Of a stretch of 64,000 nt of DNA, positions 1 through 64,000 are shown piece by piece. The notes under the pieces were generated by a model. The model saw only the letters and a program-made list of their open reading frames with translations, was not told the DNA's origin and searched no databases. How positions within the stretch are numbered: position 1 is the first letter of the stretch; every line of letters starts with the position of its first letter. The position numbers and the translations under genes were made by a program. The DNA comes from Candidatus Desulfarcum epimagneticum (GTDB lineage: Bacteria; Desulfobacterota; Desulfobacteria; Desulfobacterales; CR-1), in NCBI GenBank assembly GCA_900659855.1, contig CAACVI010000002.1, positions 1 to 64,000 on the forward strand. The letters are read 5' to 3'.

Positions 1-116
1 AAATTTAAGCTACAAGGCGTGGTGGTTTTTAAATGAGCGAGGCGATACCCAGTATGCCGAACGAACAAAAAAACGCCGCAACGCAGTAGATCGGATTTTT
101 TACGATGTCGTCAAAC
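1..116. repeat. Dispersed palindromic repeat, copy 1 (cut by window edge)
   Basis: Non-coding stretch downstream of the carboxylase genes. It is an imperfect palindrome: an arm with AAGGCGTGGTGG and GAGCGAGGCGATAC is answered by GTATGCCG and CGCCGCAACGC, then TTTTTTACGATGTCGTC. The same layout (AAGGCGTAGTGG, TTGAGGCAATAC, GTATGCCTCG, TTTTTTTACGACGCC) occurs in opposite orientation at 26366-26485. It is therefore a family of mobile-type palindromic intergenic repeats. The left end may extend outside the window. Confidence 0.6.
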
Positions 117-1676
117 CTAAACCGGCGCCGCGCTGTGGCCCTTTAACCGGTCGGGCGGGGTCTCTTTTTTGCTTTCCGTGAGCCTTAAGGCGTCGATGAT
201 TTTTTTTCGGGTGTCGCCGGGCGGAATAATCTCGTCCACCACCTGGGCCGACCAGCTTCGGGCCGCGTCATACACATCCACCTTTTCCCGGGATCGCCGC
301 ATGTAGGCCTCCAGGGCGTTTTCTTCCACGCCTTTTCCATAAAATGTCGCGCAGTCAAACGTGGAGCCCTCCACCGCGAAACGGGCGGTGGGCCAGGCGA
401 AAACCAGGTCCGAGCCCATGCTCTTGGGCACGCCCATGATAAGCCCCCCGGCGTCGGCGTAAGCCTGCCGAAGGACCACGGTGATTTTCGGAATGGAGGC
501 CGTGGCGTACACGTCCGTTATTTTTCCCGTGTGGCGCAAAAGCCCTTTGGCCTCCTCCTCTTCCCCGGGCACAATGGGGGGCGTGTCCACGAGGCACACC
601 AGGGGAATGCGGTAGGCGTCCAGGACCTGGAGAAAACGGTAGTATTTGTCGCAGACGTTGATCTCCAGCATTCCGCCGTCAAAGGCCGGGTTGTTGGCCA
701 CGATCCCGACCGCGCGTCCGCCGAGCCGGCAGAAACAGGCCACAAGGCTCGGGGCGTAGTCGTCTTTGATTTCAAAAAATTTCCCGTCATCGACGATGAG
801 TTTGATGATCTCTTTCATGTCGTAGGGCGCGTCGAAGTCGTCCGGGAAGATGTCCATGATTTTCTGGGCGTGGTCCGGCCCGCTTTCGGGGCCGCGCTCA
901 AGCGCCGGGGGCTTTTGCCTGTGGTTGTCGGGCAGGTAGGACATCAGCTCCCGGCATTTTTGGATGGTTTCCGGGTCGTCTTCGCCCACCACGTCGCAGG
1001 TTCCGCTCAGCCGCATGTGGTAGTCTGCCTTTCCGATGTCCGCGTCGAATTTTTCCGAGGTGGCGGCCTGGGTCTGGCGAGGCCCTCCCAGCCACATGGT
1101 GGCGGATATCCGGCTCATGAACAGGAAATCGGACAGGGTGGGAAGATAGGCCCCGCCCGCGATGCACGGCCCCAGCAGGATGGTGATCTGGGGGATGACG
1201 CCTGAATACATGGACTCCAGTTTAAAATGCCACTCCACGTCCGCCATGGCCACGTCCTCGTACCCCAGCCTTCCCCCGGACGAGTCCAGGAGGTTGATCA
1301 TGGGAATCCCCCACCGGGCCGCCATTTCCAGGGGCTTTGCGAATTTCATCAGATGCTGGACCCCGGCCGATCCCCCCAGGACGGTGAAATCGCTGGCATG
1401 GATCATGACCGGCCGGCCGTGGATCATGGCGGTTCCGCACACCGCGCCGTCGCAGGGGGCCTCGGGGACCCGGCCGTCGATGCGCGTGGAAGTGGTGCCC
1501 ACAAAGGCGCCCAGCTCGTTGAATGTGCCGGGATCGATTAAAAGATCAATCCTTTCCCGGGCCGTGAGCTTGCCCCGTTTATGCTGCCGCTCAATATGCT
1601 CGACGCCGCCGCCCAGGCGGTTTTTTTCGTGAATCTGATGGTATTTCTCCAAGGCTTTCCGCATTCGTTCGCCCAT
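117..1676 (-). CDS. Acyl-CoA carboxylase, carboxyltransferase subunit (copy A)
   Basis: 519-residue carboxyltransferase of the biotin-dependent acyl-CoA carboxylase beta family (crotonase fold, two halves), which moves carboxyl groups between biotin and an acyl-CoA. The N-terminal half has GKLTARERIDLLIDPGTF, DSSGGRLGYE and LGPCIAGGAYLPTLSDF. The C-terminal half has PLVCLVDTPPIVPGEEEE and the AWPTARFAVEG segment. Length fits the family. The ATG is preceded by a good Shine-Dalgarno (GAGGTGA). It is last of three minus-strand genes after an acyl-CoA dehydrogenase and a second carboxyltransferase, so a propionyl-, methylcrotonyl-, geranyl- or glutaconyl-CoA type reaction is plausible. The substrate cannot be read from sequence, and no biotin carboxylase or biotin carrier gene is in the window. 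Confidence 0.88.
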   Translation of the reverse strand: MGERMRKALEKYHQIHEKNRLGGGVEHIERQHKRGKLTARERIDLLIDPGTFNELGAFVGTTSTRIDGRVPEAPCDGAVCGTAMIHGRPVMIHASDFTVLGGSAGVQHLMKFAKPLEMAARWGIPMINLLDSSGGRLGYEDVAMADVEWHFKLESMYSGVIPQITILLGPCIAGGAYLPTLSDFLFMSRISATMWLGGPRQTQAATSEKFDADIGKADYHMRLSGTCDVVGEDDPETIQKCRELMSYLPDNHRQKPPALERGPESGPDHAQKIMDIFPDDFDAPYDMKEIIKLIVDDGKFFEIKDDYAPSLVACFCRLGGRAVGIVANNPAFDGGMLEINVCDKYYRFLQVLDAYRIPLVCLVDTPPIVPGEEEEAKGLLRHTGKITDVYATASIPKITVVLRQAYADAGGLIMGVPKSMGSDLVFAWPTARFAVEGSTFDCATFYGKGVEENALEAYMRRSREKVDVYDAARSWSAQVVDEIIPPGDTRKKIIDALRLTESKKETPPDRLKGHSAAPV

Positions 1677-1736
1677 TTTTATTCACCTCATTTTATCATA
1701 AACTCGTAAAAAAGCTTGGGATGGGGCCGGTTTTTT

Positions 1737-3287
1737 TCAGGCCGGTTTGATGAAACGATTTTTTTCAGGCAGCTCCTCTTTTTTTCCCATGCATGTCCGA
1801 AGGGCCCGGATGATTTTCGGCCGCGTCTGCCGGGGATCGATGACCTCATGCACCGTGTAGTAAGTGGTGAAGGTTTTCCCCATCTTCATGACGCTGAAAT
1901 ACTCCTTTAAAATATTGAGGAAAAATTCGTACACTTCGTCGTATTTCCCCTCTTTTTCGGCTTTTTTCAGCTCCTTGTGGAACACGGCCTCCACGATGGA
2001 CTCGGGACCTGTGGGCGCGAATTCCGCCGTGGGCCAGGCGTAGATGAAATCCGGCCCCATGCCGCTGCATCCCAGCACAATGTTGGAGCCCCCGTAGGAG
2101 CGCCTGAGCACGATGGTGATTTTGGGAATGGTCAAATGGGAGTAGCCGTGAAGGTTTTTGGCGCCGTGCCGGATGACCCCCATGCGCTCCCACTTGTCCC
2201 CCGGCGCGAACCCCGGGGTGTCCGACAGGGTGACCAAAGGGATGTGGAAGGCGTTTAAAAACATGATGAAGCGCTCATACTTGTCGGCGGAATCCGGCTC
2301 CATGATGCCGCTGAGCTCATCGGGGTCGCAGGCGGCCACGCCGGCGGGAATTCCGTCAAAGCGGGCGAAACCCACGACCATGTTGGGGGCGTGGTCCTCT
2401 TTGAGCTCAAAAAATTCTCCGTCATCCACCACGCGATGGATGATCTCCCGGATGTCGTAGGTGAACCGGGAGTCTTCCGGCATCACGTCCAGAAGCTCGT
2501 CGGATGTCCGGTCCGGGTCGTCTTTGGGCTTTTTGACCGGGAGTTTTTCCCGGCAGTTTCCCGGGATGAATTCCAAAAGCCGTTTGGCCAGGTCAATGGC
2601 CTCTTCGTCGCTTTCGGCCGCAAAGTCGCACTGGCCGCTTTTTCCCATGTGAAAATCGGCGTTTCCCGCCTCGTCCGACCGGGCGTCCCCCCCCAGCCAT
2701 AAAAAACCCGTGTTTCGGTTCATGATCAAAAAATCGGACAGAACCGGGACCTGGGCCAGGGGGCCGACGCATGGCCCCAGGACCAGGGCGATCCGGGGAA
2801 TGGCGCCTGAATAAACGGAATAGTTCCGGATCAGCCGTCCCAGGCCGTTGAGCCCGGTGTGGCCGTCTTTGAATCCCAGCCGGGAACCCGCCGAGTCGAA
2901 TATTCCCACCAGGGGAATGCGCTGGCGCCCGGCCATTCGGGTCAGCTCCGCGATTTTCCAGACCCCCTGGTCGCCGACGGCGCCGGACATCACCGTGAAA
3001 TCCAGGGAATAGACCATGGCCGGCCGGCCGTCGATATGGCCGAAGCCCATGACCACGCCGTCCCCGGGGCTGGGCTTTTCCTCGGTGTCCAGACCCATGC
3101 GGAATTCCCGGGTCACGGACCCGATCTCCTCAAAGGTCCCGGGGTCCATCAGGCGCTCAATGCGATCCCTTGCGGAAAGTTTTCCCAGGCCGCGCTGGAC
3201 CTCCGCGCGCTCAGGCCCGCCGCCCGCCAGGTTTTCCCTTTGGTTGGCGTCGAGCTTCTCCAAGTATCCGTCCATCCATTTTCCCAT
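1737..3287 (-). CDS. Acyl-CoA carboxylase, carboxyltransferase subunit (copy B)
   Basis: 516-residue protein of the same carboxyltransferase family as its downstream neighbour but clearly divergent. It has LSARDRIERLMDPGTFEEIG, FDSAGSRLGFKDG, VLGPCVGPLAQVPVLSDF, PLVTLSDTPGFAPGDKWE, and SYGGSNIVLGCSGMGPDF followed by AWPTAEFAPTG. In copy A the first-half motif is GPCIAGGAY, here GPCVGPLAQV, so the acyl or biotin pocket differs. It lies 15 bp downstream of the acyl-CoA dehydrogenase and 60 bp upstream of copy A, so the three are probably one operon. Two carboxyltransferases side by side may form a heteromer (as in two-subunit decarboxylases) or serve two substrates. Confidence 0.85.
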   Translation of the reverse strand: MGKWMDGYLEKLDANQRENLAGGGPERAEVQRGLGKLSARDRIERLMDPGTFEEIGSVTREFRMGLDTEEKPSPGDGVVMGFGHIDGRPAMVYSLDFTVMSGAVGDQGVWKIAELTRMAGRQRIPLVGIFDSAGSRLGFKDGHTGLNGLGRLIRNYSVYSGAIPRIALVLGPCVGPLAQVPVLSDFLIMNRNTGFLWLGGDARSDEAGNADFHMGKSGQCDFAAESDEEAIDLAKRLLEFIPGNCREKLPVKKPKDDPDRTSDELLDVMPEDSRFTYDIREIIHRVVDDGEFFELKEDHAPNMVVGFARFDGIPAGVAACDPDELSGIMEPDSADKYERFIMFLNAFHIPLVTLSDTPGFAPGDKWERMGVIRHGAKNLHGYSHLTIPKITIVLRRSYGGSNIVLGCSGMGPDFIYAWPTAEFAPTGPESIVEAVFHKELKKAEKEGKYDEVYEFFLNILKEYFSVMKMGKTFTTYYTVHEVIDPRQTRPKIIRALRTCMGKKEELPEKNRFIKPA

Positions 3288-3302
3288 TTTTCTTTTCCCC
3301 TG

Positions 3303-4478
3303 TCAACGCGAGTAACCTTGCGTTTTGCATATGATTTCCCTCATCACTTCGTCCGCCCCGCCGCCGATGGAGAAAAGGCGCATGTCCCGGCTGAAGCGCG
3401 ACACCAGGGTCTCATCCATGAAGCCCAGCCCGCCGTGCATCTGGAGACAGCCGTCGGCCACCTCCTGGGTGACCCGGGCCGCGTGGAGTTTGCCCATGGA
3501 TATTTCCCGGGTGGCGTCCAGGCCCGCCTCTTTCATCCGGACGATGTGGTAGGTCAGCTGGCGCAGGCACTCGATTTCCGTCTGCCAGTCCGCCAGCCGG
3601 TGCCGCAGGACCTGTTTGGCGATCAGCGGCTTTCCGAAAACCACCCGCTTCCGGATGTGCTCCACCGTGATGTTGATGATCTCCTCCGCCGCCACGTAGG
3701 CGATGGGCAAAATCGTGAAGCGCTCGTGCTGAAACTGCATCATCTGGTAGATGAAGCCCTCTCCCATCTTTCCGATGATGTTTTTTCCAGGGATTTTGAT
3801 TCCGTCGAAAAAAAGCTCGGCCGTGTCGCTGCTTTTAAGGCCCATTTTTTTCAGTTTCCGGCTCACCGAAAATCCCGGCAGATGGGTGGGGACCACAAAA
3901 AGACCGAAGGAGTGGTAGCCGGGGTCGTCGCTGGTCCGGGCCAGAAGGGTGATGAAGTCGGCCTGGGTTCCGTTGGTGATGTAGGTTTTGGAGCCGTGGA
4001 TCACAAAAGAATCGCCCTCTTTTTTCGCCGTGGTCTGAACGGCGCTCACATCCGATCCGGCGCCGGGCTCGGTCACGGCGATGGCCGCCACCATGTCCCC
4101 CGCGATGGCCGGCTTGAGATATGTCTCCTTTAAATAATCGCTTCCGAACTCGGCGATGGCCGGGGTGGCCATGTGGGTCTGGACGGCGATGGCGGTGGGC
4201 ACCCCGGCGCCTTTGATCCGCCCCAGCTCTTCCAGAAAGGCGGTGTCGTGCCAGTGGTCAAGCCCCTGCCCCCCGTGTTTTTCGTCGTAGCGAATGCCCA
4301 AAAAACCCAGGTCGCCCATTTTTTTAAACAGATCATGGAGCGGGGCCTGGCCTTGCTCCTCCCATTCATCCATGAACGGATTGATCTCTTTTTCCACAAA
4401 CTCCCTCACGGATTTGCGGACCATCTCATGTTCTTTGGTGAAATACAGTTGTGTGGCGGATTTTGATTTCGCGGCCAT
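3303..4478 (-). CDS. Acyl-CoA dehydrogenase
   Basis: 391-residue flavoprotein acyl-CoA dehydrogenase, which oxidises the alpha-beta bond of an acyl-CoA using FAD and passes electrons to electron-transfer flavoprotein. Diagnostic segments are VTEPGAGSDVSAVQTTA (about 135-151), GSKTYITNGTQADF (162-175), the FAD/C-terminal segment QMHGGLGFMDE, and RDMRLFSIGGGADEVM near the C terminus. The C-terminal position that carries the catalytic Glu in short/medium-chain enzymes reads GGG here. A Glu in QHERF (about residue 252) sits where isovaleryl-/long-chain-type enzymes place theirs, so it is assigned to that branch. It is first gene of the operon with the two carboxyltransferases, which suggests a branched-chain, terpenoid or dicarboxylate degradation route. 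Confidence 0.9.
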   Translation of the reverse strand: MAAKSKSATQLYFTKEHEMVRKSVREFVEKEINPFMDEWEEQGQAPLHDLFKKMGDLGFLGIRYDEKHGGQGLDHWHDTAFLEELGRIKGAGVPTAIAVQTHMATPAIAEFGSDYLKETYLKPAIAGDMVAAIAVTEPGAGSDVSAVQTTAKKEGDSFVIHGSKTYITNGTQADFITLLARTSDDPGYHSFGLFVVPTHLPGFSVSRKLKKMGLKSSDTAELFFDGIKIPGKNIIGKMGEGFIYQMMQFQHERFTILPIAYVAAEEIINITVEHIRKRVVFGKPLIAKQVLRHRLADWQTEIECLRQLTYHIVRMKEAGLDATREISMGKLHAARVTQEVADGCLQMHGGLGFMDETLVSRFSRDMRLFSIGGGADEVMREIICKTQGYSR

Positions 4479-4580
4479 TTTCCCTCCTCGGCGTGTGTTT
4501 TTGCGCGGAATTGTCCGGCCCCTGGGGGCTGATTTGGAAAGAAGTCGGGTTGAAAGACAGGTTTTGAGGTATCATAGACT

Positions 4581-4620
4581 TAAAAATCACTCAACTAAAA
4601 AATGATTTTTAGTTTTTTTT
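4581..4620 (+). terminator. Hairpin followed by T-tract in the divergent coaE/acyl-CoA dehydrogenase gap
   Basis: A 9-bp perfect inverted repeat (TAAAAATCA at 4581-4589 and TGATTTTTA at 4603-4611) is followed by eight T residues. It has the form of an intrinsic terminator reading rightward. No plus-strand gene lies upstream, so it may instead act in transcripts from the opposite strand or be an operator between the divergent genes. Confidence 0.3.
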
Positions 4621-4667
4621 CCTTCCGGCTTGCAGGATCAATGAAATGGGTATATAGGTGAATCCCG

Positions 4668-5333
4668 ATGAGACATGACCGGGACATATTCAAAAAAACC
4701 GGCGCGGCGCTGGCCCTGGGGGTCACCGGGGGCGTGGCCTCCGGAAAATCCACTGTGTGCGCCATGCTGGAGGAGATGGGCGCCCCCCTGGTGGACATGG
4801 ATGTGGCGGCGCGTCGGGTCGTGGAGCCGGGAACCGAGGCGTTTGAGTCCATCGTGGCGCTTTTCGGCAAAGGGGTCCTGACGCCCGGCGGTGTTCTGGA
4901 TCGAAAAAAAATCGGCGCCATTGTCTTTGCCGATCCTGAAAAAAGAAAAAAACTCGAAAGCCTCACCCATCCGGCCATATTGAGGGAATCGGCGGTCTGG
5001 GCCGGGCGTCTGGCCCGAAAACATCCCGGGGCCGTCATCCAGATGGCCGTCCCCCTTTTAATTGAGTCCGGCATGATGGATATGTTCGACAATATCCTTC
5101 TGGTTCACATCCCGCCCCGCATGCAGGCCAGGCGCCTGGCCGAACGGGACCAAATCACCCTTGAGGAGGCCGGGCGCGTTTTAAAATCCCAGCTTCCCAT
5201 CAATGAAAAGATCGCCCACGCCGATTTTGTGATCGACAACCGGGGAACGGTTGAGGAGACGAGAAAACAGGTGGAGGGGTTTTGGAAAACCCTCAAAAAA
5301 AATATCTTAAAGGAAAGGAGCGAAACCCTATGA
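4668..5333 (+). CDS. coaE: Dephospho-CoA kinase
   Basis: 221-residue P-loop kinase for the last step of coenzyme A synthesis (3'-phosphorylation of dephospho-CoA). Walker A is GVTGGVASGKST (about residues 18-29), followed by the family's VDMDVAARRVVEPG substrate segment, LTHPAILRE and a late VPLLIESGM segment. Length is normal; about ten residues precede the usual start of the fold. The stop overlaps the start of the next gene by 4 bp (ATGA), indicating translational coupling. Confidence 0.93.
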   Translation: MRHDRDIFKKTGAALALGVTGGVASGKSTVCAMLEEMGAPLVDMDVAARRVVEPGTEAFESIVALFGKGVLTPGGVLDRKKIGAIVFADPEKRKKLESLTHPAILRESAVWAGRLARKHPGAVIQMAVPLLIESGMMDMFDNILLVHIPPRMQARRLAERDQITLEEAGRVLKSQLPINEKIAHADFVIDNRGTVEETRKQVEGFWKTLKKNILKERSETL

Positions 5334-6073
5334 CACACGAGGCGAACCCCATCGGCGAATCGGACGACCAGGTGGTCCTTAAAATGATTTTGGACTCGTT
5401 CAGGGGCATTGTCATGCACTACGGCATGTGGTTCGGGGAGGCGTCCCACCAGCTGGGTCTGGAGCGGGCGCTTAAGCTGGAGGAGGAGGTCTGGAACGCC
5501 AGCATGAAAAATCAGTTGACCCGCTTAGGGAAAACCCTGGGTTTTCCGGTGAAAGACGGGGTTCCGGAGGCGCTTTTGGACATGCCCCGGGACAGGCGCA
5601 TGGAGCTGATCAAGAGCCTGGCCGTCAACTGGCTGGCCAACGACGGCATATGGTTTCAGGCGGTGGAGAAAAAATTCGGCATGTTCGACGCCAAGCGGTG
5701 CAATGACACATGCTGGGGCTATTTCTCGCCCTTTGAGGCCGGGAGGATCAAACGGCTTCTGGGTCTTGGCGACAACGGCGGCCTGCCGGCTTTGAAAAAG
5801 GCCCTGGGCTTTCGGATGTACGCGGTGATCAACGAGCAGACCATTGAGGACGAGGGGGAAAACGCCATTGTGTTTAAAATGGTCAACTGCCGGGTTCAGG
5901 CGGCCCGGAAACGCAAAAACATGGACGATTATCCCTGCAAATCCGGCGGCGTGGTGGAATACACCCGGTTCGCCGAAGCGGTGGACCCCCGGATCCGGAC
6001 GGAATGCGTGGGCTGCCCGCCGGACGATCATCCCGACGAGTGGTTCTGCGCGTGGCGGTTTTTTATTGAGTAG
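5330..6073 (+). CDS. Conserved hypothetical protein with C-terminal Cys motif (DUF6125-like)
   Basis: 247-residue soluble protein with no signal peptide or membrane segment. I recognise only a family of anaerobe proteins (DUF6125-like) with the pattern NWLANDGIWFQAVE (about 103-116), NDTCWGYFSPFE and the C-terminal ECVGCPPDDHPDEWFCAWRF. The conserved Cys residues (NDTC, DYPC, ECVGC, WFC) and His suggest metal binding; this is inference. Start chosen at the ATG overlapping the coaE stop, preceded by AAGGAG at suitable spacing. It is co-transcribed with coaE. Function unknown. Confidence 0.7.
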   Translation: MTHEANPIGESDDQVVLKMILDSFRGIVMHYGMWFGEASHQLGLERALKLEEEVWNASMKNQLTRLGKTLGFPVKDGVPEALLDMPRDRRMELIKSLAVNWLANDGIWFQAVEKKFGMFDAKRCNDTCWGYFSPFEAGRIKRLLGLGDNGGLPALKKALGFRMYAVINEQTIEDEGENAIVFKMVNCRVQAARKRKNMDDYPCKSGGVVEYTRFAEAVDPRIRTECVGCPPDDHPDEWFCAWRFFIE

Positions 6074-6120
6074 GCCCGGCTTCGGGAACCTGCGAAAGGG
6101 CGCGTGAAAAGAAGGGGGGC

Positions 6121-6729
6121 TTAGTTTGGTTCGAAGCCTTTTAGAAATTCCTCCACTTCCGTGATGATTTGGTCGGCGTTTTCAGAGCGCGTCTGACATT
6201 TTATGGCCCATGATCGACCGGGGTGGAGGGTGTCCCATCTTGAGCGCGCCTGCTTGTATCGGCCTTTTCCGGGATCATGATTTCCGAATCCGTCAATGAT
6301 TTTATTCCACAGCGGGCAGAATTTTGCGATGAGCAAAGCCTCCCCCAATGGAATCCAGATATCATCAACCGACAGATAGCGGCATGAAAAGTCATCCGGA
6401 TTTATATTGGCCGCCTGCTCAATGCTTTCGGAATGTTCTTTGAGCCGTTTATAGAGGGCGGCCCCTGGGTCCGCGTCTAATCCGAACCCTCCTTTCCTGG
6501 CGCCTGGCGGGACCGCCTTTCCCACATAAATGGGGATTTCTCCGTTTCCTTTTGAGGAAATCGGGGCATAAGGGGGGAAATCGCCCCCAAAATACACCGC
6601 ATAGATGCCGGCCCCGGCGAACCGTTTGACATCGCTTAAACGGATTTGAGGTTTCCGCAAAAGCGCGTCCGCGACGCTTTCTCCAAGATTGGCCTTATCC
6701 AGGGGATTGTATGGCGTTTGCTTATTCAT
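6121..6729 (-). CDS. GIY-YIG type II restriction endonuclease, Eco29kI-like
   Basis: 202-residue protein with the GIY-YIG nuclease signature split as AGIYAVYFGG (about 40-49) and PIYVGKA (about 67-73), followed by the catalytic Arg-helix region LYKRLKEHSESIEQA and a late Glu in PLGEALLIAKF. This matches the small group of GIY-YIG restriction enzymes represented by Eco29kI and its relatives (Eco29kI itself cuts CCGCGG). It overlaps the 3' end of the DNA cytosine methyltransferase by 8 bp, so the pair is a type II restriction-modification operon read leftward. Specificity is inferred only; CCGCGG occurs at several places in the window, so host methylation would be needed. Confidence 0.85.
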   Translation of the reverse strand: MNKQTPYNPLDKANLGESVADALLRKPQIRLSDVKRFAGAGIYAVYFGGDFPPYAPISSKGNGEIPIYVGKAVPPGARKGGFGLDADPGAALYKRLKEHSESIEQAANINPDDFSCRYLSVDDIWIPLGEALLIAKFCPLWNKIIDGFGNHDPGKGRYKQARSRWDTLHPGRSWAIKCQTRSENADQIITEVEEFLKGFEPN

Positions 6730-7924
6730 TCATTTGTCGATTCTTAATCTGGTTTTCCTTTGCCGCCACAAGCTGGGCCGCTATGCTTGATCCCACCACG
6801 CGCGCCAGGGAAACCGGCACGGCGTTTCCCAGTTGGCGCATGGTTTCCGTCCAGGAGCCGTGAAACCGGTATCCGTCGGGGAAGGTCTGCAATCTGGCGG
6901 ATTCTCTCACCGTAAAATATCGGACGGCTCCATCCGGGAGAGCCATCATGTTTTCCCCGCCCGGAACGCCATGATCACCTGCTTTCAGGGTTTTGGCGGG
7001 CATATCCAGCGGGCTTCCGGTGTGTCCCGGGTATGCGCGGGCGCCGCTTTGAAAGCGATGGTTAAAAAATTTCCGGGACTCGTCGCTTCGTGGATCGGGC
7101 ATTCCGGCGATGGCGTCTCTTACCGTGCGCCAGGATTTTTCCCCCATGCCGGGCAGCCGCCTCTGGCCCGGGTCTTTTATTTTTTTCAGGCGGCGCGGGG
7201 GAGCCGGCCGGTCTTTGGACGCCACGCCATGCCGGTCCCAGTATTCTTCAGTGACATGCTGTTCATACAGCAGGGCGTCAAGGGAATGGGACGCCTTTGG
7301 AAAGCTCCAGCGAAGTTTTTGATCCCGGCGAAATCCGACAATGAACACGCGCTCCCGGCGCTGGGGCACGCCGTAGTCCGCCGCGTTCAAGACCCTTGCG
7401 ATGACGTTGTATTCAAGCCCGCGCGTTTTCCCGCCGCAGGTTTTGTGCCGCTCAAGCCTCGACAGATGGTCGGTCCAGGACTCCTGTTTTTTTTTTTTGA
7501 CTTCCGGATAGGAAAGCTGAAGGAGTATATATTGGAAATAATTGGCAAAGGACGGACGTGTGATGCCTCTGACATTTTCAAGCGCAAACGCCCTGGGCTG
7601 AAGTTTTCGGATCACGCCGACAGAGACGGGGAACATATCCCGTTTGTCTTTGTTCGCCCGGTGTTTTCCGCCCAATGAAAAAGGCTGGCAGGGAGGGCCG
7701 CCGGAGACCATATCCACGTTTTCCAAGCTGGAATAATCAAAATCCCGGACATCGCCTTCAAAGATTTTCCAGTTTTTCACCAGGGGATACCCCTGTCTCC
7801 GGTTTTGTCTGATTGTGTCGCAGGCCCATTTGTCCCATTCGATGACAACGGCCGGCTCAAACCCGGCCAGCCCCAGCCCCAGCCCCAAGCCTCCTCCGCC
7901 CGCGAACAGCTCAACCGATTTCAT
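6722..7924 (-). CDS. DNA (cytosine-5-)-methyltransferase of a type II R-M system
   Basis: 400-residue C5-cytosine methyltransferase with the ordered motifs: I VELFAGGGGLGLGLGLAGF (N terminus), IV GGPPCQPFS with the catalytic Cys (about 77-85), VI ALENV, VIII QRRERVFIVGFR, IX/X RESARLQTFPDGY and RQLGNAVPVSLA near the C terminus. The target-recognition region lies about 200-320. It is directly upstream of the Eco29kI-like nuclease and overlaps it. The methylase-first order lets protection precede cleavage. The start ATG is the first in frame with a plausible AAGGGGATGAG Shine-Dalgarno. Confidence 0.93.
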   Translation of the reverse strand: MKSVELFAGGGGLGLGLGLAGFEPAVVIEWDKWACDTIRQNRRQGYPLVKNWKIFEGDVRDFDYSSLENVDMVSGGPPCQPFSLGGKHRANKDKRDMFPVSVGVIRKLQPRAFALENVRGITRPSFANYFQYILLQLSYPEVKKKKQESWTDHLSRLERHKTCGGKTRGLEYNVIARVLNAADYGVPQRRERVFIVGFRRDQKLRWSFPKASHSLDALLYEQHVTEEYWDRHGVASKDRPAPPRRLKKIKDPGQRRLPGMGEKSWRTVRDAIAGMPDPRSDESRKFFNHRFQSGARAYPGHTGSPLDMPAKTLKAGDHGVPGGENMMALPDGAVRYFTVRESARLQTFPDGYRFHGSWTETMRQLGNAVPVSLARVVGSSIAAQLVAAKENQIKNRQMNE

Positions 7925-8105
7925 GTCTCATCCCCTTTTATTGTCATTTGGAAACGTCCCGGCTTTTTTACGTTCTTCATGAAAAATCTCGGCGGCTTTA
8001 AAAATAATCTTTTTCTTCCTCTTCTGTCAAGGGTTTCGCGTCCGGAAACCGGCTCGGCTCCATTCTCGGGCGGATCAGGATAATGGAATAAAATCAGGTT
8101 TTGGG

Positions 8106-8134
8106 TTGACTATGGGGCCGCCTTTGATGATATA
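8106..8134 (+). promoter_or_regulatory. Sigma70-like promoter for the solute-binding protein/cyclase operon
   Basis: TTGACT (8106-8111) and GATATA (8129-8134) are separated by 17 bp in the 279-bp divergent gap between the methyltransferase and the solute-binding protein gene. It is about 70 bp ahead of the first plus-strand ATG. The rest of this gap shows no coding potential. Confidence 0.55.
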
Positions 8135-8203
8135 GTGATGTTCATATTAAAAATAAGAATTAAAAAAATGAGCCGTGGGTTTTAAAAAAGCGAGGACGAC
8201 AGA

Positions 8204-9052
8204 ATGAAGAGAATGTTTTTCCGGGTGGCGGCGATCATGCTGGTCAGCCTGAGTTCCGTCGCGTTTTCGGCGCCTGTTTCCATCAAGTTTTTTCAAACCG
8301 ACAGCCGCTATGACTACCATGTGGATCTGTTGCGGCTGGCCATGGAAAAGACCTCGGGCCCCTATGTTCTGGAGCCGGTGAAAAACCGCATGACCCAGAA
8401 AAGGGGCCTGGCTTTTCTGACCGCCGGGAAGAAAGTCGACATCGCTTTTCTGGCCGCCAACAAAGAGAGGGAGGCGGCCTTTTTGCCTGTTCGGGTCCCC
8501 CTTCTCCAGGGCCTTTTGGGGCACAGGGTGTTTATCATCCGAAAAGACAAGCTTGAGAGTTTTTCCAAAATCAAAACCCTGGAGCAATTGAAAACCGGAT
8601 ACAAAGCGGGTTTTGGAAGCCAATGGGCCGATATGGAGATTTTGGAGTCCAACCAGCTTCCGGTGTATGGAACCGTCAATTATGAAAATCTGTTTAAAAT
8701 GCTTTCGGCGGGCCGGTTCGACTACTTTCCCCGGGGAATCAACGAGGCCTGGAGGGAGGTGGAGGAAAGAAAGGACCGGTATCCCGATCTTGTGGTGGAG
8801 CCCAAAACGGGGATTTATTACGACTACCCGGTCTATTATTTCGTGAACAAAAAAAACGTCTCTTTGGCGAAGCGGGTCGAGGCCGGGCTTAAAAAGGCCC
8901 TTTCGGACGGAACCTTCAAGGCCCTTTTTATGAAATACCATCGCTCCCTTATCCGCCGGGCCGATCTTAAAAACCGAAGGCTGTTTGAATTAAAGAACCG
9001 GACCCTTTCCCCGGATGTCCCGAAGATGGAGAAGGGGTGGTGGTTTGAGTAA
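8204..9052 (+). CDS. Periplasmic amino-acid-type solute-binding protein
   Basis: 282-residue protein with a classical signal peptide (MKRMFFRVAAIMLVSLSSVAFSA) and the shape of the bacterial extracellular solute-binding protein family 3: FLTAGKKVDIAFLAA, KIKTLEQLKTGYKAGFGSQWAD, an AGRFDYFPRG hinge segment and YYDYPVYYFVNKKN. No transporter permease or ATPase is adjacent. The next gene is a membrane adenylate cyclase whose start lies at or just after this stop. It may therefore be a sensor subunit rather than a transport protein; that role is inference. Confidence 0.8.
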   Translation: MKRMFFRVAAIMLVSLSSVAFSAPVSIKFFQTDSRYDYHVDLLRLAMEKTSGPYVLEPVKNRMTQKRGLAFLTAGKKVDIAFLAANKEREAAFLPVRVPLLQGLLGHRVFIIRKDKLESFSKIKTLEQLKTGYKAGFGSQWADMEILESNQLPVYGTVNYENLFKMLSAGRFDYFPRGINEAWREVEERKDRYPDLVVEPKTGIYYDYPVYYFVNKKNVSLAKRVEAGLKKALSDGTFKALFMKYHRSLIRRADLKNRRLFELKNRTLSPDVPKMEKGWWFE

Positions 9053-9071
9053 GAGGGAAGACCCTGACAAG

Positions 9072-10760
9072 ATGGAAGACTCCAAAATAAACTGCTGGGA
9101 ATACCTGAAGTGCGGACGGGAGCCCGGGGGAGCCAAGGCCGATGAGCTGGGGGTGTGCAAGGCCGCTGTGGATGAATCCTTCGACGGCATCAACGGCGGC
9201 GTTTGCGGAGGAAGGGTCTGCTGGGCCGTGGCCGGGACCCTGTGCGGGGGCCAGACCCAGGGCACCTTCGCCCAGAAGCGCAAAACATGCGTGAAATGCG
9301 ATTTTTTTAAACAGATCCATAAGGATGAGGAGAGGGCGCCCGGGGAAAAGGGCATCATCCGGGACGTGGAGATTGAGAAAAAGGAGAGAATCCAGACCAA
9401 GCTCTTTAAAATTTTTATCCCGTCCATTATCCTGATTTTTGCCGTGGTGGGGGGGATGAGCGTGTTTTTTCAGTCGTCGGCTTTGAGGGACGAGCTGGAA
9501 AAAAAAGCGGACCTGTCCGTCAAGATCGCGGTGGGAATCCTTGAAAAATCTCTCTGGGATTTTGACGAAGACCATTTGAGGCAGATGTGCGACGTCATGG
9601 CCGAGGACAGCGAGATCGCCGCGGTGGCGGCTTTTGACGAGGGGGGAGCCGCGCTGTATCAAAGCGGGGACAAGGGGGTCCTGGCGAATCTTGAATCCCC
9701 CGGGGCCGTCAAGGGCGTGTTTTCCAGGGAGCAGGACATCATATGGCGGCCCACCGATGAGAGGATCGGCAAGGTGAGGATTTATTTTTCCCGCCTGCCC
9801 ACCGCGCGAAAACAGCAAAAGGCCATTTTGTTTTATTTTCTGACCATGGTGGTTCTGATCACGTCCATCATCGTGATCACCCGGATTTTTTTCAAAAAGA
9901 TCATTTTCTCTCCCCTCAATTACCTGCTGGGGGGCATCCAGCGCATCACCAGCGAAAAGATTTACCATCCGGTGGAGGTCATGGCCAGGGACGAGATCGG
10001 GCATTTGACCATTTCCTTCAATGAAATGATGAAGCGCATCAACGACTACGCCCACAATCTTGAGAAAAAGGTGGAGGAGCGGACCCGGGAGATTATTGAA
10101 AAAAATCGCATCATCCAGGAGGAGCAGGAGAAATCCGAAAAGCTGCTGCTCAATATTTTGCCGGCGGCGGTGGCCGATGATTTGAAAAGATACGGCAAAA
10201 CCGAGCCGCGTTTTTACAAAAACGTCACGGTCTTTTTCTCGGATGTGGTGGGATTCACCAAGCTTTCCTCCACCCTCAAGCCCAAATCCCTGATCGGGGA
10301 GCTGAACCGGATGTTCACCTTTTTTGATCAAACCATCAAAAAGAACGGGTGCGAAAGAATCAAAACCATCGGGGACGCCTACCTGGCCGTTTGCGGCATG
10401 CACCGGGAAAACGAGCGCCACGCTGAAAATATCGTCCGCTCCGCCCTTCGGATCATCGAATGGCTCAAAGAGAGCGGCGCGTCTTCCGGAATGAAATGGC
10501 AAATCAGGATCGGCATTCATTCCGGCGAGGTGGCCGGGGGCATTGTGGGAACCGAAAAGTATATCTACGATGTGTTCGGCGACGCCATCAACACCGCCTC
10601 CAGGATGGAGAGCCATTCCGAGCCCATGAAAATCAACATCTCGGAGGCGACCCACTTGCTGGTCCGGGACAAGTTTGTGTGCGTGGAAAGGGGGGCGGCG
10701 CCCATCAAGGGGAAGGGCGAGATGAAGATGTATTTTGTGGAGAGCGAAAGGACCGTTTAA
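9072..10760 (+). CDS. Membrane-bound class III adenylate/guanylate cyclase with Cys-rich N terminus and HAMP domain
   Basis: About 562 residues. The N-terminal 90 residues are Cys-rich: CWEYLKCGRE, GVCGGRVCWAVAGTLCGG, CVKCDFF. A first membrane segment (FKIFIPSIILIFAVVGGMSV), a roughly 120-residue extracytoplasmic domain, a second segment (FLTMVVLITSIIVI), a HAMP domain, a coiled coil and a C-terminal cyclase catalytic domain follow. The cyclase has FFSDVVGFTKLSS (metal-binding Asp), GDAYLAVCGM and RIGIHSGEVAGGIVG. Start uncertain: ATG 9072 is used, but TTG 9045, overlapping the previous stop, has better-spaced AAGGGG. It is coupled to a solute-binding protein upstream and a cNMP-binding protein downstream, so it probably makes cAMP in response to a periplasmic or redox signal. 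Confidence 0.9.
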   Translation: MEDSKINCWEYLKCGREPGGAKADELGVCKAAVDESFDGINGGVCGGRVCWAVAGTLCGGQTQGTFAQKRKTCVKCDFFKQIHKDEERAPGEKGIIRDVEIEKKERIQTKLFKIFIPSIILIFAVVGGMSVFFQSSALRDELEKKADLSVKIAVGILEKSLWDFDEDHLRQMCDVMAEDSEIAAVAAFDEGGAALYQSGDKGVLANLESPGAVKGVFSREQDIIWRPTDERIGKVRIYFSRLPTARKQQKAILFYFLTMVVLITSIIVITRIFFKKIIFSPLNYLLGGIQRITSEKIYHPVEVMARDEIGHLTISFNEMMKRINDYAHNLEKKVEERTREIIEKNRIIQEEQEKSEKLLLNILPAAVADDLKRYGKTEPRFYKNVTVFFSDVVGFTKLSSTLKPKSLIGELNRMFTFFDQTIKKNGCERIKTIGDAYLAVCGMHRENERHAENIVRSALRIIEWLKESGASSGMKWQIRIGIHSGEVAGGIVGTEKYIYDVFGDAINTASRMESHSEPMKINISEATHLLVRDKFVCVERGAAPIKGKGEMKMYFVESERTV

Positions 10761-10788
10761 CTTTTTCAAAAAAAACGGAGGGATGCCC

Positions 10789-11832
10789 ATGAAAAGCGAT
10801 GCGCTTTCTTTTAAACCCTTTATATTCCAGTTTTCAGAAGGGGACGTTCGGAATGTGGCCCGGGTGTTTCAATTGCTGGAAGGTGAAAAAATATCCATCC
10901 GGTGGACCCAGGGCAAAGAATACCTGTACCCGGTCACCGGGAGGACCATCGTCCGGGATTCCGGCGGGGCTGAGACGGCTCTGGAGGCGGCCCCGGGAAA
11001 AGACGCGCCCTTCCGAATGCCTGAGCGCGTCGAGCCCATCGAGATTTTCGCGGACACGGAGGCCATTTTGTATCACGTGGATGAGGAAAAACTCGATGAC
11101 CTCATTTTCTGGAGCGAGCTTAAACGGGTCATTGACGAAAAGGGCATGGGCTTAAACTCGCGCATTGACAAACTGTCCGAGTCCCCGGTTTTCAGCGGCC
11201 TGTCTCCCCGGGCCGTCTGCGAGACGGTGAACGCCCTGAAGGTCCGGGAGGTGTCCGCGGGGGAGGAGGTGATCAAACAGTTTGATCCCGGCGACGTGTT
11301 TTATATCATCGATTCGGGAGTCGCCGAGGTCTGGGTGGCGGAGTTTGTGGGCGACGAGTCCAAAAAGGTGTGTGACCTGCGCGCCGGCCACGGCTTTGGT
11401 GAAGACGCGCTGGTCTCGGGAAAACCCCGGAACGCCACCGTGAAAATGAAGACCGGCGGCAAACTGCTGACCCTTGAAAAGGACGATTATATCCGCCTGA
11501 TCTCAAGCGCGAGCCTGTTTGAGGTGGGGCCGGAAGAGGCCAGGGAAAAGACCTCCCAAGGCGTTGAGCTTCTGGACATTCGTTTTGAGGAGGAAAATGA
11601 GGAGGCCCACATACCCGGCTCCATTCTGATCCCGCTGCATCAGCTCAGGCAGCGTTTCGGCGAACTGGACCAGGGCAAAGATTATATTGTTTATTGCAGG
11701 AGCGGCAAACGAAGCGCGGCCGGGGCGGCGTTTCTGTCCAAGATGGATTTTAACGCCGTTTCCATGAAGGGCGGGATCAAAGGCTGGCCCTATAAAAAAG
11801 AGGGGATCGCGGCCGACATGGACGTGGACTGA
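10789..11832 (+). CDS. Cyclic nucleotide-binding domain protein with C-terminal rhodanese domain
   Basis: 347-residue cytoplasmic protein. The N-terminal 120 residues are an unassigned regulatory region. A cyclic nucleotide-binding domain follows at about 125-235 (PVFSGLSPRAVCETVNALKV, FDPGDVFYIIDSGVAEVWV, GHGFGEDALVSGKPRNATV). A rhodanese domain at about 245-335 has VELLDIRFEEENEEAHIPGS and the active-site loop YCRSGKRSA. The loop Cys is present, so sulfur transfer is possible. Start chosen at the second of two ATGs because GGAGGG sits 6 bp upstream of it. It lies directly downstream of the adenylate cyclase, so it is a likely cAMP effector. Confidence 0.87.
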   Translation: MKSDALSFKPFIFQFSEGDVRNVARVFQLLEGEKISIRWTQGKEYLYPVTGRTIVRDSGGAETALEAAPGKDAPFRMPERVEPIEIFADTEAILYHVDEEKLDDLIFWSELKRVIDEKGMGLNSRIDKLSESPVFSGLSPRAVCETVNALKVREVSAGEEVIKQFDPGDVFYIIDSGVAEVWVAEFVGDESKKVCDLRAGHGFGEDALVSGKPRNATVKMKTGGKLLTLEKDDYIRLISSASLFEVGPEEAREKTSQGVELLDIRFEEENEEAHIPGSILIPLHQLRQRFGELDQGKDYIVYCRSGKRSAAGAAFLSKMDFNAVSMKGGIKGWPYKKEGIAADMDVD

Positions 11833-11844
11833 ATCAAACCGGCT

Positions 11845-11869
11845 AAGCCCTTGAGGCCGGGCTTTTTTT
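11845..11869 (+). terminator. Intrinsic terminator after the cNMP-binding/rhodanese gene
   Basis: AAGCCC (11845-11850) pairs with GGGCTT (11859-11864) across an 8-base loop, followed by a run of T to 11869. It separates the cyclase operon from the metallo-hydrolase gene. Confidence 0.7.
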
Positions 11870-11901
11870 CACGGCCCGCCGGGGCGCGAAAGGAAATCGC
11901 G

Positions 11902-12774
11902 ATGATCGTCACCATATGGGGGACCCGGGGCTCCATTCCCACGCCGGGGCCCAAAACCGTCAGACACGGGGGCAACACCAGCTGCGTGGCGGCCCGGTTT
12001 GACGATGTGTTCGTCATCTTTGACGCCGGCACGGGAATCCGGGTCCTGGGGGATCATATCGCCCAAACCGGCCGGGCCTTTGACGGCCATCTTTTTCTGA
12101 GCCACATGCACTGGGACCATATCCAGGGATTTCCCTTCTTCACCCCGGCCTATGTCCCGGGGAACCGCCTGAGAATCTATGAGCATCAGGACCTCAGTCG
12201 GGGTTTGAAGGGGCTGTTTGAAAGGGGAATGAAGTCTCCCAATTTTCCGGTGGAAATGAAGGAGATGGGGGCCTCGATTTCCTTTCTTCCCTTTCAAAAT
12301 CCCGTGGAGATTCGATCGGGCCCCGACGTCGTGGCCCATGTGGACCACGCCCGGCTCAACCATCCGGACATCTCTTTGGGATACCGCATCGAAGATTTAA
12401 GCTCCGGCAAAACCTTTGTGTACGCCACCGACACCGAGCATACCCCCGGGGAGCCGCCGGATGAGCGTTTAAGAAAGCTGGCCATGGGCGCGGACATTCT
12501 TTTGTACGACGCCCAGTACACGGAGGAGGAATACGAGGGGATCGGCGGCCTTCCCTCGCGGAAAGGCTGGGGGCATTCCACGTGGAAAGAGGGGCTCAAG
12601 ATGGCCTCGGCGGCGGGCGTCCCCCGGCTGGTTTTGTTTCACCACGACCCCGGGCATGACGACGGGTTCCTGGAGGCCGTTGAAAGAAAAGCCTATGATT
12701 ATTTAAAGAAAAATCAGACGGCTCTGGCCGGCGTGGAGTCTGTGGAGATGGCGCGTGAAGGAATGGATCTGTGA
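11902..12774 (+). CDS. Metallo-beta-lactamase fold hydrolase (phosphodiesterase-like)
   Basis: 290-residue MBL-fold protein with the metal ligands HMHWDHIQG (HxHxDH, about 73-81), a middle HVDHARLNHPD segment, YATDTEHTPGE (metal Asp), and a C-terminal LVLFHHDPGHDD. The opening MIVTIWGTRGSIPTPGP and HGGNTSCV are typical of the branch annotated as cyclic-nucleotide or cyclic-phosphate phosphodiesterases. ATG 11902 with an upstream AAAGGA was chosen over 11851, which lies inside the terminator. The preceding genes synthesise and bind cyclic nucleotide, so cAMP hydrolysis is an attractive but unproven role. Confidence 0.82.
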   Translation: MIVTIWGTRGSIPTPGPKTVRHGGNTSCVAARFDDVFVIFDAGTGIRVLGDHIAQTGRAFDGHLFLSHMHWDHIQGFPFFTPAYVPGNRLRIYEHQDLSRGLKGLFERGMKSPNFPVEMKEMGASISFLPFQNPVEIRSGPDVVAHVDHARLNHPDISLGYRIEDLSSGKTFVYATDTEHTPGEPPDERLRKLAMGADILLYDAQYTEEEYEGIGGLPSRKGWGHSTWKEGLKMASAAGVPRLVLFHHDPGHDDGFLEAVERKAYDYLKKNQTALAGVESVEMAREGMDL

Positions 12775-12876
12775 TTTTGTAAATTCCCGCTATACTTTTG
12801 GGGCGTTTTCGTGTAAGGGGTTGTTCCGGGAGAGAGTCGCGTTGTTTCGTTTCACATCCAGCCGGGAGAACACCAC

Positions 12877-13776
12877 ATGACCATGAGCATGACGGCCTTT
12901 GCCAGGGCCGAAACCGTCAGCGGGGGCGTCGCCCTTTCAGTGGAGATCCGGTCGGTGAACGGCCGGAATTTTGATTTGTCCCTTCGCCTGCCCCGGGAGC
13001 TTTCCGGGCTGGAGGAATGGATTCGAAAGGCGATTTCAAAAAAAGCGTCCAGGGGTCGCGTGGAGGCGTCCCTGGCGCTGGAGGATGTCCGGGGCGAGAC
13101 GGACCGGCTTGAAATCGACGCGCCCAGGGCCCGGGCCGTTCATCGGGCGTGCCTGGAATTAAAGGCCCTGCTGGGCCTTGAGGATGACATCACCCTGGAT
13201 CTGATTTTAAAAACAGACCTGATTTTAAAAAACGGCCATGTGATCCGGCCCGCCGAGCCGGAAATAGACATGGACGCCTTTGAAAAAGACGCCCGGGCGT
13301 GCGTGGAAAGGGCGCTGGCGGATTTCGCGGCCATGCGCCGGACCGAGGGGGAATGCGTCCGCCGGGATTTTTTAGAGCGCCTGGAGGGCGTCGAGTCCCG
13401 GATGGAGGCCATCGGCCGGGAATCGGCGGCCATGCTTCCCCATTACCGGAAGCGTCTGGAGCGGCGCGTGTCCAGTCTGGCCGGCGGGCTTGTGGAGATT
13501 GATCCCGGGCGGATCTGCCAGGAGGCGGCGTTTCTGGCCGACAAAAGCGACATTTCCGAAGAGATCACAAGAATCCAAAGCCATATCGAACAGTTTCGGG
13601 AGATTCTCAACGCCGAAGGGGCGTCCGGCCGAAAACTGAATTTCCTGGTCCAGGAGCTGGGCCGGGAGATCAACACCATCGCCTCCAAAACCGGGAGCCT
13701 GGAGGCGTCCCGGACGGCGGTGGAGGTCAAATCCGAGCTGGAAAAAATTCGGGAGCAGGTCCAGAATGTGGAATAG
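12877..13776 (+). CDS. yicC: YicC family endoribonuclease
   Basis: 299-residue protein matching the YicC family along its length: MSMTAFAR and SVEIRSVNGRNFDLSLRLP at the N terminus, and the conserved C-terminal block EEITRIQSHIEQFREILNAE, GRKLNFLVQELGREINTIASK, VKSELEKIREQVQNVE. Family members are RNA endonucleases involved in stationary phase or RNA turnover. It opens a housekeeping cluster (yicC, remA-like, gmk), a gene order seen in many bacteria, which supports the call. GGGAGA precedes the chosen ATG. Confidence 0.93.
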   Translation: MTMSMTAFARAETVSGGVALSVEIRSVNGRNFDLSLRLPRELSGLEEWIRKAISKKASRGRVEASLALEDVRGETDRLEIDAPRARAVHRACLELKALLGLEDDITLDLILKTDLILKNGHVIRPAEPEIDMDAFEKDARACVERALADFAAMRRTEGECVRRDFLERLEGVESRMEAIGRESAAMLPHYRKRLERRVSSLAGGLVEIDPGRICQEAAFLADKSDISEEITRIQSHIEQFREILNAEGASGRKLNFLVQELGREINTIASKTGSLEASRTAVEVKSELEKIREQVQNVE

Positions 13777-13791
13777 GAACAGGGCAAGCGT

Positions 13792-14052
13792 ATGAAACAG
13801 CGTCTTTTAAACATCGGCTTCGGGAATTCGGTGGCGGCCCATCGCGTGGTGGCCATCATTTCCCCCCACTCCGCGCCCATGAAGCGCATGAAGGACGAGG
13901 CAAAAAAAGGAAGCCGCCTGGTGGACGCCACCCAGGGTCGAAAAACGAGGTCGGTCATTGTCATGGACAGCAACCACGTGGCGCTTTCGGCCATCCAGGT
14001 GGAAACCATGTCCCATCGATTTGAAAACCTGAAAGAAAACGATCCGGACTGA
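13792..14052 (+). CDS. RemA-like DUF370 regulatory protein
   Basis: 86-residue small protein with the DUF370/RemA pattern: [37 protein letters not shown] (observed as [19 protein letters not shown]) and [16 protein letters not shown]. RemA in Bacillus is a DNA-binding activator of biofilm matrix genes. In most bacteria this gene sits between yicC and gmk as here, with unknown role. It starts 15 bp after the yicC stop and ends 4 bp before gmk. Confidence 0.88.
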
Positions 14053-14056
14053 TCCC

Positions 14057-14677
14057 ATGCCCCCTGAAAGCCCAAAAACCCCTTTTGGCTCCGCTTGTCT
14101 GTTCGCGGTGTCGGCGCCGTCCGGGACCGGCAAGACCACTTTGTGCCGGGCCCTTTTAAAACGCTTTCCCGATATGGCGTTCTCCATTTCCCACACCACC
14201 CGAAAACCCCGGCCCAATGAGACCGACGGCGTGGATTACCATTTTATATCCAAAGCGGCGTTCAAAGAAAAAATCAAGCGGGACCTCTGGGCCGAATGGG
14301 AAGAGATTTACGGCGAGTATTACGGCACATCGGCCGAGCTGATCGAAGGGCATTTGTCGGCGGGCCGGGACGCGCTTTTAGACATCGATGTCAAAGGGGC
14401 GCTTCAGATGCGCCGCCGCTATCCCTTTTGCGTGGCCATTTTCATTATGCCGCCTTCCCTTCAGACGCTTAAGGAGCGCCTTGAGTCAAGGGGCACGGAG
14501 ACCTCCGCCGACATGGAAAAGCGGCTGGCCATCGCCGAAAAGGAGATGGAGGTCGGGAAAAATTTTCGGCATGTCATCGTCAACGACCGCCTGGACCGGG
14601 CGTTTCGGGAGCTTGAGGACACGGTTTTGCGCTATCGCGGGCGAAACCACACACAGGAAATCCAAACGGGAAAATAA
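14057..14677 (+). CDS. gmk: Guanylate kinase
   Basis: 206-residue GMP kinase (GMP to GDP). The P-loop is SAPSGTGKTTLCRALL (about 18-33). The GMP-binding region shows SISHTTRKPRPNETDGVDYHF, WAEWEEIYGEYYGTS and LLDIDVKGALQMR; the lid and C terminus have FIMPPSLQTLKERLESRGTE. Length is normal. It is between the remA-like gene and an rRNA methyltransferase gene 2 bp downstream. Confidence 0.95.
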   Translation: MPPESPKTPFGSACLFAVSAPSGTGKTTLCRALLKRFPDMAFSISHTTRKPRPNETDGVDYHFISKAAFKEKIKRDLWAEWEEIYGEYYGTSAELIEGHLSAGRDALLDIDVKGALQMRRRYPFCVAIFIMPPSLQTLKERLESRGTETSADMEKRLAIAEKEMEVGKNFRHVIVNDRLDRAFRELEDTVLRYRGRNHTQEIQTGK

Positions 14678-14679
14678 AA

Positions 14680-15420
14680 ATGGAGACGCTTTGGGGCATC
14701 CATTCCGTCCGGGAGGCGCTGGCGGCGGGCAGGCGGGACATTCACCGGCTCTGGTTTGAAAAAAAGAGGGCGGCCGGGCGTCTGGCGCCCATCCTGTCGC
14801 TGGCCGGAAAAAAGAAAGTCCCGGCAAAGGCCGCCGGGCCGGACCAGCTGGCCCGGGCCTGCCAAACCCGCCTCCACCAGGGGGTGTGTCTGGAGACCGG
14901 GCCCTATCCCCTGGCGGACTTCGGGGAGCTGGCCGCGTCCGGGGACCGGGCGGGACGCTCGCTGATTGTGCTGCTGGATCAGATTGTGGACCCCCACAAC
15001 CTGGGCGCCATTTTAAGGACGGCCCTTTGCGCCGGCGCCCGCGGCGTCGTCATTCCCCGGGACCGCTCGGCGGGTCCTTCGCCGTCGGTGTCCCGGGCCT
15101 CGGCCGGGGCGCTGGAGCATATCCGCCTGGCCCGGGCGCCCAATATGGCCGGCGCCATCCAAACGCTTAAAAAGAAAGGCTTCTGGGTGTTCGGAGCCGC
15201 CGCCGACGGCGCCGAGTCTGTTTTTTCCACGGAATGGGACCTGAAAACGGCCCTGGTCATCGGCGGGGAGGAAAAGGGCCTCAGACCCCTGGTGAAAAAA
15301 AATTGTGACCGCCTGGTCTTTATTCCCATGGCCGGGCCGGTGGAATCGCTCAACGCCTCGGCCGCCGCCGCCGTGATTTTGTATCAGGCGGCCGGGCGTC
15401 CAGGAGGTCCGGGGGATTGA
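14680..15420 (+). CDS. rlmB: TrmH/SpoU family RNA 2'-O-methyltransferase (RlmB-like)
   Basis: 246-residue SpoU-family methyltransferase. It has an N-terminal substrate-binding domain (METLWGIHSVREALAAGRR) and a C-terminal knotted methylase domain with the three SpoU motifs: VLLDQIVDPHNLGAILRTA, LVIGGEEKGLRPLVKK and IPMAGPVESLNASAAAAVILY. RlmB methylates the ribose of 23S rRNA G2251; the N-terminal domain favours that function over tRNA methylation. The last codons overlap the comF start. Confidence 0.9.
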   Translation: METLWGIHSVREALAAGRRDIHRLWFEKKRAAGRLAPILSLAGKKKVPAKAAGPDQLARACQTRLHQGVCLETGPYPLADFGELAASGDRAGRSLIVLLDQIVDPHNLGAILRTALCAGARGVVIPRDRSAGPSPSVSRASAGALEHIRLARAPNMAGAIQTLKKKGFWVFGAAADGAESVFSTEWDLKTALVIGGEEKGLRPLVKKNCDRLVFIPMAGPVESLNASAAAAVILYQAAGRPGGPGD

Positions 15421-16286
15421 GACCGGCCGGGGAATGGAAAAAAAAGGCCGGACGCGCGGCCCAAATGGCGGCGAACGCCCTGGCCCGGGCCGTGTTTCCC
15501 CCCAGATGCCTGTCGTGCGGGCGTTTTTTTCACCCCGATCCGGACCCGGCCCGGGAAACCGGACCGGCCGAAAACGGGCGCTTTGACGCGGCCCGTTTTT
15601 TCGCGCAAAGCGCGGCGGAATGCCTATGCCCCGAATGCGCCCGGGGATTTTCCCCGGCCCGCTCCCCCCTTTGCCCGGCCTGCGGCGCCGTGTTCCCGAC
15701 CCCGGCGGGAGACGACCACGTGTGCGGGGAATGCCTGGCGCGCCCCAAACGCTTTGACATGGCCCGGGCCTGCGGGATTTATTCCGGGCCGCTTAAAAAA
15801 GCCGTCCACTCCTTTAAATACCGGGGCCGGACCGAGCTGGCCCGTCCCTTTTCCCGGACGCTGTTTCTTTTTTTTCAAAGCGCCTGGGCCGGCCGGCCTG
15901 TGGATATGATCGTTCCCGCGCCCCTTCACCCGAAGCGGCTTCGGGAAAGGGGGTTTAACCAGTCTTTTCTCCTGGTGAAGGACTGGCCCCTTTTCATGGC
16001 CCGGGGGGGATTTGGAAATCCGGCCCCGGACGTCTCGCCCTTTGTCATTGAAAGAAGGAGAAAAACGAGCCCGCAGACCGGTCTGAGCCGGAAGGAAAGA
16101 CGGCGAAACGTGAAAAACGCCTTTTTTGTGACTGACGCCTCCCGGGCGCGGGGCAGACGGGTTCTTCTGGTGGACGATGTTTACACCACAGGCGCCACCC
16201 TGGACGAGTGCGCCCGGGCTCTTTTAAAGGAGGGCGCGGCCGGGGTGGACGCCCTGACGCTGGCCCGGGCCATGCCGTCTGTATGA
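15417..16286 (+). CDS. comF: ComF family protein (zinc-finger phosphoribosyltransferase)
   Basis: 289-residue ComF protein. An N-terminal zinc-finger region has FPPRCLSCGRFF, CLCPECARGF, CPACGAVFPT and CGECLARP. A phosphoribosyltransferase-like domain has RACGIYSGPLKKAVHSFKY, PAPLHPKRLRERGFNQS and the PRPP-binding loop VLLVDDVYTTGATLDEC (about 253-269). ComF helps single-stranded DNA handling during natural transformation. Start is TTG 15417, overlapping the rlmB stop, with AGGAGGT at good spacing; an ATG at 15465 has no clear ribosome-binding site. Confidence 0.9.
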   Translation: MRPAGEWKKKAGRAAQMAANALARAVFPPRCLSCGRFFHPDPDPARETGPAENGRFDAARFFAQSAAECLCPECARGFSPARSPLCPACGAVFPTPAGDDHVCGECLARPKRFDMARACGIYSGPLKKAVHSFKYRGRTELARPFSRTLFLFFQSAWAGRPVDMIVPAPLHPKRLRERGFNQSFLLVKDWPLFMARGGFGNPAPDVSPFVIERRRKTSPQTGLSRKERRRNVKNAFFVTDASRARGRRVLLVDDVYTTGATLDECARALLKEGAAGVDALTLARAMPSV

Positions 16287-16311
16287 CGGGGACCGGGGGG
16301 AAAGAGAGAGG

Positions 16312-16800
16312 ATGACGTTAAAAAAAACACTGGATCGCGAGGCCCTGGCCCGGGCGGTGGCCGGGCTTAAAAAACAAAAGAAACGAATCGTTTTCACGAA
16401 CGGATGCTTTGACATCGTTCACTCGGGCCATGTGGCGTGCCTGGAGGCGGCCCGGTCCCTGGGAGACGTTTTGGTGGCGGGTCTGAATTCCGACGCCTCG
16501 GTCCGGGAAATCAAGGGGCCTGAAAGGCCCATCGTTCCCCTGGAGCATCGGTCCCGGGTCATGGCGGCGCTGGCGTGCGTGGATTTTGTCACGGCCTTTG
16601 ACGAGCCCGACCCCTGGAATTTGATCAACGCCGTCCGGCCGGATGTCCTGGTCAAGGGCGGGGACTGGGCCCCAAACGCCATCGTCGGCGCCGACATCAT
16701 GGAAAAAACCGGGGGAAAGACCTTAAGCATTCCCCTGGTCCCCGGGATGTCAACCTCTTTCATCATTGATAAGATTCTTAAGACATACAAAAAAAAATAA
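16312..16800 (+). CDS. rfaE2: D-glycero-beta-D-manno-heptose 1-phosphate adenylyltransferase
   Basis: 162-residue nucleotidyltransferase that makes ADP-heptose for the lipopolysaccharide inner core. It corresponds to the C-terminal domain of HldE as a stand-alone protein. Motifs are VFTNGCFDIVHSGHVACLE (HxGH-type nucleotide site), VAGLNSDASVREIKGPERP, LVKGGDWAPNAIVGAD and the terminal MSTSFIIDKIL. It implies a Gram-negative cell with heptose-containing LPS, in line with lolA and the polysaccharide genes further on. Confidence 0.93.
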   Translation: MTLKKTLDREALARAVAGLKKQKKRIVFTNGCFDIVHSGHVACLEAARSLGDVLVAGLNSDASVREIKGPERPIVPLEHRSRVMAALACVDFVTAFDEPDPWNLINAVRPDVLVKGGDWAPNAIVGADIMEKTGGKTLSIPLVPGMSTSFIIDKILKTYKKK

Positions 16801-16801
16801 A

Positions 16802-16829
16802 CGCCCAGGCGCGGCCGCGGCGCCGGGCG
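16802..16829 (+). terminator. GC-rich hairpin after the heptose adenylyltransferase gene
   Basis: CGCCCAGGCGC and GCGCCGGGCG form a strong stem just after the stop codon. There is no T-tract, so it may act as an mRNA 3' stabiliser or a factor-assisted terminator rather than a classical intrinsic one. Confidence 0.4.
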
Positions 16830-16831
16830 GC

Positions 16832-16880
16832 CTTGACATTGTCTTTTGCAGTATTATTTTTTACGCAAGCAAACGACAAT
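16832..16880 (+). promoter_or_regulatory. Putative heat-shock-type promoter overlapping an inverted repeat upstream of grpE
   Basis: CTTGACATT (16832-16840) and TATTAT (16852-16857) are 13 bp apart measured from the TTGACA hexamer, shorter than sigma70 spacing and closer to sigma32 promoters. ATTGTCTTTTGC (16838-16849) and GCAAACGACAAT (16869-16880) are inverted repeats with 11 of 12 matching, spanning the presumed start site. No CIRCE element is present, so this may be the control site of grpE-dnaK. Confidence 0.4.
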
Positions 16881-16931
16881 GAAGAATCGACCTGGATCAT
16901 CGGGGATAAGAATTAAGCGGATGAGAGTTAA

Positions 16932-17552
16932 ATGGATGAGATGGATATCAAAATAGAAGACGGGAAGACCCCGAAAGACCCGGGACCGAAAGATTCCCCG
17001 GGGAAGGAAAAGGACCCGAAGGGCCTTGACCCCGCGAAAGACTCTGAAAAGAAAGAGGATGAAAAACCGGGGGATGAAGGCCCGAAAGACATGAAAAAAG
17101 ACGGGAACGACGCCTTTGATCGTCTTCAGCGGCTGTCCGCCGAATTTCAGAATTACAAAAAGCGGGCGGCCCGGGAAATGTCGGACTTCAAAAAGTTCGC
17201 CAACGAGGTCCTGCTCAAAGAGCTGCTCACGGTGGCGGACAACCTGGAGCGGGCTGTGGAGTCCATCCGGGACGAGAACGGCCCGGACAGCCCCGCGCTT
17301 GAGGGGGTGACCCTCACTTTGGACGCGCTGAAAAAAATCTTCAAGGATTTCCATGTCGTTGAGGTGAAATCTTTGGACGAGCCCTTTGATCCGGCCTTTC
17401 ACGAGGCCATGATGCGGGAGCTGAACAACGACTGCCCCGAAAACACGGTGATCAAAGAGATGCAGAAAGGGTACATGATTCATGACCGGCTGCTTCGGCC
17501 CGCCCTGGTGGTGGTGTCGTCGGCCTGCCGGGACGCTTCAAAAGACAAATAG
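16932..17552 (+). CDS. grpE: GrpE nucleotide exchange factor
   Basis: 206-residue DnaK co-chaperone that speeds ADP release. A charged low-complexity N terminus (about 1-60, rich in Lys, Asp, Pro) is followed by the coiled-coil dimerisation helix with FDRLQRLSAEFQNYKKRAAR, then LLKELLTVADNLERAVESI and the C-terminal beta domain with FDPAFHEAMMRE and MQKGYMIHDRLLRPALVVVS. It is followed after a hairpin by dnaK. No hrcA or dnaJ is adjacent. Confidence 0.95.
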   Translation: MDEMDIKIEDGKTPKDPGPKDSPGKEKDPKGLDPAKDSEKKEDEKPGDEGPKDMKKDGNDAFDRLQRLSAEFQNYKKRAAREMSDFKKFANEVLLKELLTVADNLERAVESIRDENGPDSPALEGVTLTLDALKKIFKDFHVVEVKSLDEPFDPAFHEAMMRELNNDCPENTVIKEMQKGYMIHDRLLRPALVVVSSACRDASKDK

Positions 17553-17553
17553 G

Positions 17554-17581
17554 ACGCCTTTTTGAATGAAAGGGCGTTTTG
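17554..17581 (+). terminator. Hairpin with T-tract between grpE and dnaK
   Basis: ACGCCTTTT (17554-17562) pairs with AAAGGGCGT (17569-17577) and is followed by four T residues. It probably attenuates or ends grpE transcripts. The remaining 160 bp before dnaK hold TTGACA (17579-17584) but no convincing -10 hexamer. Confidence 0.5.
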
Positions 17582-17739
17582 ACATCAATATTATTGTGAA
17601 ACGCTGTTTTAAAACCTTCGGGTCCGCGCTCAGACCGGATTGCCGGGAGTCGCGCCTGGATGAATCGCCCCGCCGAACTGAAATTTTTTCAAAGCGCCGG
17701 GGCGGACCGTTTTAAAACGGCTTCAGGGAGGAGAGCCAA

Positions 17740-19677
17740 ATGGGAAAGATAATAGGAATCGACCTGGGAACAACCAATTCGTGCGTGGCGGTTATTGAGG
17801 GCGGGGACTCCAAAGTGATCCCCAACCCGGAGGGGGGCCGCACCACCCCCTCCATCGTGGCCGTCTCAGACAGCGGGGAAAGACTGGTGGGTCAGATCGC
17901 CAAGCGTCAGGCCATCACCAACCCCGAAAACACGGTCTTTGGGGTCAAACGTCTCATCGGACGGAAATACGACTCCAAAGAGGTGCAAGGCGACATCAAA
18001 ATTTTGCCTTACAAGATTCAGAAGGCGGAAAACGGGGATGTGCGAATCGATCTGGGCGGCAAACTGAGCAGCCCGGCCGAGATTTCGTCTCACATCCTGG
18101 CCAATCTCAAGAAAACCGCCGAGGAATACCTCGGGGAGCCGGTCACCGACGCGGTGATCACCACCCCGGCTTATTTTAACGACAGCCAGCGCCAGGCCAC
18201 CAAGGACGCGGGAAAAATCGCGGGCCTCAATGTCATGAGGATCATCAACGAGCCCACCGCCGCCTCCCTGGCCTACGGTCTGGAAAAGAAGAGCGAGGAG
18301 AAAATCGTGGTGTTCGACCTGGGCGGCGGCACCTTTGACGTGTCCATCCTGGAAATCGGGGAGGGCGTGTTCGAGGTCAAGTCCACCAACGGCGACACCC
18401 ACCTGGGCGGGGAGGACTTTGACCTTCGCGTCATTGATTACCTGGCCGACGAGTTCATGAAAGACCAGGGGATCGACATCCGCGGCGATAAGATGGCCCT
18501 GCAAAGGCTCAAAGAGGCCGCCGAAAAGGCCAAGATGGAGCTGTCCACGTCCCTTGAGACGGATGTGAACCTGCCCTTTATCACGGCGGACGCGACCGGC
18601 CCCAAACACATGAACATTAAAATCACCCGGGCCAAGCTCGAGGCGCTCATCGCCGATCTCCTGGACAGCCTGGAGGCGCCTTGCCGAACCGCGCTCAAGG
18701 ACGCGGGCATGTCCCCGTCCGACATCAGCGAGGTGGTTCTGGTGGGCGGCATGACCCGGATGCCCGCCGTTCAGGCGCGCGTGAAAAAGATTTTCGGCAA
18801 AGAGCCTCATAAAGGCGTCAACCCCGACGAGGTCGTGGCCATGGGCGCGGCCATACAGGGAGGGGTGTTAAAGGGAGACGTGAAAGACATTCTCCTTCTG
18901 GATGTCACCCCCCTTTCTTTGGGCATTGAAACCCTGGGGGCGGTCATGACCCGGCTCATTGAGAAAAACACCACCATTCCCACCAAGAAAAGCCAGGTGT
19001 TTTCCACAGCGGCCGACAACCAGCCGGCGGTTTCCATCCATGTGCTCCAGGGCGAGCGGGAAATGGCCCTGGGCAACAAGACGCTGGGCCGGTTTGAGCT
19101 GGTGGGCATCCCCCCGGCTCCCCGGGGAACCCCCCAGATCGAGGTGACCTTCGACATTGACGCCAACGGCATCGTCAACGTTTCGGCCAAGGACATGGCC
19201 ACCGGCAAGGAGCAGTCCATCCAGATCACCGCCTCCTCGGGTCTGTCCCAGGAGGAGATCGACCGCCTGGTCAAGGACGCCGAGCTGCACGCCGAGGATG
19301 ACAAAAAGAAAAAGGAGCTGGTGGACGCGAAGAACAACGCCGACTCCCTGATTTACCAGACGGAAAAGTCCATCAAGGATCTGGGCGAAAAGGTGGACGC
19401 GGACACCCGGTCCAAGGCCGGCGCCGCCATCGAGGCCCTGAAAAAGGCCATGGAGGGCGAGGACGCCGACGAGATCAAACGCCTGTCCGAGGAGCTGACC
19501 CAGGTGTCCCATAAGCTGGCCGAGGCCGTCTATCAGCAGGCCGCCCAGGCGGGCGGGGACGCCGCCGGAGGCGACCCCGGCGCGGCCGGGGCGGCCGGCG
19601 CCCAGGCGTCGGAGCCCCCGGATGACGATGTGGTGGACGCGGATTTTGAAGAGGTTAAAAAGGACGACAAAAAATAA
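17740..19677 (+). CDS. dnaK: Chaperone DnaK (Hsp70)
   Basis: 645-residue Hsp70. The ATPase domain shows [13 protein letters not shown] (start), [56 protein letters not shown] and [14 protein letters not shown]. The substrate-binding domain begins after [13 protein letters not shown]. An Ala/Gly-rich linker precedes the acidic [18 protein letters not shown] tail typical of bacterial DnaK. Length is standard and GGAGGAG precedes the ATG. It pairs with grpE upstream; dnaJ is not next, lolA is. Confidence 0.98.
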
Positions 19678-19749
19678 CGACGCCGCCGTCTGATCCATTT
19701 TGACGGCTGTGTCAATCAAATCCCGCGCGGGGGAGGCCATTGGCTTAAG

Positions 19750-20421
19750 ATGATGACGACACGCAGATTTTTCTTTTTTTTCGCGCTTGTTTTCCTGTTC
19801 TCAAGCCTTTCCATGGCCGCCCCCGGCGACCCCGGATCTCCGGACTCCCTTCACGCCGTGATTGAGAGGCTGGAGAAAAAGTACGCCGGGGCGAGTTTTT
19901 CGGCGGATTTTTTTCAGACTTCCGAGATCAAGGCCCTGGATATTCAGGACTCGGCCCGGGGAAGGGGATATTTCAAGGCCCCGGGAAAGATGCGGTGGGA
20001 GTACGACGAGCCTGAGAAACAGCTCATCGTGACGGACGGCAGGACCCTTTGGATATACCATCCAAAGGACCGCCAGGTCATGACGGGAAATTCCCCGACC
20101 TTTTTCGGGGAGGGAAAGGGCGGCAGTTTTCTCATGTTTATCAAGAGCATGCGGGAGCGCTTCGTCGTTTCCCAGGAAAAGGCCCCGTCTCCGGACGTGT
20201 TCGCCATCCGGCTGGAGCCGGTGAAAAAAGAGACCGACACGGCGTTCATTCGTCTTTTCATTTCAAAAGACAAACACGAGGTTTCTGAAATCATCACCCA
20301 AAACGTTTACGGGGATGAGACCTCCATTTCCATGCGAAACGTCCGGTTCGGCCGGACATTTGACGATTCCATGTTCACGTTTTCCATCCCGGACGGGGTG
20401 GATGTGGTGAGGCTGGACTGA
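19750..20421 (+). CDS. lolA: Outer-membrane lipoprotein carrier protein LolA
   Basis: 223-residue periplasmic lipoprotein chaperone that moves lipoproteins from the inner to the outer membrane. It has a signal peptide (residues 1-23, hydrophobic FFFFFALVFLFSSLSMAA), then the LolA pattern: FSADFFQTSEIKALDIQDSA, GYFKAPGKMRWEYDEPEKQL, TDGRTLWIYHPKDRQV and the final ...DDSMFTFSIPDGVDVV. It supports a diderm envelope. Confidence 0.88.
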   Translation: MMTTRRFFFFFALVFLFSSLSMAAPGDPGSPDSLHAVIERLEKKYAGASFSADFFQTSEIKALDIQDSARGRGYFKAPGKMRWEYDEPEKQLIVTDGRTLWIYHPKDRQVMTGNSPTFFGEGKGGSFLMFIKSMRERFVVSQEKAPSPDVFAIRLEPVKKETDTAFIRLFISKDKHEVSEIITQNVYGDETSISMRNVRFGRTFDDSMFTFSIPDGVDVVRLD

Positions 20422-20507
20422 TTCTTCCGGATGGGCCGTTTTGAATTCCGGCCGGCCGGTTTCAAGGGCTTAAAGTCCCGGGACATGGAGAAAGGGAGCG
20501 CGCGCCC

Positions 20508-21170
20508 ATGATTTCCCATATCCAGACATTTCTCGCCGGCCCGGCCCTTTGGTTTTCATTCGGGGTTTTTTTCATCGGCCTGGCCGCGCAAATCATCCGT
20601 TTTTTTGGGCTCAGCCGGAAAAAAGACCGGATTTTTTACAACCACATGAGCGCGCCCTGGGCGGCGAAATCCATCGTTCCCTGGCTTTTTCCCTTCGGAA
20701 CAGTCTCCCTTCGCGCCCAGCCTGTGTTTTCCGCGGCCCTTTTTCTTTTCCACGCCATTCTTTTGAGCGTTCCGCTTTTTCTTGACGCCCACAACGACAT
20801 GTGGGAAGAGGCGTTCGGTTTCGCCCCGGCCTCCATGCCCGACGCCTGGGCCGACGCCCTGACCGTCGTGATGGCGGCCTGCGGGATTTTTCTTCTGGCC
20901 CGGCGGGCCATCCGGCCCGAGGTCCGGGCGCTCACCGGCCCCGGCGAGGCGCTGATGATGGTCTTGACCCTGCTGCCCTTTGTCACCGGTTTTTTGGCCT
21001 TTCACCAGATTTTTTCCTACCCGGCCGTCATCATCGCCCACATGGCCGCCGGGGAAATTCTTTTGATCGCCATCCCGTTCACCCGGCTCAGCCACATGGT
21101 GTTTTTCTTTTTTTCACGGGCCTTCGTCGGGTTTGAAATGGGACATCGAAGGGGGGCCCGGGTATGGTGA
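20508..21170 (+). CDS. Membrane subunit of an electron-transfer complex (TmcC/DsrM/NarI-like)
   Basis: 220-residue integral membrane protein with about five or six hydrophobic segments (for example ALWFSFGVFFIGLAAQIIRF, MVLTLLPFVTGFLAF, IIAHMAAGEILLIAIPF, LSHMVFFFFSRAFVG). Paired His candidates in HMSAPW, HAILL, HQIF and HMAAG fit haem b ligation as in nitrate-reductase gamma/DsrM-type subunits. The last seven bases overlap a CCG-type iron-sulfur gene, a combination known from TmcBC, DsrMK and HdrDE. It probably exchanges electrons between the menaquinone pool or periplasmic cytochromes and the cytoplasmic partner. Confidence 0.75.
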   Translation: MISHIQTFLAGPALWFSFGVFFIGLAAQIIRFFGLSRKKDRIFYNHMSAPWAAKSIVPWLFPFGTVSLRAQPVFSAALFLFHAILLSVPLFLDAHNDMWEEAFGFAPASMPDAWADALTVVMAACGIFLLARRAIRPEVRALTGPGEALMMVLTLLPFVTGFLAFHQIFSYPAVIIAHMAAGEILLIAIPFTRLSHMVFFFFSRAFVGFEMGHRRGARVW

Positions 21171-22519
21171 CACACGACAAGGCGAAACAAGACTCCGGGC
21201 GCGGCGCGCCCGACCCTTCGGCGCTTCGGGCCATGCTCCGCGAATTCGACTCGTCCCGGGTCCGGATGTGGCTGGATATCTGCTCGGGATGCGGATTGTG
21301 CGCGGAGAGCTGTTTTTACTACCTGTCCGGAGACCGGGACCCCAAATTGAGCCCGGCTTACAAGGCCCGCTCCACGTTCGGGGAAATGGTGAGAAAAAAG
21401 GGAAAGGCGACCCGCGCCTTTATGGAGCGCTGCTATGAGACGGCGTTTTTCAAGTGCACCGGGTGCAAGCGCTGCTCCCAGTTCTGCCCGTTTGGAATCG
21501 ACATCGCCTCCATGATGTTTTTTGTCCGAAGCCTGTGCCACTCCCAGGGAATCCCGGAAAGCGGCCTGACCGTTCTTTCTGAAAATCACCGGAAAACCGG
21601 GAACCATTCGGGCATTTCCAAAGAGGAATTCATCGACACCTGCCAGTGGATCGAGGAGGAGACCCGGGACGAAATCCGGGGCGCCGAGCTTCCCATTGAC
21701 AAAGAAAACGCGCGCTATGTGTACACCTTAAATCCCCGGGAGATCGTCTTCCAGCCCCAGGAGGTGGGCCTGGCCGCCAAAATTCTCACCCTGGCCGGGG
21801 AGAGCTGGACCCTGCCTTCCCGGGGGTGGGACTGCACCAACCTGCCCATGTTCATGGGAGACCGGAAACTGGCCGGGGAGACGGTCCGGGAGGTGTATGA
21901 CGCGGCCCGGCGCCTGAAGGCCGAAAAAGTCCTTTTGACCGAGTGCGGCCACGCCTATCGGTCCCTGGTCTTTGAAGGCCCGTATCTGGCGGGATATCCC
22001 GACGGCAGGCCCCCGGTGGAGATCGTTCACTCGGTTCAGCTGTTTTATGAATACTTGAAAGACGGGCGAATCCGGATTGATCCGGCCAAAAGGTTCAAAG
22101 AGCCGGTCACCTACCAGGACCCCTGCGGGATTTCCAGGAACGGGGGGCTTTGGAAGACGGCGCGGAAAATCATCCCGTATCTGGCCGATGATTTTCGGGA
22201 AATGTCTCCTTCCAAAGATTACAACCACTGCTGCGGGGGCGGGGCCGGTCTGATCCCCATGGGCGCGTCCCACAAGGCCAAAAGAATGGCGTCCGGGCGT
22301 TTCAAGGCCGGGCAGATCAGAAAAACAGGGGCCGGAATCGTGATCACCTCCTGCCACAACTGCTTTGACCAGGTAAGCGATTTGAGCGAAGAATACGGGC
22401 TGGGGGTCAAAGCCTTTCTCTTTAAAGAGGCCCTGGACCACATGCTGCTCATCCCCGACGCGCTCAAGCCCCATGCCGGTCCGGCGGAAACCAGCCCGGG
22501 CGAAACCGGCGCGGCCTGA
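21164..22519 (+). CDS. Iron-sulfur subunit with two CCG domains (HdrD/TmcB/DsrK-like)
   Basis: 451 residues. Two N-terminal 4Fe-4S motifs are present: CSGCGLCAESCFYYLSGD (about residues 43-60) and CTGCKRCSQFCPFGID (about 98-113). Two Cys-rich CCG domains follow, the clearest ending in YQDPCGISRN and YNHCCGGGAGLIP, plus CHNCFDQ near the C terminus. This is the heterodisulfide-reductase HdrD architecture shared by TmcB and DsrK of sulfate reducers. It is translationally coupled (7-bp overlap) to the membrane subunit and probably catalyses thiol/disulfide-linked or cytochrome-linked electron transfer. The exact complex cannot be fixed, since no cytochrome or DsrJOP-like gene is nearby. Confidence 0.82.
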   Translation: MVTHDKAKQDSGRGAPDPSALRAMLREFDSSRVRMWLDICSGCGLCAESCFYYLSGDRDPKLSPAYKARSTFGEMVRKKGKATRAFMERCYETAFFKCTGCKRCSQFCPFGIDIASMMFFVRSLCHSQGIPESGLTVLSENHRKTGNHSGISKEEFIDTCQWIEEETRDEIRGAELPIDKENARYVYTLNPREIVFQPQEVGLAAKILTLAGESWTLPSRGWDCTNLPMFMGDRKLAGETVREVYDAARRLKAEKVLLTECGHAYRSLVFEGPYLAGYPDGRPPVEIVHSVQLFYEYLKDGRIRIDPAKRFKEPVTYQDPCGISRNGGLWKTARKIIPYLADDFREMSPSKDYNHCCGGGAGLIPMGASHKAKRMASGRFKAGQIRKTGAGIVITSCHNCFDQVSDLSEEYGLGVKAFLFKEALDHMLLIPDALKPHAGPAETSPGETGAA

Positions 22520-22536
22520 TCCGGAAAAAGACCCCA

Positions 22537-24477
22537 TTGGAAAAAACCCCGTCCCAAATAAAATCCGGTCGCTCCCAAAAAGGCGTTCTGCTCATATCGG
22601 CCCCCTGGCCCCTGTTTAATCGCCCGTCCATCCAGCTGGGGGTTTTAAAGGCCCATCTTCAAAAAAAGCGCCCCGACATGGACGTGTCGGCCCGGCATTG
22701 TTATCTCAAAATCGCCCGGGACATCGGCTATGAACGGTATGACGCCATATCCCGGAGCGCCTGGATGGCCGAGGCCGTTTACTCGGCCCTTTTGTTTCCC
22801 GGGCGCGCGGCCCGGGCCCAAAAAGTGTTTGAGCGCCGGGCGAAAAAGGCCGGGATTAAACCCGGGACGGATTTCCCGGCTCTTGTCCGGCGGGCCGGAC
22901 GCGCCGCCGATGAGCTGATCCGGGATATCGAGCCCGGCCGCTTCGCCCTGGCCGGTTTTTCCGTTTCCCTGTGCCAGCTCTCGGCCTCCCTTTACTTCAT
23001 CCGAAAAATCAAGAAAAGGTTTCCCGACCTTTGCGTGGCGGCGGGAGGGGCGTCTTTTTCCGGGATCGGGTCGCCGGATTTTTTCAGCGCCTTTCCGGAG
23101 ATTGATTTTGTCATCGCCGGTGAGGGGGAAATTCCCCTGGCGGCCTTGGCCGGCGCGCTGACCGGCCCGGGGGGCCTCGATGCGGCCGGGCGCCTGGAGG
23201 TCCCGGGGCTGTTTTCCCCCCGAACCCCGACCGGCGCGTTCGGCTCCCGAAGCCGGCTTCAGGACCCGGCGGATTTTCGCGCCCCGGATTATTCGGAGTA
23301 TTTCGACATGCTGGAGGGCTTTGAGGCCGGGAAAAAGTTTTTCCCCGTTCTTCCCCTGGAGATGTCCCGGGGATGCCCCCGGCGCGCCGCCGGAAAGACC
23401 CCGGGCTCAAAGGGGCGGGGGTGTTTTTTTTGCAATCTCAACCTCCAGTGGGAGGGATACCGGTCCAAGGCCCCGGGGGCGGTGGTTTCGGAAATCGACG
23501 CTTTGACCTCGCGTCACCGGCTTTTGTCCGTGGCCTTTGCCGACAATCTCATTCCTTTGGGAAAGGCCGAAAAGATTTTTTCCGGAATTGAGGGGCTGGG
23601 AAAGGACCTGGATATTTTTTGCGAAATCAGCGCGAACACATCGGAAAAGACCCTGGCCGCCATGGCCCGGGCCGGGGCGCGGCGGGTCCAGATCGGGATC
23701 GAGAGCTTAAGCTCCCGGCTTTTGACAAAAATGAACAAAAAAACCACGGCCATCCAAAACCTTCAGATCATGAGACGGTGCCGGGAGCTGGGCATTCAAA
23801 ATTCCGCCAATCTCATCACCTGTTTCCCGGGAAGCGATGAGCGGGATGTGGAGGAGACATTAAGGGCGCTGTCCTTCGCGGGGTCTTTTGAGCCCTTAAA
23901 GCCCGTCCGGTTCTGGCTGGGGCTCGGCGGCCATGTGTGGCAAAACCCCGGGGATTTCGGGATCCGGGCGGTTTTCCCCCATCCCCGCTGGCGGGAGCTG
24001 TTTCCCAAAGACATGGTCCGCCGGGGGAATTTCATTATCCAGGATTTCCGGGGAGACAAAACGCGCCAGGAAAAACTCTGGCGCCCGGTTTTGAAAAAGA
24101 TCGCCCAGTGGGAAAGGGAATACCGGGCCGTTTCCCGGGAAAATCCCGGCTCCCCCATTCTTTCCTATTTTGACGGCCGGGATTTTTTATTGATCAAACA
24201 AAAAAAACCGGGCGGCAAAACCGAGATCCACCGGCTGGAAAAAACCGCCCGGGACATTTATCTTTTCTGCGGCCGGGTCCGGCGATTTTCCCAAATCGCC
24301 CGGGCCTTTCCCGGCGTTTCACGAAAAAGCCTGGCCGCGTTTTTGAAATCCATGACGGAAAAAAAACTTATGTTTGAAGAACAAGACAAGCGCCTGAGCC
24401 TGGCGGTTCCGGGCTTTGGAAAACGGCGGAAAGGAACATGCCATGAACACGAAAGGCGACAAAACGGGCCGAAATGA
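22537..24477 (+). CDS. B12-binding-type radical SAM protein, RiPP-maturation C-methyltransferase-like
   Basis: 646 residues. The N-terminal 230 residues resemble a cobalamin-binding Rossmann domain (GVLLISAPWPLFNRPSIQLG, ALAGFSVSLCQLSASLYF, DFVIAGEGEIPLAALA). The radical SAM core starts at EMSRGC (Cys about 280) and continues GCFFCNLN (Cys about 296 and 299), giving Cys-x15-Cys-x2-Cys. Relatives in the RiPP C-methyltransferase group have about seven residues in the first gap, so there is a Lys/Gly-rich insertion here. QIGIESLSSRLLTKMNKKTT and ANLITCFPGSDERDVEE follow. TTG start. It overlaps map by 35 bp. No precursor peptide was recognised nearby. Confidence 0.75.
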   Translation: MEKTPSQIKSGRSQKGVLLISAPWPLFNRPSIQLGVLKAHLQKKRPDMDVSARHCYLKIARDIGYERYDAISRSAWMAEAVYSALLFPGRAARAQKVFERRAKKAGIKPGTDFPALVRRAGRAADELIRDIEPGRFALAGFSVSLCQLSASLYFIRKIKKRFPDLCVAAGGASFSGIGSPDFFSAFPEIDFVIAGEGEIPLAALAGALTGPGGLDAAGRLEVPGLFSPRTPTGAFGSRSRLQDPADFRAPDYSEYFDMLEGFEAGKKFFPVLPLEMSRGCPRRAAGKTPGSKGRGCFFCNLNLQWEGYRSKAPGAVVSEIDALTSRHRLLSVAFADNLIPLGKAEKIFSGIEGLGKDLDIFCEISANTSEKTLAAMARAGARRVQIGIESLSSRLLTKMNKKTTAIQNLQIMRRCRELGIQNSANLITCFPGSDERDVEETLRALSFAGSFEPLKPVRFWLGLGGHVWQNPGDFGIRAVFPHPRWRELFPKDMVRRGNFIIQDFRGDKTRQEKLWRPVLKKIAQWEREYRAVSRENPGSPILSYFDGRDFLLIKQKKPGGKTEIHRLEKTARDIYLFCGRVRRFSQIARAFPGVSRKSLAAFLKSMTEKKLMFEEQDKRLSLAVPGFGKRRKGTCHEHERRQNGPK

Positions 24478-25342
24478 TCCATGCCCGTGCGGAAGCGGTT
24501 TGAAATATAAAAAATGCTGTTTAAACGCCTCCGCCAAAACCCGGGCCCCCGGGGACGGCCGCAAGGAAACCCAAAGGAAAAAAGGGGGCGTTCGAATCAA
24601 GAGCGAAGCGCAAATCCAGGGCATTCGGGAGGCGGGCCGCCTGGTATCCCGGACCCTTGAGGAGGTGGAGGCCCTGATCCGGCCGGGCCTTGTGACCGAA
24701 GACATCAACACCCTGGTCCACGATTTCACGGTTCAAAACGGGGCGCGCCCGGCCCCGCTCAACTACCGGGGCTTTCCCAAAAGCGTGTGCGTGTCGGTCA
24801 ACGAGGTCATCTGCCACGGCATCCCCGGCAAGCGGGTCCTGAAAGAGGGAGATATCGTGAATGTGGATGTGACCTCGATTTTAAACGGCTATTACGCCGA
24901 CGCCAGCCGAACTTTTTTCGTGGGGGACTGCGGCCCCGACGCCCGGAAAATCGTGGATGTGGCCAGAAATTGTCTGAAAAAAGGAATCCAGGCCGCCATG
25001 CCGGGCGGGTTTGTCGGGGACATCGGCCACGCCATCCAGCGATACGCCGAGTCCAGGGGCTGCTCGGTGGTTCGGGAATACGTGGGCCACGGGGTGGGCC
25101 TGGAGTTTCACGAGGCGCCCCAGGTGCCCCATTACGGGAAAAAGGGCCGGGGAACCCCCCTGACGCCCGGCATCACGCTCACCATCGAGCCCATGATCAA
25201 CCTGGGGGGAAAGGCGCTTCATATCCTGGACGACCAGTGGACCGCCGTCACCTCGGATGGGTCCCTGTCCGCCCAGTTTGAGCAGACCCTGCTGATTACG
25301 GAAGAGGGGAATGAGGCTCTGACGCCTTTTGATCTGGATTGA
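24443..25342 (+). CDS. map: Methionine aminopeptidase type I with N-terminal SEC-C zinc motif
   Basis: 299 residues. A SEC-C zinc-binding motif GRNDPCPCGSGLKYKKCCLN opens the protein (about 8-27), followed by the M24 peptidase domain, which removes N-terminal Met from nascent proteins. Metal ligands are visible in VNVDVTSILNGYYADASRTF (Asp pair), GHGVGLEFHEAPQVPHYG (His), LTIEPMINLGG (Glu) and SAQFEQTLLIT (Glu). ATG 24443 with AAAGGA upstream is preferred to 24416. The SEC-C extension likely docks the enzyme on the ribosome. Confidence 0.93.
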   Translation: MNTKGDKTGRNDPCPCGSGLKYKKCCLNASAKTRAPGDGRKETQRKKGGVRIKSEAQIQGIREAGRLVSRTLEEVEALIRPGLVTEDINTLVHDFTVQNGARPAPLNYRGFPKSVCVSVNEVICHGIPGKRVLKEGDIVNVDVTSILNGYYADASRTFFVGDCGPDARKIVDVARNCLKKGIQAAMPGGFVGDIGHAIQRYAESRGCSVVREYVGHGVGLEFHEAPQVPHYGKKGRGTPLTPGITLTIEPMINLGGKALHILDDQWTAVTSDGSLSAQFEQTLLITEEGNEALTPFDLD

Positions 25343-25379
25343 GCCGGCCGGTTCGGTTTTAAACGGCGCTTTGAAGACA

Positions 25380-26324
25380 TTATTTTTCACGCGCGGGCCG
25401 GTAATAGGCCTCTTTGCCCCTGAATTCCCGGACCGCCCGCCGGGCCTCCACCAGGGGCTCTAAGTATTTGAGGACCTCCGAAATATGGGCGTTTAATCCG
25501 TCGGCCATGTCCGCGGCCGTGCAGGGCCGCCGGGCCAGCATGTTTAAAATATCGGGCCCCAGGTCCTTTCCGGCCCGGGCCCGGCCTTTTTCCCTGAAAG
25601 AGGCGATGATCTCGGCCCCCTCTCCCAGGATTTTTCGAAAATCCTCCAAAGACTTTTGGGACGCCTTTTTCGCAAACGCCTCGGCCGGGGGACGCGCCGC
25701 GGTGTTGATGTGAATTTTGTCGGGCCGGATTCGCCGGATGTGGGGCCGGAATTTTTCCGCGTCCGCCGGCGTGTCGTTGATCCCTTCGAGAACAAAGATC
25801 TCCAGCCAGATCCGCCCCTTATACTCCTTTCTGAAATCTGAAAGGCCGCCCAGGACGGCCTCGAAATCCAGCGCCGGGTGGGGCCGGTTGATCTCTTTAA
25901 AGACGCCGGGGGAATGGGCGTCCAGGGACGGCGCCGTCACATCCGCCTCCATGAGGGACTGTCGAACCGCCTTGTCCGACAGCATGGACCCGTTGGTCAG
26001 AACCACCAGGGGAATGTCCGTCATTTTCTTGATCCCGCGGATCAAAGCGCCGATCTCGCTGTTGAGCGTGGGCTCCCCGGACCCGGCGATGGTGATGACA
26101 TCGGCGGCCGCGCCCTCTTTCAGTTTTTTTGAAAGCTGCGAAAGAATCTCGTCCGCCGCGATATAGGGCCTTTTTTCCAGAATGGGTTTTCCCCGGCTTC
26201 CCAGCTGGCAGTACACGCAGTCGTAGGAGCACACCTTGAAGGGAACGACATCCACCCCCAATGACCGCCCCAGCCGCCTGGAGGGAACCGGGCCGTAAAT
26301 ATGGGTTTTTGTTTTTTTGTCCAT
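25380..26324 (-). CDS. Radical SAM protein (COG0731/Tyw1-like family)
   Basis: 314-residue radical SAM enzyme with the cluster motif CSYDCVYCQLG (CxxxCxxC, about 32-42), the glycine-rich ITIAGSGEPTLNSEIG segment and LEIFVLEGINDTP. The opening IYGPVPSRRLGRSLGVD is typical of the archaeal/anaerobe family often annotated Fe-S oxidoreductase, related in fold to the wyosine enzyme Tyw1. The C-terminal 70 residues look like a small winged-helix (DMADGLNAHISEVLKYLEPL). Substrate unknown. It converges on map and stands upstream of the palindromic repeat and CRISPR island. Confidence 0.85.
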   Translation of the reverse strand: MDKKTKTHIYGPVPSRRLGRSLGVDVVPFKVCSYDCVYCQLGSRGKPILEKRPYIAADEILSQLSKKLKEGAAADVITIAGSGEPTLNSEIGALIRGIKKMTDIPLVVLTNGSMLSDKAVRQSLMEADVTAPSLDAHSPGVFKEINRPHPALDFEAVLGGLSDFRKEYKGRIWLEIFVLEGINDTPADAEKFRPHIRRIRPDKIHINTAARPPAEAFAKKASQKSLEDFRKILGEGAEIIASFREKGRARAGKDLGPDILNMLARRPCTAADMADGLNAHISEVLKYLEPLVEARRAVREFRGKEAYYRPAREK

Positions 26325-26365
26325 ATATTTGTTGTCTCCGAATGCTTTGTCCAGATGAAATGTTT

Positions 26366-26485
26366 GATGGCGTCGTAAAAAAAATGCGTCGCAGCGCTTA
26401 TTTTTAATCGAGGCATACTACATGTATTGCCTCAATTAAAAATAACCACTACGCCTTGTATATCGCATTTTTTGACTTAGCCATC
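26366..26485. repeat. Dispersed palindromic repeat, copy 2
   Basis: GATGGCGTCGTAAAAAAAAT leads into an arm ending TTATTTTTAATCGAGGCA. After a short loop the mirror arm TGCCTCAATTAAAAATAA continues to ATTTTTTGACTTAGCCATC. The whole element can fold into one long stem. Its core matches the copy at the start of the window. The rest of the gap up to 26667 holds a short GC hairpin (CAGGGGCAGGCCCCTG, about 26624-26639) and no gene. Confidence 0.75.
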
Positions 26486-26667
26486 CCAATCTTTTTTACG
26501 AGTTTATCATGTTTGAAACCCGGCCCATATTAGGCCCATCCCATGACACGGTCAAGTAAAAAGCATGGGGCCGGAATCTGATCCGGGAAATATGCCCATG
26601 CCTGATTTCCCGGCACGCCCGCAGGGGCAGGCCCCTGTGCCTGCCCTCACGTCTACCCGCGCGTATA

Positions 26668-26873
26668 TTTTTAATCACGCCGGAATGGCATTGAAATCGT
26701 AGGGGCGAAAAATTTTTCGCCCCTGCCCGCCATTTAATCACACCGGAATGGAATTTCGCCGATAATGTGGATTCCGCAAAATCATAAGATCATAAAATCG
26801 TCAAATTTCAGATATAAAATCCTTCCTACAAATCCGTTGACGTTTCTCCATGAGTTTGCCTATACTTGTGCGA
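26668..26873 (+). repeat. Left flanking direct repeat of the CRISPR-Cas island (decayed repeat / 33-bp palindromic pseudo-spacer / decayed repeat / promoter)
   Basis: It begins with a decayed CRISPR repeat (26668-26697, 24 of 30 bases identical to the array consensus). A 33-bp pseudo-spacer follows (26698-26730) containing a perfect 22-bp palindrome (26702-26723, GGGGCGAAAAA and its complement). A second decayed repeat (26731-26760, 23 of 30) and about 110 bp of unique sequence ending in a promoter complete it. The same order with closely similar sequence is at 41075-41276, after the array. Confidence 0.85.
26837..26866 (+). promoter_or_regulatory. Sigma70-like promoter of the cas effector operon
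   Basis: TTGACG (26837-26842) and TATACT (26861-26866), 18 bp apart, about 47 bp upstream of the chosen cas5 ATG. It lies inside the left flanking repeat, and the identical element recurs at 41244-41273. Confidence 0.7.
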
Positions 26874-26912
26874 TTGGAAAATAAAAAAATTTTGAAAGGA
26901 TTCGGCGCCATT

Positions 26913-27491
26913 ATGTATGTTGTCAATTATCGAGGCCCCTTTGGATTTATTAAACCTTGGACTGCGGTAAGGGACATTGAGACTTTTAGCCAACAGTTTT
27001 TAACCCCTTCCATAGTCGCGGGAATTGAAAGGAAATTATTCCCCGATCTTTTGCATGAGCCATACGATTTGTACAAGATTAAAAGTCACAGGCTGTCTTA
27101 CAAACAAATTTCTCATCAGCAGGAGCAGACTCAGCCCAGGGGGTGGAATAAGAAAAACAATCGTTTTTGCAGACCATATGCCATACTGGTTCGAGGCGTT
27201 TTGATAGAGCCTGATTTATATCTTGGATTTGATAATGAAAAAGACGCCATCCATGCCGCAAAACAGCATATATGCCTTTGCAGGAATGAAGACATACTAT
27301 TCCCCGATGGTTCAATCATTAACATTACTGAAGAAGACTTCGATTCTCAGGAAGGCCCTTTTAATGGTTTTGAGCTGGTATTTGAGCAAAACGATCAGTC
27401 TTTTTTAGTGGGATACAACCGTTTTGATGAGCATAAGCCCATGTATGGATGGCTTAAAATCATCGGCAACCCCGTAAAGCATATATGCTGA
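26913..27491 (+). CDS. cas5: Cas5 family protein of a type I CRISPR-Cas system
   Basis: 192-residue RAMP-fold Cas5. It starts MYVVNYRGPFGFIKPWTAVR and continues FLTPSIVAGIERKLFPD, the place where Cas5 proteins carry their conserved TPSA..GILEAI-like helix. IKSHRLSYKQISHQ and a late glycine-containing YGWLKIIG follow. Cas5 caps the 5' handle of crRNA in Cascade. ATG 26913 is used because the longer ORF start (26850) lies inside the promoter; GAAAGGA precedes it. The stop overlaps cas3. Assignment rests on the N-terminal pattern and on context. It is the first gene of the operon, unusual for cas5. Confidence 0.75.
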   Translation: MYVVNYRGPFGFIKPWTAVRDIETFSQQFLTPSIVAGIERKLFPDLLHEPYDLYKIKSHRLSYKQISHQQEQTQPRGWNKKNNRFCRPYAILVRGVLIEPDLYLGFDNEKDAIHAAKQHICLCRNEDILFPDGSIINITEEDFDSQEGPFNGFELVFEQNDQSFLVGYNRFDEHKPMYGWLKIIGNPVKHIC

Positions 27492-29653
27492 TTATGGATA
27501 TTTGTCCTCATATAAAAGCAAAAGGCTCTCCCGAGTTCACAACCTTATACGCCCATCTTTGCCATGTTGAATCAGCAATTGAAAAATTTGCCGAATGTTT
27601 GGATTTTGATGTTGCCATTGCAAAAAAAGGAGCGGTTTTTCATGATATTGGAAAAGCAAGCACGGTTTTTCAAAAAAGGCTTGTGGGCGGATATAGAATG
27701 GGGCAGTCAACATTCCGCCATGAAATCGCTTCCTGCTTTTTTATTTCCCTGATCAGTGAAAAAGATCAGCCCGCGCTGATTGAAATGATCATTGCCCACC
27801 ACAAATCAATTGAAGGGGATAAAAATTTTAAGGGAATACTTGATTTGGAGGAACATGAGGGCGATATTTTTGAGTCTCATATCAAGGACTGGGATGTCTG
27901 GAAACCAGACGTTTTAAAAATACTTTCCGCCTTTGGTATAAAAACCAGGGACATTTCTCGCTCCGAAGCCCATGCCAATTATCTTGAAGTTTTAAATTAC
28001 TGCGAAAAAAGGATCGAGGACTGTGGGTATTCAAGGTGGCGGGGTCTTCTTATGTCTGCGGATCATTTCGCTTCGGCCTTGTCTGAATCGACAGCGGACT
28101 ATTTAAAAAACACATTTAAAAATCCGATTCTGGATTTTTACAGCAGAAAATCGGAGCTTTATCCCCTGTCATTGAAAAAAGCCACATCCAAAAAAAAACA
28201 CACTATTGTCGTGGCATGCACAGGCGCGGGAAAAACAGATTATCTTTTTAGGCGATGCAAAGGCCGAGTATTTTACACGCTTCCATTTCAGGCGTCAATA
28301 AACGCCATGTATCAGCGGGTTAAAAAAGATTTGTCTCCTTCAAATCCGGGACTGGATATTCGGATACTTCATTCCGCTTCAAAAATAGCGGTCAATGACG
28401 AATTACAGGAAGACATTGCTTTACAACGGCTCATCGGCTCAAGCATTAAAATTTTAACCCCATGGCAATTGGCCTCTATTGTTTTCGGCACAAGGGGCTT
28501 TGAATCTCAAATTGAGGACATTAAAGGGTGCGATGTCATTCTTGATGAAATTCACACTTACACTGGCGTGTCAAAGTCAATCGCCTTGAAAATTGTGGAA
28601 GCATTGAATTATTTGGGTTGTCGCATCCATATCGGCACTGCAACCATGCCCACCTCATTATACGAACAAATAATCGCGTTGCTGGGCGAGGATTTCATTG
28701 AGCAGGTTTCTCTTGACGAATCAGAACTTAAAAAATTTGATCGGCATAGACTTTTTAAAATCAATTCATGGGATGATTCAGATGAAATCATCTCTCATGC
28801 TATCGAAAAAAAGCAAAAGATATTGATTGTTTGCAACCGGATAGAATCGGCTCAAAGTGTTTTTTTCCGGGTTAAAAATTTGTTTCCTGATATTCCATCC
28901 ATGCTGATTCACAGCAGATTTAAACGCGGAGATCGGCATGAAAAAGAAAAGAAACTGTTGGGTCTTGATGAAAAGGGACGGCCCACGGGCGAGTTTAACA
29001 CTTCGCCGGACGCTTGCATCGTGGTTTCCACACAGGTTGTGGAAGTCAGTCTGGATATCAGCTTTGACCTCATGATTACCGAAACAGCCCCCATTGATTC
29101 ATTGATTCAGCGTTTTGGGAGAGTCAATAGAAAAAGATCCCCGTCCGCCATAGGTCTTCATAAACGGGTCTATTTAATCGCCCCGCCGGATGATGAAAAG
29201 GATTGCAAACCGTATGAATTGGCGACGCTGAAAGACAGTTTTGAAGTTTTGGATCACGATGGCATTCTTCACGAATCTGACTATCAAAGAAAGATAGACC
29301 ATGTCTTTCCGGTCATATCAACCATAGACATAGAAACCCACACGGCGTTTAAAGGAGACGGCCGATGGAACATTGAAGCCCTGACCCACAGAAATGATTC
29401 CATTTTGGTTAAACTCCTTGAAATTGAGAGCGCAACCGCTATTATTGAATCTGACTCTGAAGCTTACAGAAATGCGACATGCGAGGAGCAGGCTCTCATT
29501 GAGATACCGGTGAAATATTATTCAGTTAACGATTTTTACCAGCTTGGTTGCGGCGGTTATCCATTTGTTATACCGGATCAAGGATATTCGGATGAGATGG
29601 GTCTCGAAATCAACAAGGCCAAAGAACATCAAACAGACTTAAGCTTCATATAA
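27485..29653 (+). CDS. cas3: Cas3: HD nuclease fused to DExH helicase
   Basis: 722 residues. The HD nuclease domain has AHLCHVE, AVFHDIGKA (HD about 53-54), and IIAHHKS (about 98-104). The superfamily 2 helicase has Walker A VACTGAGKTDYLF (about 240-252), DEIHTYTG (motif II, about 353), GTATMPTSLYE (motif III) and the C-terminal QRFGRVNRKR (motif VI, about 541). It unwinds and degrades target DNA after Cascade recognition. It is on the short side for an HD-helicase Cas3 and complete. An alternative start is ATG 27494. Confidence 0.93.
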   Translation: MLIMDICPHIKAKGSPEFTTLYAHLCHVESAIEKFAECLDFDVAIAKKGAVFHDIGKASTVFQKRLVGGYRMGQSTFRHEIASCFFISLISEKDQPALIEMIIAHHKSIEGDKNFKGILDLEEHEGDIFESHIKDWDVWKPDVLKILSAFGIKTRDISRSEAHANYLEVLNYCEKRIEDCGYSRWRGLLMSADHFASALSESTADYLKNTFKNPILDFYSRKSELYPLSLKKATSKKKHTIVVACTGAGKTDYLFRRCKGRVFYTLPFQASINAMYQRVKKDLSPSNPGLDIRILHSASKIAVNDELQEDIALQRLIGSSIKILTPWQLASIVFGTRGFESQIEDIKGCDVILDEIHTYTGVSKSIALKIVEALNYLGCRIHIGTATMPTSLYEQIIALLGEDFIEQVSLDESELKKFDRHRLFKINSWDDSDEIISHAIEKKQKILIVCNRIESAQSVFFRVKNLFPDIPSMLIHSRFKRGDRHEKEKKLLGLDEKGRPTGEFNTSPDACIVVSTQVVEVSLDISFDLMITETAPIDSLIQRFGRVNRKRSPSAIGLHKRVYLIAPPDDEKDCKPYELATLKDSFEVLDHDGILHESDYQRKIDHVFPVISTIDIETHTAFKGDGRWNIEALTHRNDSILVKLLEIESATAIIESDSEAYRNATCEEQALIEIPVKYYSVNDFYQLGCGGYPFVIPDQGYSDEMGLEINKAKEHQTDLSFI

Positions 29654-29664
29654 AAGATATTATT

Positions 29665-31062
29665 ATGATTTCAATCAATGTCGGACGCGCGTTTTTAAAG
29701 GCTTATAACACAAAGAATAACACATCATATTCTTCCAGAGAATTTTTTGAGAAAATATTTTTTGGTCTTTTTTTTAATCATCCCAAATATATGATATGGC
29801 CCACAAATTCGCCTTTTGTGCAGATGGAAAAGGGACAAAAACCCCATCTTCTGAGCCCGGAAGAAAGACGTGAAAAGTTGAATAAACTTTTTGTCAAGGC
29901 AAAGACAGAAACCCCTGATTCCAGCTTCGCTATCGGTTTTCCCGCGTCGGAACTAAAAGAATTCGCGACTACATCCGGCCTTGTGAGCGACATGGAAATT
30001 CCTGTTGATGAATCTGATATTTATTATTCATGGATCGGTTCCGGACTGGGGATTGGAGTCTCGGGCGGAGTTTGTATATTCTTTACTGAACCTGAAATTT
30101 TGCTGAAAACTTTTGAAGGCTGGCATGTTTATAGAAAATTTTTGAATGATGAGACTTTAAAAAAACTCGCCCCAAATAAAATAAATAGCTGGAATGGGCA
30201 ATGGCTCAATTATGTTTATCAAAAAAGGCATAAAAAAAATTTCGATTTTACCGCTTTAGACAATCAAAACCTCTTTAAACATGGTAAAGATGGGACAATC
30301 GTCATTGAAACGATTAAATGGAGTAAATTGTTTTTCAATATTTCCAGGAAATTTCCGGATCAAACCCTCATGGGATATGTTTACAGCCTGGGGCAGACAA
30401 ACAAAACATTGGGTTTTTTCCCATTTCATTTTAAGCAGGCTCAAACGATTAAACATTTTTACAAAATTCTTTTTGGCGAGAATAATGCTATCCGGGACAG
30501 CTCAGCCTATGAAAATTTGTATGGCGCCCATATAAAAAGGGCTTGCGAATTGGGGTCAATAGGACTTCATGCCCTGCAACCTGCTGGGTTGAAACAATAT
30601 TTTAAAGAAGGGAAAAAACCTAATTTTAAAAAATTAAAGGTTGCGCCCAAAAAGGGGGAGGGCCACAATGAATATAGAAGCAGGAGTGAGAACGCGTCAT
30701 TAAAGGACAGGGAAAAAGTTGTTTTATTTAGAACCTATAAGGCATGGTTGGTTGCTATGATAACAAAAAACAAAGAAGATATGGTTGACTACACAAGGGA
30801 CGTGGCGCTGGCTCTGCATGCCTACAAAGCGAAAGCCACCAAGAATGTCGCTAAAAATCTTATTGAAAAGGAGCTTCTTGTCGCAAAATCCAGGAAGAAA
30901 TTTATAGAGGCCCTGGTGGAAATCGTGCAGGATGCCGGCAAAGAGGATTTGGAAACCTATAAAGAACTGAAAAATCGGGTTCATCTTATGACAGCGGAGG
31001 ATTTTGGGTATTTTGTCGTTCTTCTCAGATTCGACTATGCCTATGAAGAAAGAAATGTTTAA
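29665..31062 (+). CDS. Probable Cas8-like large subunit of type I Cascade (subtype unassigned)
   Basis: 465 residues, AT-rich, between cas3 and cas7, the place of the large subunit. It starts MISINVGRAFLKAYNTKNNT and continues with SREFFEKIFFGLFF, a run of aromatic/basic residues, and a C-terminal helical half (LFRTYKAWLVAMITKNKEDM, ALALHAYKAKATKNVAKNLI, KKFIEALVEIVQDAGKEDLE) that could stand in for a small subunit. I do not recognise it as Cas8a, Cas8b, Cas8c or Csd1-like from motifs; no zinc Cys cluster is visible. Call rests on size and position. Confidence 0.6.
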   Translation: MISINVGRAFLKAYNTKNNTSYSSREFFEKIFFGLFFNHPKYMIWPTNSPFVQMEKGQKPHLLSPEERREKLNKLFVKAKTETPDSSFAIGFPASELKEFATTSGLVSDMEIPVDESDIYYSWIGSGLGIGVSGGVCIFFTEPEILLKTFEGWHVYRKFLNDETLKKLAPNKINSWNGQWLNYVYQKRHKKNFDFTALDNQNLFKHGKDGTIVIETIKWSKLFFNISRKFPDQTLMGYVYSLGQTNKTLGFFPFHFKQAQTIKHFYKILFGENNAIRDSSAYENLYGAHIKRACELGSIGLHALQPAGLKQYFKEGKKPNFKKLKVAPKKGEGHNEYRSRSENASLKDREKVVLFRTYKAWLVAMITKNKEDMVDYTRDVALALHAYKAKATKNVAKNLIEKELLVAKSRKKFIEALVEIVQDAGKEDLETYKELKNRVHLMTAEDFGYFVVLLRFDYAYEERNV

Positions 31063-31082
31063 CCATGTGTCAGGGAGAGAAT

Positions 31083-32153
31083 ATGCATACGATTTATGTT
31101 AGAACTTTAAAAAGGGCGGATCACACTGTTTTTTGTGTTTCGGACGGGCAGAAAACGTATTTCGATCCTCAGTTTAACCGCGCAATCCCTTATTCCAGCG
31201 GTCAGCAAGTAAAACGCTCAATCATGGACAGGCTGTCAACAGAGTTGAATGAGACTCCGGCGCCGGTGACATTTTTGTCTGATGTGACTAAAAAGAATGA
31301 AATTACAGAAGGCGAGGTGTTTGGGACATGTGACCCATCTTATTTTGACCAGTTGCTTGGCGGATGGATGAAAGCCGTCAAAGACGGGAAAGAGAAAACC
31401 GTAAAACGAAGGAGCCCTTTTTCCATATCCGCAATGAGAGCTTTGCATCCATTGCTTGCGGGTGTTCATAAAGAGAATATTACTTTTGACAGAAGCGGAC
31501 GATCAAACAACAAAGTGATTGTAAGAGATCCCAAAGGGAACGAACTCTCCGAAGATGATATTAAAAATTTGCTTCAGGATAAGGATAGAAGTTTGGTCAG
31601 AAAATGGATCCCGAACAATAAAACTGTGACCGGCTTGTTTGTTCAGGATATCGCCATAGACTTAAGAAGGCTGTTTTGTGTAAACTTGGATCCTTATGAG
31701 CCTGAAATAAATCAAAAAACTGAAGAAAAGTTAAAGGAAAACGGCTGGATTGAGACAAAAAATATTTTTGGGGATTGCCTCCTGGCCCCCATAGAGACAA
31801 GGGAAAAACTTATCCCTGCAATTTCAAAAGCAATTTTCAATTGGCAAATCACCTCAAATCAATCCAGAACATTTAGCCTTATGGAAACTCTTGCTGTCGC
31901 AATAAGTCATAATGCCAACAAAATTGCAAGCAGCATCCGGGGAAAATTAAGCGAAGAGAATGAGAATAGAGCTGTTCCTGTGATCGAGGAACATCTCGAC
32001 GGGGTTGACATGTTCATAACACTTGCGGCGGATGGCTACGTCATCACAAATTCGGAAAAAGCCGACGCGCTGGACTTGGCCGAACAGAACATTTTGGAAC
32101 GAATGGAAAAATTTGACTATACAAATCAATTGAATGGCCCTGGCCAAGTATAA
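31083..32153 (+). CDS. cas7: Cas7 family backbone protein
   Basis: 356 residues starting MHTIYVRTLKRADHTVF; AGGGAGA precedes this ATG, so it is preferred to 31065. NRAIPYSSGQQVKRSIMDRL corresponds to the early conserved helix of Cas7/DevR-type RAMP proteins. FSISAMRALHPLLAG and VTGLFVQDIAIDLRRLFCVN follow, with late NWQITSNQSRTFSLMETLAV. Cas7 forms the crRNA-binding filament of Cascade. It lies 20 bp after the large subunit and 23 bp before cas6. Confidence 0.78.
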   Translation: MHTIYVRTLKRADHTVFCVSDGQKTYFDPQFNRAIPYSSGQQVKRSIMDRLSTELNETPAPVTFLSDVTKKNEITEGEVFGTCDPSYFDQLLGGWMKAVKDGKEKTVKRRSPFSISAMRALHPLLAGVHKENITFDRSGRSNNKVIVRDPKGNELSEDDIKNLLQDKDRSLVRKWIPNNKTVTGLFVQDIAIDLRRLFCVNLDPYEPEINQKTEEKLKENGWIETKNIFGDCLLAPIETREKLIPAISKAIFNWQITSNQSRTFSLMETLAVAISHNANKIASSIRGKLSEENENRAVPVIEEHLDGVDMFITLAADGYVITNSEKADALDLAEQNILERMEKFDYTNQLNGPGQV

Positions 32154-32176
32154 TATTTTTATCGTGAGGAAATGTT

Positions 32177-32974
32177 TTGCGAATTTTAATAACAGCGGAA
32201 AGTGAAAAACCCTCTTTTTTTCCATACAACTATCAATATCCATTACATTCGGCGCTATACTCCCTTATAAATGAGTCTTCGTTTGAATATTCCAGTTTTT
32301 TGCATGATCGTGGCTACATAAGGGATGGAATCAATAAAAAATTCAAATTTTTTACCTTTTCAAAACTTAAATTTTTCCCAACACAAAGGTCCGAAGATGG
32401 TTTTCATAATGTCAAAAAAATTCAGTTTGTATTTGCTTCCTCAGTGAATGAAAGTCTGAAGCATTTAGTCCTGGGAATTTTTTCCAACCAAAGAATCAAA
32501 TTTAGTTTAAATGGCCAAAAATCCATTTTTGATGTGTTCAACGTAGACATACAACCGGAACCGACTTTTGGTGAACATGGAAAGTTTATTTGTCTTTCTC
32601 CGATTTCGGTTACAACGGTAAGGATAGATGAAAATGGAAAACGAAAACAGCATTTTTTAAACTACATGATCCCGGAAGAGAGAGAACATTTTATTGAGAA
32701 CATTAAAAAAAATTTGGTCAATAAATACGAAACGATTAATGGGATTAAATATCAAAGCTTGGATTCCTCGTTTAATTTTCACTTTGACGTTGATTATATT
32801 TCAAGGCGGAAGGGCAATATTTCAAAGTTAATAAATTTTAAAAATGGGATTAAAATAAAAGCCATTGAGGCGCCATTTGGCGTTCAGGCTGATCCTGAAT
32901 TAGTAAAAATTGGTTACGAATGCGGATGGGGTGAAAAAAATAGCGCTGGTTTTGGTTGCGTTCAAAAAATTTGA
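32177..32974 (+). CDS. cas6: Cas6 endoribonuclease
   Basis: 265-residue RAMP protein that cuts pre-crRNA within the repeat. The family's N-terminal pattern is seen as FFPYNYQYPLHSALYSLINE (about 14-33, His 24 could be the catalytic base). The signature glycine-rich C terminus is GYECGWGEKNSAGFGCVQKI. The start is TTG 32177 with GAGGA six bases upstream; the only nearby ATG (32172) hits a stop after five codons. It ends the effector half of the operon. Confidence 0.9.
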   Translation: MRILITAESEKPSFFPYNYQYPLHSALYSLINESSFEYSSFLHDRGYIRDGINKKFKFFTFSKLKFFPTQRSEDGFHNVKKIQFVFASSVNESLKHLVLGIFSNQRIKFSLNGQKSIFDVFNVDIQPEPTFGEHGKFICLSPISVTTVRIDENGKRKQHFLNYMIPEEREHFIENIKKNLVNKYETINGIKYQSLDSSFNFHFDVDYISRRKGNISKLINFKNGIKIKAIEAPFGVQADPELVKIGYECGWGEKNSAGFGCVQKI

Positions 32975-33407
32975 ATCTCGAGAAAAAATAAAACAAAAGG
33001 TGATCACTTTACGCGATTATCAAAAACGAAAGGGCTGAATTTTAAAAAAATGTAGTTAACGGACCGAGGTGAACCAGCGGTCTCATTATTTCCAATAGTT
33101 TAAAAAAATTATATAAAATCAAGTTGAAAGGGGATCCGCGAAAAACGGGAATGGGATTATAAAAGGGAGATCGCTCCTGTCCCCGGGCTTAAATATTCCC
33201 TCAAAAAAGCCGTAAAAAAAATGAGGTGCGATAAATTTCAAGAACAAATCCGCAACATTCTGTTTTTATATTTTTTTTCAATAAAAAAGGAAATTTAACA
33301 GTTACCTTTTGTCAAACGATAACTCCCCTTTTTGTTTCAGGCAAAGTATAACAAAAGGTAATTAAAAAACAGCGGTCCCGTAGGCCGGGTTGAGGGAGAT
33401 GACCGTA
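32975..33407 (+). promoter_or_regulatory. 433-bp AT-rich gap between effector and adaptation genes, with inverted repeat
   Basis: No reading frame with coding character is seen. It contains a palindrome-like AAAGG/TGATCACTTT at about 32996-33010. It also has an 11-bp perfect inverted repeat, TTACCTTTTGT (33302-33312) and ACAAAAGGTAA (33351-33361), about 45 bp ahead of the AlbA_2 gene. The repeat could be an operator or the ends of a tiny inserted element. This gap marks the change in base composition inside the cas locus. Confidence 0.45.
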
Positions 33408-34631
33408 ATGAACAAAAAAGAGCTTTTAGAGCTCATTGAAAAGGGCGAATCCAGTTTTGTGGAATTCAAGTCGGACACGCCGGATATCACTGCGGAAACA
33501 ATCGGGGAATATGTGGTCTGCTTTGCGAATTCAAAGGGCGGAAAAATTCTGCTCGGGGTTGAGGATGACGGCGCGATAACAGGCTTGCAGGGCAGGTTCC
33601 CCGAATACGGCAAATGGATATCCGACGCTGTTCAGGGCTGGGCGCATCCCAATATTATCGTCGACTATGAAGAGACGCCTGTGGGAGAAAATTTGCGGGT
33701 CGCCGTGATCACTGTGCCGATGGGCGTCGCCAAACCGTATTCCAAGCGCAAGGGAAAGGACGCAAAGGAGCGTTATTATATTCGCGATGTCACCACTTGC
33801 CGGGAAACAGACAGAGAAGAGCTGAGGCGTTTATTTCAAAGCTCCGGAATGATCCATTATGAAGCGACTCCCGTGCCGAGGTCAAAACCGGAAGACTTGA
33901 ACGAAACGCTGCTTCGCGAGTATTTCAGCCGAATAAGAGATATCGGCTATGATGACAGGTCAAAATGGCTTCGACTTTTGATTGACAACCAGATGCTTTC
34001 CGAAGAAATGGGCGATGTCAATTGCGCCCTGGCAGGGCTTGTTTTATTCGGCAGAAAGGACAGGGTCAAAAGACTCATTCCTCAAAGCGGCGTCACCGCT
34101 GTGGAATATGACTCTCCCGACGCGGATGTGGCGGGGCGTTTTCGAAAAGAAATCAACGGCCCCCTGCTTTCGTCGTTTGAAAGCTCGGGATCCGTCGTTG
34201 AAGAAGGTGTGATTGACCAGGCTGTGAATTTTGTTTTAAGGGTAAGGTCAAAAGAAAGAATTGAAGGGACAAGACGTGTGACTGAATATGCCTATCCCCC
34301 CGGGGTCTTGCGTGAGGTCATTGTCAATGCCGCCGCTCACAGGGATTATACCATCGGCGGGACAAATATCGGCCTTTGGCTCTATCCCGACCGGCTGGAA
34401 GTCGACAGTCCGGGCTCTCTTCCGAACAGCATTACAATAGAACGGATGAAAAACGGCGCCCGGTACCACCGCAATCAAACGATTGTCGAGTATCTGCGCG
34501 ATATGGATTTCATCGAAGGCAGCGGCAGGGGCGTGTCGCGAAAAATCATTCGCGGCATGATTGAACACAACGGCAAGGAGCCGGATTTTGAGCTGAGAGG
34601 CGAATCTTTAAGAGTGACTTTATATGCGTAA
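33408..34631 (+). CDS. AlbA_2 (Schlafen-type) domain protein with C-terminal GHKL-type ATPase domain
   Basis: 407 residues. The N-terminal AlbA_2 domain (about 1-115) has GESSFVEFKSDTPDITAETI, ANSKGGKILLGVEDDGAITG and VPMGVAKPYSKRKG...RYYIRD. The C-terminal half is an HATPase_c_4-type domain (COG2865, often named RecG-like or putative transcriptional regulator) with REVIVNAAAHRDYTIGGTNI (N-box Asn about 307), DRLEVDSPGSLPNSITIERM, and EGSGRGVSRKIIRGM. It stops there; the usual winged-helix tail is absent. ATG 33408 fits GAGGGA. The stop is 2 bp before cas4, so it is translationally linked to cas4-cas1-cas2. Role unknown: regulator of acquisition or accessory defence factor are both possible. 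Confidence 0.85.
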   Translation: MNKKELLELIEKGESSFVEFKSDTPDITAETIGEYVVCFANSKGGKILLGVEDDGAITGLQGRFPEYGKWISDAVQGWAHPNIIVDYEETPVGENLRVAVITVPMGVAKPYSKRKGKDAKERYYIRDVTTCRETDREELRRLFQSSGMIHYEATPVPRSKPEDLNETLLREYFSRIRDIGYDDRSKWLRLLIDNQMLSEEMGDVNCALAGLVLFGRKDRVKRLIPQSGVTAVEYDSPDADVAGRFRKEINGPLLSSFESSGSVVEEGVIDQAVNFVLRVRSKERIEGTRRVTEYAYPPGVLREVIVNAAAHRDYTIGGTNIGLWLYPDRLEVDSPGSLPNSITIERMKNGARYHRNQTIVEYLRDMDFIEGSGRGVSRKIIRGMIEHNGKEPDFELRGESLRVTLYA

Positions 34632-34633
34632 AA

Positions 34634-35143
34634 ATGGGATATGACCCGATGCAAAACCTGGATTTCACCGGAACCCAGATCAACTATTATTTTGTGTGCC
34701 GGCGCAAACTCTGGCTGTTTTCAAAAGACATCCGCTTTGAAAGCGAAAACGAATATGTTCAACTGGGGCGTCTCATTGACGAGCATTCATACAAACGGAA
34801 GAAAAAACAGCTTGAAATCGGCAGAATCAAAATCGATTTCATGGACGGCAAGGGCGTGATCCATGAGGTCAAAAAGTCCAATAAGGTTGAAAAGGCCCAT
34901 ATTTATCAGCTCAAATATTACCTTCTCACACTGGTGAAAATGGGCGCCGCGCATGTGACGGGAGAAATCGACTATCCAAAGCTCAAAAAAAGAAAAACCG
35001 TTCTGCTGGAGCCCGGCGACGAAGAGGAGTTTGAGCGTGTTTTTTCAGACATCCGGGAGATTCTTGACCGGCCGCACCCGCCTGCGGCGGTTAGAAAAAC
35101 CATCTGCGGCAAGTGCGCGTATTATGAATTTTGTTTTGCATAA
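34634..35143 (+). CDS. cas4: Cas4 exonuclease
   Basis: 169-residue RecB-like nuclease with an iron-sulfur cluster. The N-terminal FTGTQINYYFVCRRKLWLFS supplies the first Cys. RLIDEHSYKRKK, KIDFMDGKGVIHEVKKSNKV (catalytic Asp, Glu and Lys of PD-(D/E)xK) and the C-terminal CGKCAYYEFCFA with three Cys follow. Cas4 trims prespacers and selects PAM orientation. It is 2 bp after the AlbA_2 gene and 42 bp before cas1. Start could also be ATG 34649. Confidence 0.93.
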   Translation: MGYDPMQNLDFTGTQINYYFVCRRKLWLFSKDIRFESENEYVQLGRLIDEHSYKRKKKQLEIGRIKIDFMDGKGVIHEVKKSNKVEKAHIYQLKYYLLTLVKMGAAHVTGEIDYPKLKKRKTVLLEPGDEEEFERVFSDIREILDRPHPPAAVRKTICGKCAYYEFCFA

Positions 35144-35185
35144 CAGGGCCGGCGTCGTTATTTTGAGGCCATCCCGAGGGGCGCC

Positions 35186-36175
35186 ATGAAAAAATCTCTA
35201 TACTTTTTTTCAAACTGCGATATCAGAAGAAAAGACAACACCCTGATGTTTGAAATCAAAGGGGAAAAGAAATATCGCCCCATTGAGGCCATGGATGACA
35301 TTTTCCTGTTCGGAGAGCATACCCTGAACACAAAACTGCTCAATTTTTTGGGGAAACACAAGGTCCCTGTTCATGTGTTCAATTATTACGGATTCTATTC
35401 CGGGTCTTTTTTCCCACGGGAGCGCCATCTTTCCGGCCATGTTAAAATCCGGCAGGCCCGGCATTATCTGGACCCTGAAAAAAGAATGCGTATAGCCTAT
35501 GAATTCCTGAACGCCGCCGCCTCCAATATCCTTTCCAACCTGACCTATCAAAAAAACAGGGGAAGGGATGTGGCCGGAAATATTTCGAAAATCAAAGCGT
35601 TGAAAAAGAAGCTGAAAGAAGCGGATTCGATTCCGCGTTTGATGGGAATGGAGGGAAATATCCGGGATTTATACTATTCCGCTTTTGAGGAGATCATTCA
35701 GAATAAAGCCGAATTTCAAAAGCGTGTGAAAAGGCCCCCGGACAATTTTGTCAACACCCTGATCTCATTCGGCAACTCGCTTGTTTACACGTCGGTTCTT
35801 TCGGAGATTTACAAAACCCAGCTTGATCCGGTCATCAGTTTTCTCCATGAGCCGGGATACCGCCGCTATTCACTGGCCCTGGATATAGCCGAGATTTTCA
35901 AGCCCATTCTTCTTGACAGGATGATGTTCGCCATGATCAATAAGAAGGAGATCACGGAAAAGGACGCGGAAAAAAAGTTGGGCCATTGTTATCTTAAAGA
36001 CCGGGGAAGAATGAAGTTTTTAAGAAAATACGACGAAAGGCTGAAAACAACCATTAAACACAAGAAACTCAATCGGCATGTTTCTTACAGAAGGCTGATC
36101 CGGCTTGAGTGTTACAAAATCGTCAAGCATATTCTGGGCGAAGAAAAGTATGCCGGCTTTAAAATGTGGTGGTAA
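35186..36175 (+). CDS. cas1: Cas1 integrase (type I)
   Basis: 329-residue spacer integrase. Metal-site residues are in MGMEGNIRDLYY (Glu about 156), FLHEPGYRRYSLALDIAEIF (His 221, Asp 233, Glu 236), and the C-terminal domain is intact. N-terminal YFFSNCDIRRKDNTLMFE and GEHTLNTKLLNFLGKHKVPV are the usual beta-sandwich pattern of type I-B-like Cas1. It is followed 2 bp later by cas2. Confidence 0.95.
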   Translation: MKKSLYFFSNCDIRRKDNTLMFEIKGEKKYRPIEAMDDIFLFGEHTLNTKLLNFLGKHKVPVHVFNYYGFYSGSFFPRERHLSGHVKIRQARHYLDPEKRMRIAYEFLNAAASNILSNLTYQKNRGRDVAGNISKIKALKKKLKEADSIPRLMGMEGNIRDLYYSAFEEIIQNKAEFQKRVKRPPDNFVNTLISFGNSLVYTSVLSEIYKTQLDPVISFLHEPGYRRYSLALDIAEIFKPILLDRMMFAMINKKEITEKDAEKKLGHCYLKDRGRMKFLRKYDERLKTTIKHKKLNRHVSYRRLIRLECYKIVKHILGEEKYAGFKMWW

Positions 36176-36177
36176 TC

Positions 36178-36459
36178 ATGTATGTGATCGCGATGTACGA
36201 CATCAACACTGAGACAAAGGCCGGCAGGAAGAGATTAAGGCAAATATTTAAACTGATGAAACAGTATCTGATTCGTATCCAGAATTCGGTTTTCGAGGGG
36301 GAAATTTCAAAGGCGAAATTTGAGGAAATGAAACTGAAAACCCAAGACATTATCGACAGCGCGGTAGATTCCGTTATTTTTTTCAAAAGCCGCGACATCA
36401 AGTGGATGGACAAAGAAATCTGCGGCCTTGAAAAAGACGACGCAGAGCGCTTTTTGTAA
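36178..36459 (+). CDS. cas2: Cas2
   Basis: 93-residue ferredoxin-fold partner of Cas1. MYVIAMYDINTETKAGRKRL carries the conserved first-strand Asp, then MKQYLIRIQNSVFEGEI and a C-terminal region. ATG 36178 is chosen over GTG 36166 because it gives the canonical start and avoids overlap with cas1. It ends 135 bp before the first repeat. Confidence 0.93.
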   Translation: MYVIAMYDINTETKAGRKRLRQIFKLMKQYLIRIQNSVFEGEISKAKFEEMKLKTQDIIDSAVDSVIFFKSRDIKWMDKEICGLEKDDAERFL

Positions 36460-36594
36460 AACTCGGGCTCTTTGACAATTTGTGAAAACAAAAATCCGTC
36501 AATCCCCCCGTGATTTTGCGTTATCGGGGGTTGACGGAAAAAACATCCTGATGGCACGATGCAACCTGTTTGTTTTATAGCATTTTCAGGATGG
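36460..36594 (+). promoter_or_regulatory. CRISPR leader with strong inverted repeat
   Basis: 135 bp between cas2 and the first repeat. It has the CTCTTTGACAATTTGTGA segment seen in many type I leaders. It also has a long inverted repeat, TCCGTCAATCCCCCCG (36495-36510) against CGGGGGTTGACGGA (36525-36538), with one bulged base and a 14-base loop. The array promoter probably lies here. The hairpin may bind integration factors or end cas2 transcripts. The last 55 bp are the probable integration-proximal leader. Confidence 0.75.
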
Positions 36595-39500
36595 CTTTTA
36601 ATCAGACCAGAATGGAATTGAAACTTCTCCGCAGTTTGGGCATTTTTTCGCATCATCGTTTCTTTTAATCAGACCAGAATGGAATTGAAACGCGGAAAGG
36701 GAAAAGACCCCGGGGACGCGTTCCAGCTTTTAATCAGACCAGAATGGAATTGAAACGAAAAGGCTGGCCGAGGAGGGCCGCCTGGTCTCCCGCGCTTTTA
36801 ATCAGACCAGAATGGAATTGAAACGGAATGGGAGGACAAGGAAGGCGTCAAGCGGAAAACCTTTTAATCAGACCAGAATGGAATTGAAACTTTTAAGCTC
36901 AATCTTACTCAACAATGACGCGATTTCTTTTAATCAGACCAGAATGGAATTGAAACAGGGACTTATGAATGACCTTGACAAGGAATTTGTGGACTTTTAA
37001 TCAGACCAGAATGGAATTGAAACCTGAACGCTGGGCCAATGATGTCGAACAAAGATTTGACTTTTAATCAGACCAGAATGGAATTGAAACTTAAATACAC
37101 GAGGTATGCCCCCAGTGCGGCGACAGAACTTTTAATCAGACCAGAATGGAATTGAAACTTCTCAGGCGGACACATCGGGCGGGAACGCCCTGACCTTTTA
37201 ATCAGACCAGAATGGAATTGAAACGGTTTTGGTTGATTAGGTTATCGCATAATCTGCCCTTCTTTTAATCAGACCAGAATGGAATTGAAACGGATTTGTT
37301 TGGGTATTTATCTACAACAACATAGGACTTTTAATCAGACCAGAATGGAATTGAAACTCAATGTACATGTCTTCAATTTGGTACATTAGCCGCCCTTTTA
37401 ATCAGACCAGAATGGAATTGAAACACCCCAAAAACAAACGCACAAAACGGAATCGAAATTCTTTTAATCAGACCAGAATGGAATTGAAACTAGCCCCCCC
37501 AGGGTGTCACCGCACAGCGTTTTAGTCTTTTAATCAGACCAGAATGGAATTGAAACACCTATATAGTTGTCATGGGCTGTAGCGTTTTGGTCCGCTTTTA
37601 ATCAGACCAGAATGGAATTGAAACATGGACTACAGCTCGAAAAAGGAACAAAACATCAAGGCTTTTAATCAGACCAGAATGGAATTGAAACTGATTAAGC
37701 CGTTGCTCGAATCGGTGATTTTATCCCTTTTAATCAGACCAGAATGGAATTGAAACTGCTGAATCTTCCGCAAGAACGCCTGAGCCAACGCCCTTTTAAT
37801 CAGACCAGAATGGAATTGAAACTGTGGTTTTATATGTGTGTTTCAGTATTCGGCTCACTTTTAATCAGACCAGAATGGAATTGAAACTCGTTTCCCCTTC
37901 CATCTTCCAGTCTCCCAGTGACTCTTTTAATCAGACCAGAATGGAATTGAAACGACCGACGGCAATACCAAAAATATCGTAAGGTCTTCTTTTAATCAGA
38001 CCAGAATGGAATTGAAACCAGCCTCCCCGAATCGGAGAAGATCGCGCAGGAACACTTTTAATCAGACCAGAATGGAATTGAAACTTTCCTGAAGTTCTTC
38101 TGAAACCCTGGCGAGCCGTTTCCTTTTAATCAGACCAGAATGGAATTGAAACTTGATGGGAGTGGGGATGTATGAAAGGGATTAATTTCTTTTAATCAGA
38201 CCAGAATGGAATTGAAACGGTCAAGGGCGCGGTTGTGGATGATCTGGACGTGGGCTTTTAATCAGACCAGAATGGAATTGAAACATTCGAGTTGACGCAA
38301 AGTCGGCGTTTGCATTACCTGCTTTTAATCAGACCAGAATGGAATTGAAACTGCAATGCCCAAAATGCAAAGAAGAGCAATACTGCCCTTTTAATCAGAC
38401 CAGAATGGAATTGAAACTGGGAATTGATCCGGTCACCGGCCTTTCGCGTCCTGCCTTTTAATCAGACCAGAATGGAATTGAAACACAGATGCCGGTTACT
38501 GGCCGCTGTTTTTTTTCGTCCTTTTAATCAGACCAGAATGGAATTGAAACTACGCTTTTGCCGAATGAAATGGTCAAGCTTGGGGGGCTTTTAATCAGAC
38601 CAGAATGGAATTGAAACCTCCACCATGGCATACCGCCTCCCCCCGTTGGGATCCTTTTAATCAGACCAGAATGGAATTGAAACCGATCTACATGGGCGAA
38701 TCCATCACGGCGGCCGCCATTCTTTTAATCAGACCAGAATGGAATTGAAACTGGATCAAGGGCGCGGTGACGTTTGCGGGCGTGGTCCTTTTAATCAGAC
38801 CAGAATGGAATTGAAACCCGGCACGGATTACCCGGGGGACAGAACGGTTTACTTTTAATCAGACCAGAATGGAATTGAAACGGTTTTGACCCTGGCCAGC
38901 TCCGGGGATCGAATCGTTTCTTTTAATCAGACCAGAATGGAATTGAAACTCACGTCGAAAATCGCGTCATTGTTGAGTAAGATTCTTTTAATCAGACCAG
39001 AATGGAATTGAAACATGTCTTTGAGGCCGGGGACGCCCAGGACGCGACGCTTTTAATCAGACCAGAATGGAATTGAAACCTTTCATCAATTGCGAATAAA
39101 TTTCAAGGGTTTTTTCTTTTAATCAGACCAGAATGGAATTGAAACCTTTTTGGCCCCGGGCCACATTGGTCAGGTGTTCAACCTTTTAATCAGACCAGAA
39201 TGGAATTGAAACAACATTGATCCGAAGCGAACCATGGACGCAGACCGGCTTTTAATCAGACCAGAATGGAATTGAAACTCGTCACGTTGCGCCGAACGAG
39301 CCTAAACCGTGTGCCGCTTTTAATCAGACCAGAATGGAATTGAAACCAGTGTACTCCACCGCGCTATCCGTCGGATAATTCCGTCTTTTAATCAGACCAG
39401 AATGGAATTGAAACACTTGTCCGCCTCCACCATCATTGCCGCATGGGCTCCTTTTAATCAGACCAGAATGGAATTGAAACACTATTTCGCCGCGCTGCTC

Positions 39501-41104
39501 AAAATCTTTTCGCGGGCGTTGCCTTATACGGATTCCGGGTCAGCGACTTTTAATCAGACCAGAATGGAATTGAAACCCGGATAGCGGCTAATGAAGGTAT
39601 GGCCGCTATGGCACTTTTAATCAGACCAGAATGGAATTGAAACCGTCACTTGTCGTTGTTTCAAACATTTTGATGACCGCTTTTAATCAGACCAGAATGG
39701 AATTGAAACTAAAGAGTATAATCCCTTTCAAAACAAGAAGTTAACCTTTTAATCAGACCAGAATGGAATTGAAACAATTAAGCCAAAGCGTCCCGTCATT
39801 CCGCAAAACACTTTTAATCAGACCAGAATGGAATTGAAACATTTTTGCCCCCACCCCCCCCAGCCGGTCTTATGGGACTTTTAATCAGACCAGAATGGAA
39901 TTGAAACCCCTGTATCCGGGTAATCCCCCACGCGCAACAAGTACTTTTAATCAGACCAGAATGGAATTGAAACTGTTACAGCAAATCATTCCGCCATCAA
40001 AGTTTGTGGACTTTTAATCAGACCAGAATGGAATTGAAACAAAAACCAGGCGTGGGAGAAACAATCAATTCCAAGTCCTTTTAATCAGACCAGAATGGAA
40101 TTGAAACTTGAGAACAGAGAAAACGGTTTCACGGTTTGACGCCTTTTAATCAGACCAGAATGGAATTGAAACCGACAAAACCGTCGCCGGTGTCCGCCTG
40201 GGCGAACCCTTTTAATCAGACCAGAATGGAATTGAAACTATGGCGAAAAAATGATAATGTTCGCCGTCTTAAAACCTTTTAATCAGACCAGAATGGAATT
40301 GAAACTGATGTAATCCGCGCGCATTTTTCCATACGCCGCCGCTTTTAATCAGACCAGAATGGAATTGAAACATTGTTGGTTGATTCATGATATGCCGTGA
40401 CTTTAGCCTTTTAATCAGACCAGAATGGAATTGAAACCCACGACGGTTCCATCTGGGAGGTTGTCGATTTCTGCCTTTTAATCAGACCAGAATGGAATTG
40501 AAACCGCAGAAAACGTCTACAGCGACTTCCACATCGTGGGCTTTTAATCAGACCAGAATGGAATTGAAACCCACGACGGTTCCATCTGGGAGGTTGTCGA
40601 TTTCTGCCTTTTAATCAGACCAGAATGGAATTGAAACCGCAGAAAACGTCTACAGCGACTTCCACATCGTGGGCTTTTAATCAGACCAGAATGGAATTGA
40701 AACTTGTTGAAGAGTGACAGCGTTTTTTTCTTTGCTTGCCTTTTAATCAGACCAGAATGGAATTGAAACCCATGCGAAAAGTAATACCCGTCGACAGACT
40801 TGACAACTTTTAATCAAACCAGAATGGAATTGAAACCGGCTCAAGGAAGAAAAAACGCGCACAAAAATGTCCGGCTTTTAATCAGACCAGAATGGAATTG
40901 AAACCTGTCAGTTTGGATCCATCCCCCAAGGTGATGGCCCCCTTTTAATCAGACCAGAATGGAATTGAAACCCGTGTCAATCCCCGTTCCACCTTCAACG
41001 TCAAGCGTCTTTTAATCAGACCAGAATGGAATTGAAACCGATGCCTTATTTATATTCGCCGGCGAGTGTGTATACTTTTAATCAGACCAGAATGGAATTG
41101 AAAC
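36595..41104 (+). CRISPR. CRISPR array: 68 repeats of 30 bp, 67 spacers
   Basis: The repeat begins CTTTTAATCAGACC and ends GGAATTGAAAC (the 3' ATTGAAAC handle of Cas6-processed type I arrays). I counted 68 repeats, all apparently identical except the one at 40807, which has AATCAAACC for AATCAGACC. Spacers are about 34-38 bp except a single 66-bp spacer at 39481-39546. A two-unit block is duplicated at 40438-40673. The leader-proximal end is next to cas2, and the only variant repeat and the decayed terminal repeat (41138-41167) are at the distal end, so orientation is plus. Spacers are otherwise diverse, which points to long activity. Confidence 0.99.
40438..40673 (+). repeat. Tandem duplication of two spacer-repeat units inside the array
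   Basis: The 37-bp spacer at 40438-40474 is identical to that at 40571-40607. The 36-bp spacer at 40505-40540 is identical to that at 40638-40673. The 133-bp block has duplicated by recombination between repeats or replication slippage. The copies show no difference, so the event is recent. Confidence 0.95.
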
Positions 41105-41276
41105 CGTAAGGGCGAAAAAATTTTCGCCCCTGCCCACCGTTGAATCACACCGGAATGGAATTTGACCGACAATGTGGATTCAGGAAAATCATAAGATCAT
41201 AAAATCGTCAAATCTCAGGTACAAAATTCCTCCCACAAATCCGTTGACGTTTCCCCATGAGTTTGCCTATACTTGT
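41075..41276 (+). repeat. Right flanking direct repeat of the CRISPR-Cas island
   Basis: It starts with the last intact repeat (41075-41104). The 33-bp pseudo-spacer (41105-41137) carries the near-palindrome GGGCGAAAAAATTTTCGCCC. A decayed repeat (41138-41167, 23 of 30 matches) and about 110 bp closely similar to 26761-26873 follow, including the same promoter. It is in direct orientation relative to the left copy. Confidence 0.85.
41244..41273 (+). promoter_or_regulatory. Duplicated sigma70-like promoter after the array
   Basis: TTGACG (41244-41249) and TATACT (41268-41273), 18 bp apart, the same as the cas promoter. It now faces the decayed AlbA_2 gene and the glycosyltransferase pair beyond it. 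Confidence 0.6.
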
Positions 41277-41339
41277 TTCGGGCATTTTGCCCTTTTTCTA
41301 AGACGTTATCAATTGTTTGGGAAAGGATAAAAACACGCC

Positions 41340-41997
41340 ATGAAATGGTCGGCTGAAAAAGTTCGCGAGGCGGTCAGAAATGGGGAGAATTCGTTTGTCG
41401 AATTCAAAACCCTGCCGGTTCGTCCCGAGAGCGTCGCAAAGGAACTGACGGCCTTTTCCAATTTTAAGGGAGGCGTCATTTTTTTGGGCGTTTCGGATGA
41501 CGGCGCCATCGCCGGGGCGAATCAGGAAAACCTTGAAGAATGGGCCATGAACATCGCCTCGGACCTGGTGGAGCCTGTGGTGATCCCTTCTTATCAGGAA
41601 GTGAAAATGGATTCCGGAACTGTGGCGGTGGTGGAGGTGGATTCGGGCGTGTCCAAACCCTATGCGCTTAAAAAAGGGCCTCACCGGACTTATTACATCC
41701 GTGTGGGCTCCACCAGCAGGATCGTGGACCGGGATCAATGGCCCCGCCTCTCCCGACCGGATTGAGGTGATCAGCCCGGGCAGTCTTCCCAACACAGTGA
41801 CCGTTGAAAGAATGAAGGCGGGCTGCCGGGTGGCGCGGAATCAGATTTTGGTTCAGACTCTTAAAGATTATGGCCTGGCGGAGCATATGGGGATGGGGAT
41901 ACGCAACAAGATCATCAAAGGGATGCTGGAGTTCAACGGAAAGGAGCCGCTGTTTATCGCCGATGAGTATCAGCTTCGGGTTGTGATTCAAAAATGA
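41340..41997 (+). pseudogene. Decayed AlbA_2/GHKL-ATPase gene
   Basis: The first frame (41340-41765) encodes an AlbA_2 domain: ENSFVEFKTLPVRPESVAKE, NFKGGVIFLGVSDDGAIAGA, DSGVSKPYALKKGPHRTYYI. At about 41755 the reading shifts by one, and the other frame (to 41997) gives the end of the ATPase domain: DRIEVISPGSLPNTVTVERM, HMGMGIRNKIIKGMLEFNGK. About 180 residues between the two parts, including the GHKL N-box, are missing compared with the intact paralogue at 33408-34631. It is an internal deletion with frameshift. The copy is related but not closely similar, so it is not a simple recent duplicate. Confidence 0.85.
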
Positions 41998-42004
41998 GGA
42001 TTCC

Positions 42005-43171
42005 ATGAAAATACTGGTCAACGCCACGCCTTTGAAAGGCCTGGTCACAGGCATTTCAAGGTATCTTTCCAACCTCTGCCGGGAGATGGAGCGCCTCCCG
42101 GACACGGAGGTTTTTTATTTTGACGGATTTCGGGTCTGTGAAAAAATGCCGGCCGGCGCCCGGCCCCATGAATGGATCCGGAAAACGGACCGCATATGGA
42201 AACTTCCCGCTCCCATGGTCACAGCCCTGCGCGTGGGTTTTTTGTTTGTGTATGAAAGAAATTTAAAAAGGGTTTTAAAAAAGCGCCGTTTCGACGTGTA
42301 TCATGACGCCGGGTTTTTTCCCTGCGATCTGAAAGGGCTTGATGTCGCCCAGGCGTTTACCCTTCATGATCTTTCTTTGATAAAGCTCAAACGCATGCAC
42401 ACAAGGGACAGGGCGCTGTTTCACGATCTTTTTTTTAAGCGCAGAATTTTCAAAGCCGACCAGGTGATCACCCCTTCCGAATATATCCGCCGGGAGTTTT
42501 GCGAAGAAACCGGCTTTTTGACATCCCGGGTTTCGGCCATCGCCGAGGCCTGCGATCCCTTTTTTGTCGAGACAGGCGGGAGGGAAAAACCGGGGCGTTT
42601 GCCGCCTGAGACTTCGGGGGAAGAGTGGCCGGAGAAGTATTTTTTGTTCGCCGGGACCCTGGAGCCCCGGAAAAATCTCTCCCTGGCCCTGGAGGCCCTG
42701 GAAATGGCGAAAAACGACGCGTCGCTGGTCATCGTCGGATGGGAGGGGTGGGGGGACAAATCCTGTCTTGAAAAAGCCCGGCGGTCCCTGGGTCGGCGGA
42801 TCGTGGTCCGGGGATATTTGGATGACGCGCTTTTGCGGGCGCTTTACCAAAACGCCCTGGCCCTGGTGTATCCAAGCTTTTACGAGGGATTCGGTCTTCC
42901 GCTTCTGGAGGCCATGTCTTTGGGCTGTCCCGTGATCTGCTCACACACATCGGCTTTGCCCGAAGTGGCGGGGGACGCGGCTTTTTTTATCCATGACCTC
43001 CATGATCCCCGGCCGCTCGCCGGGGCCATGGATCGGGTGGCGGCGGATGATTTTTTTCGGGAAAAATTAAGACAAAAGGGCCGGGACCGGGCCAAAGGGT
43101 TCAGCTGGAAGAAAACGGCGGCCCAAACCCGGGAGGTGTTTGAAAAAGCGATGGAGAGATCGGTTTCGTGA
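42005..43171 (+). CDS. Glycosyltransferase family 4 protein
   Basis: 388-residue GT-B glycosyltransferase that uses a nucleotide sugar. N-terminal MKILVNATPLKGLVTGISRY; donor domain YFLFAGTLEPRKNLSLALEA (about 217-236), LVIVGWEGWGDKS, and the E-x7-E-like YPSFYEGFGLPLLEAMSLGC (about 292-311), followed by TSALPEVAGDAAFF. It is seven bases after the AlbA_2 pseudogene and overlaps the next gene by 4 bp. Probably part of surface polysaccharide synthesis. Confidence 0.9.
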   Translation: MKILVNATPLKGLVTGISRYLSNLCREMERLPDTEVFYFDGFRVCEKMPAGARPHEWIRKTDRIWKLPAPMVTALRVGFLFVYERNLKRVLKKRRFDVYHDAGFFPCDLKGLDVAQAFTLHDLSLIKLKRMHTRDRALFHDLFFKRRIFKADQVITPSEYIRREFCEETGFLTSRVSAIAEACDPFFVETGGREKPGRLPPETSGEEWPEKYFLFAGTLEPRKNLSLALEALEMAKNDASLVIVGWEGWGDKSCLEKARRSLGRRIVVRGYLDDALLRALYQNALALVYPSFYEGFGLPLLEAMSLGCPVICSHTSALPEVAGDAAFFIHDLHDPRPLAGAMDRVAADDFFREKLRQKGRDRAKGFSWKKTAAQTREVFEKAMERSVS

Positions 43172-45195
43172 AGCCGGATGACGCAAAATCGGACAAAGAC
43201 GCCCGCGAAGAGATCGCGGCGCTTAAAAAAACCGTTGAGGAGCGGGACCGGGAGATCGCCATGCTCGCGGAATGGATGGGCGCCGTCCGGGTGGATGTCG
43301 GTTCGGTTTTCAGCTCGTTTGCCTGGAAGATCGGGAACGCCTTGATTAAAATCATGGCCGGGGCCATGGGATTTCCGTACCGGGAAGGGTTGCGGGAGCG
43401 TCTTGAGGGGGTCTTCGACTCTTTCAGAGCGTGGCGGGCGAGCCGGTCAAAATTTTCCCGGGACGCCGGGTCTCCTTCCCGTGTTTTTGACCCGGATTCC
43501 GTTTTGTATGGGCGCTGGATCCAAAAATACGACATCCTGGAGGATTCCGCCATATCCCGAATCCGGGATTTGGCCCGAAACCGTCCCCGGGGCCCGGTCT
43601 TTTCCCTGCTCATGCATTCAAAAACCGCCGGCCCGGACCAATGGGCGGATTCTTTGGAATCGGTCCTGGCCCAGATCTGGCCGAACTGGGAGGTTCTGTC
43701 GGTCTGCGGGGAGGCCGGCGACCCGACCGTGGACACATACGCGGCTCGGGATTCGCGGATTAAAAAAATATCCTGTTCCCATCATTCGGGCGCGGCCCGG
43801 GCGCTGAGCCGGCTTGTTTCGGACGCCAAAGGGGATTTTATCACGGTTTTGACGCCTGGAGACGAATGGTCCCCGGACGCCCTGGGCCGGGTCGCCGAGG
43901 CGCTGGAACAGCGTCCCGGAATCCGGCTGATATACACGGACCATGACCGGATAAATGGAGACCGAATGGATGGGGACAGGCGCCGCCACAGCCCTTGTTT
44001 CAAGCCTTCCTGGAACCCGGACCTGCTGGCCTCCGTTGATTTTATCGGCCCCTCGGCCTTCTATCACCGGGAGTCCGCCGTCGCCCTGGGCGGTTTTTCC
44101 CCGGGTTTTTCCCGCGCCCGGGGCTATGACCTGACCTGGCGTTTTATTGAAAAATTCGGGTGGGACGCCCTTTGCCATATTCCCCGCCCCCTGTTTCACC
44201 AAAAGAGCGCCGACGGGGATTTGGTCCGGGGAATGCGAAAGGCCCTGGAAGGCCATTTCAGACGTTTGAAAAAAAACGTCCAAGTCGTGGATGTCCCGGG
44301 GGGCCTCAGGACCATTTATCCCCTTCCGTCTCATCCCCCCCTGGTCAGCCTCATCATCCCCATCCGGGACCGGGCGGATCTTCTGAGAACGGCCCTGGAC
44401 GGTCTGCTTGGCCGGACCGATTACGAACCGGTTGAAATCATTGTCATGGACAATGGAAGCCGGGACCCCGAGACCCTGGCGTATCTTTCCGAAATCAAAA
44501 AAGACAGCCGGATTTCAGTCATTCGCCGGCCCGGCCCCTTTAATTATTCCAGGCTCAACAACATCGGCGCGGCGCGCGCCGCCGGAGAGATCATCGGTTT
44601 TGTCAACAACGACATCGAGGTCATCTCGCCGGGGTGGCTTAAGGAAATGGCCGGCCACGCGCTTCGCCCGGAAATCGGCGCCGTGGGGGCCATGCTGCGT
44701 TACGGCGACGGCTCCGTTCAGCACGCCGGCGTGGTCATGGGACTCAGAGGGCTGGCCGACCACGCCTTTCGGTTTATGGACAAAGGCGCCCCGAACGCCC
44801 ACCCAAGGCTGGGGCTCATCCAGAATTATTCCGCCGTCACGGCCGCCTGCATGGTCATGCGTCGCCGGGTCTTTGAAAAGGCCGGGGGATTCAACGAAAA
44901 AAGCCTTAAAGTCACGTTCAACGATGTGGACCTTTGCCTGCGCCTGGAAAAGATGGGCCACCGAATCCTGTGGACCCCTTTCGCCGAGCTGTCTCACCAT
45001 GAGTCCTCCACCCGGGGGCCGGACCATCACCCGAAAAGGGCGCTTCGCCTGGCCCGTGAAATCCGGTTTATGAAATCCAAATGGAAAAAGACCATTGAAA
45101 ACGATCCCTGCTACAGTCCCAATCTCACCCGGGACGGCTATGATTTCGCCCCTGGGCCGCCGGTTGGAAGGAAATCAACCCAGCCCACCCGATAA
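43168..45195 (+). CDS. Two-domain glycosyltransferase family 2 protein
   Basis: 675 residues, GTG start overlapping the preceding stop. A short coiled coil (residues 10-40, KKTVEERDREIAMLAEWMGA) and a basic linker precede a first, degenerate GT2 domain (about 155-340, VFSLLMHSKTAGPDQ, LTPGDEWSPDALG, YTDHDRI). A second GT2 domain (about 390-640) is well conserved: PLVSLIIPIRDRADLLRTAL, GFVNNDIEVISPGWLKEM, VMRRRVFEKAGGFNEKSLKV and FNDVDLCLRLEKMGHRI. This architecture is common in O-antigen rhamnan-type clusters. It likely transfers several sugars. Confidence 0.87.
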   Translation: MKPDDAKSDKDAREEIAALKKTVEERDREIAMLAEWMGAVRVDVGSVFSSFAWKIGNALIKIMAGAMGFPYREGLRERLEGVFDSFRAWRASRSKFSRDAGSPSRVFDPDSVLYGRWIQKYDILEDSAISRIRDLARNRPRGPVFSLLMHSKTAGPDQWADSLESVLAQIWPNWEVLSVCGEAGDPTVDTYAARDSRIKKISCSHHSGAARALSRLVSDAKGDFITVLTPGDEWSPDALGRVAEALEQRPGIRLIYTDHDRINGDRMDGDRRRHSPCFKPSWNPDLLASVDFIGPSAFYHRESAVALGGFSPGFSRARGYDLTWRFIEKFGWDALCHIPRPLFHQKSADGDLVRGMRKALEGHFRRLKKNVQVVDVPGGLRTIYPLPSHPPLVSLIIPIRDRADLLRTALDGLLGRTDYEPVEIIVMDNGSRDPETLAYLSEIKKDSRISVIRRPGPFNYSRLNNIGAARAAGEIIGFVNNDIEVISPGWLKEMAGHALRPEIGAVGAMLRYGDGSVQHAGVVMGLRGLADHAFRFMDKGAPNAHPRLGLIQNYSAVTAACMVMRRRVFEKAGGFNEKSLKVTFNDVDLCLRLEKMGHRILWTPFAELSHHESSTRGPDHHPKRALRLAREIRFMKSKWKKTIENDPCYSPNLTRDGYDFAPGPPVGRKSTQPTR

Positions 45196-45198
45196 ACC

Positions 45199-46020
45199 CT
45201 ACAAAACATCCGGGAAGTGGGGTTGAAGCCTTTTGAAAACAAAAGCGCCCAGGCACAGGGCGGACAGGGCAAAAGCCCAGTAAAACGCGGTGTCAAGGGG
45301 ATAAGCCCAGAAGGGAACAAAGGTGATAAAGGAATCCCGGTAGCCCCTGACCAGGTAATAGACGGGGTTTAAATAGAAAAAAGGTTTGATTTTTTCCGGC
45401 ATGATGGAAATATTCCACACAATGGGAGTGAACCAGAAAAGGGTTCTCATGGCCACGCTCACAATCTGGGGAAGGTCCCTGAAAAAAGGAGCGATTCCCG
45501 CAGCCATCCACCCGACGCCCATGGCGAGAACGCTCGCGGCAAAAAGGTAATAGAAAAACTGGAGATAGCATAAACCAAACGGCATTCCATTCAGCGACAG
45601 AAAAATCAAAAGGATCAAAAGAAACGCCAGATGGGCCGCCATTCCCTTGAAAATCACGACCAGAGGCAGGACCTGGGATGGAAAAACGGTTTTTTTGACC
45701 AGGTGGGCGCTGGATATGACACACTGGGCCGAATCCGATATGATTTCGGAAAAAAACTGCCAGGCGCACATGCCCGCCACCAGCCAGACGGAAAAAGGAA
45801 TATCCCCCTCCACTTTTGTTTTAAAGCCGACGCCGAAAACCATCCAGAATATGAAAATAACGCTCACGGGATGGATGAATGTCCAGGCAAAGCCTAAAAA
45901 AGAGCCGATATGTTTGGATAAAATTTCCCTTTTGGCCATTTCCAGGATCAGGTAGCGTCGGGTGAAAAGAGGGCTTATGAATGTCAAAAATTTCATGATG
46001 GATTTATTTTTCAGAAGCAT
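45199..46020 (-). CDS. ABC-2 type polysaccharide exporter permease (Wzm-like)
   Basis: 273 residues, about six membrane segments: FAWTFIHPVSVIFIFWMVFG, LPLVVIFKGMAAHLAFLLIL, FFYYLFAASVLAMGVGWMAA, TLFWFTPIVWNIS, and a C-terminal pair. FFRDLPQIVSVAM and LNPVYYLVRGYRDSF are typical of O-antigen/teichoic-acid/capsule ABC-2 permeases. AGGA precedes the ATG. The expected ATPase partner (Wzt) is not adjacent; the gene converges on the two-domain glycosyltransferase, and only debris lies behind it. Confidence 0.88.
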   Translation of the reverse strand: MLLKNKSIMKFLTFISPLFTRRYLILEMAKREILSKHIGSFLGFAWTFIHPVSVIFIFWMVFGVGFKTKVEGDIPFSVWLVAGMCAWQFFSEIISDSAQCVISSAHLVKKTVFPSQVLPLVVIFKGMAAHLAFLLILLIFLSLNGMPFGLCYLQFFYYLFAASVLAMGVGWMAAGIAPFFRDLPQIVSVAMRTLFWFTPIVWNISIMPEKIKPFFYLNPVYYLVRGYRDSFITFVPFWAYPLDTAFYWAFALSALCLGAFVFKRLQPHFPDVL

Positions 46021-46453
46021 GCTTTCCTGTCGAGCTCTTTCGATAGAATGTCCGCAATTCGACTTGAGGCCTGCCCACCCCCAAAGGGCTGTTCAATATG
46101 ACGCCTCTTCCCGCGCGCCCCCTGAGTCCGAAAGAATAAAATGGAAATTGTCCTGTTAGCGGCGCAAAAAATACCAATTTGAAAATGTCAATTTAAACCG
46201 GTTTTTTATTTTCTTCAACAAAATTATTTTTAAATTTTTTCGTAAGTATGACTTCCTGAAAAAAATAAACCTTTGATAAAAATGGAAAAAAATGCTACAA
46301 AACAGGAAAACTCAGAACTCACATTCCGCACCCTTTTTGTGAAAATTATAATTATTTTATTTGTTAAAAAAACAAAAGTTTATATGTTTCACCTCTGTAG
46401 CGAATAAAATGGGTTTTCGGCAAATTGTCCTCCAAAAAAGAAATACTTTACAT
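46021..46453. other. AT-rich intergenic region upstream of the permease gene
   Basis: No gene or convincing open frame. The first 140 bp are moderately GC-rich. The rest is strongly AT-rich with long A and T runs and may hold the permease promoter. It leads directly into a MITE-like element. Confidence 0.4.
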
Positions 46454-46624
46454 CATTAGTGTCCGGTTAAGCTTGAAAAAAAGAATTTCGTGCCTCTAAC
46501 CGGCTGATTTTATTAGAGACGAATTTTAATCCAATTTCAAGTCGTTGTCACCCTAAATAAATTTTAAACATTTGTTATTGTTGAAAATAATAGCATTGAG
46601 GTCGATTTAAACCGGACACTGCTG
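46454..46624. mobile_element. MITE-like element with terminal inverted repeats and 9-bp target duplication
   Basis: The ends are inverted repeats: CATTAGTGTCCGGTTAA at the left, and the complement of the right end reads CAGCAGTGTCCGGTTTAA. The direct repeat ACTTTACAT flanks it on both sides (46445-46453 and 46625-46633), as expected for a target-site duplication. The 171-bp interior has no coding frame. GTGTCCGGTTAA ends resemble those of IS4-like transposons. Confidence 0.75.
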
Positions 46625-46836
46625 ACTTTACATATCCTCAAGAAATTGTAATAATTACTCAATAAGCATGATTTTTTACCCATGCTGGTCAATTTTTTAT
46701 TATAATATCAATAATTTGAAAAATATTTTCATCGCCCATGGCGACTTTTCCGTTTCAGGAATATCATAAAAAATACTCAAAAAGCTGTTAAGAAGGGTGC
46801 GGAAAGTGTGTCAGAAGCGGCAACCGACGGGTTAAA

Positions 46837-46962
46837 ATGGCCCAATTCATCCCATGGGAAGAATTTGAATCCGCCTGCTGCCACTCCCTTTCAGGCTCTC
46901 ACATGGGGCAGCCCGCTTTGCCGGCCAGAGTGGCCATCGGAGCGCTGATCATCAAACCCTGA
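46837..46962 (+). pseudogene. Fragment of a transposase N terminus (InsH/DUF772-like)
   Basis: A 41-codon frame reads MAQFIPWEEFESACCHSLSG, then SHMGQPALPARVAIGALIIK and stops. This matches the start of IS5/IS1182-like transposases (IPWEEFE...MGAPAKP.RMALGALII). The rest of the gene is missing. The next gene starts 12 bp after. The intervening 46634-46836 holds no gene. Confidence 0.55.
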
Positions 46963-46973
46963 AGAGAGAGAAA

Positions 46974-48275
46974 ATGTCAAAGAAGATTAAACGGTTTTAT
47001 ATAAATTTCCTTGCCGCCGCAAACATATTAAAGCGAATATTTTTAAGAATAATATTTGAAAAAGCGACCCCTTTTTTCACCCGGGAGGGAAATGAAAATC
47101 AAAATAACGCTAAATATGAAGAAGTCAAACGGTCTCTTCATCAAAATAATGGAAATCTGATTGTCGTCTTCCCTGTGATTGACTGGAAATTTCGCTGGCA
47201 GAGGCCGCAGCAGATTGTCAGCAGGTTGTCAAAGCGTCATTTTACAGTGATATATATCGCCATGAGTCTTCTGGAAAAAGGCCGGGCTTATGAAAACGCC
47301 ATTGACGCGGGTCGGGATGTGGCAACCGTTGGACTTCAAGATCATATTTATCAAATATACCTGCATAGCGAAGGCCCTTTAAATATCTATGCGGATATGC
47401 CCAGGGGAGACAATTTAGAGAATATTTATTTTGGATTGGCCTCCATGTTAGAAGAAATTCGGCCGCAGAAAATATATTATCTCATTCACTTCCCGGGATG
47501 GAGTCATGTGGCTTATAAATTACAGGAGAATTTTGGAGGTAAAATGGTTTTTGACTGTATGGACGATCACAGCGGATTCTCAACCAATACAAAAGAAGCG
47601 ATCCAAGGCGAGGAAATTCTGATTCAAAAATCCAACATAGTCATCGTCACATCGGATATCTTAAAAGAAAAAGCCAATGGCCTTAATCCCGCCGTCATCC
47701 AAATAAAAAACGGAACGGAATTTGAACATTTTTTTTCCCCTGTTAAAAATGGAGCCTTGGATCATCTGGGAAAAAGCCTCGTCATCGGTTATCACGGGGC
47801 AATATCCGACTGGTTTGATACTGAAATCATTGAATATTGCGCAAGGGAAAAAACGGAATGGGAATATGTTTTAATTGGCGATACCTTTGGTTGCGACATC
47901 AAAAATTGCAGCCGGCTAAGCAATGTCCATTTTCTGGGAGAAAAAGATTACAAACAATTGCCCGGGTATCTGGCTTATTTTGATGTGTGCGTGATTCCTT
48001 TTAAGATGATTTCCCTGACCCTTGCCACTGATCCGGTCAAATTTTATGAATATTTAAGCGCCGGGAAACCAGTTGTGACTGTGGATTTGCCTGAATTGCG
48101 CCCATATGGAAAGGTTTGTTATACGGCTTCTAATAAAGAAGAGTTTTTGATAAAATTGGAAAAAGCGATTGAGGAGAAAGATGATCCGGCTCTCATAGAA
48201 AGAAGGATCTCCATGGCAAAGGAAAACTCATGGGACAGCAGAGTCAAGGCGCTGTTTTCCAACGGCGTATTTTAA
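46974..48275 (+). CDS. Glycosyltransferase, GT-B fold (family 4-like)
   Basis: 433 residues, GAGAGAG upstream of the ATG. A basic N-terminal 60 residues, with a possible membrane-associating helix (INFLAAANILKRIFLRIIF), precede VVFPVIDWKFRWQRPQQIVS. The latter is a pattern found in glycosyltransferases with the DW..RPQ box. The donor domain has LVIGYHGAISDWFDTEIIEY, NVHFLGEKDYKQLPGYLAYF, and DPVKFYEYLSAGKPVVTVDL. It opens a plus-strand run of five polysaccharide genes with lower GC than the core. Confidence 0.85.
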   Translation: MSKKIKRFYINFLAAANILKRIFLRIIFEKATPFFTREGNENQNNAKYEEVKRSLHQNNGNLIVVFPVIDWKFRWQRPQQIVSRLSKRHFTVIYIAMSLLEKGRAYENAIDAGRDVATVGLQDHIYQIYLHSEGPLNIYADMPRGDNLENIYFGLASMLEEIRPQKIYYLIHFPGWSHVAYKLQENFGGKMVFDCMDDHSGFSTNTKEAIQGEEILIQKSNIVIVTSDILKEKANGLNPAVIQIKNGTEFEHFFSPVKNGALDHLGKSLVIGYHGAISDWFDTEIIEYCAREKTEWEYVLIGDTFGCDIKNCSRLSNVHFLGEKDYKQLPGYLAYFDVCVIPFKMISLTLATDPVKFYEYLSAGKPVVTVDLPELRPYGKVCYTASNKEEFLIKLEKAIEEKDDPALIERRISMAKENSWDSRVKALFSNGVF

Positions 48276-48303
48276 ATTTAAGCGAGTAAGGGCAGGATTA
48301 TTG

Positions 48304-49359
48304 ATGAAACCGTTATTGGCAAGCATTGTTGTGTTGAGCTTTAATCAATTAGAAAAAACAACCCGGCCATGCATCGAAAGCATCTATCGACATACCGATC
48401 CGGAAAAATTTGAGCTGATCGTTGTGGACAACGCTTCAGAGGATGGCGCCCCCCAATATCTGCGGGGATTGATGGCTGAACATGACAATATTAAAATTTG
48501 CCTGAACAAAACCAACAGGGGGTATGCGGGCGGCAATAATGACGGAATGAAGCTGGCGGAAGGGAAATATATTGCGTTGTTGAACAATGACACGCTGGCG
48601 ACGCCAGGCTGGCTGGAACAGTTGACTGATATCCTGGCGAAAAATCCTGGAACAGGTTTGTTGTCGCCCATCACCAATTATGCGGGGAATGAGCAATGCG
48701 TTGAACTTCCCGGGATAACGGAAAAAAATTATTGTGAAGTGGCCCGGGTGTATACCCACCGGCGAAGAAACAGTTTGTTTGAAACGGAAAAAGTCGGATT
48801 TTTTTGTGTCGCCATGCCGTCCTGGGTGCCTGAAAGAATCGGTTTTCTTGATGAGGCTTTTGGGATGGGACTGTTTGAAGATGACGATTATTGCCTGAGG
48901 GTGAAAAATGATTTGGGGCTTTCGGTGTGCGTCACTGAAGGGTGTTTTATTTTTCATAAAGGAAGCTCGTCTTTTAAAAAACTTGACCCGGCGCGATACC
49001 AGGCTTTATTTGATCGAAATCGAAAATATTTTTGTGAAAAACACAATATCCAATGGAGGTTTGGGGATATTGCCGAAGCCTTCCTGGCTAAACTCGAGAA
49101 AGATATTGAAAGTTATGAAACCGGGGGCTCGGAAAAATCACGGCATATTGAATCCATACGCGTGCGTCTTACTCATTTCCGAAATGCGATTTTTCAATTA
49201 AAACATTTTGAAACCGATTTTATATCAATGAATTCACAAGGGGCTGCCGAGGCGGAGTTCCAAGGCGACCATTGGCGATTAAGAGGAAAACTGACTCGTC
49301 GATTGGGAAAAATTCGCAAATCCATAGACCGTAAACTTGCCGGCATCTTTAGAAAATAG
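48304..49359 (+). CDS. Glycosyltransferase family 2 (paralogue 1)
   Basis: 351 residues. GT-A domain: ASIVVLSFNQLEKTTRPCIE, LIVVDNASEDGAPQYLRGL, NRGYAGGNNDGMKLAEGKYI, ALLNNDTLATPGWLEQL (DxD-like NND), then FFCVAMPSWVPERIGFLDEA and MGLFEDDDYCLRVKNDLGLS. A helical C-terminal tail of about 100 residues follows. ATG 48304 is preferred to TTG 48301. Clearly paralogous to the next gene, so the two probably add related sugars such as rhamnose; the sugar is inferred only from family tendency. Confidence 0.9.
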   Translation: MKPLLASIVVLSFNQLEKTTRPCIESIYRHTDPEKFELIVVDNASEDGAPQYLRGLMAEHDNIKICLNKTNRGYAGGNNDGMKLAEGKYIALLNNDTLATPGWLEQLTDILAKNPGTGLLSPITNYAGNEQCVELPGITEKNYCEVARVYTHRRRNSLFETEKVGFFCVAMPSWVPERIGFLDEAFGMGLFEDDDYCLRVKNDLGLSVCVTEGCFIFHKGSSSFKKLDPARYQALFDRNRKYFCEKHNIQWRFGDIAEAFLAKLEKDIESYETGGSEKSRHIESIRVRLTHFRNAIFQLKHFETDFISMNSQGAAEAEFQGDHWRLRGKLTRRLGKIRKSIDRKLAGIFRK

Positions 49360-49367
49360 ACATAAAA

Positions 49368-50450
49368 ATGGAAACGCCTGTTGTCAGCATTATTGTTTTA
49401 ACGTTCAATCAATTGGAAAAAGCCACAAAATTTTGTATTGAAAGCGTCATTAAAAATACCGATTTGCGGAAAAACGAACTCATTGTCGTGGACAACGCCT
49501 CCACAGACAACACCCCCGGGTTTTTAAGAAAACTGGAAAGTTCCCCCGGAAAGATCAGGGTCAAACTCAATCAATGGAACAGGGGCTATGCCGGGGGAAA
49601 TAATGACGGAATCAGGATGGCTCGCGGTCGGTATATTGTTTTGCTGAACAACGACACCCTGACGCCCGCCGGTTGGCTGGGCCCATTGGTGAATGCGCTT
49701 GAAACCCATCCCAATATTGGTCTGGCGGGGCCTGTCACCAATTTCGCCGGAAATGAGCAACGCATTGAATTGAGAGGCTTAAATCGACAAAATTTTGAAA
49801 AGATCGCGGCCGGATATACCTCCAGAAATAAAGGAATATGGTTTGAGACGCATCGACTGGGTTTTTTTTGTGTGGCGATGCGCGCTGAATTGATTGGGGA
49901 AATCGGCTATCTGGATGAAGAATTCGGCATCGGAATGTTTGAGGATGATGATTTTTGTTTGCGAGTCATGAAAGAAAGGCGGCAAAGTCCGGCTGTGCTC
50001 GAAGATTGTTTTGTTTACCACATGGGGGGGGCTTCATTCAAGCATTTCAGCCATGATGATTATTATGCCCTTTTTAGGAAAAATGAAAAATACTTTTTGA
50101 AAAAACACGGGTTTAACTGGATTCTTTCTGATTCGCTTCTGGCCTATTGGGCCAAACTTGAACGTGATTTTTCAGCTTTCCGTGAACAAACCGGGCGTCT
50201 TGATCCCAATATTGAAAGGGCGCTTGTGCGGTTTGAGGATTTTAAACATTTGCTCATTCAGTCTTATGTCGCGGAAAGAAAACCAATGGATCACAATAAG
50301 ACCACGAGTCCGCTGGCAAAGAAATATCAAAGGCAAATTCGCCGGGAAATTTTCAGGCGGGAATTCATATCGGGTTCCATGAATCAAAAATGGAATTATT
50401 TGAAGGCCATAAAGTCATCGTTAATTGAAAGGAAATGGAATAAAGTTTGA
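49368..50450 (+). CDS. Glycosyltransferase family 2 (paralogue 2)
   Basis: 360 residues, 8 bp after paralogue 1 and aligned with it along the catalytic domain: SIIVLTFNQLEKATKFCIES, ELIVVDNASTDNTPGFLRKL, NRGYAGGNNDGIRMARGRYI, VLLNNDTLTPAGWLGPL, FFCVAMRAELIGEIGYLDEE and GMFEDDDFCLRVMKERRQSP. C-terminal helical tail with basic residues. The stop overlaps the start of wecB. Confidence 0.9.
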   Translation: METPVVSIIVLTFNQLEKATKFCIESVIKNTDLRKNELIVVDNASTDNTPGFLRKLESSPGKIRVKLNQWNRGYAGGNNDGIRMARGRYIVLLNNDTLTPAGWLGPLVNALETHPNIGLAGPVTNFAGNEQRIELRGLNRQNFEKIAAGYTSRNKGIWFETHRLGFFCVAMRAELIGEIGYLDEEFGIGMFEDDDFCLRVMKERRQSPAVLEDCFVYHMGGASFKHFSHDDYYALFRKNEKYFLKKHGFNWILSDSLLAYWAKLERDFSAFREQTGRLDPNIERALVRFEDFKHLLIQSYVAERKPMDHNKTTSPLAKKYQRQIRREIFRREFISGSMNQKWNYLKAIKSSLIERKWNKV

Positions 50451-51562
50451 AAAAAATAATCGCGATCATCGGCACGCGGCCAGAAGCCATAAAAATGGCG
50501 CCGGTTATTTTTATGCTAAAAAATCGAAAATGGGCAAAAGTTTGTGTGGTGGCCACTGCCCAGCACAGAGAGATGATGGATCAGGCGTTGTCCTTATTTG
50601 GAATAACGCCTGATCTGGATTTAAATTTGATGAAACCCCATCAAACTCTTCCGGAATTAACCGCGAAACTGCTGACGGAACTGGACAAGGTTTTTTGCGC
50701 TGAAACGCCGGATGCCGTCTTGGCCCAGGGGGATACGACAACAGTGATGACAGCGGCTATGGCAAGTTTTTATCGGCATGTTCCTTTTGGGCATGTTGAG
50801 GCAGGGTTGCGCACGGGGAATTTGGCGGATCCCTTTCCTGAAGAGATGAACAGAGTTGTCGTTGGACGTTTGGCGCGCTGGCATTTTGCCCCGACGGAAA
50901 GCGCCCGGGAAAATTTGTTGGCTGAAGGCATAAATAAAAAACATATTCATTTTACCGGAAACACGGTGATAGACGCCCTGCTCCGAGTGAAGAAAGAGAA
51001 ACGCGTCCTTGATATGCCATTGGCCCCAAATAAGCGTTTTATATTGCTCACAGTCCATCGACGTAAAAATTTTGGCAAGCCCATGGGGAAAATTATGCGG
51101 GCTGTTTTGGAACTGTTGGAGAAAAATAAAGACATCCAGGTCCTTTATCCCCGGCACCCCAATACCGATGCCACAAAATTGTCCTGCCATAAGGCATTGA
51201 TGGGTCATCCAAGATTTTTTTTGTCAAACCCGTTGGATTATATGTCGTTTATCATGGCAATGAAGAAATCTTATATGATTCTCACCGATTCGGGAGGCGT
51301 TCAGGAAGAGGCGCCGTTTTTTGCAAAACCGACCCTTGTTCTGCGAAACGAAACGGAACGACCCGAAGGCGTTCGGGAAGGCGTGGCGAGATTGGTGGGC
51401 GCGGAAACTGAACGAATTGTGTCCCAAGCACAAAAAATATTGGATGACAAGGATGAGTATATAAAAATGGCTAAAGGCATTTCTCCCTATGGTGACGGGC
51501 ATGCGGCCGGTCGAATCGTGGAAATTTTAAAACGGGATTTGGCCGAAAGCGAGGATCAATGA
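50447..51562 (+). CDS. wecB: UDP-N-acetylglucosamine 2-epimerase (non-hydrolysing)
   Basis: 371-residue epimerase making UDP-ManNAc for surface glycans. Family segments are IIAIIGTRPEAIKMAPVIFM, VVATAQHREMMDQALSLFGI, LAQGDTTTVMTAAMASFYRH, HVEAGLRTGNLADPFPEEMN, FTGNTVIDALL, LTVHRRKNFGKPM and LTDSGGVQEEAPFFAKPTLV. Length is normal. TTG start overlapping the upstream stop codon. Its presence suggests ManNAc or a derivative such as ManNAcA in the polysaccharide. Confidence 0.95.
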   Translation: MKKIIAIIGTRPEAIKMAPVIFMLKNRKWAKVCVVATAQHREMMDQALSLFGITPDLDLNLMKPHQTLPELTAKLLTELDKVFCAETPDAVLAQGDTTTVMTAAMASFYRHVPFGHVEAGLRTGNLADPFPEEMNRVVVGRLARWHFAPTESARENLLAEGINKKHIHFTGNTVIDALLRVKKEKRVLDMPLAPNKRFILLTVHRRKNFGKPMGKIMRAVLELLEKNKDIQVLYPRHPNTDATKLSCHKALMGHPRFFLSNPLDYMSFIMAMKKSYMILTDSGGVQEEAPFFAKPTLVLRNETERPEGVREGVARLVGAETERIVSQAQKILDDKDEYIKMAKGISPYGDGHAAGRIVEILKRDLAESEDQ

Positions 51563-52833
51563 AATTGCTCCTCATTGCCTATGAATACCCCCCCATATTG
51601 GGGCCCCAGTCGCTTCGCTGGTTTTACCTGGCCAATGAACTGGTGGCCGCCCATGATGACTTGAGACTGCATGTGTTGACAGCCGATATCAAGGATATAT
51701 GGGGTTTTTCAGGGGTAATTCATCAGAAAATCAAGGTGCGCCGCGTTTTCCCCGGGCCATTTATTGGTTTGTCGGGTTGGCTGGCCACCCGAATGAGAAA
51801 AAAACAGAAGACCTTTCCCACATTTTTGACCGGAAAAACCGGTTTATTAACAAAAATTTATTTGTGTTTAAGGCAAATTTTGAATCAAGTGATATTCCCG
51901 GATGTCCGCACTGAGTGGCTACCTTTTGCATGGATCGCAATGAAACGCTTGATGAAACAACATGATTTTGATGTTGTGATCAGCGCATATGAACCCGGGG
52001 TCAATCTGATGCTGGGTTGGCTGAATAAAAAAAAACACCGAAACAAGACATGGATACTGGATATGGCTGATCCGCTGATCACTCCCTATACCCCGAAATG
52101 GCGTTTGCCCCTCGATAAAATGATGGAAAAAAAAATATGCCGAATGGCGGATCATATCCTTGTGACAACGCCAGAACTGATTTTTTTGTTTAATAAGCGA
52201 CATGGCATTCCCACGCACAAATTCACGGTTATCCGCCAGGGATTTTAAACTCTCGTTATGAATCAAACCGATATTGACGAAATGCTTCGCTCCGAATTTG
52301 TTCTGCTTTTTACCGGGAATTTTTACCCCGGTTTCAGGGAACCCACACAGCTGATTCATGCATTAAAAGCCTTGCCTGAAATAAAATTAATCATAATCGG
52401 GGACACAAGTCGGTTTAATTGGTTATTTTTTGGTGTATGCCCTCAAATCAAATTATTGGGGGTGACAGATCATGCTAAATGCCGGCGGCTCCAGAAACAG
52501 GCGACGATGCTTGTCAATATTGGGAATAGACAATCATATCAGACGCCGGGCAAATTATTCGAGTACTTCGGCGCCCAAAGACCTGTTTTTCATATTGCCG
52601 GGCGCCCTGATGATGATATCTCTTTGTTGTTGAATAAACTGAATAGAGGAATCAGCGTCTATAACCAGAGCGATCAGATAGCCGAAGCCTTGGAAATCGC
52701 ATATGCCGACTGGAGGAAAGGGGCGCTGGATCAAAAATTTAATTTGTCTCTGGATACGGTAAAAGATTATTCATGGAGCGCAAACGCAAATTGTTTATAT
52801 AAAAAAATTAAAATGTTAGAAAAAAACGAATAA
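51559..52833 (+). pseudogene. Glycosyltransferase family 4 gene interrupted by one in-frame stop codon
   Basis: 51559-52248 encodes an N-terminal GT-B domain (MKLLLIAYEYPPILGPQSLR, WILDMADPLITPYTPKWRLP, HILVTTPELIFLFNKRHGIP, TVIRQGF) and ends with TAA at 52246-52248. The same frame then continues (52249-52833) with the donor domain: FVLLFTGNFYPGFREPTQLI, IKLLGVTDHAKCRRLQKQAT, QTPGKLFEYFGAQRPVFHIA. The two halves are in phase, so a single nonsense substitution splits an otherwise complete enzyme of about 424 residues. ATG 52258 could restart translation, making two polypeptides, but without a clear ribosome-binding site. Confidence 0.8.
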
Positions 52834-52918
52834 AAGGTCGGGACTCGGGCCAAAGATGATTTTATTTTTTTTGGAGTTTCTGGAGCAGACCCAAAAAAAA
52901 CGCGGATTTTTTTATTTG

Positions 52919-54226
52919 TCAAAGACGCTTCTTTTCCGGGGGAATTCTAACGTCGCGGCGCGCTTTAAGCCATTTATCAAAAGACATGGCCTTTGAGATG
53001 ATAGGCCGCATAAAAAAAAGGCGTTGGCCAAAGTTAAGGCATTTTTTGCTTAATCGCCAAGAAAGGCTGTTTTCCATATCCTGAATCCGGAGTTTTTTGG
53101 CTCGCAGGATTTGTGATTGTTCGGCTATGGCTTTTTTTTTGGATTCCAGAGCGTTTGACTGCCGAGCCAGGATATTTTCTTTGTCTTGCAGGGTCTGAGC
53201 CTGCCGGGCCATGGTTTTTTGATTGGCTTCAAGGCTTTCGGCCTGTTTGGCGATGGTTTTCTCATTGACTTGGAGGGTTTCGGCCTGCCGGGTTCTGATT
53301 TTTTCATTGGCCTTCAGTGTCTCGGCCTGTTTCGTCATGATTTTTTTATTAGTATGAATGGTTCCGGGAAGTTTTTTCAGCTCCGGGGGATGCAGCAGGG
53401 CCTCATACCGGGAAAATTCCCGCCTTAAGGAATCCAATGTCTCAAGCGCGAGCACGCTGTCAAAATCGTTTCGGAATTTCAGAATTTTTTGAATGAAATC
53501 AGGAACTCCGTCAGCCGTGTCATCCCCGGATGTTTGATTCCCGGGGACTTTTCCCGGTGACACATGGTGATGTTTCAGGCCGGGATCAATAAAATCTTCG
53601 ATTTCTTTTTTTCTCCGGGCGATGGCGTCGGACAGGCCAAGGCCCCATTTTCCCGAGATTTGATCCGCCGCGAGACAGGGATTTTTCACCAGATCGTCAA
53701 AGTCGATCCATATCCGTCCGTATGGCCGGCTGTGATATTCCGCCCGGAGAAAATGTCCGGCCCACAAAAGCAAGCCTTTTTCGATGGAAAAACCGTTTCT
53801 TTTTTCAAGCGACCGGGCCGCCTCAAGGGGATGGCGGAAGGCCATGAGGACATGGATGTCCGCGCCCAGCGTTTTCAAGACCCTTTCATACAGGGGAAAC
53901 AGCAGGCAGATTCTCGGGTCCTTGATGGCAAAAACCGGTCGGTCTCCAAACTGTTCTGAAATGACGGACTTTAACTCGTCCTCATGCTCCAGAACCTGAT
54001 GGATTTGATCGTCGGAAAAAAACAGGTCATCCCATGAAGAGCCGACCTGTTTCAGGATTTTTTCGTTGAACAGGTTGATGTGTTTGTTTTCATAGTAGCC
54101 TTTGGGATTGTCCGGCCCGGGGGGAAGCAGCTCCGGCCCCAGGTGGATCCCCGTCCGGTCCAGTATCCCGGCCAGGGCGGATGTGCCGCTTCTGTGCATT
54201 CCCAAAACCAATATGCATTTTCGCAT
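52919..54226 (-). CDS. Sulfotransferase family protein with coiled-coil 14-residue repeats
   Basis: 435 residues. The N-terminal PAPS-dependent sulfotransferase domain (about 1-230) has CILVLGMHRSGTSALAGILD (5'-phosphosulfate loop), VFAIKDPRICLLFPLYERVL, and AFRHPLEAARSLEKRNGFSI (3'-phosphate region). Six 14-residue coiled-coil repeats and a basic C terminus follow. The longer open frame to 54454 is rejected: its extra N terminus is the translation of the 9-bp tandem repeat and the GC element at 54273-54365. ATG 54226 gives the usual family start. Likely modifies surface glycans, given the neighbours. Confidence 0.82.
   Translation of the reverse strand: MRKCILVLGMHRSGTSALAGILDRTGIHLGPELLPPGPDNPKGYYENKHINLFNEKILKQVGSSWDDLFFSDDQIHQVLEHEDELKSVISEQFGDRPVFAIKDPRICLLFPLYERVLKTLGADIHVLMAFRHPLEAARSLEKRNGFSIEKGLLLWAGHFLRAEYHSRPYGRIWIDFDDLVKNPCLAADQISGKWGLGLSDAIARRKKEIEDFIDPGLKHHHVSPGKVPGNQTSGDDTADGVPDFIQKILKFRNDFDSVLALETLDSLRREFSRYEALLHPPELKKLPGTIHTNKKIMTKQAETLKANEKIRTRQAETLQVNEKTIAKQAESLEANQKTMARQAQTLQDKENILARQSNALESKKKAIAEQSQILRAKKLRIQDMENSLSWRLSKKCLNFGQRLFFMRPIISKAMSFDKWLKARRDVRIPPEKKRL
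53093..53344 (-). repeat. Six 42-bp in-frame repeats encoding 14-residue coiled-coil units
   Basis: Units read KIMTKQAETLKANE, KIRTRQAETLQVNE, KTIAKQAESLEANQ, KTMARQAQTLQDKE, NILARQSNALESKK, KAIAEQSQILRAKK. Each is two heptads. Similarity decays toward the C terminus, as expected for stepwise internal duplication. Confidence 0.9.
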
Positions 54227-54272
54227 AAAATCACACCCTTTGTTTTGATTAAATCCAATAAACGCAACAAAC

Positions 54273-54365
54273 ACGAGGGCGGCCGCCGACCGCCCCTGCG
54301 ACCCAATAAACTCTAAAAACTCTATCAACTCAACAAACCCAAAAAACTCAACAAACTCAAACTCA
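54273..54365. repeat. GC-rich GGGCGG...CGCCCCT element followed by 9-bp tandem repeats
   Basis: A short inverted-repeat element (AGGGCGGCCGCCGACCGCCC, 54273-54292, plus CTGCG) is followed by a degenerate nonanucleotide array: AATAAACTC, TAAAAACTC, TATCAACTC, AACAAACCC, AAAAAACTC, AACAAACTC. The same pair, in the same order, recurs at 56146-56250. Confidence 0.75.
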
Positions 54366-55946
54366 CATCCCCCAAACCCCGATGGGCGATCCTTTAAATG
54401 TGTCTTTCCGGTAAAATATCTTGTCGTCCCAGGATTTGTTTTCTTCCCGGTCAAAAATTACCAGATGGCCCGTTTCGGCGCCGCATCGGTCCATGTATTG
54501 GAACGTCTGCTCAAGCCCTTCGGCAATCGTTTTTTCAAGGCTTTTGTAAAGTATTTTGAGTTCGATCACAATCCGTTTTTCGCCTTTGTCATGGGGCCAC
54601 ACGAGCAAAAGATCAGTCCGCCTTCTGCCAAGGCCGTATTCCCTGTATATGGACCCCCCGCCGTTTACGACGCGCTGCAAAAACGCCTGCAGGAGCAGTT
54701 GGGGGCCGGCTTCCTTGTAATCGAAGCGCTCGATCCACACTTCCGAGTTTTCCCTGAAAAACTGTTGAAATTTTTCCAGCAGTTTTTTCATTTCAATGAC
54801 GCCGTCTTTTGCGACATACCATGCCGGATCAAATCGCGGCGCCAGGTTTTCCTGGGTGATAAGGGTCAATTCCCTGGGGATGACCTCCATATACAGGGCG
54901 TTGGATATCACAAAGCCTTTGCCTGTTTTTTTGATAAGCCCCAGATCCACAAGATACTGAATGTCATCCCAAGCCATATTTTCCATCTCGGTTCCGGTGA
55001 GAATGGGAGAGATCACCCTTTTGACCCGATCTTCCTTTAATTTATCAAAGAGCTGGTCGATGTGGGTTTCCCTTCTTAAGATGATATTGTCCTTTGCGCG
55101 GGCGATCATCTCCGCCGTGACGGGAATGGACCGGTCCCGGCCCTCCTTCATATCAAAACATGCCTCATAGGCCAGGGCGTTGGTCAGCCAGGGCTGGCCC
55201 TGGGTCAAATCCCAGGCCAGATCAATGGCGTCATCATGAAATTTCTGTCCGGTTTCATCTGTGTGTATGTCATACAGGGTTTGAACCTCTTTTTTTGAAA
55301 AATCCCCCAGGCGCAGGGATTTGGCTTTGATGTTAAACGCGCTTCCGCCGGTGATGATCTCTTTTTGCCTCGAAGAATGAATCCTGTAATCCCTCACATC
55401 CCGAATTCCGCAAAGCACAATGCTTTGGGGAAACATGGCCGGGCGCTTGGCGTATCCGGCCCTGATCTGGCGAAGGACGGAAATCAGGGTGTCTCCTGTT
55501 AATGAGTCGATTTCATCCATCAGAAGAACAATGGGTTTGGCGCTTTCCATGGCCCACAGGGTCAACATTTCATTAAGCGCGGCGTCCTCTCCGCTTTCTT
55601 CGAGTATGTTTTTTTGATTTTCTTTAACAAAGCCGTCCTTTAAAAACAGCCGGGCCATGGTTCCCAGCTCGTTGAGGATGGCCCTGATTCCCCTTCTAAC
55701 ATCCTCTCTTGCGCCCTGGGCCGCCTCCACATTGATATACAGGCATTTGTATTTGCCTTCCTTGTTCAAGTAATCCATCAGGGCCAAAAGACACGTGGTT
55801 TTGCCGGTCTGGCGGGGCGCGTGGAGGACAAAGTATTTTTGCTGGTCTATTAAAGACAACATTTCCTCCAGGTTAAAACGCTCCAATGGCTCTATGCAGT
55901 AATGCCGCTCGCAAACGCTTGGCCCGGCTGTGTTGAAAAAACGCAT
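54363..55946 (-). CDS. AAA-type ATPase with C-terminal PD-(D/E)xK-like nuclease domain
   Basis: 527 residues. ATPase domain: Walker A HAPRQTGKTTCLLALMDYL (about 42-60), Walker B IVLLMDEIDSL (about 140), sensor-like VLCGIRDVRDYRIHS and a helical/winged-helix middle region (MAWDDIQYLVDLGLIKKTGK). The C-terminal region has RRRTDLLLVWPHD and RIVIELKILYKSL, which fits the D...ExK core of PD-(D/E)xK nucleases. This is the AAA_35-like/predicted ATPase plus DUF family spread among anaerobes. Function unknown; defence or mobile-element maintenance are candidates. It lies between two copies of the GC element/9-bp repeat pair. Confidence 0.8.
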   Translation of the reverse strand: MRFFNTAGPSVCERHYCIEPLERFNLEEMLSLIDQQKYFVLHAPRQTGKTTCLLALMDYLNKEGKYKCLYINVEAAQGAREDVRRGIRAILNELGTMARLFLKDGFVKENQKNILEESGEDAALNEMLTLWAMESAKPIVLLMDEIDSLTGDTLISVLRQIRAGYAKRPAMFPQSIVLCGIRDVRDYRIHSSRQKEIITGGSAFNIKAKSLRLGDFSKKEVQTLYDIHTDETGQKFHDDAIDLAWDLTQGQPWLTNALAYEACFDMKEGRDRSIPVTAEMIARAKDNIILRRETHIDQLFDKLKEDRVKRVISPILTGTEMENMAWDDIQYLVDLGLIKKTGKGFVISNALYMEVIPRELTLITQENLAPRFDPAWYVAKDGVIEMKKLLEKFQQFFRENSEVWIERFDYKEAGPQLLLQAFLQRVVNGGGSIYREYGLGRRRTDLLLVWPHDKGEKRIVIELKILYKSLEKTIAEGLEQTFQYMDRCGAETGHLVIFDREENKSWDDKIFYRKDTFKGSPIGVWGM

Positions 55947-55967
55947 GGGAAAAATCCTTTTTGATTA

Positions 55968-56124
55968 GGGTTCGCTCAAAAATTAGTTTACAATTTTGGG
56001 AGTTAAGTCGCCTGTCTGACAAGGCATGAAAACTTGAGGCATATCGGGATATGTCGAGTTTTCATAACGCAGTCAGACTGGATGAATTGGCTTCCAAAAT
56101 GTAAAGTTATTTTTGAGCGAGCCC
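55968..56124. repeat. 157-bp near-perfect palindromic element
   Basis: The left end AGGGTTCGCTCAAAAATTAG continues TTTACAATTTTGG. The right end read in reverse complement is AGGGCTCGCTCAAAAATAAC then TTTACATTTTGG. The centre is also palindromic (CATGAAAACTTGAGGCATAT against ATATGTCGAGTTTTCATA). The whole element can form one long hairpin. Non-coding; differs from the family at 1-116 and 26366-26485. Confidence 0.85.
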
Positions 56125-56145
56125 TCAGGTTCCGACTTTCAACTC

Positions 56146-56250
56146 TACACGGGCGGCCACGGGGGGCCGCCCCTACAACCCAATAAACTCTATGAACTCC
56201 ACAAACCAGATAAACTCTATAACCCAATAAACCCCATAAACTCAAAGAAA
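56146..56250. repeat. Second GC element followed by 9-bp tandem repeats
   Basis: CGGGCGGCCACGGGGGGCCG followed by CCCCTAC is an inverted-repeat GC element. After it come AATAAACTC, TATGAACTC, CACAAACCA, GATAAACTC, TATAACCC, AATAAACCCC, ATAAACTC. Same composition and order as 54273-54365. Between 56250 and 56408 nothing is recognised. Confidence 0.7.
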
Positions 56251-56408
56251 ATTTTTACTTTTTCCGATTTTTTTCGTCTGATGGCAGACCTCTCCTGTAT
56301 GATCCGGGGATATGGATTGTTCAGCTGACTCTATGCGCTGTGCCGCAGCGGCGTCTGCCCCTTTCTCCGGTTGATTCGTTTCAATCTCTTTTGCGGGATC
56401 GTCTCCTC

Positions 56409-56603
56409 TCAAAATTCAAAAACGTCATCGCGCAGTTTTCGATTCGAGTCTATTGCCTGCAATCCCAGCAATAATTGCGGAATTTTATCACGGGAATGAA
56501 GATCAATTTCAATGTCTGAAATGGGGACCTGGTCAATTTTCAGTTGCATTTCTGTGATTTTTCGCATAACATTTTTTCTGAAGATTTTTCGGATTTTACT
56601 CAT
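56409..56603 (-). pseudogene. Possible remnant of an ISNCY-type transposase N terminus
   Basis: 64-residue frame: MSKIRKIFRKNVMRKITEMQ, then IEIDLHSRDKIPQLLLGLQA and IDSNRKLRDDVFEF. The SRDDIPQLL.GLQ.I...RE.VF pattern occurs near the start of ISNCY-family transposases. The frame ends before the catalytic domain, so it is a fragment. It could be a small unrelated gene. Confidence 0.4.
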
Positions 56604-56782
56604 AAGGCGCGATTGTGAGGAATCGCGCTGAATTCACTATTTTTCATTGAATACAAAAATTTATATAATGAATATGGGTCCTTTATGCAAGTGATAAATT
56701 CATAAACCCGAGAAATCTTTAATCTAAAAAAAGTTACGGCGCATTGGAATTATCCAAATTTTCACTTTCCGTTCAGGCGCTG

Positions 56783-56788
56783 TATAAT
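56783..56788 (+). promoter_or_regulatory. Perfect -10 hexamer upstream of the tandem ATPase genes
   Basis: TATAAT at 56783-56788, 44 bp before the first ATPase ATG. The -35 region is weak (TTTCAC 17 bp upstream). GGGGAAATACC immediately before the ATG provides the ribosome-binding site. The stretch 56604-56782 is AT-rich and has no other feature. Confidence 0.5.
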
Positions 56789-56832
56789 AAAAGATTCAAA
56801 AAAAGAGTTTTATCATTACCCGGGGAAATACC

Positions 56833-58542
56833 ATGAAAATTTATTTAAAAGAAAAAATAGGCAACCCGGCCCTTTTCACTGGAAGAAAAAGAGAGCTGGA
56901 CTCTTTGCTGAAATGGGTGGAGGGGATTAAGCCGGAAATATCCAAAAGCAAAGCCATTATTTCCCGCAGGAAAACCGGGAAATCGGCTTTAATGCAGCGG
57001 CTTTTCAATATCATATTTCACCAAAGCGGCCAGGTGGTTCCTTTTTATTTTGAAATACGGGAAACGCCTCAATGGATAGGCGGATTTGCCAGGGAATTTT
57101 TTTTCACATTCGTAAGCCAATATATTGCCTTTAAATCAAGAAAGCCCGAATACCTGAAATATCGAAATAATTATGATCTGTTAATTAAAGCGGCGAAAAA
57201 AGAGGGGCTCGATCATTTGACTCGACATATCGAAGATTTCGAATATTCCGAAAACAGGGAATATTTTGACGAATTGTGGGAAATAGCCCGGGAGGCCCCA
57301 AGAATCATAGCCCAATACAAAGACGAGCGCGTTCTCCAGATGATTGACGAATTCCAGTTCATAAACAGATATATTTTCAGGGATAAAGCATGCAAAGATC
57401 GCTTATCGGAGCTTGCCGGAAGCTACCTGCATACTTGCGAATACAAAAATGCTCCCATGCTCGTATCCGGGAGCTGGGTGGGATGGCTGATGGAGGATCT
57501 GCAAAAAATGCTGCCCGGCAGATTCATTATTGACGATTTCGGCAATATGCCTAAAAATGAAGCCATTGAGATGGCGCTCAATTATTCCGAAATTATGCAG
57601 GTTCCCACAAATTATGACAATGCATGCGTCATCGCGGAACTGACGGAAGGAAACCCTTTTTATATCAGTTCCCTTTTTCAGTCTGTTTACAGAGATAAAG
57701 ATTTCACCGCAGAGCAGGGAATAATCGATGTTCTTGATTTCGAAACCCGCCACAAAAGCGGCGCCATACGCGGGACATGGATGGAATATATACTTTCCGC
57801 TACTGACAGGATAAACGATATAAACGGAAAGAAAATGATTTTATATATTTGTCAAAAGAAAGAAGTCACCCGGGATGAAATAGCGGAAGCTCTGAAAATT
57901 GATGTGAAAAACGGAGAATTGGAAAAACGACTCAAAGCTTTTGTCAAAGCCGATATAATCAGCCAGAGCAGCAGTATCAAGTATCATGCTGTCAGGGATA
58001 ATATATTCGACAAAGTATTCAGGGGTTTTTATCAGGAAGAGATAGACAATTTCAATCCGGAAAAAATAAAAGACGAATACAAAGCCTTGTATAAAGAAGT
58101 ATTGGGGAGATTCAACAAATACAAAGGCGAGTTTTCCGAATATGTCATCATGAATCGCCTCAAACATCGGGCATACAAGCAGAACGATCTTTATATATCC
58201 ATGATGAAAAATCTGCCCGATGATTTTCAGTTTGCAGAGTATTTCACCATATGGTCATACAGCGCCTCTCCCGCTCATAAAAAAGAACTGCAGGTGGATG
58301 TGTTTGCCAAAGCGACTGATGACCAATACGCCCTTATCGGCGAAGTGAAAAACAGGAAGAAAAAATTCTCCCTGACAGAGGCCAAAGCTTTTTTCGCAAA
58401 AGCTTCGGAAGTCAAAGAACTGGAGACTCTTGAAAAGGTTGTTTTTTTTGTTTTTTCCACCGCGGGCTTTTACAAAACCGCCATTGATTTTTTTAAGGAT
58501 AACGGGATCGCGTGGAGCGCCGACAAACGATTTTTTGAGTAG
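56833..58542 (+). CDS. Archaeal-type ATPase with C-terminal nuclease-like domain (tandem copy 1)
   Basis: 569 residues. N-terminal FTGRKRELDSLLKWVEG and Walker A ISRRKTGKSALMQRL (about 43-57) are typical of ATPase_2/COG1672-like STAND-related ATPases. Walker B is ERVLQMIDEFQFINRY (about 158-173). AELTEGNPFYISSLFQSVYR is the sensor-2/GNP-type motif. A winged-helix stretch (ICQKKEVTRDEIAEALKI) follows. The C-terminal 80 residues (KKELQVDVFAKATDDQYALI, GEVKNRKKKFSLTEA) fit a PD-(D/E)xK fold (DUF234-like). Function unknown. It is followed 9 bp later by a near-identical copy. Confidence 0.82.
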   Translation: MKIYLKEKIGNPALFTGRKRELDSLLKWVEGIKPEISKSKAIISRRKTGKSALMQRLFNIIFHQSGQVVPFYFEIRETPQWIGGFAREFFFTFVSQYIAFKSRKPEYLKYRNNYDLLIKAAKKEGLDHLTRHIEDFEYSENREYFDELWEIAREAPRIIAQYKDERVLQMIDEFQFINRYIFRDKACKDRLSELAGSYLHTCEYKNAPMLVSGSWVGWLMEDLQKMLPGRFIIDDFGNMPKNEAIEMALNYSEIMQVPTNYDNACVIAELTEGNPFYISSLFQSVYRDKDFTAEQGIIDVLDFETRHKSGAIRGTWMEYILSATDRINDINGKKMILYICQKKEVTRDEIAEALKIDVKNGELEKRLKAFVKADIISQSSSIKYHAVRDNIFDKVFRGFYQEEIDNFNPEKIKDEYKALYKEVLGRFNKYKGEFSEYVIMNRLKHRAYKQNDLYISMMKNLPDDFQFAEYFTIWSYSASPAHKKELQVDVFAKATDDQYALIGEVKNRKKKFSLTEAKAFFAKASEVKELETLEKVVFFVFSTAGFYKTAIDFFKDNGIAWSADKRFFE

Positions 58543-58551
58543 GGAAATACC

Positions 58552-60261
58552 ATGAAAATTTATTTAAAAGAAAAAATAGGCAACCCGGCCTTTTTCACGG
58601 GAAGAAAAAGAGAGCTGGACTCTTTGCTGAAATGGGTGGAGGGGATTAAGCCGGAAATATCCAAAAGCAAAGCCATTATTTCCCGCAGGAAAACCGGGAA
58701 ATCGGCTTTAATGCAGCGGCTTTTCAATATCATATTTCACCAAAGCGGCCAGGTGGTTCCTTTTTATTTTGAAATACGGGAAACACCTCAATGGATAGGC
58801 GATTTTGCCAGGGAGTTTTTTTTCACATTCATAAGTCAATATATCGCGTTTAAATCCAGAAGTCCTGGATACCTCAATTATATTAATGATTATGACACAT
58901 TAATCGACGCCGCGAAAAAAGAGGGTCTGGATTTTCTGGTTAAACACATCGAACATTTTGAAAGCCAGGAAAAAAGAGAATATTTTGACACATTGTGGCA
59001 TATAGCAAGAGAGGCCCCCCGATCCATAGCCCAATACAAAGACGAGCGCGTTCTCCAGATGATTGACGAATTCCAGTTCATAAACAGATATATTTTCAGG
59101 GATAAAGCATGCAAAGATCGCTTATCGGAGCTTGCCGGAAGCTACCTGCATACTTGCGAATACAAAAATGCTCCCATGCTCGTATCCGGGAGCTGGGTGG
59201 GATGGCTGATGGAGGATCTGCAAAAAATGTTGCCCGGCAGATTCATTATTGACGATTTCGGCAATATGCCTAAAAATGAAGCCATTGAGATGGCGCTCAA
59301 TTATTCCGAAATTATGCAGGTTCCCACAAATTATGACAATGCATGCGTCATCGCGGAACTGACGGAAGGAAACCCTTTTTATATCAGTTCCCTTTTTCAG
59401 TCTGTTTACAGAGATAAAGATTTCACCGCAGAGCAGGGAATAATCGATGTTCTTGATTTCGAAACCCGCCACAAAAGCGGCGCCATACGCGGGACATGGA
59501 TGGAATATATACTTTCCGTTACTGACAGGATAAACGATATAAACGGAAAGAAAATGATTTTATATATTTGTCAAAAGAAAGAAGTCACCCGGGATGAAAT
59601 AGCGGAAGCTCTGAAAATTGATGTGAAAAACGGAGAATTGGAAAAACGACTCAAAGCTTTTGTAAAAGCCGATATAATCAGCCAGAGCAGCAGTATCAAG
59701 TATCATGCTGTCAGGGATAATATATTCGACAAAGTATTCAGGGGTTTTTATCAGGAAGAGATAGACAATTTTAATCCGGAAAAGATAAAAGACGAATACA
59801 AAGCCTTGTATAAAGAAGTATTGGGGAGATTCAACCAATACAAAGGGGAATTTTCCGAATATGTGATCATGAATCGCCTCAAACATCGGGCATACAAGCA
59901 GAACGATCTTTATATATCCATGATGAAAAACCTGCCCGATGATTTTCAGTTTGCAGAGTATTCCACTATATGGTCATACAGCGCCTCTCCCGCTCATAAA
60001 AAAGAACTGCAGGTGGATGTTTTTGCCAAAGCGACTGATGACCAATACGCCCTTATCGGCGAAGTGAAAAACAGGAAGAAAAAATTCTCCCTGACAGAGG
60101 CCAAAGCTTTTTTCGCAAAAGCTTCGGAAGTCAAAGAACTGGAGATTCTTGACAAAGTTCTTTTTTTTGTTTTTTCCGCCGCGGGCTTTTACAAAACCGC
60201 CATTGATTTTTTTAAGGATAACGGGATCGCGTGGAGCGCCGACAAACGGTTCCTGGAATAA
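58552..60261 (+). CDS. Archaeal-type ATPase with C-terminal nuclease-like domain (tandem copy 2)
   Basis: 569 residues, same length as copy 1 and nearly identical outside residues about 79-157. There copy 1 reads RKPEYLKYRNNYDLLIKAAK and copy 2 RSPGYLNYINDYDTLIDAAK, and copy 1 DFEYSENREYFDELWEIARE against HFESQEKREYFDTLWHIARE. Walker A and B, GNP motif and the DVFA...EVKNRK nuclease-like end are intact in both. The unit length is 1719 bp and includes GGAAATACC before each ATG. Both copies are open, so both are likely expressed from one promoter. Confidence 0.82.
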   Translation: MKIYLKEKIGNPAFFTGRKRELDSLLKWVEGIKPEISKSKAIISRRKTGKSALMQRLFNIIFHQSGQVVPFYFEIRETPQWIGDFAREFFFTFISQYIAFKSRSPGYLNYINDYDTLIDAAKKEGLDFLVKHIEHFESQEKREYFDTLWHIAREAPRSIAQYKDERVLQMIDEFQFINRYIFRDKACKDRLSELAGSYLHTCEYKNAPMLVSGSWVGWLMEDLQKMLPGRFIIDDFGNMPKNEAIEMALNYSEIMQVPTNYDNACVIAELTEGNPFYISSLFQSVYRDKDFTAEQGIIDVLDFETRHKSGAIRGTWMEYILSVTDRINDINGKKMILYICQKKEVTRDEIAEALKIDVKNGELEKRLKAFVKADIISQSSSIKYHAVRDNIFDKVFRGFYQEEIDNFNPEKIKDEYKALYKEVLGRFNQYKGEFSEYVIMNRLKHRAYKQNDLYISMMKNLPDDFQFAEYSTIWSYSASPAHKKELQVDVFAKATDDQYALIGEVKNRKKKFSLTEAKAFFAKASEVKELEILDKVLFFVFSAAGFYKTAIDFFKDNGIAWSADKRFLE

Positions 60262-60328
60262 AAACCGCGACGATTCAGCCTGTTTTCATCTGTTTCCATA
60301 AAACTCAATTCAATAAACTCGTAAATTT

Positions 60329-61576
60329 TTATGTTTCGCGATTTTTTTTGGCTTGGAGATATGTTTCAATATTGGAATTGATATGTCTCGAGTCTTCCGC
60401 TCTCATGGCTTTCCACAGCGTGATGAAATTCCCGGCGCTCAGGCTGGAAACCATCATCAGGGGGCTTTTGAAGCATTTGGTGATGATTTTTCCAAGAAGC
60501 CAAAGTCCGCCCCCGGAAGGGGCCTTTGCCGGAGGAGAGGACGATGGCGCGAAACGCCCGGCGTCCCGGATTTCCGCCCATTCATCCCTCAATGCCCGGA
60601 CCTCTTCGGCCACCTCATGAAAGGAGCCTTGCCATTCTTTTTCCATCCGCTCAAAGTCCCGGTTGCGCTCCGTCAGGGAAATATGGGTGATTTCGTATCG
60701 ATCCCGCAGTTCCTGGAAAGAAGAAAGATACAAAAGATCGGCTTTTTTTAGTTCGGCATGGACGCCGGCCATGATTTCGGCGCATTTCTTTTCATAGCCT
60801 TTCTCAGCCATTTTCAGGGCCGCATAGGCGTCTTTGACCGGTTGAGAGATGCCCTCGGCGTTTTCCAGGGCCGCGTCATCAAAAATGTGGCGCCGGAGGC
60901 CGCCGTGCAGAAAATTTTCGATGTCCGGGGCCGCTTCTTCCATGTCCACAGGAAATGAGAGGTCGAATGTCTGCTCTATTTTTTTAACCACCTCTTTCCA
61001 GTTGTTCAGAAGACTTTCATATGAAACGAAAATTCGGTTTTTTCCCCGCGTGGCCTTTTCCGCTTCCAGCATGTATCTGAGCCACAAAAGATATGATTTG
61101 CCGAGGGGAAATTCTTCTTTTTCAGAAAGAGACGCCGCCGCTTCCATGGGATTCCGGACCATGATCAGATAAAGGGGGCGGGCCTTTATTTCATCCAGGA
61201 TATTTTGCCACAGGGAAGCCAGACGGCAGATGAGAGGGTCTTTGACAGCCCACAGGGGGGCGTCCATGAAATCCCGCTCTATTATATTCAAAATATGCTG
61301 TTTGTGGGATAAAACAGGAAAAGCCGCCTGCCAGCCATCCGGAAGGGGACATATGTCGTCAAACCCCGAATAAAGATTGTCCAGGAGCTTTTCGTTTTCT
61401 CTTGTGATTTCGGAGTTCTGCCAGCAACCGAAAATGTGGCGCCGGTCGGCGGGAATCATTTTTCCCTTTCCCAAGTCAACCCCCAGGAGATTCAGGGTCC
61501 GGGTGAGTGCGAACGCCCCGCTTTCGGGCGCGCCGAGAATGATCAAAGCGTTATGTTCGAGGTTTGATTTTGTCAT
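60329..61576 (-). CDS. Sulfotransferase family protein
   Basis: 415 residues. N-terminal sulfotransferase domain: ALIILGAPESGAFALTRTLN (PAPS 5' loop, though the usual SGT is SGA), PLWAVKDPLICRLASLWQNI, LIMVRNPMEAAASLSEKEEF, IFVSYESLLNNWKEVVKKIE. A long helical middle (about 245-345, KMAEKGYEKKCAEIMAGVHA) and a basic, amphipathic C terminus follow. It has the same overall design as the sulfotransferase at 52919-54226: sulfotransferase, coiled coil, basic tail. It is downstream of the chimeric gene on the same strand, 35 bp away. Confidence 0.8.
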   Translation of the reverse strand: MTKSNLEHNALIILGAPESGAFALTRTLNLLGVDLGKGKMIPADRRHIFGCWQNSEITRENEKLLDNLYSGFDDICPLPDGWQAAFPVLSHKQHILNIIERDFMDAPLWAVKDPLICRLASLWQNILDEIKARPLYLIMVRNPMEAAASLSEKEEFPLGKSYLLWLRYMLEAEKATRGKNRIFVSYESLLNNWKEVVKKIEQTFDLSFPVDMEEAAPDIENFLHGGLRRHIFDDAALENAEGISQPVKDAYAALKMAEKGYEKKCAEIMAGVHAELKKADLLYLSSFQELRDRYEITHISLTERNRDFERMEKEWQGSFHEVAEEVRALRDEWAEIRDAGRFAPSSSPPAKAPSGGGLWLLGKIITKCFKSPLMMVSSLSAGNFITLWKAMRAEDSRHINSNIETYLQAKKNRET

Positions 61577-61611
61577 CGTTGTTCCCTGCCAGATTTAATA
61601 AGGCTGTTTTT

Positions 61612-64000
61612 TCAGAAACTGGCCTCTTTCGCTGAATTCCACTCCACTATCGGCGCGATTTCATTCTGCTTGACTTTTGAGTTGGGAAGATGCCGGTGAA
61701 TTTTTTCGCAGCCGCTTTTCAGAGCGTCCATTTCTTTTTTGGTTTGACGGGCCGCTATATTTGCGATCTCTTTTTCCAGTATTTCGTGATGGGATATTCG
61801 TTTTTCTCCGCGCCGTTTTGAACGCAAATCCAAAGCCCATTGGTACAGCGCCAGTTCTTTCTTGAACACAGGGGAAGATAACAGCGCGTTTATGATGTTC
61901 TCATCCGTGAATATGGCCAGGATTCTTTTATGATAATTTGAAGTTTTGTTGCGATTTAATCGCGGGACAGTGACAGGGGGCCAGTCCAGTATGCGGCTTA
62001 ACTCTTTCATGTCTTCGGCGAAAAATTCCTGAATTCCGGCAAAATAAAAATTCGATAACGGTCTTCCCTCGCAGAAGTTCCAATTTTTGTCATTCCACGT
62101 TTTAGATTTAATAAATTCAATAATATCTAATTTTTTTTCAAACAACATTCCATATAAAAAGGGGTTGATTTTTTTCATTTGAGGTTTTGTAACATAGAAA
62201 TACAATGAAATAAACCTGAGGAGCGGATGTCTCAGCCACACAATCCTTTTTGCCCCGGGAAAAAATCTCTCATATTTTTTTACAAAAAAATGTCCATGAA
62301 TCGCTTTTTTATCAGAGGAAATAGATTCCAGTTCCCGATGTGATATTTTATTGAGTCTTCTTAATATTTGATCTTTAGTGAATTCGGGATCGTCATAATC
62401 AAAGTAAATTCTTTGCGGGTCAAAGATTTGAGTCAATATTTCTTTGAAAGCGGTTCCAGCTGTCTTGGGAACATGGATGGAGACAATTTTTACATGATCC
62501 GCGTCGCCGCGCCGCATTTCCCGGCAAGGCGGACTTGAAGACATGGATGCGGAATATTCAGGAAAGGCGCCAAATTCTTTTTTTAGTTTTTTTAGATTGG
62601 AGCCAATTTTTTCCCGCTGGTATCTTATTCCTTTAATTTTTCCAGCATGAGTCAAGGGGGTTTTTAAAATTTTTTCGTTTAGTGACATATATCCGAATTT
62701 TTCCAGGCCGGGTTTTCCGATTATATTTAAAGCCATTAGGGTTGAATGACTGTTTGATTTCCAACGCCCAGTCGCCGGGCTTTGAATGATTTTTTTGGGC
62801 GCGATTTTTTTAATGTCGCCGGAAAGGCCCAGGAAACGCCGCAATCGTTTTGTCGCCGGCGCCGGGTCATGAATAAAATCCTCAACCCTGACCCGCAGAT
62901 AGCGGTCCTTCATCACGGTTTCTCCGTGCCGGGCCGCCATGATATGGATTCGTTTCCACATAGCCATTGATATAAAAGGGGTTTCCCACGATTTTTCCCG
63001 TGGTTTTAAAAGCGAGGCGCCGATTTTTTTCAGTTCGTCCCGATTTTGATTAAAAGCGGTTTTTCGGCCATCGCTTATCACATGAAGGAATTTCATGCGG
63101 GGAAATTTTCGGCTCAAAAATGGCAGCAGAAATATGGACCCGGGAAATTGAAATCCCCAGGTCTCCGGCGTCTCCTTTTTTTTAAAACCCGGGATCTGTT
63201 CTCCAAGGAGATCCTCCAGAAGCCGACTCATCGCGTTTTCAATGCCCGGGGGAAGGGGGGCCGCCCAGTAGGACAGGTATATGGGAATCCATTCTTCAAG
63301 CTCTTTTAACATGGGGGAGCTTTTCAACGTTTTGATTGTGGTTCCGGACAATTCCGCGCCTCCGATGATAAAGGGGGAAGAAGCCGGCCATTGGATGCGC
63401 GGTTTGTTTCTCCAGGCGATCCTTGCGTTTTTTGTGGGGCTCTTTTGAGAGAAACGGGTCGAATCTGGGTCCACTTTGCCTGTGTGGGTCAGCGGAAGTC
63501 TTTCCACCATCACAAAGGCGGAGGGGATCATGTAATCAGGGATAGTTTTTCCAAGCCTTTGGGGAAGTTGAGTGAATTCCGGATTGTTCATTTTTTTTAC
63601 CTTATGGTGTATACGGCCAAGCCGTTTCTGAAATACCCGTTCACTTGGGCTGAGGTTACGCCTTTTCAAAGCTTTTTCCAATGCTTTTTCTGTTGAAAAA
63701 TCTTCGTCAGTGAATCGCCCATCTCCCAGGTAATGAAAAATTTTGATGTCGTCAGGAGCATTATGGCCTTCGGGGTCCTGGTTGATCGCTCGAAACTCCT
63801 TCTCACATAAATGCAACGGATAGTTATAGTTTAATGAAAAAACGCCACATGGAATGTGATGCCGCACAAACGATAAAGAATTGGCTATTTGGCTTTTAAA
63901 GTATGTTTCGAGCGCCGTATCGACATGTTCCAAATCCTGCTCAAACGTTTTTCCCATCTTTTCTATGTGGCTTCGGGGAGACACGACGAATCCATAGTTG
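61612..64000 (-). CDS. Chimeric protein: glycosyltransferase-like N terminus, NRPS adenylation-domain tail, two sulfotransferase domains (5' end outside window)
   Basis: At least 790 residues; the frame is open to the window edge, and GTG 63984 is only the first candidate start inside. Residues about 1-130 resemble a glycosyltransferase C-terminal part (SLNYNYPLHLCEKEFRAINQ, IKIFHYLGDGRFTDEDF). About 140-180 is the A10 region of an NRPS adenylation domain (PDYMIPSAFVMVERLPLTHT then GKVD, with the A10 Lys). A first sulfotransferase begins PFIIGGAELSGTTIKTLKSS (about 205). A second begins VKIVSIHVPKTAGTAFKEIL (about 505), of the heparan-sulfate 2-O-like type. Linkers show no stop or frameshift. 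Either a true fusion or a product of rearrangement. Confidence 0.65.
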   Translation of the reverse strand, partial: NYGFVVSPRSHIEKMGKTFEQDLEHVDTALETYFKSQIANSLSFVRHHIPCGVFSLNYNYPLHLCEKEFRAINQDPEGHNAPDDIKIFHYLGDGRFTDEDFSTEKALEKALKRRNLSPSERVFQKRLGRIHHKVKKMNNPEFTQLPQRLGKTIPDYMIPSAFVMVERLPLTHTGKVDPDSTRFSQKSPTKNARIAWRNKPRIQWPASSPFIIGGAELSGTTIKTLKSSPMLKELEEWIPIYLSYWAAPLPPGIENAMSRLLEDLLGEQIPGFKKKETPETWGFQFPGSIFLLPFLSRKFPRMKFLHVISDGRKTAFNQNRDELKKIGASLLKPREKSWETPFISMAMWKRIHIMAARHGETVMKDRYLRVRVEDFIHDPAPATKRLRRFLGLSGDIKKIAPKKIIQSPATGRWKSNSHSTLMALNIIGKPGLEKFGYMSLNEKILKTPLTHAGKIKGIRYQREKIGSNLKKLKKEFGAFPEYSASMSSSPPCREMRRGDADHVKIVSIHVPKTAGTAFKEILTQIFDPQRIYFDYDDPEFTKDQILRRLNKISHRELESISSDKKAIHGHFFVKKYERFFPGAKRIVWLRHPLLRFISLYFYVTKPQMKKINPFLYGMLFEKKLDIIEFIKSKTWNDKNWNFCEGRPLSNFYFAGIQEFFAEDMKELSRILDWPPVTVPRLNRNKTSNYHKRILAIFTDENIINALLSSPVFKKELALYQWALDLRSKRRGEKRISHHEILEKEIANIAARQTKKEMDALKSGCEKIHRHLPNSKVKQNEIAPIVEWNSAKEASF

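Follow-up and report, generated by a model that had tools for sequence, protein, structure and literature searches.

In at least 1017 taxa, Schlafen RNases with a minimal histidine kinase are reported to serve BREX/BR systems as back-up effectors; they fuse a Schlafen AlbA_2 domain to a GHKL/histidine-kinase-like domain, carry a C-terminal wHTH and lie inside a defence operon (PMC12839542). The same AlbA_2 fold is found in the tRNases SLFN11/13/14 and SAMD9. In SLFN13, E205/E210/D248 form the catalytic triad (PMC5862951, PMC8789055), yet SLFN5 keeps the triad and shows no RNase activity, which counts against reading the triad alone as an RNase (PMC8789055). For CRISPR, a hypothesis of 2012 outlined in general terms a link between immunity and suicide or dormancy (PMC3506569). 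Accessory RNases in cas operons are familiar from type III, where the ancillary enzymes (Csx1/Csm6, Can2) carry CARF or SAVED domains. Synthesis of cyclic oligoadenylate is not known from types I-B and I-G. Our literature search for a CRISPR-linked Schlafen, with preprints and most subscription papers outside its scope, found none. Among PDB entries, CbCash (9ylu, 9ylv, 9ylx) matches the AlbA_2 profile (E 1.7e-11) but is only 297 aa long; if its name denotes a CRISPR-associated Schlafen, the novelty of the gene described below is lower.

We compared these systems with a type I-B locus (PADLOC) in the window, the whole 64,000-nt stretch of Candidatus Desulfarcum epimagneticum DNA analysed here. 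The effector genes cas5, cas3, cas8b, cas7 and cas6 (26850-32974, + strand) are followed on the same strand by a 407-aa Schlafen AlbA_2/GHKL gene (33408-34631), cas4 (34649-35143), cas1 (35186-36175), cas2 (36166-36459) and an array of at least 66 repeats (36596-41107; repeat CTTTTAATCAGACCAGAATGGAATTGAAAC). The first-pass annotation had placed an AlbA_2/GHKL gene inside the cas locus, and the Pfam domains, with cas6 on one side and cas4 on the other, bear this out. The gene has an ATG start in an open frame that begins at TTG 33390. Its upstream gap, counted from the end of cas6 at 32974, is 433 bp as first described; the 2 bp then given for the gap to cas4 apply only if cas4 starts at 34634, where its ORF opens, and the start at 34649, which is backed by orthologs (MQNLxFTGTQ), leaves 17 bp. 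A separate promoter and terminator isolating the gene from cas4 had been named as evidence against the coupling of the two genes. In our sequence scan, the gap after cas6 held no + strand promoter-like site and neither of the two flanking gaps a + strand terminator-like site, and Rfam gave no match within the locus. The gene is probably transcribed together with cas4-cas1-cas2 in the window. Downstream of cas6 lies a conserved non-coding element of about 60 nt (33305-33372, + strand), common to G149 and G049 and present once in the genome, whose inverted arms TTACCTTTTG...CAAAAGGTAA run to its end at CAAAAGGTAA; it is a possible promoter or operator.

The protein contains an SLFN_AlbA_2 domain (33447-33806, + strand; Pfam residues 14-133, E 3e-19) and a GHKL ATP-binding domain, HATPase_c_4 (34359-34622, + strand; residues 318-405, E 7e-21). 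A single-sequence phmmer search against the PDB gave no match, and a profile search was used instead. In the alignment of this profile HMM with PDB sequences, E14 (33447-33449), E19 (33462-33464) and D53 (33564-33566), together with the neighbouring K21 (33468-33470), all encoded on the + strand, fall on E205/E210/D248 and K212 of rat SLFN13 (numbered with a chain offset of 13, counted from the printed profile alignment). The triad is kept in 35-36 of the 36 members of the ~400-aa subfamily, most of which are 401-415 aa long. The GHKL N-box, E303/N307/H311, begins just ahead of the HATPase_c_4 domain; it is intact here and present in 57/57 homologs. An AF2 model built from a shallow alignment is of moderate quality (mean pLDDT 71), with good domains and an unreliable linker (residues 145-226). 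Fold matches to residues 1-150 are the SAMD9 tRNase domain (Z 11.7) and SLFN13/11/14 (Z about 10.7); those to residues 221-407 are histidine-kinase ATPase domains (Z about 10.7). The best full-length structural match is DIP2311 (PDB 3lmm, Z 20.2), which likewise has AlbA_2-like and HATPase_c_4-like parts but is longer and uncharacterised. Given the triad and these Schlafen and kinase fold matches, we predict from sequence and model that the protein is a Schlafen-type metal-dependent RNase with an ATP-binding switch, for which tRNA is the putative target. Calling it nucleic-acid-binding, as had been done, agrees with the AlbA_2 domain but undersells a protein whose RNase triad is intact. A PADLOC 'pAgo' match was set aside: what it matches in a long model are Schlafen and HATPase-like portions, and it is no evidence of an Argonaute. 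Schlafen-fused Argonautes have been described (PMC6299218).

The known systems differ from this protein in several respects. No winged-helix domain was found in the 407 aa (Pfam; no domain follows HATPase_c_4), unlike in the BREX/BR effectors and in its relatives from type I-G and III loci. The annotation had correctly noted that the usual tail of the family is absent; most of the ~400-aa subfamily also lacks it, which makes the absence a subfamily trait and nothing special to this gene. The core-gene linkage of BREX is missing as well, the neighbours being I-B cas genes. Vertebrate Schlafens have a two-lobed core, whereas the window protein has one AlbA_2 lobe, no helicase and a GHKL domain instead. 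It resembles the CARF/SAVED RNases as a predicted accessory RNase in a cas operon, but neither a CARF nor a SAVED domain was found in it, and the sensor would be the GHKL ATPase.

Six orthologs, the window copy included, are 83-88% identical, and the next relatives reach at most 44%. Four of the six adjoin cas genes (window, G149, G049 and G186), and two lie outside CRISPR loci, one on a short contig of UBA3084 (L011) and one in G082. The order in G149 is cas6, a coiled-coil gene, our gene and then cas4-cas1-cas2-array. In G049 the gene, cas4-cas1-cas2 and a 52-repeat array are intact, with cas6 and cas8b interrupted, cas3 frame-broken and a transposase-like DNA insertion at the same boundary. 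In G186, on a contig that ends 267 bp upstream of the gene, cas4 and most of cas1 have been lost, perhaps recently; the intact gene is left with the cas1 remnant, cas2 and one repeat as neighbours. None of the six copies is truncated, and every pair gives a dN/dS of 0.08-0.13 (about 0.09 overall, and 0.09-0.11 for pairs involving decayed cas loci): the gene is held by purifying selection. As a separate observation, an insert of ~250 bp with inverted ends TAACCGTTCACGGTT...AACCGTGAACGGTTA lies between the gene and cas4 in G149 (L009 11225-11487) and is absent from the window; a related insert occupies the same gap in G049 (L072 15181-15440).

In the sister I-B loci of G244, G322 and G357, cas6 adjoins cas4 and the gene is missing, which suggests that this adjacency is the older state and that the gene was inserted. 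Because the four cas-linked copies group together (89/94 in the protein tree and 100/100 in an unrooted DNA tree), we prefer one insertion over separate arrivals; a single insertion followed by descent is the simplest history, and a larger quick tree does not decide. In the effector-gene tree the window groups with G149 and G049 (100/100), and this clade is compatible with the adaptation-gene tree (AU p 0.21). An exchange of the adaptation module relative to the effector module, hinted at by dS differences, was unsupported by the same test. The annotation had also proposed that the gene travels with the adaptation genes, and here our results disagree. The carriers are one clade of the effector tree, the G186 copy outlives cas4 and most of cas1, and related cas4-cas1-cas2 modules in G191, G378 and G244, with cas1 77-80% identical, lack the gene. 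As the modules of G191 and G378 stand with other effectors, the gene is not inseparable from the adaptation cassette. The two loci concerned (L088/L089) join the window's cas4-cas1-cas2 lineage to quite different effectors, a case of module exchange.

Failure of the association to recur in other genomes had been named as grounds for refutation; recurrence is seen both among the close orthologs and in a distant branch of the family. We surveyed 146 genomes of one order, that of the window's organism, pairing Cas1 and HATPase_c_4 matches by position. Beyond two I-B cases, a family member lies within ~2 kb of Cas1 in G042 and G127 (type I-G) and in G110 (an I-F variant), while 100 other Cas1 neighbourhoods of the order (1.006 Mb) contain none. 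With 327 HATPase_c_4 matches in about 640 Mb (genome sizes estimated from a rounded table), chance alone would put about 0.55 in the surveyed Cas1 neighbourhoods, where five loci from three lineages were observed. The rough Poisson P for three lineages is about 0.02, under a null that is too lenient because defence genes cluster. The gene does not occur throughout its subtype, as a core cas gene does, being missing from G244, G322, G357 and the 100 other Cas1 loci.

A comparison of the G127 protein with 389 genomes gave, with that protein counted, eight members of at least 65% identity; seven lie in CRISPR loci and one outside. In four type I-G loci the gene is 5, 5, 12 and 20 bp upstream of a cas4-cas1 fusion, a III-B member is about 1 kb upstream of cas4-cas1-cas2, and the remaining CRISPR members belong to one III-A and one III-C locus, with no cas1 within the stretch read. 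Ten relatives of this branch at about 50% identity have no cas genes or arrays nearby. At their C-terminus, the branch proteins that were tested have a Fic-like/winged-helix domain. Members from I-G, III-B and I-B loci retain the whole triad, but its third position is changed from D to N in III-A and III-C and from D to P in I-F, which raises the possibility that some copies in CRISPR loci bind without cutting. G114 (L259) has a further 400-aa member in a type III locus, beside cas6 and an array; a near-identical N-terminal fragment of this full AlbA_2 gene lies a few kb from it. On the family tree the CRISPR label requires about six changes, which suggests that CRISPR loci recruited the family several times, twice directly upstream of cas4-cas1. 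Viral contigs gave no close relatives and nine distant ones by profile search, and plasmids gave a best identity of only 38%, with none for the I-G branch.

The family also has other defence partners. The G082 ortholog (83% identical) follows a TrlF ATPase by 15 bp at the end of a cluster of HKD-Snf2 helicase, IIG-like methyltransferase and TrlF genes. TrlF is directly upstream in 14 of the 57 homologs (L076, L095, L262, L260, L263 and nine others), and TrlF-AlbA_2/GHKL looks like a recurrent two-gene cassette resembling a defence system. At the window's CRISPR locus TrlF is absent, and cas6 stands upstream instead. By analogy, the CRISPR cases look like the TrlF/BREX effector module placed in another host system.

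Of the two functions first suggested, regulation of spacer acquisition and back-up defence, the latter fits better. We consider it moderately likely that the predicted Schlafen-GHKL RNase serves as an accessory back-up effector, whose gene entered the cas6-cas4 interval of one I-B lineage and has been conserved there by purifying selection. The AlbA_2 core with its E-E-D triad would be a metal-dependent RNase, probably acting on tRNA, which the GHKL ATP-binding domain would restrain or switch. Upon a trigger that could be infection, or CRISPR immunity being active or failing, host and phage tRNA would be cut and translation would stop. The effector, similar to those known from BREX loci and to those next to TrlF genes, would thus form a second line beside CRISPR. 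The presence of the gene in only a minority of Cas1 loci counts against this reading.

The most serious competitor, which we regard as rather unlikely, is that a mobile defence gene landed where it does least harm, at the boundary of the effector and adaptation genes, and works alone with no tie to CRISPR. Such a passenger would explain the two close orthologs outside cas loci (L011, G082), the intact G186 copy beside cas1/cas2 remnants, the decayed second family member just past the array, the coiled-coil gene and the transposase-like DNA inserted at the same boundary in G149 and G049, respectively, and the background of 327 HATPase_c_4 matches in 146 genomes. It sits poorly with the placement of all I-B and I-G cases on the same strand upstream of cas4/cas1, with two separate branches of the family having taken that slot, with the seven of eight I-G/III members in CRISPR loci and with the excess over about 0.55 expected. 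Close spacing to cas4 (2-17 bp here) and to cas4-cas1 in I-G (5-20 bp) is also what one would see for a regulator that binds DNA or RNA and, with ATP, controls the expression or activity of Cas4-Cas1-Cas2, as is the survival of the gene, cas4-cas1-cas2 and the 52-repeat array in G049 despite broken cas6, cas8b and cas3. A plain regulator needs no RNase triad, however, and the triad is conserved; the related adaptation modules of G191, G244 and G378 do without the gene, G186 retains it without cas4 and most of cas1 (again, perhaps a recent loss), and no cas1 was seen around the III-A and III-C members within the sequence read. We find regulation of spacer acquisition improbable. Least probable by far is that the gene supplies the toxin of a stand-alone toxin-antitoxin or addiction module that keeps the locus stable: the predicted RNase would stop translation, and small nucleotidyltransferase, ORF6N or HepT-like genes occur near some relatives, but no conserved small partner gene adjoins the I-B orthologs.

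Returning to the back-up effector, the common position before cas4-cas1 makes co-expression with adaptation likely. It is tempting to speculate, though we hold the idea only tentatively, that in types I-B and I-G a predicted tRNase co-expressed with Cas4-Cas1(-Cas2) acts as a switch to dormancy or suicide that is linked to spacer acquisition and would buy time during spacer capture or kill the cell if acquisition or interference fails. One operon would then join two antiviral strategies, adaptive CRISPR memory and Schlafen-type translation shut-off, the latter also used by vertebrates. Since at least two CRISPR subtypes place a predicted RNase gene immediately ahead of the genes for spacer acquisition, the proposed coupling of CRISPR to suicide or dormancy (PMC3506569) becomes directly testable through a small, well-defined protein. 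Even if the link is only positional, this is a clear case of an effector type common to TrlF, BREX and CRISPR loci.

The 3.26-Mb genome has only four genes of the AlbA_2/HATPase_c_4 family, two of them in this CRISPR locus. The second (41340-41997, + strand), just past the array, is a truncated pseudogene with an internal deletion and two frames; it belongs to a different subfamily and is nearest to Bacillota copies (L012/L013). The whole cas-array locus is flanked by a direct repeat of 207 nt (89%; 26663-26869 and 41070-41276) that carries degenerate CRISPR repeats. Ahead of cas5 it has the look of another array end, and it may be a trace of insertion or duplication of the locus. Within the array, the spacers at 36901-36926 and 38959-38984 are exact reverse complements over 26 nt, as if one target had been captured in both orientations, and a 133-nt segment of two repeat-spacer units is exactly duplicated (40408-40540 and 40541-40673). 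Further downstream, two near-identical ATPase-like genes of 569 aa stand in tandem (56833-58542 and 58552-60261).
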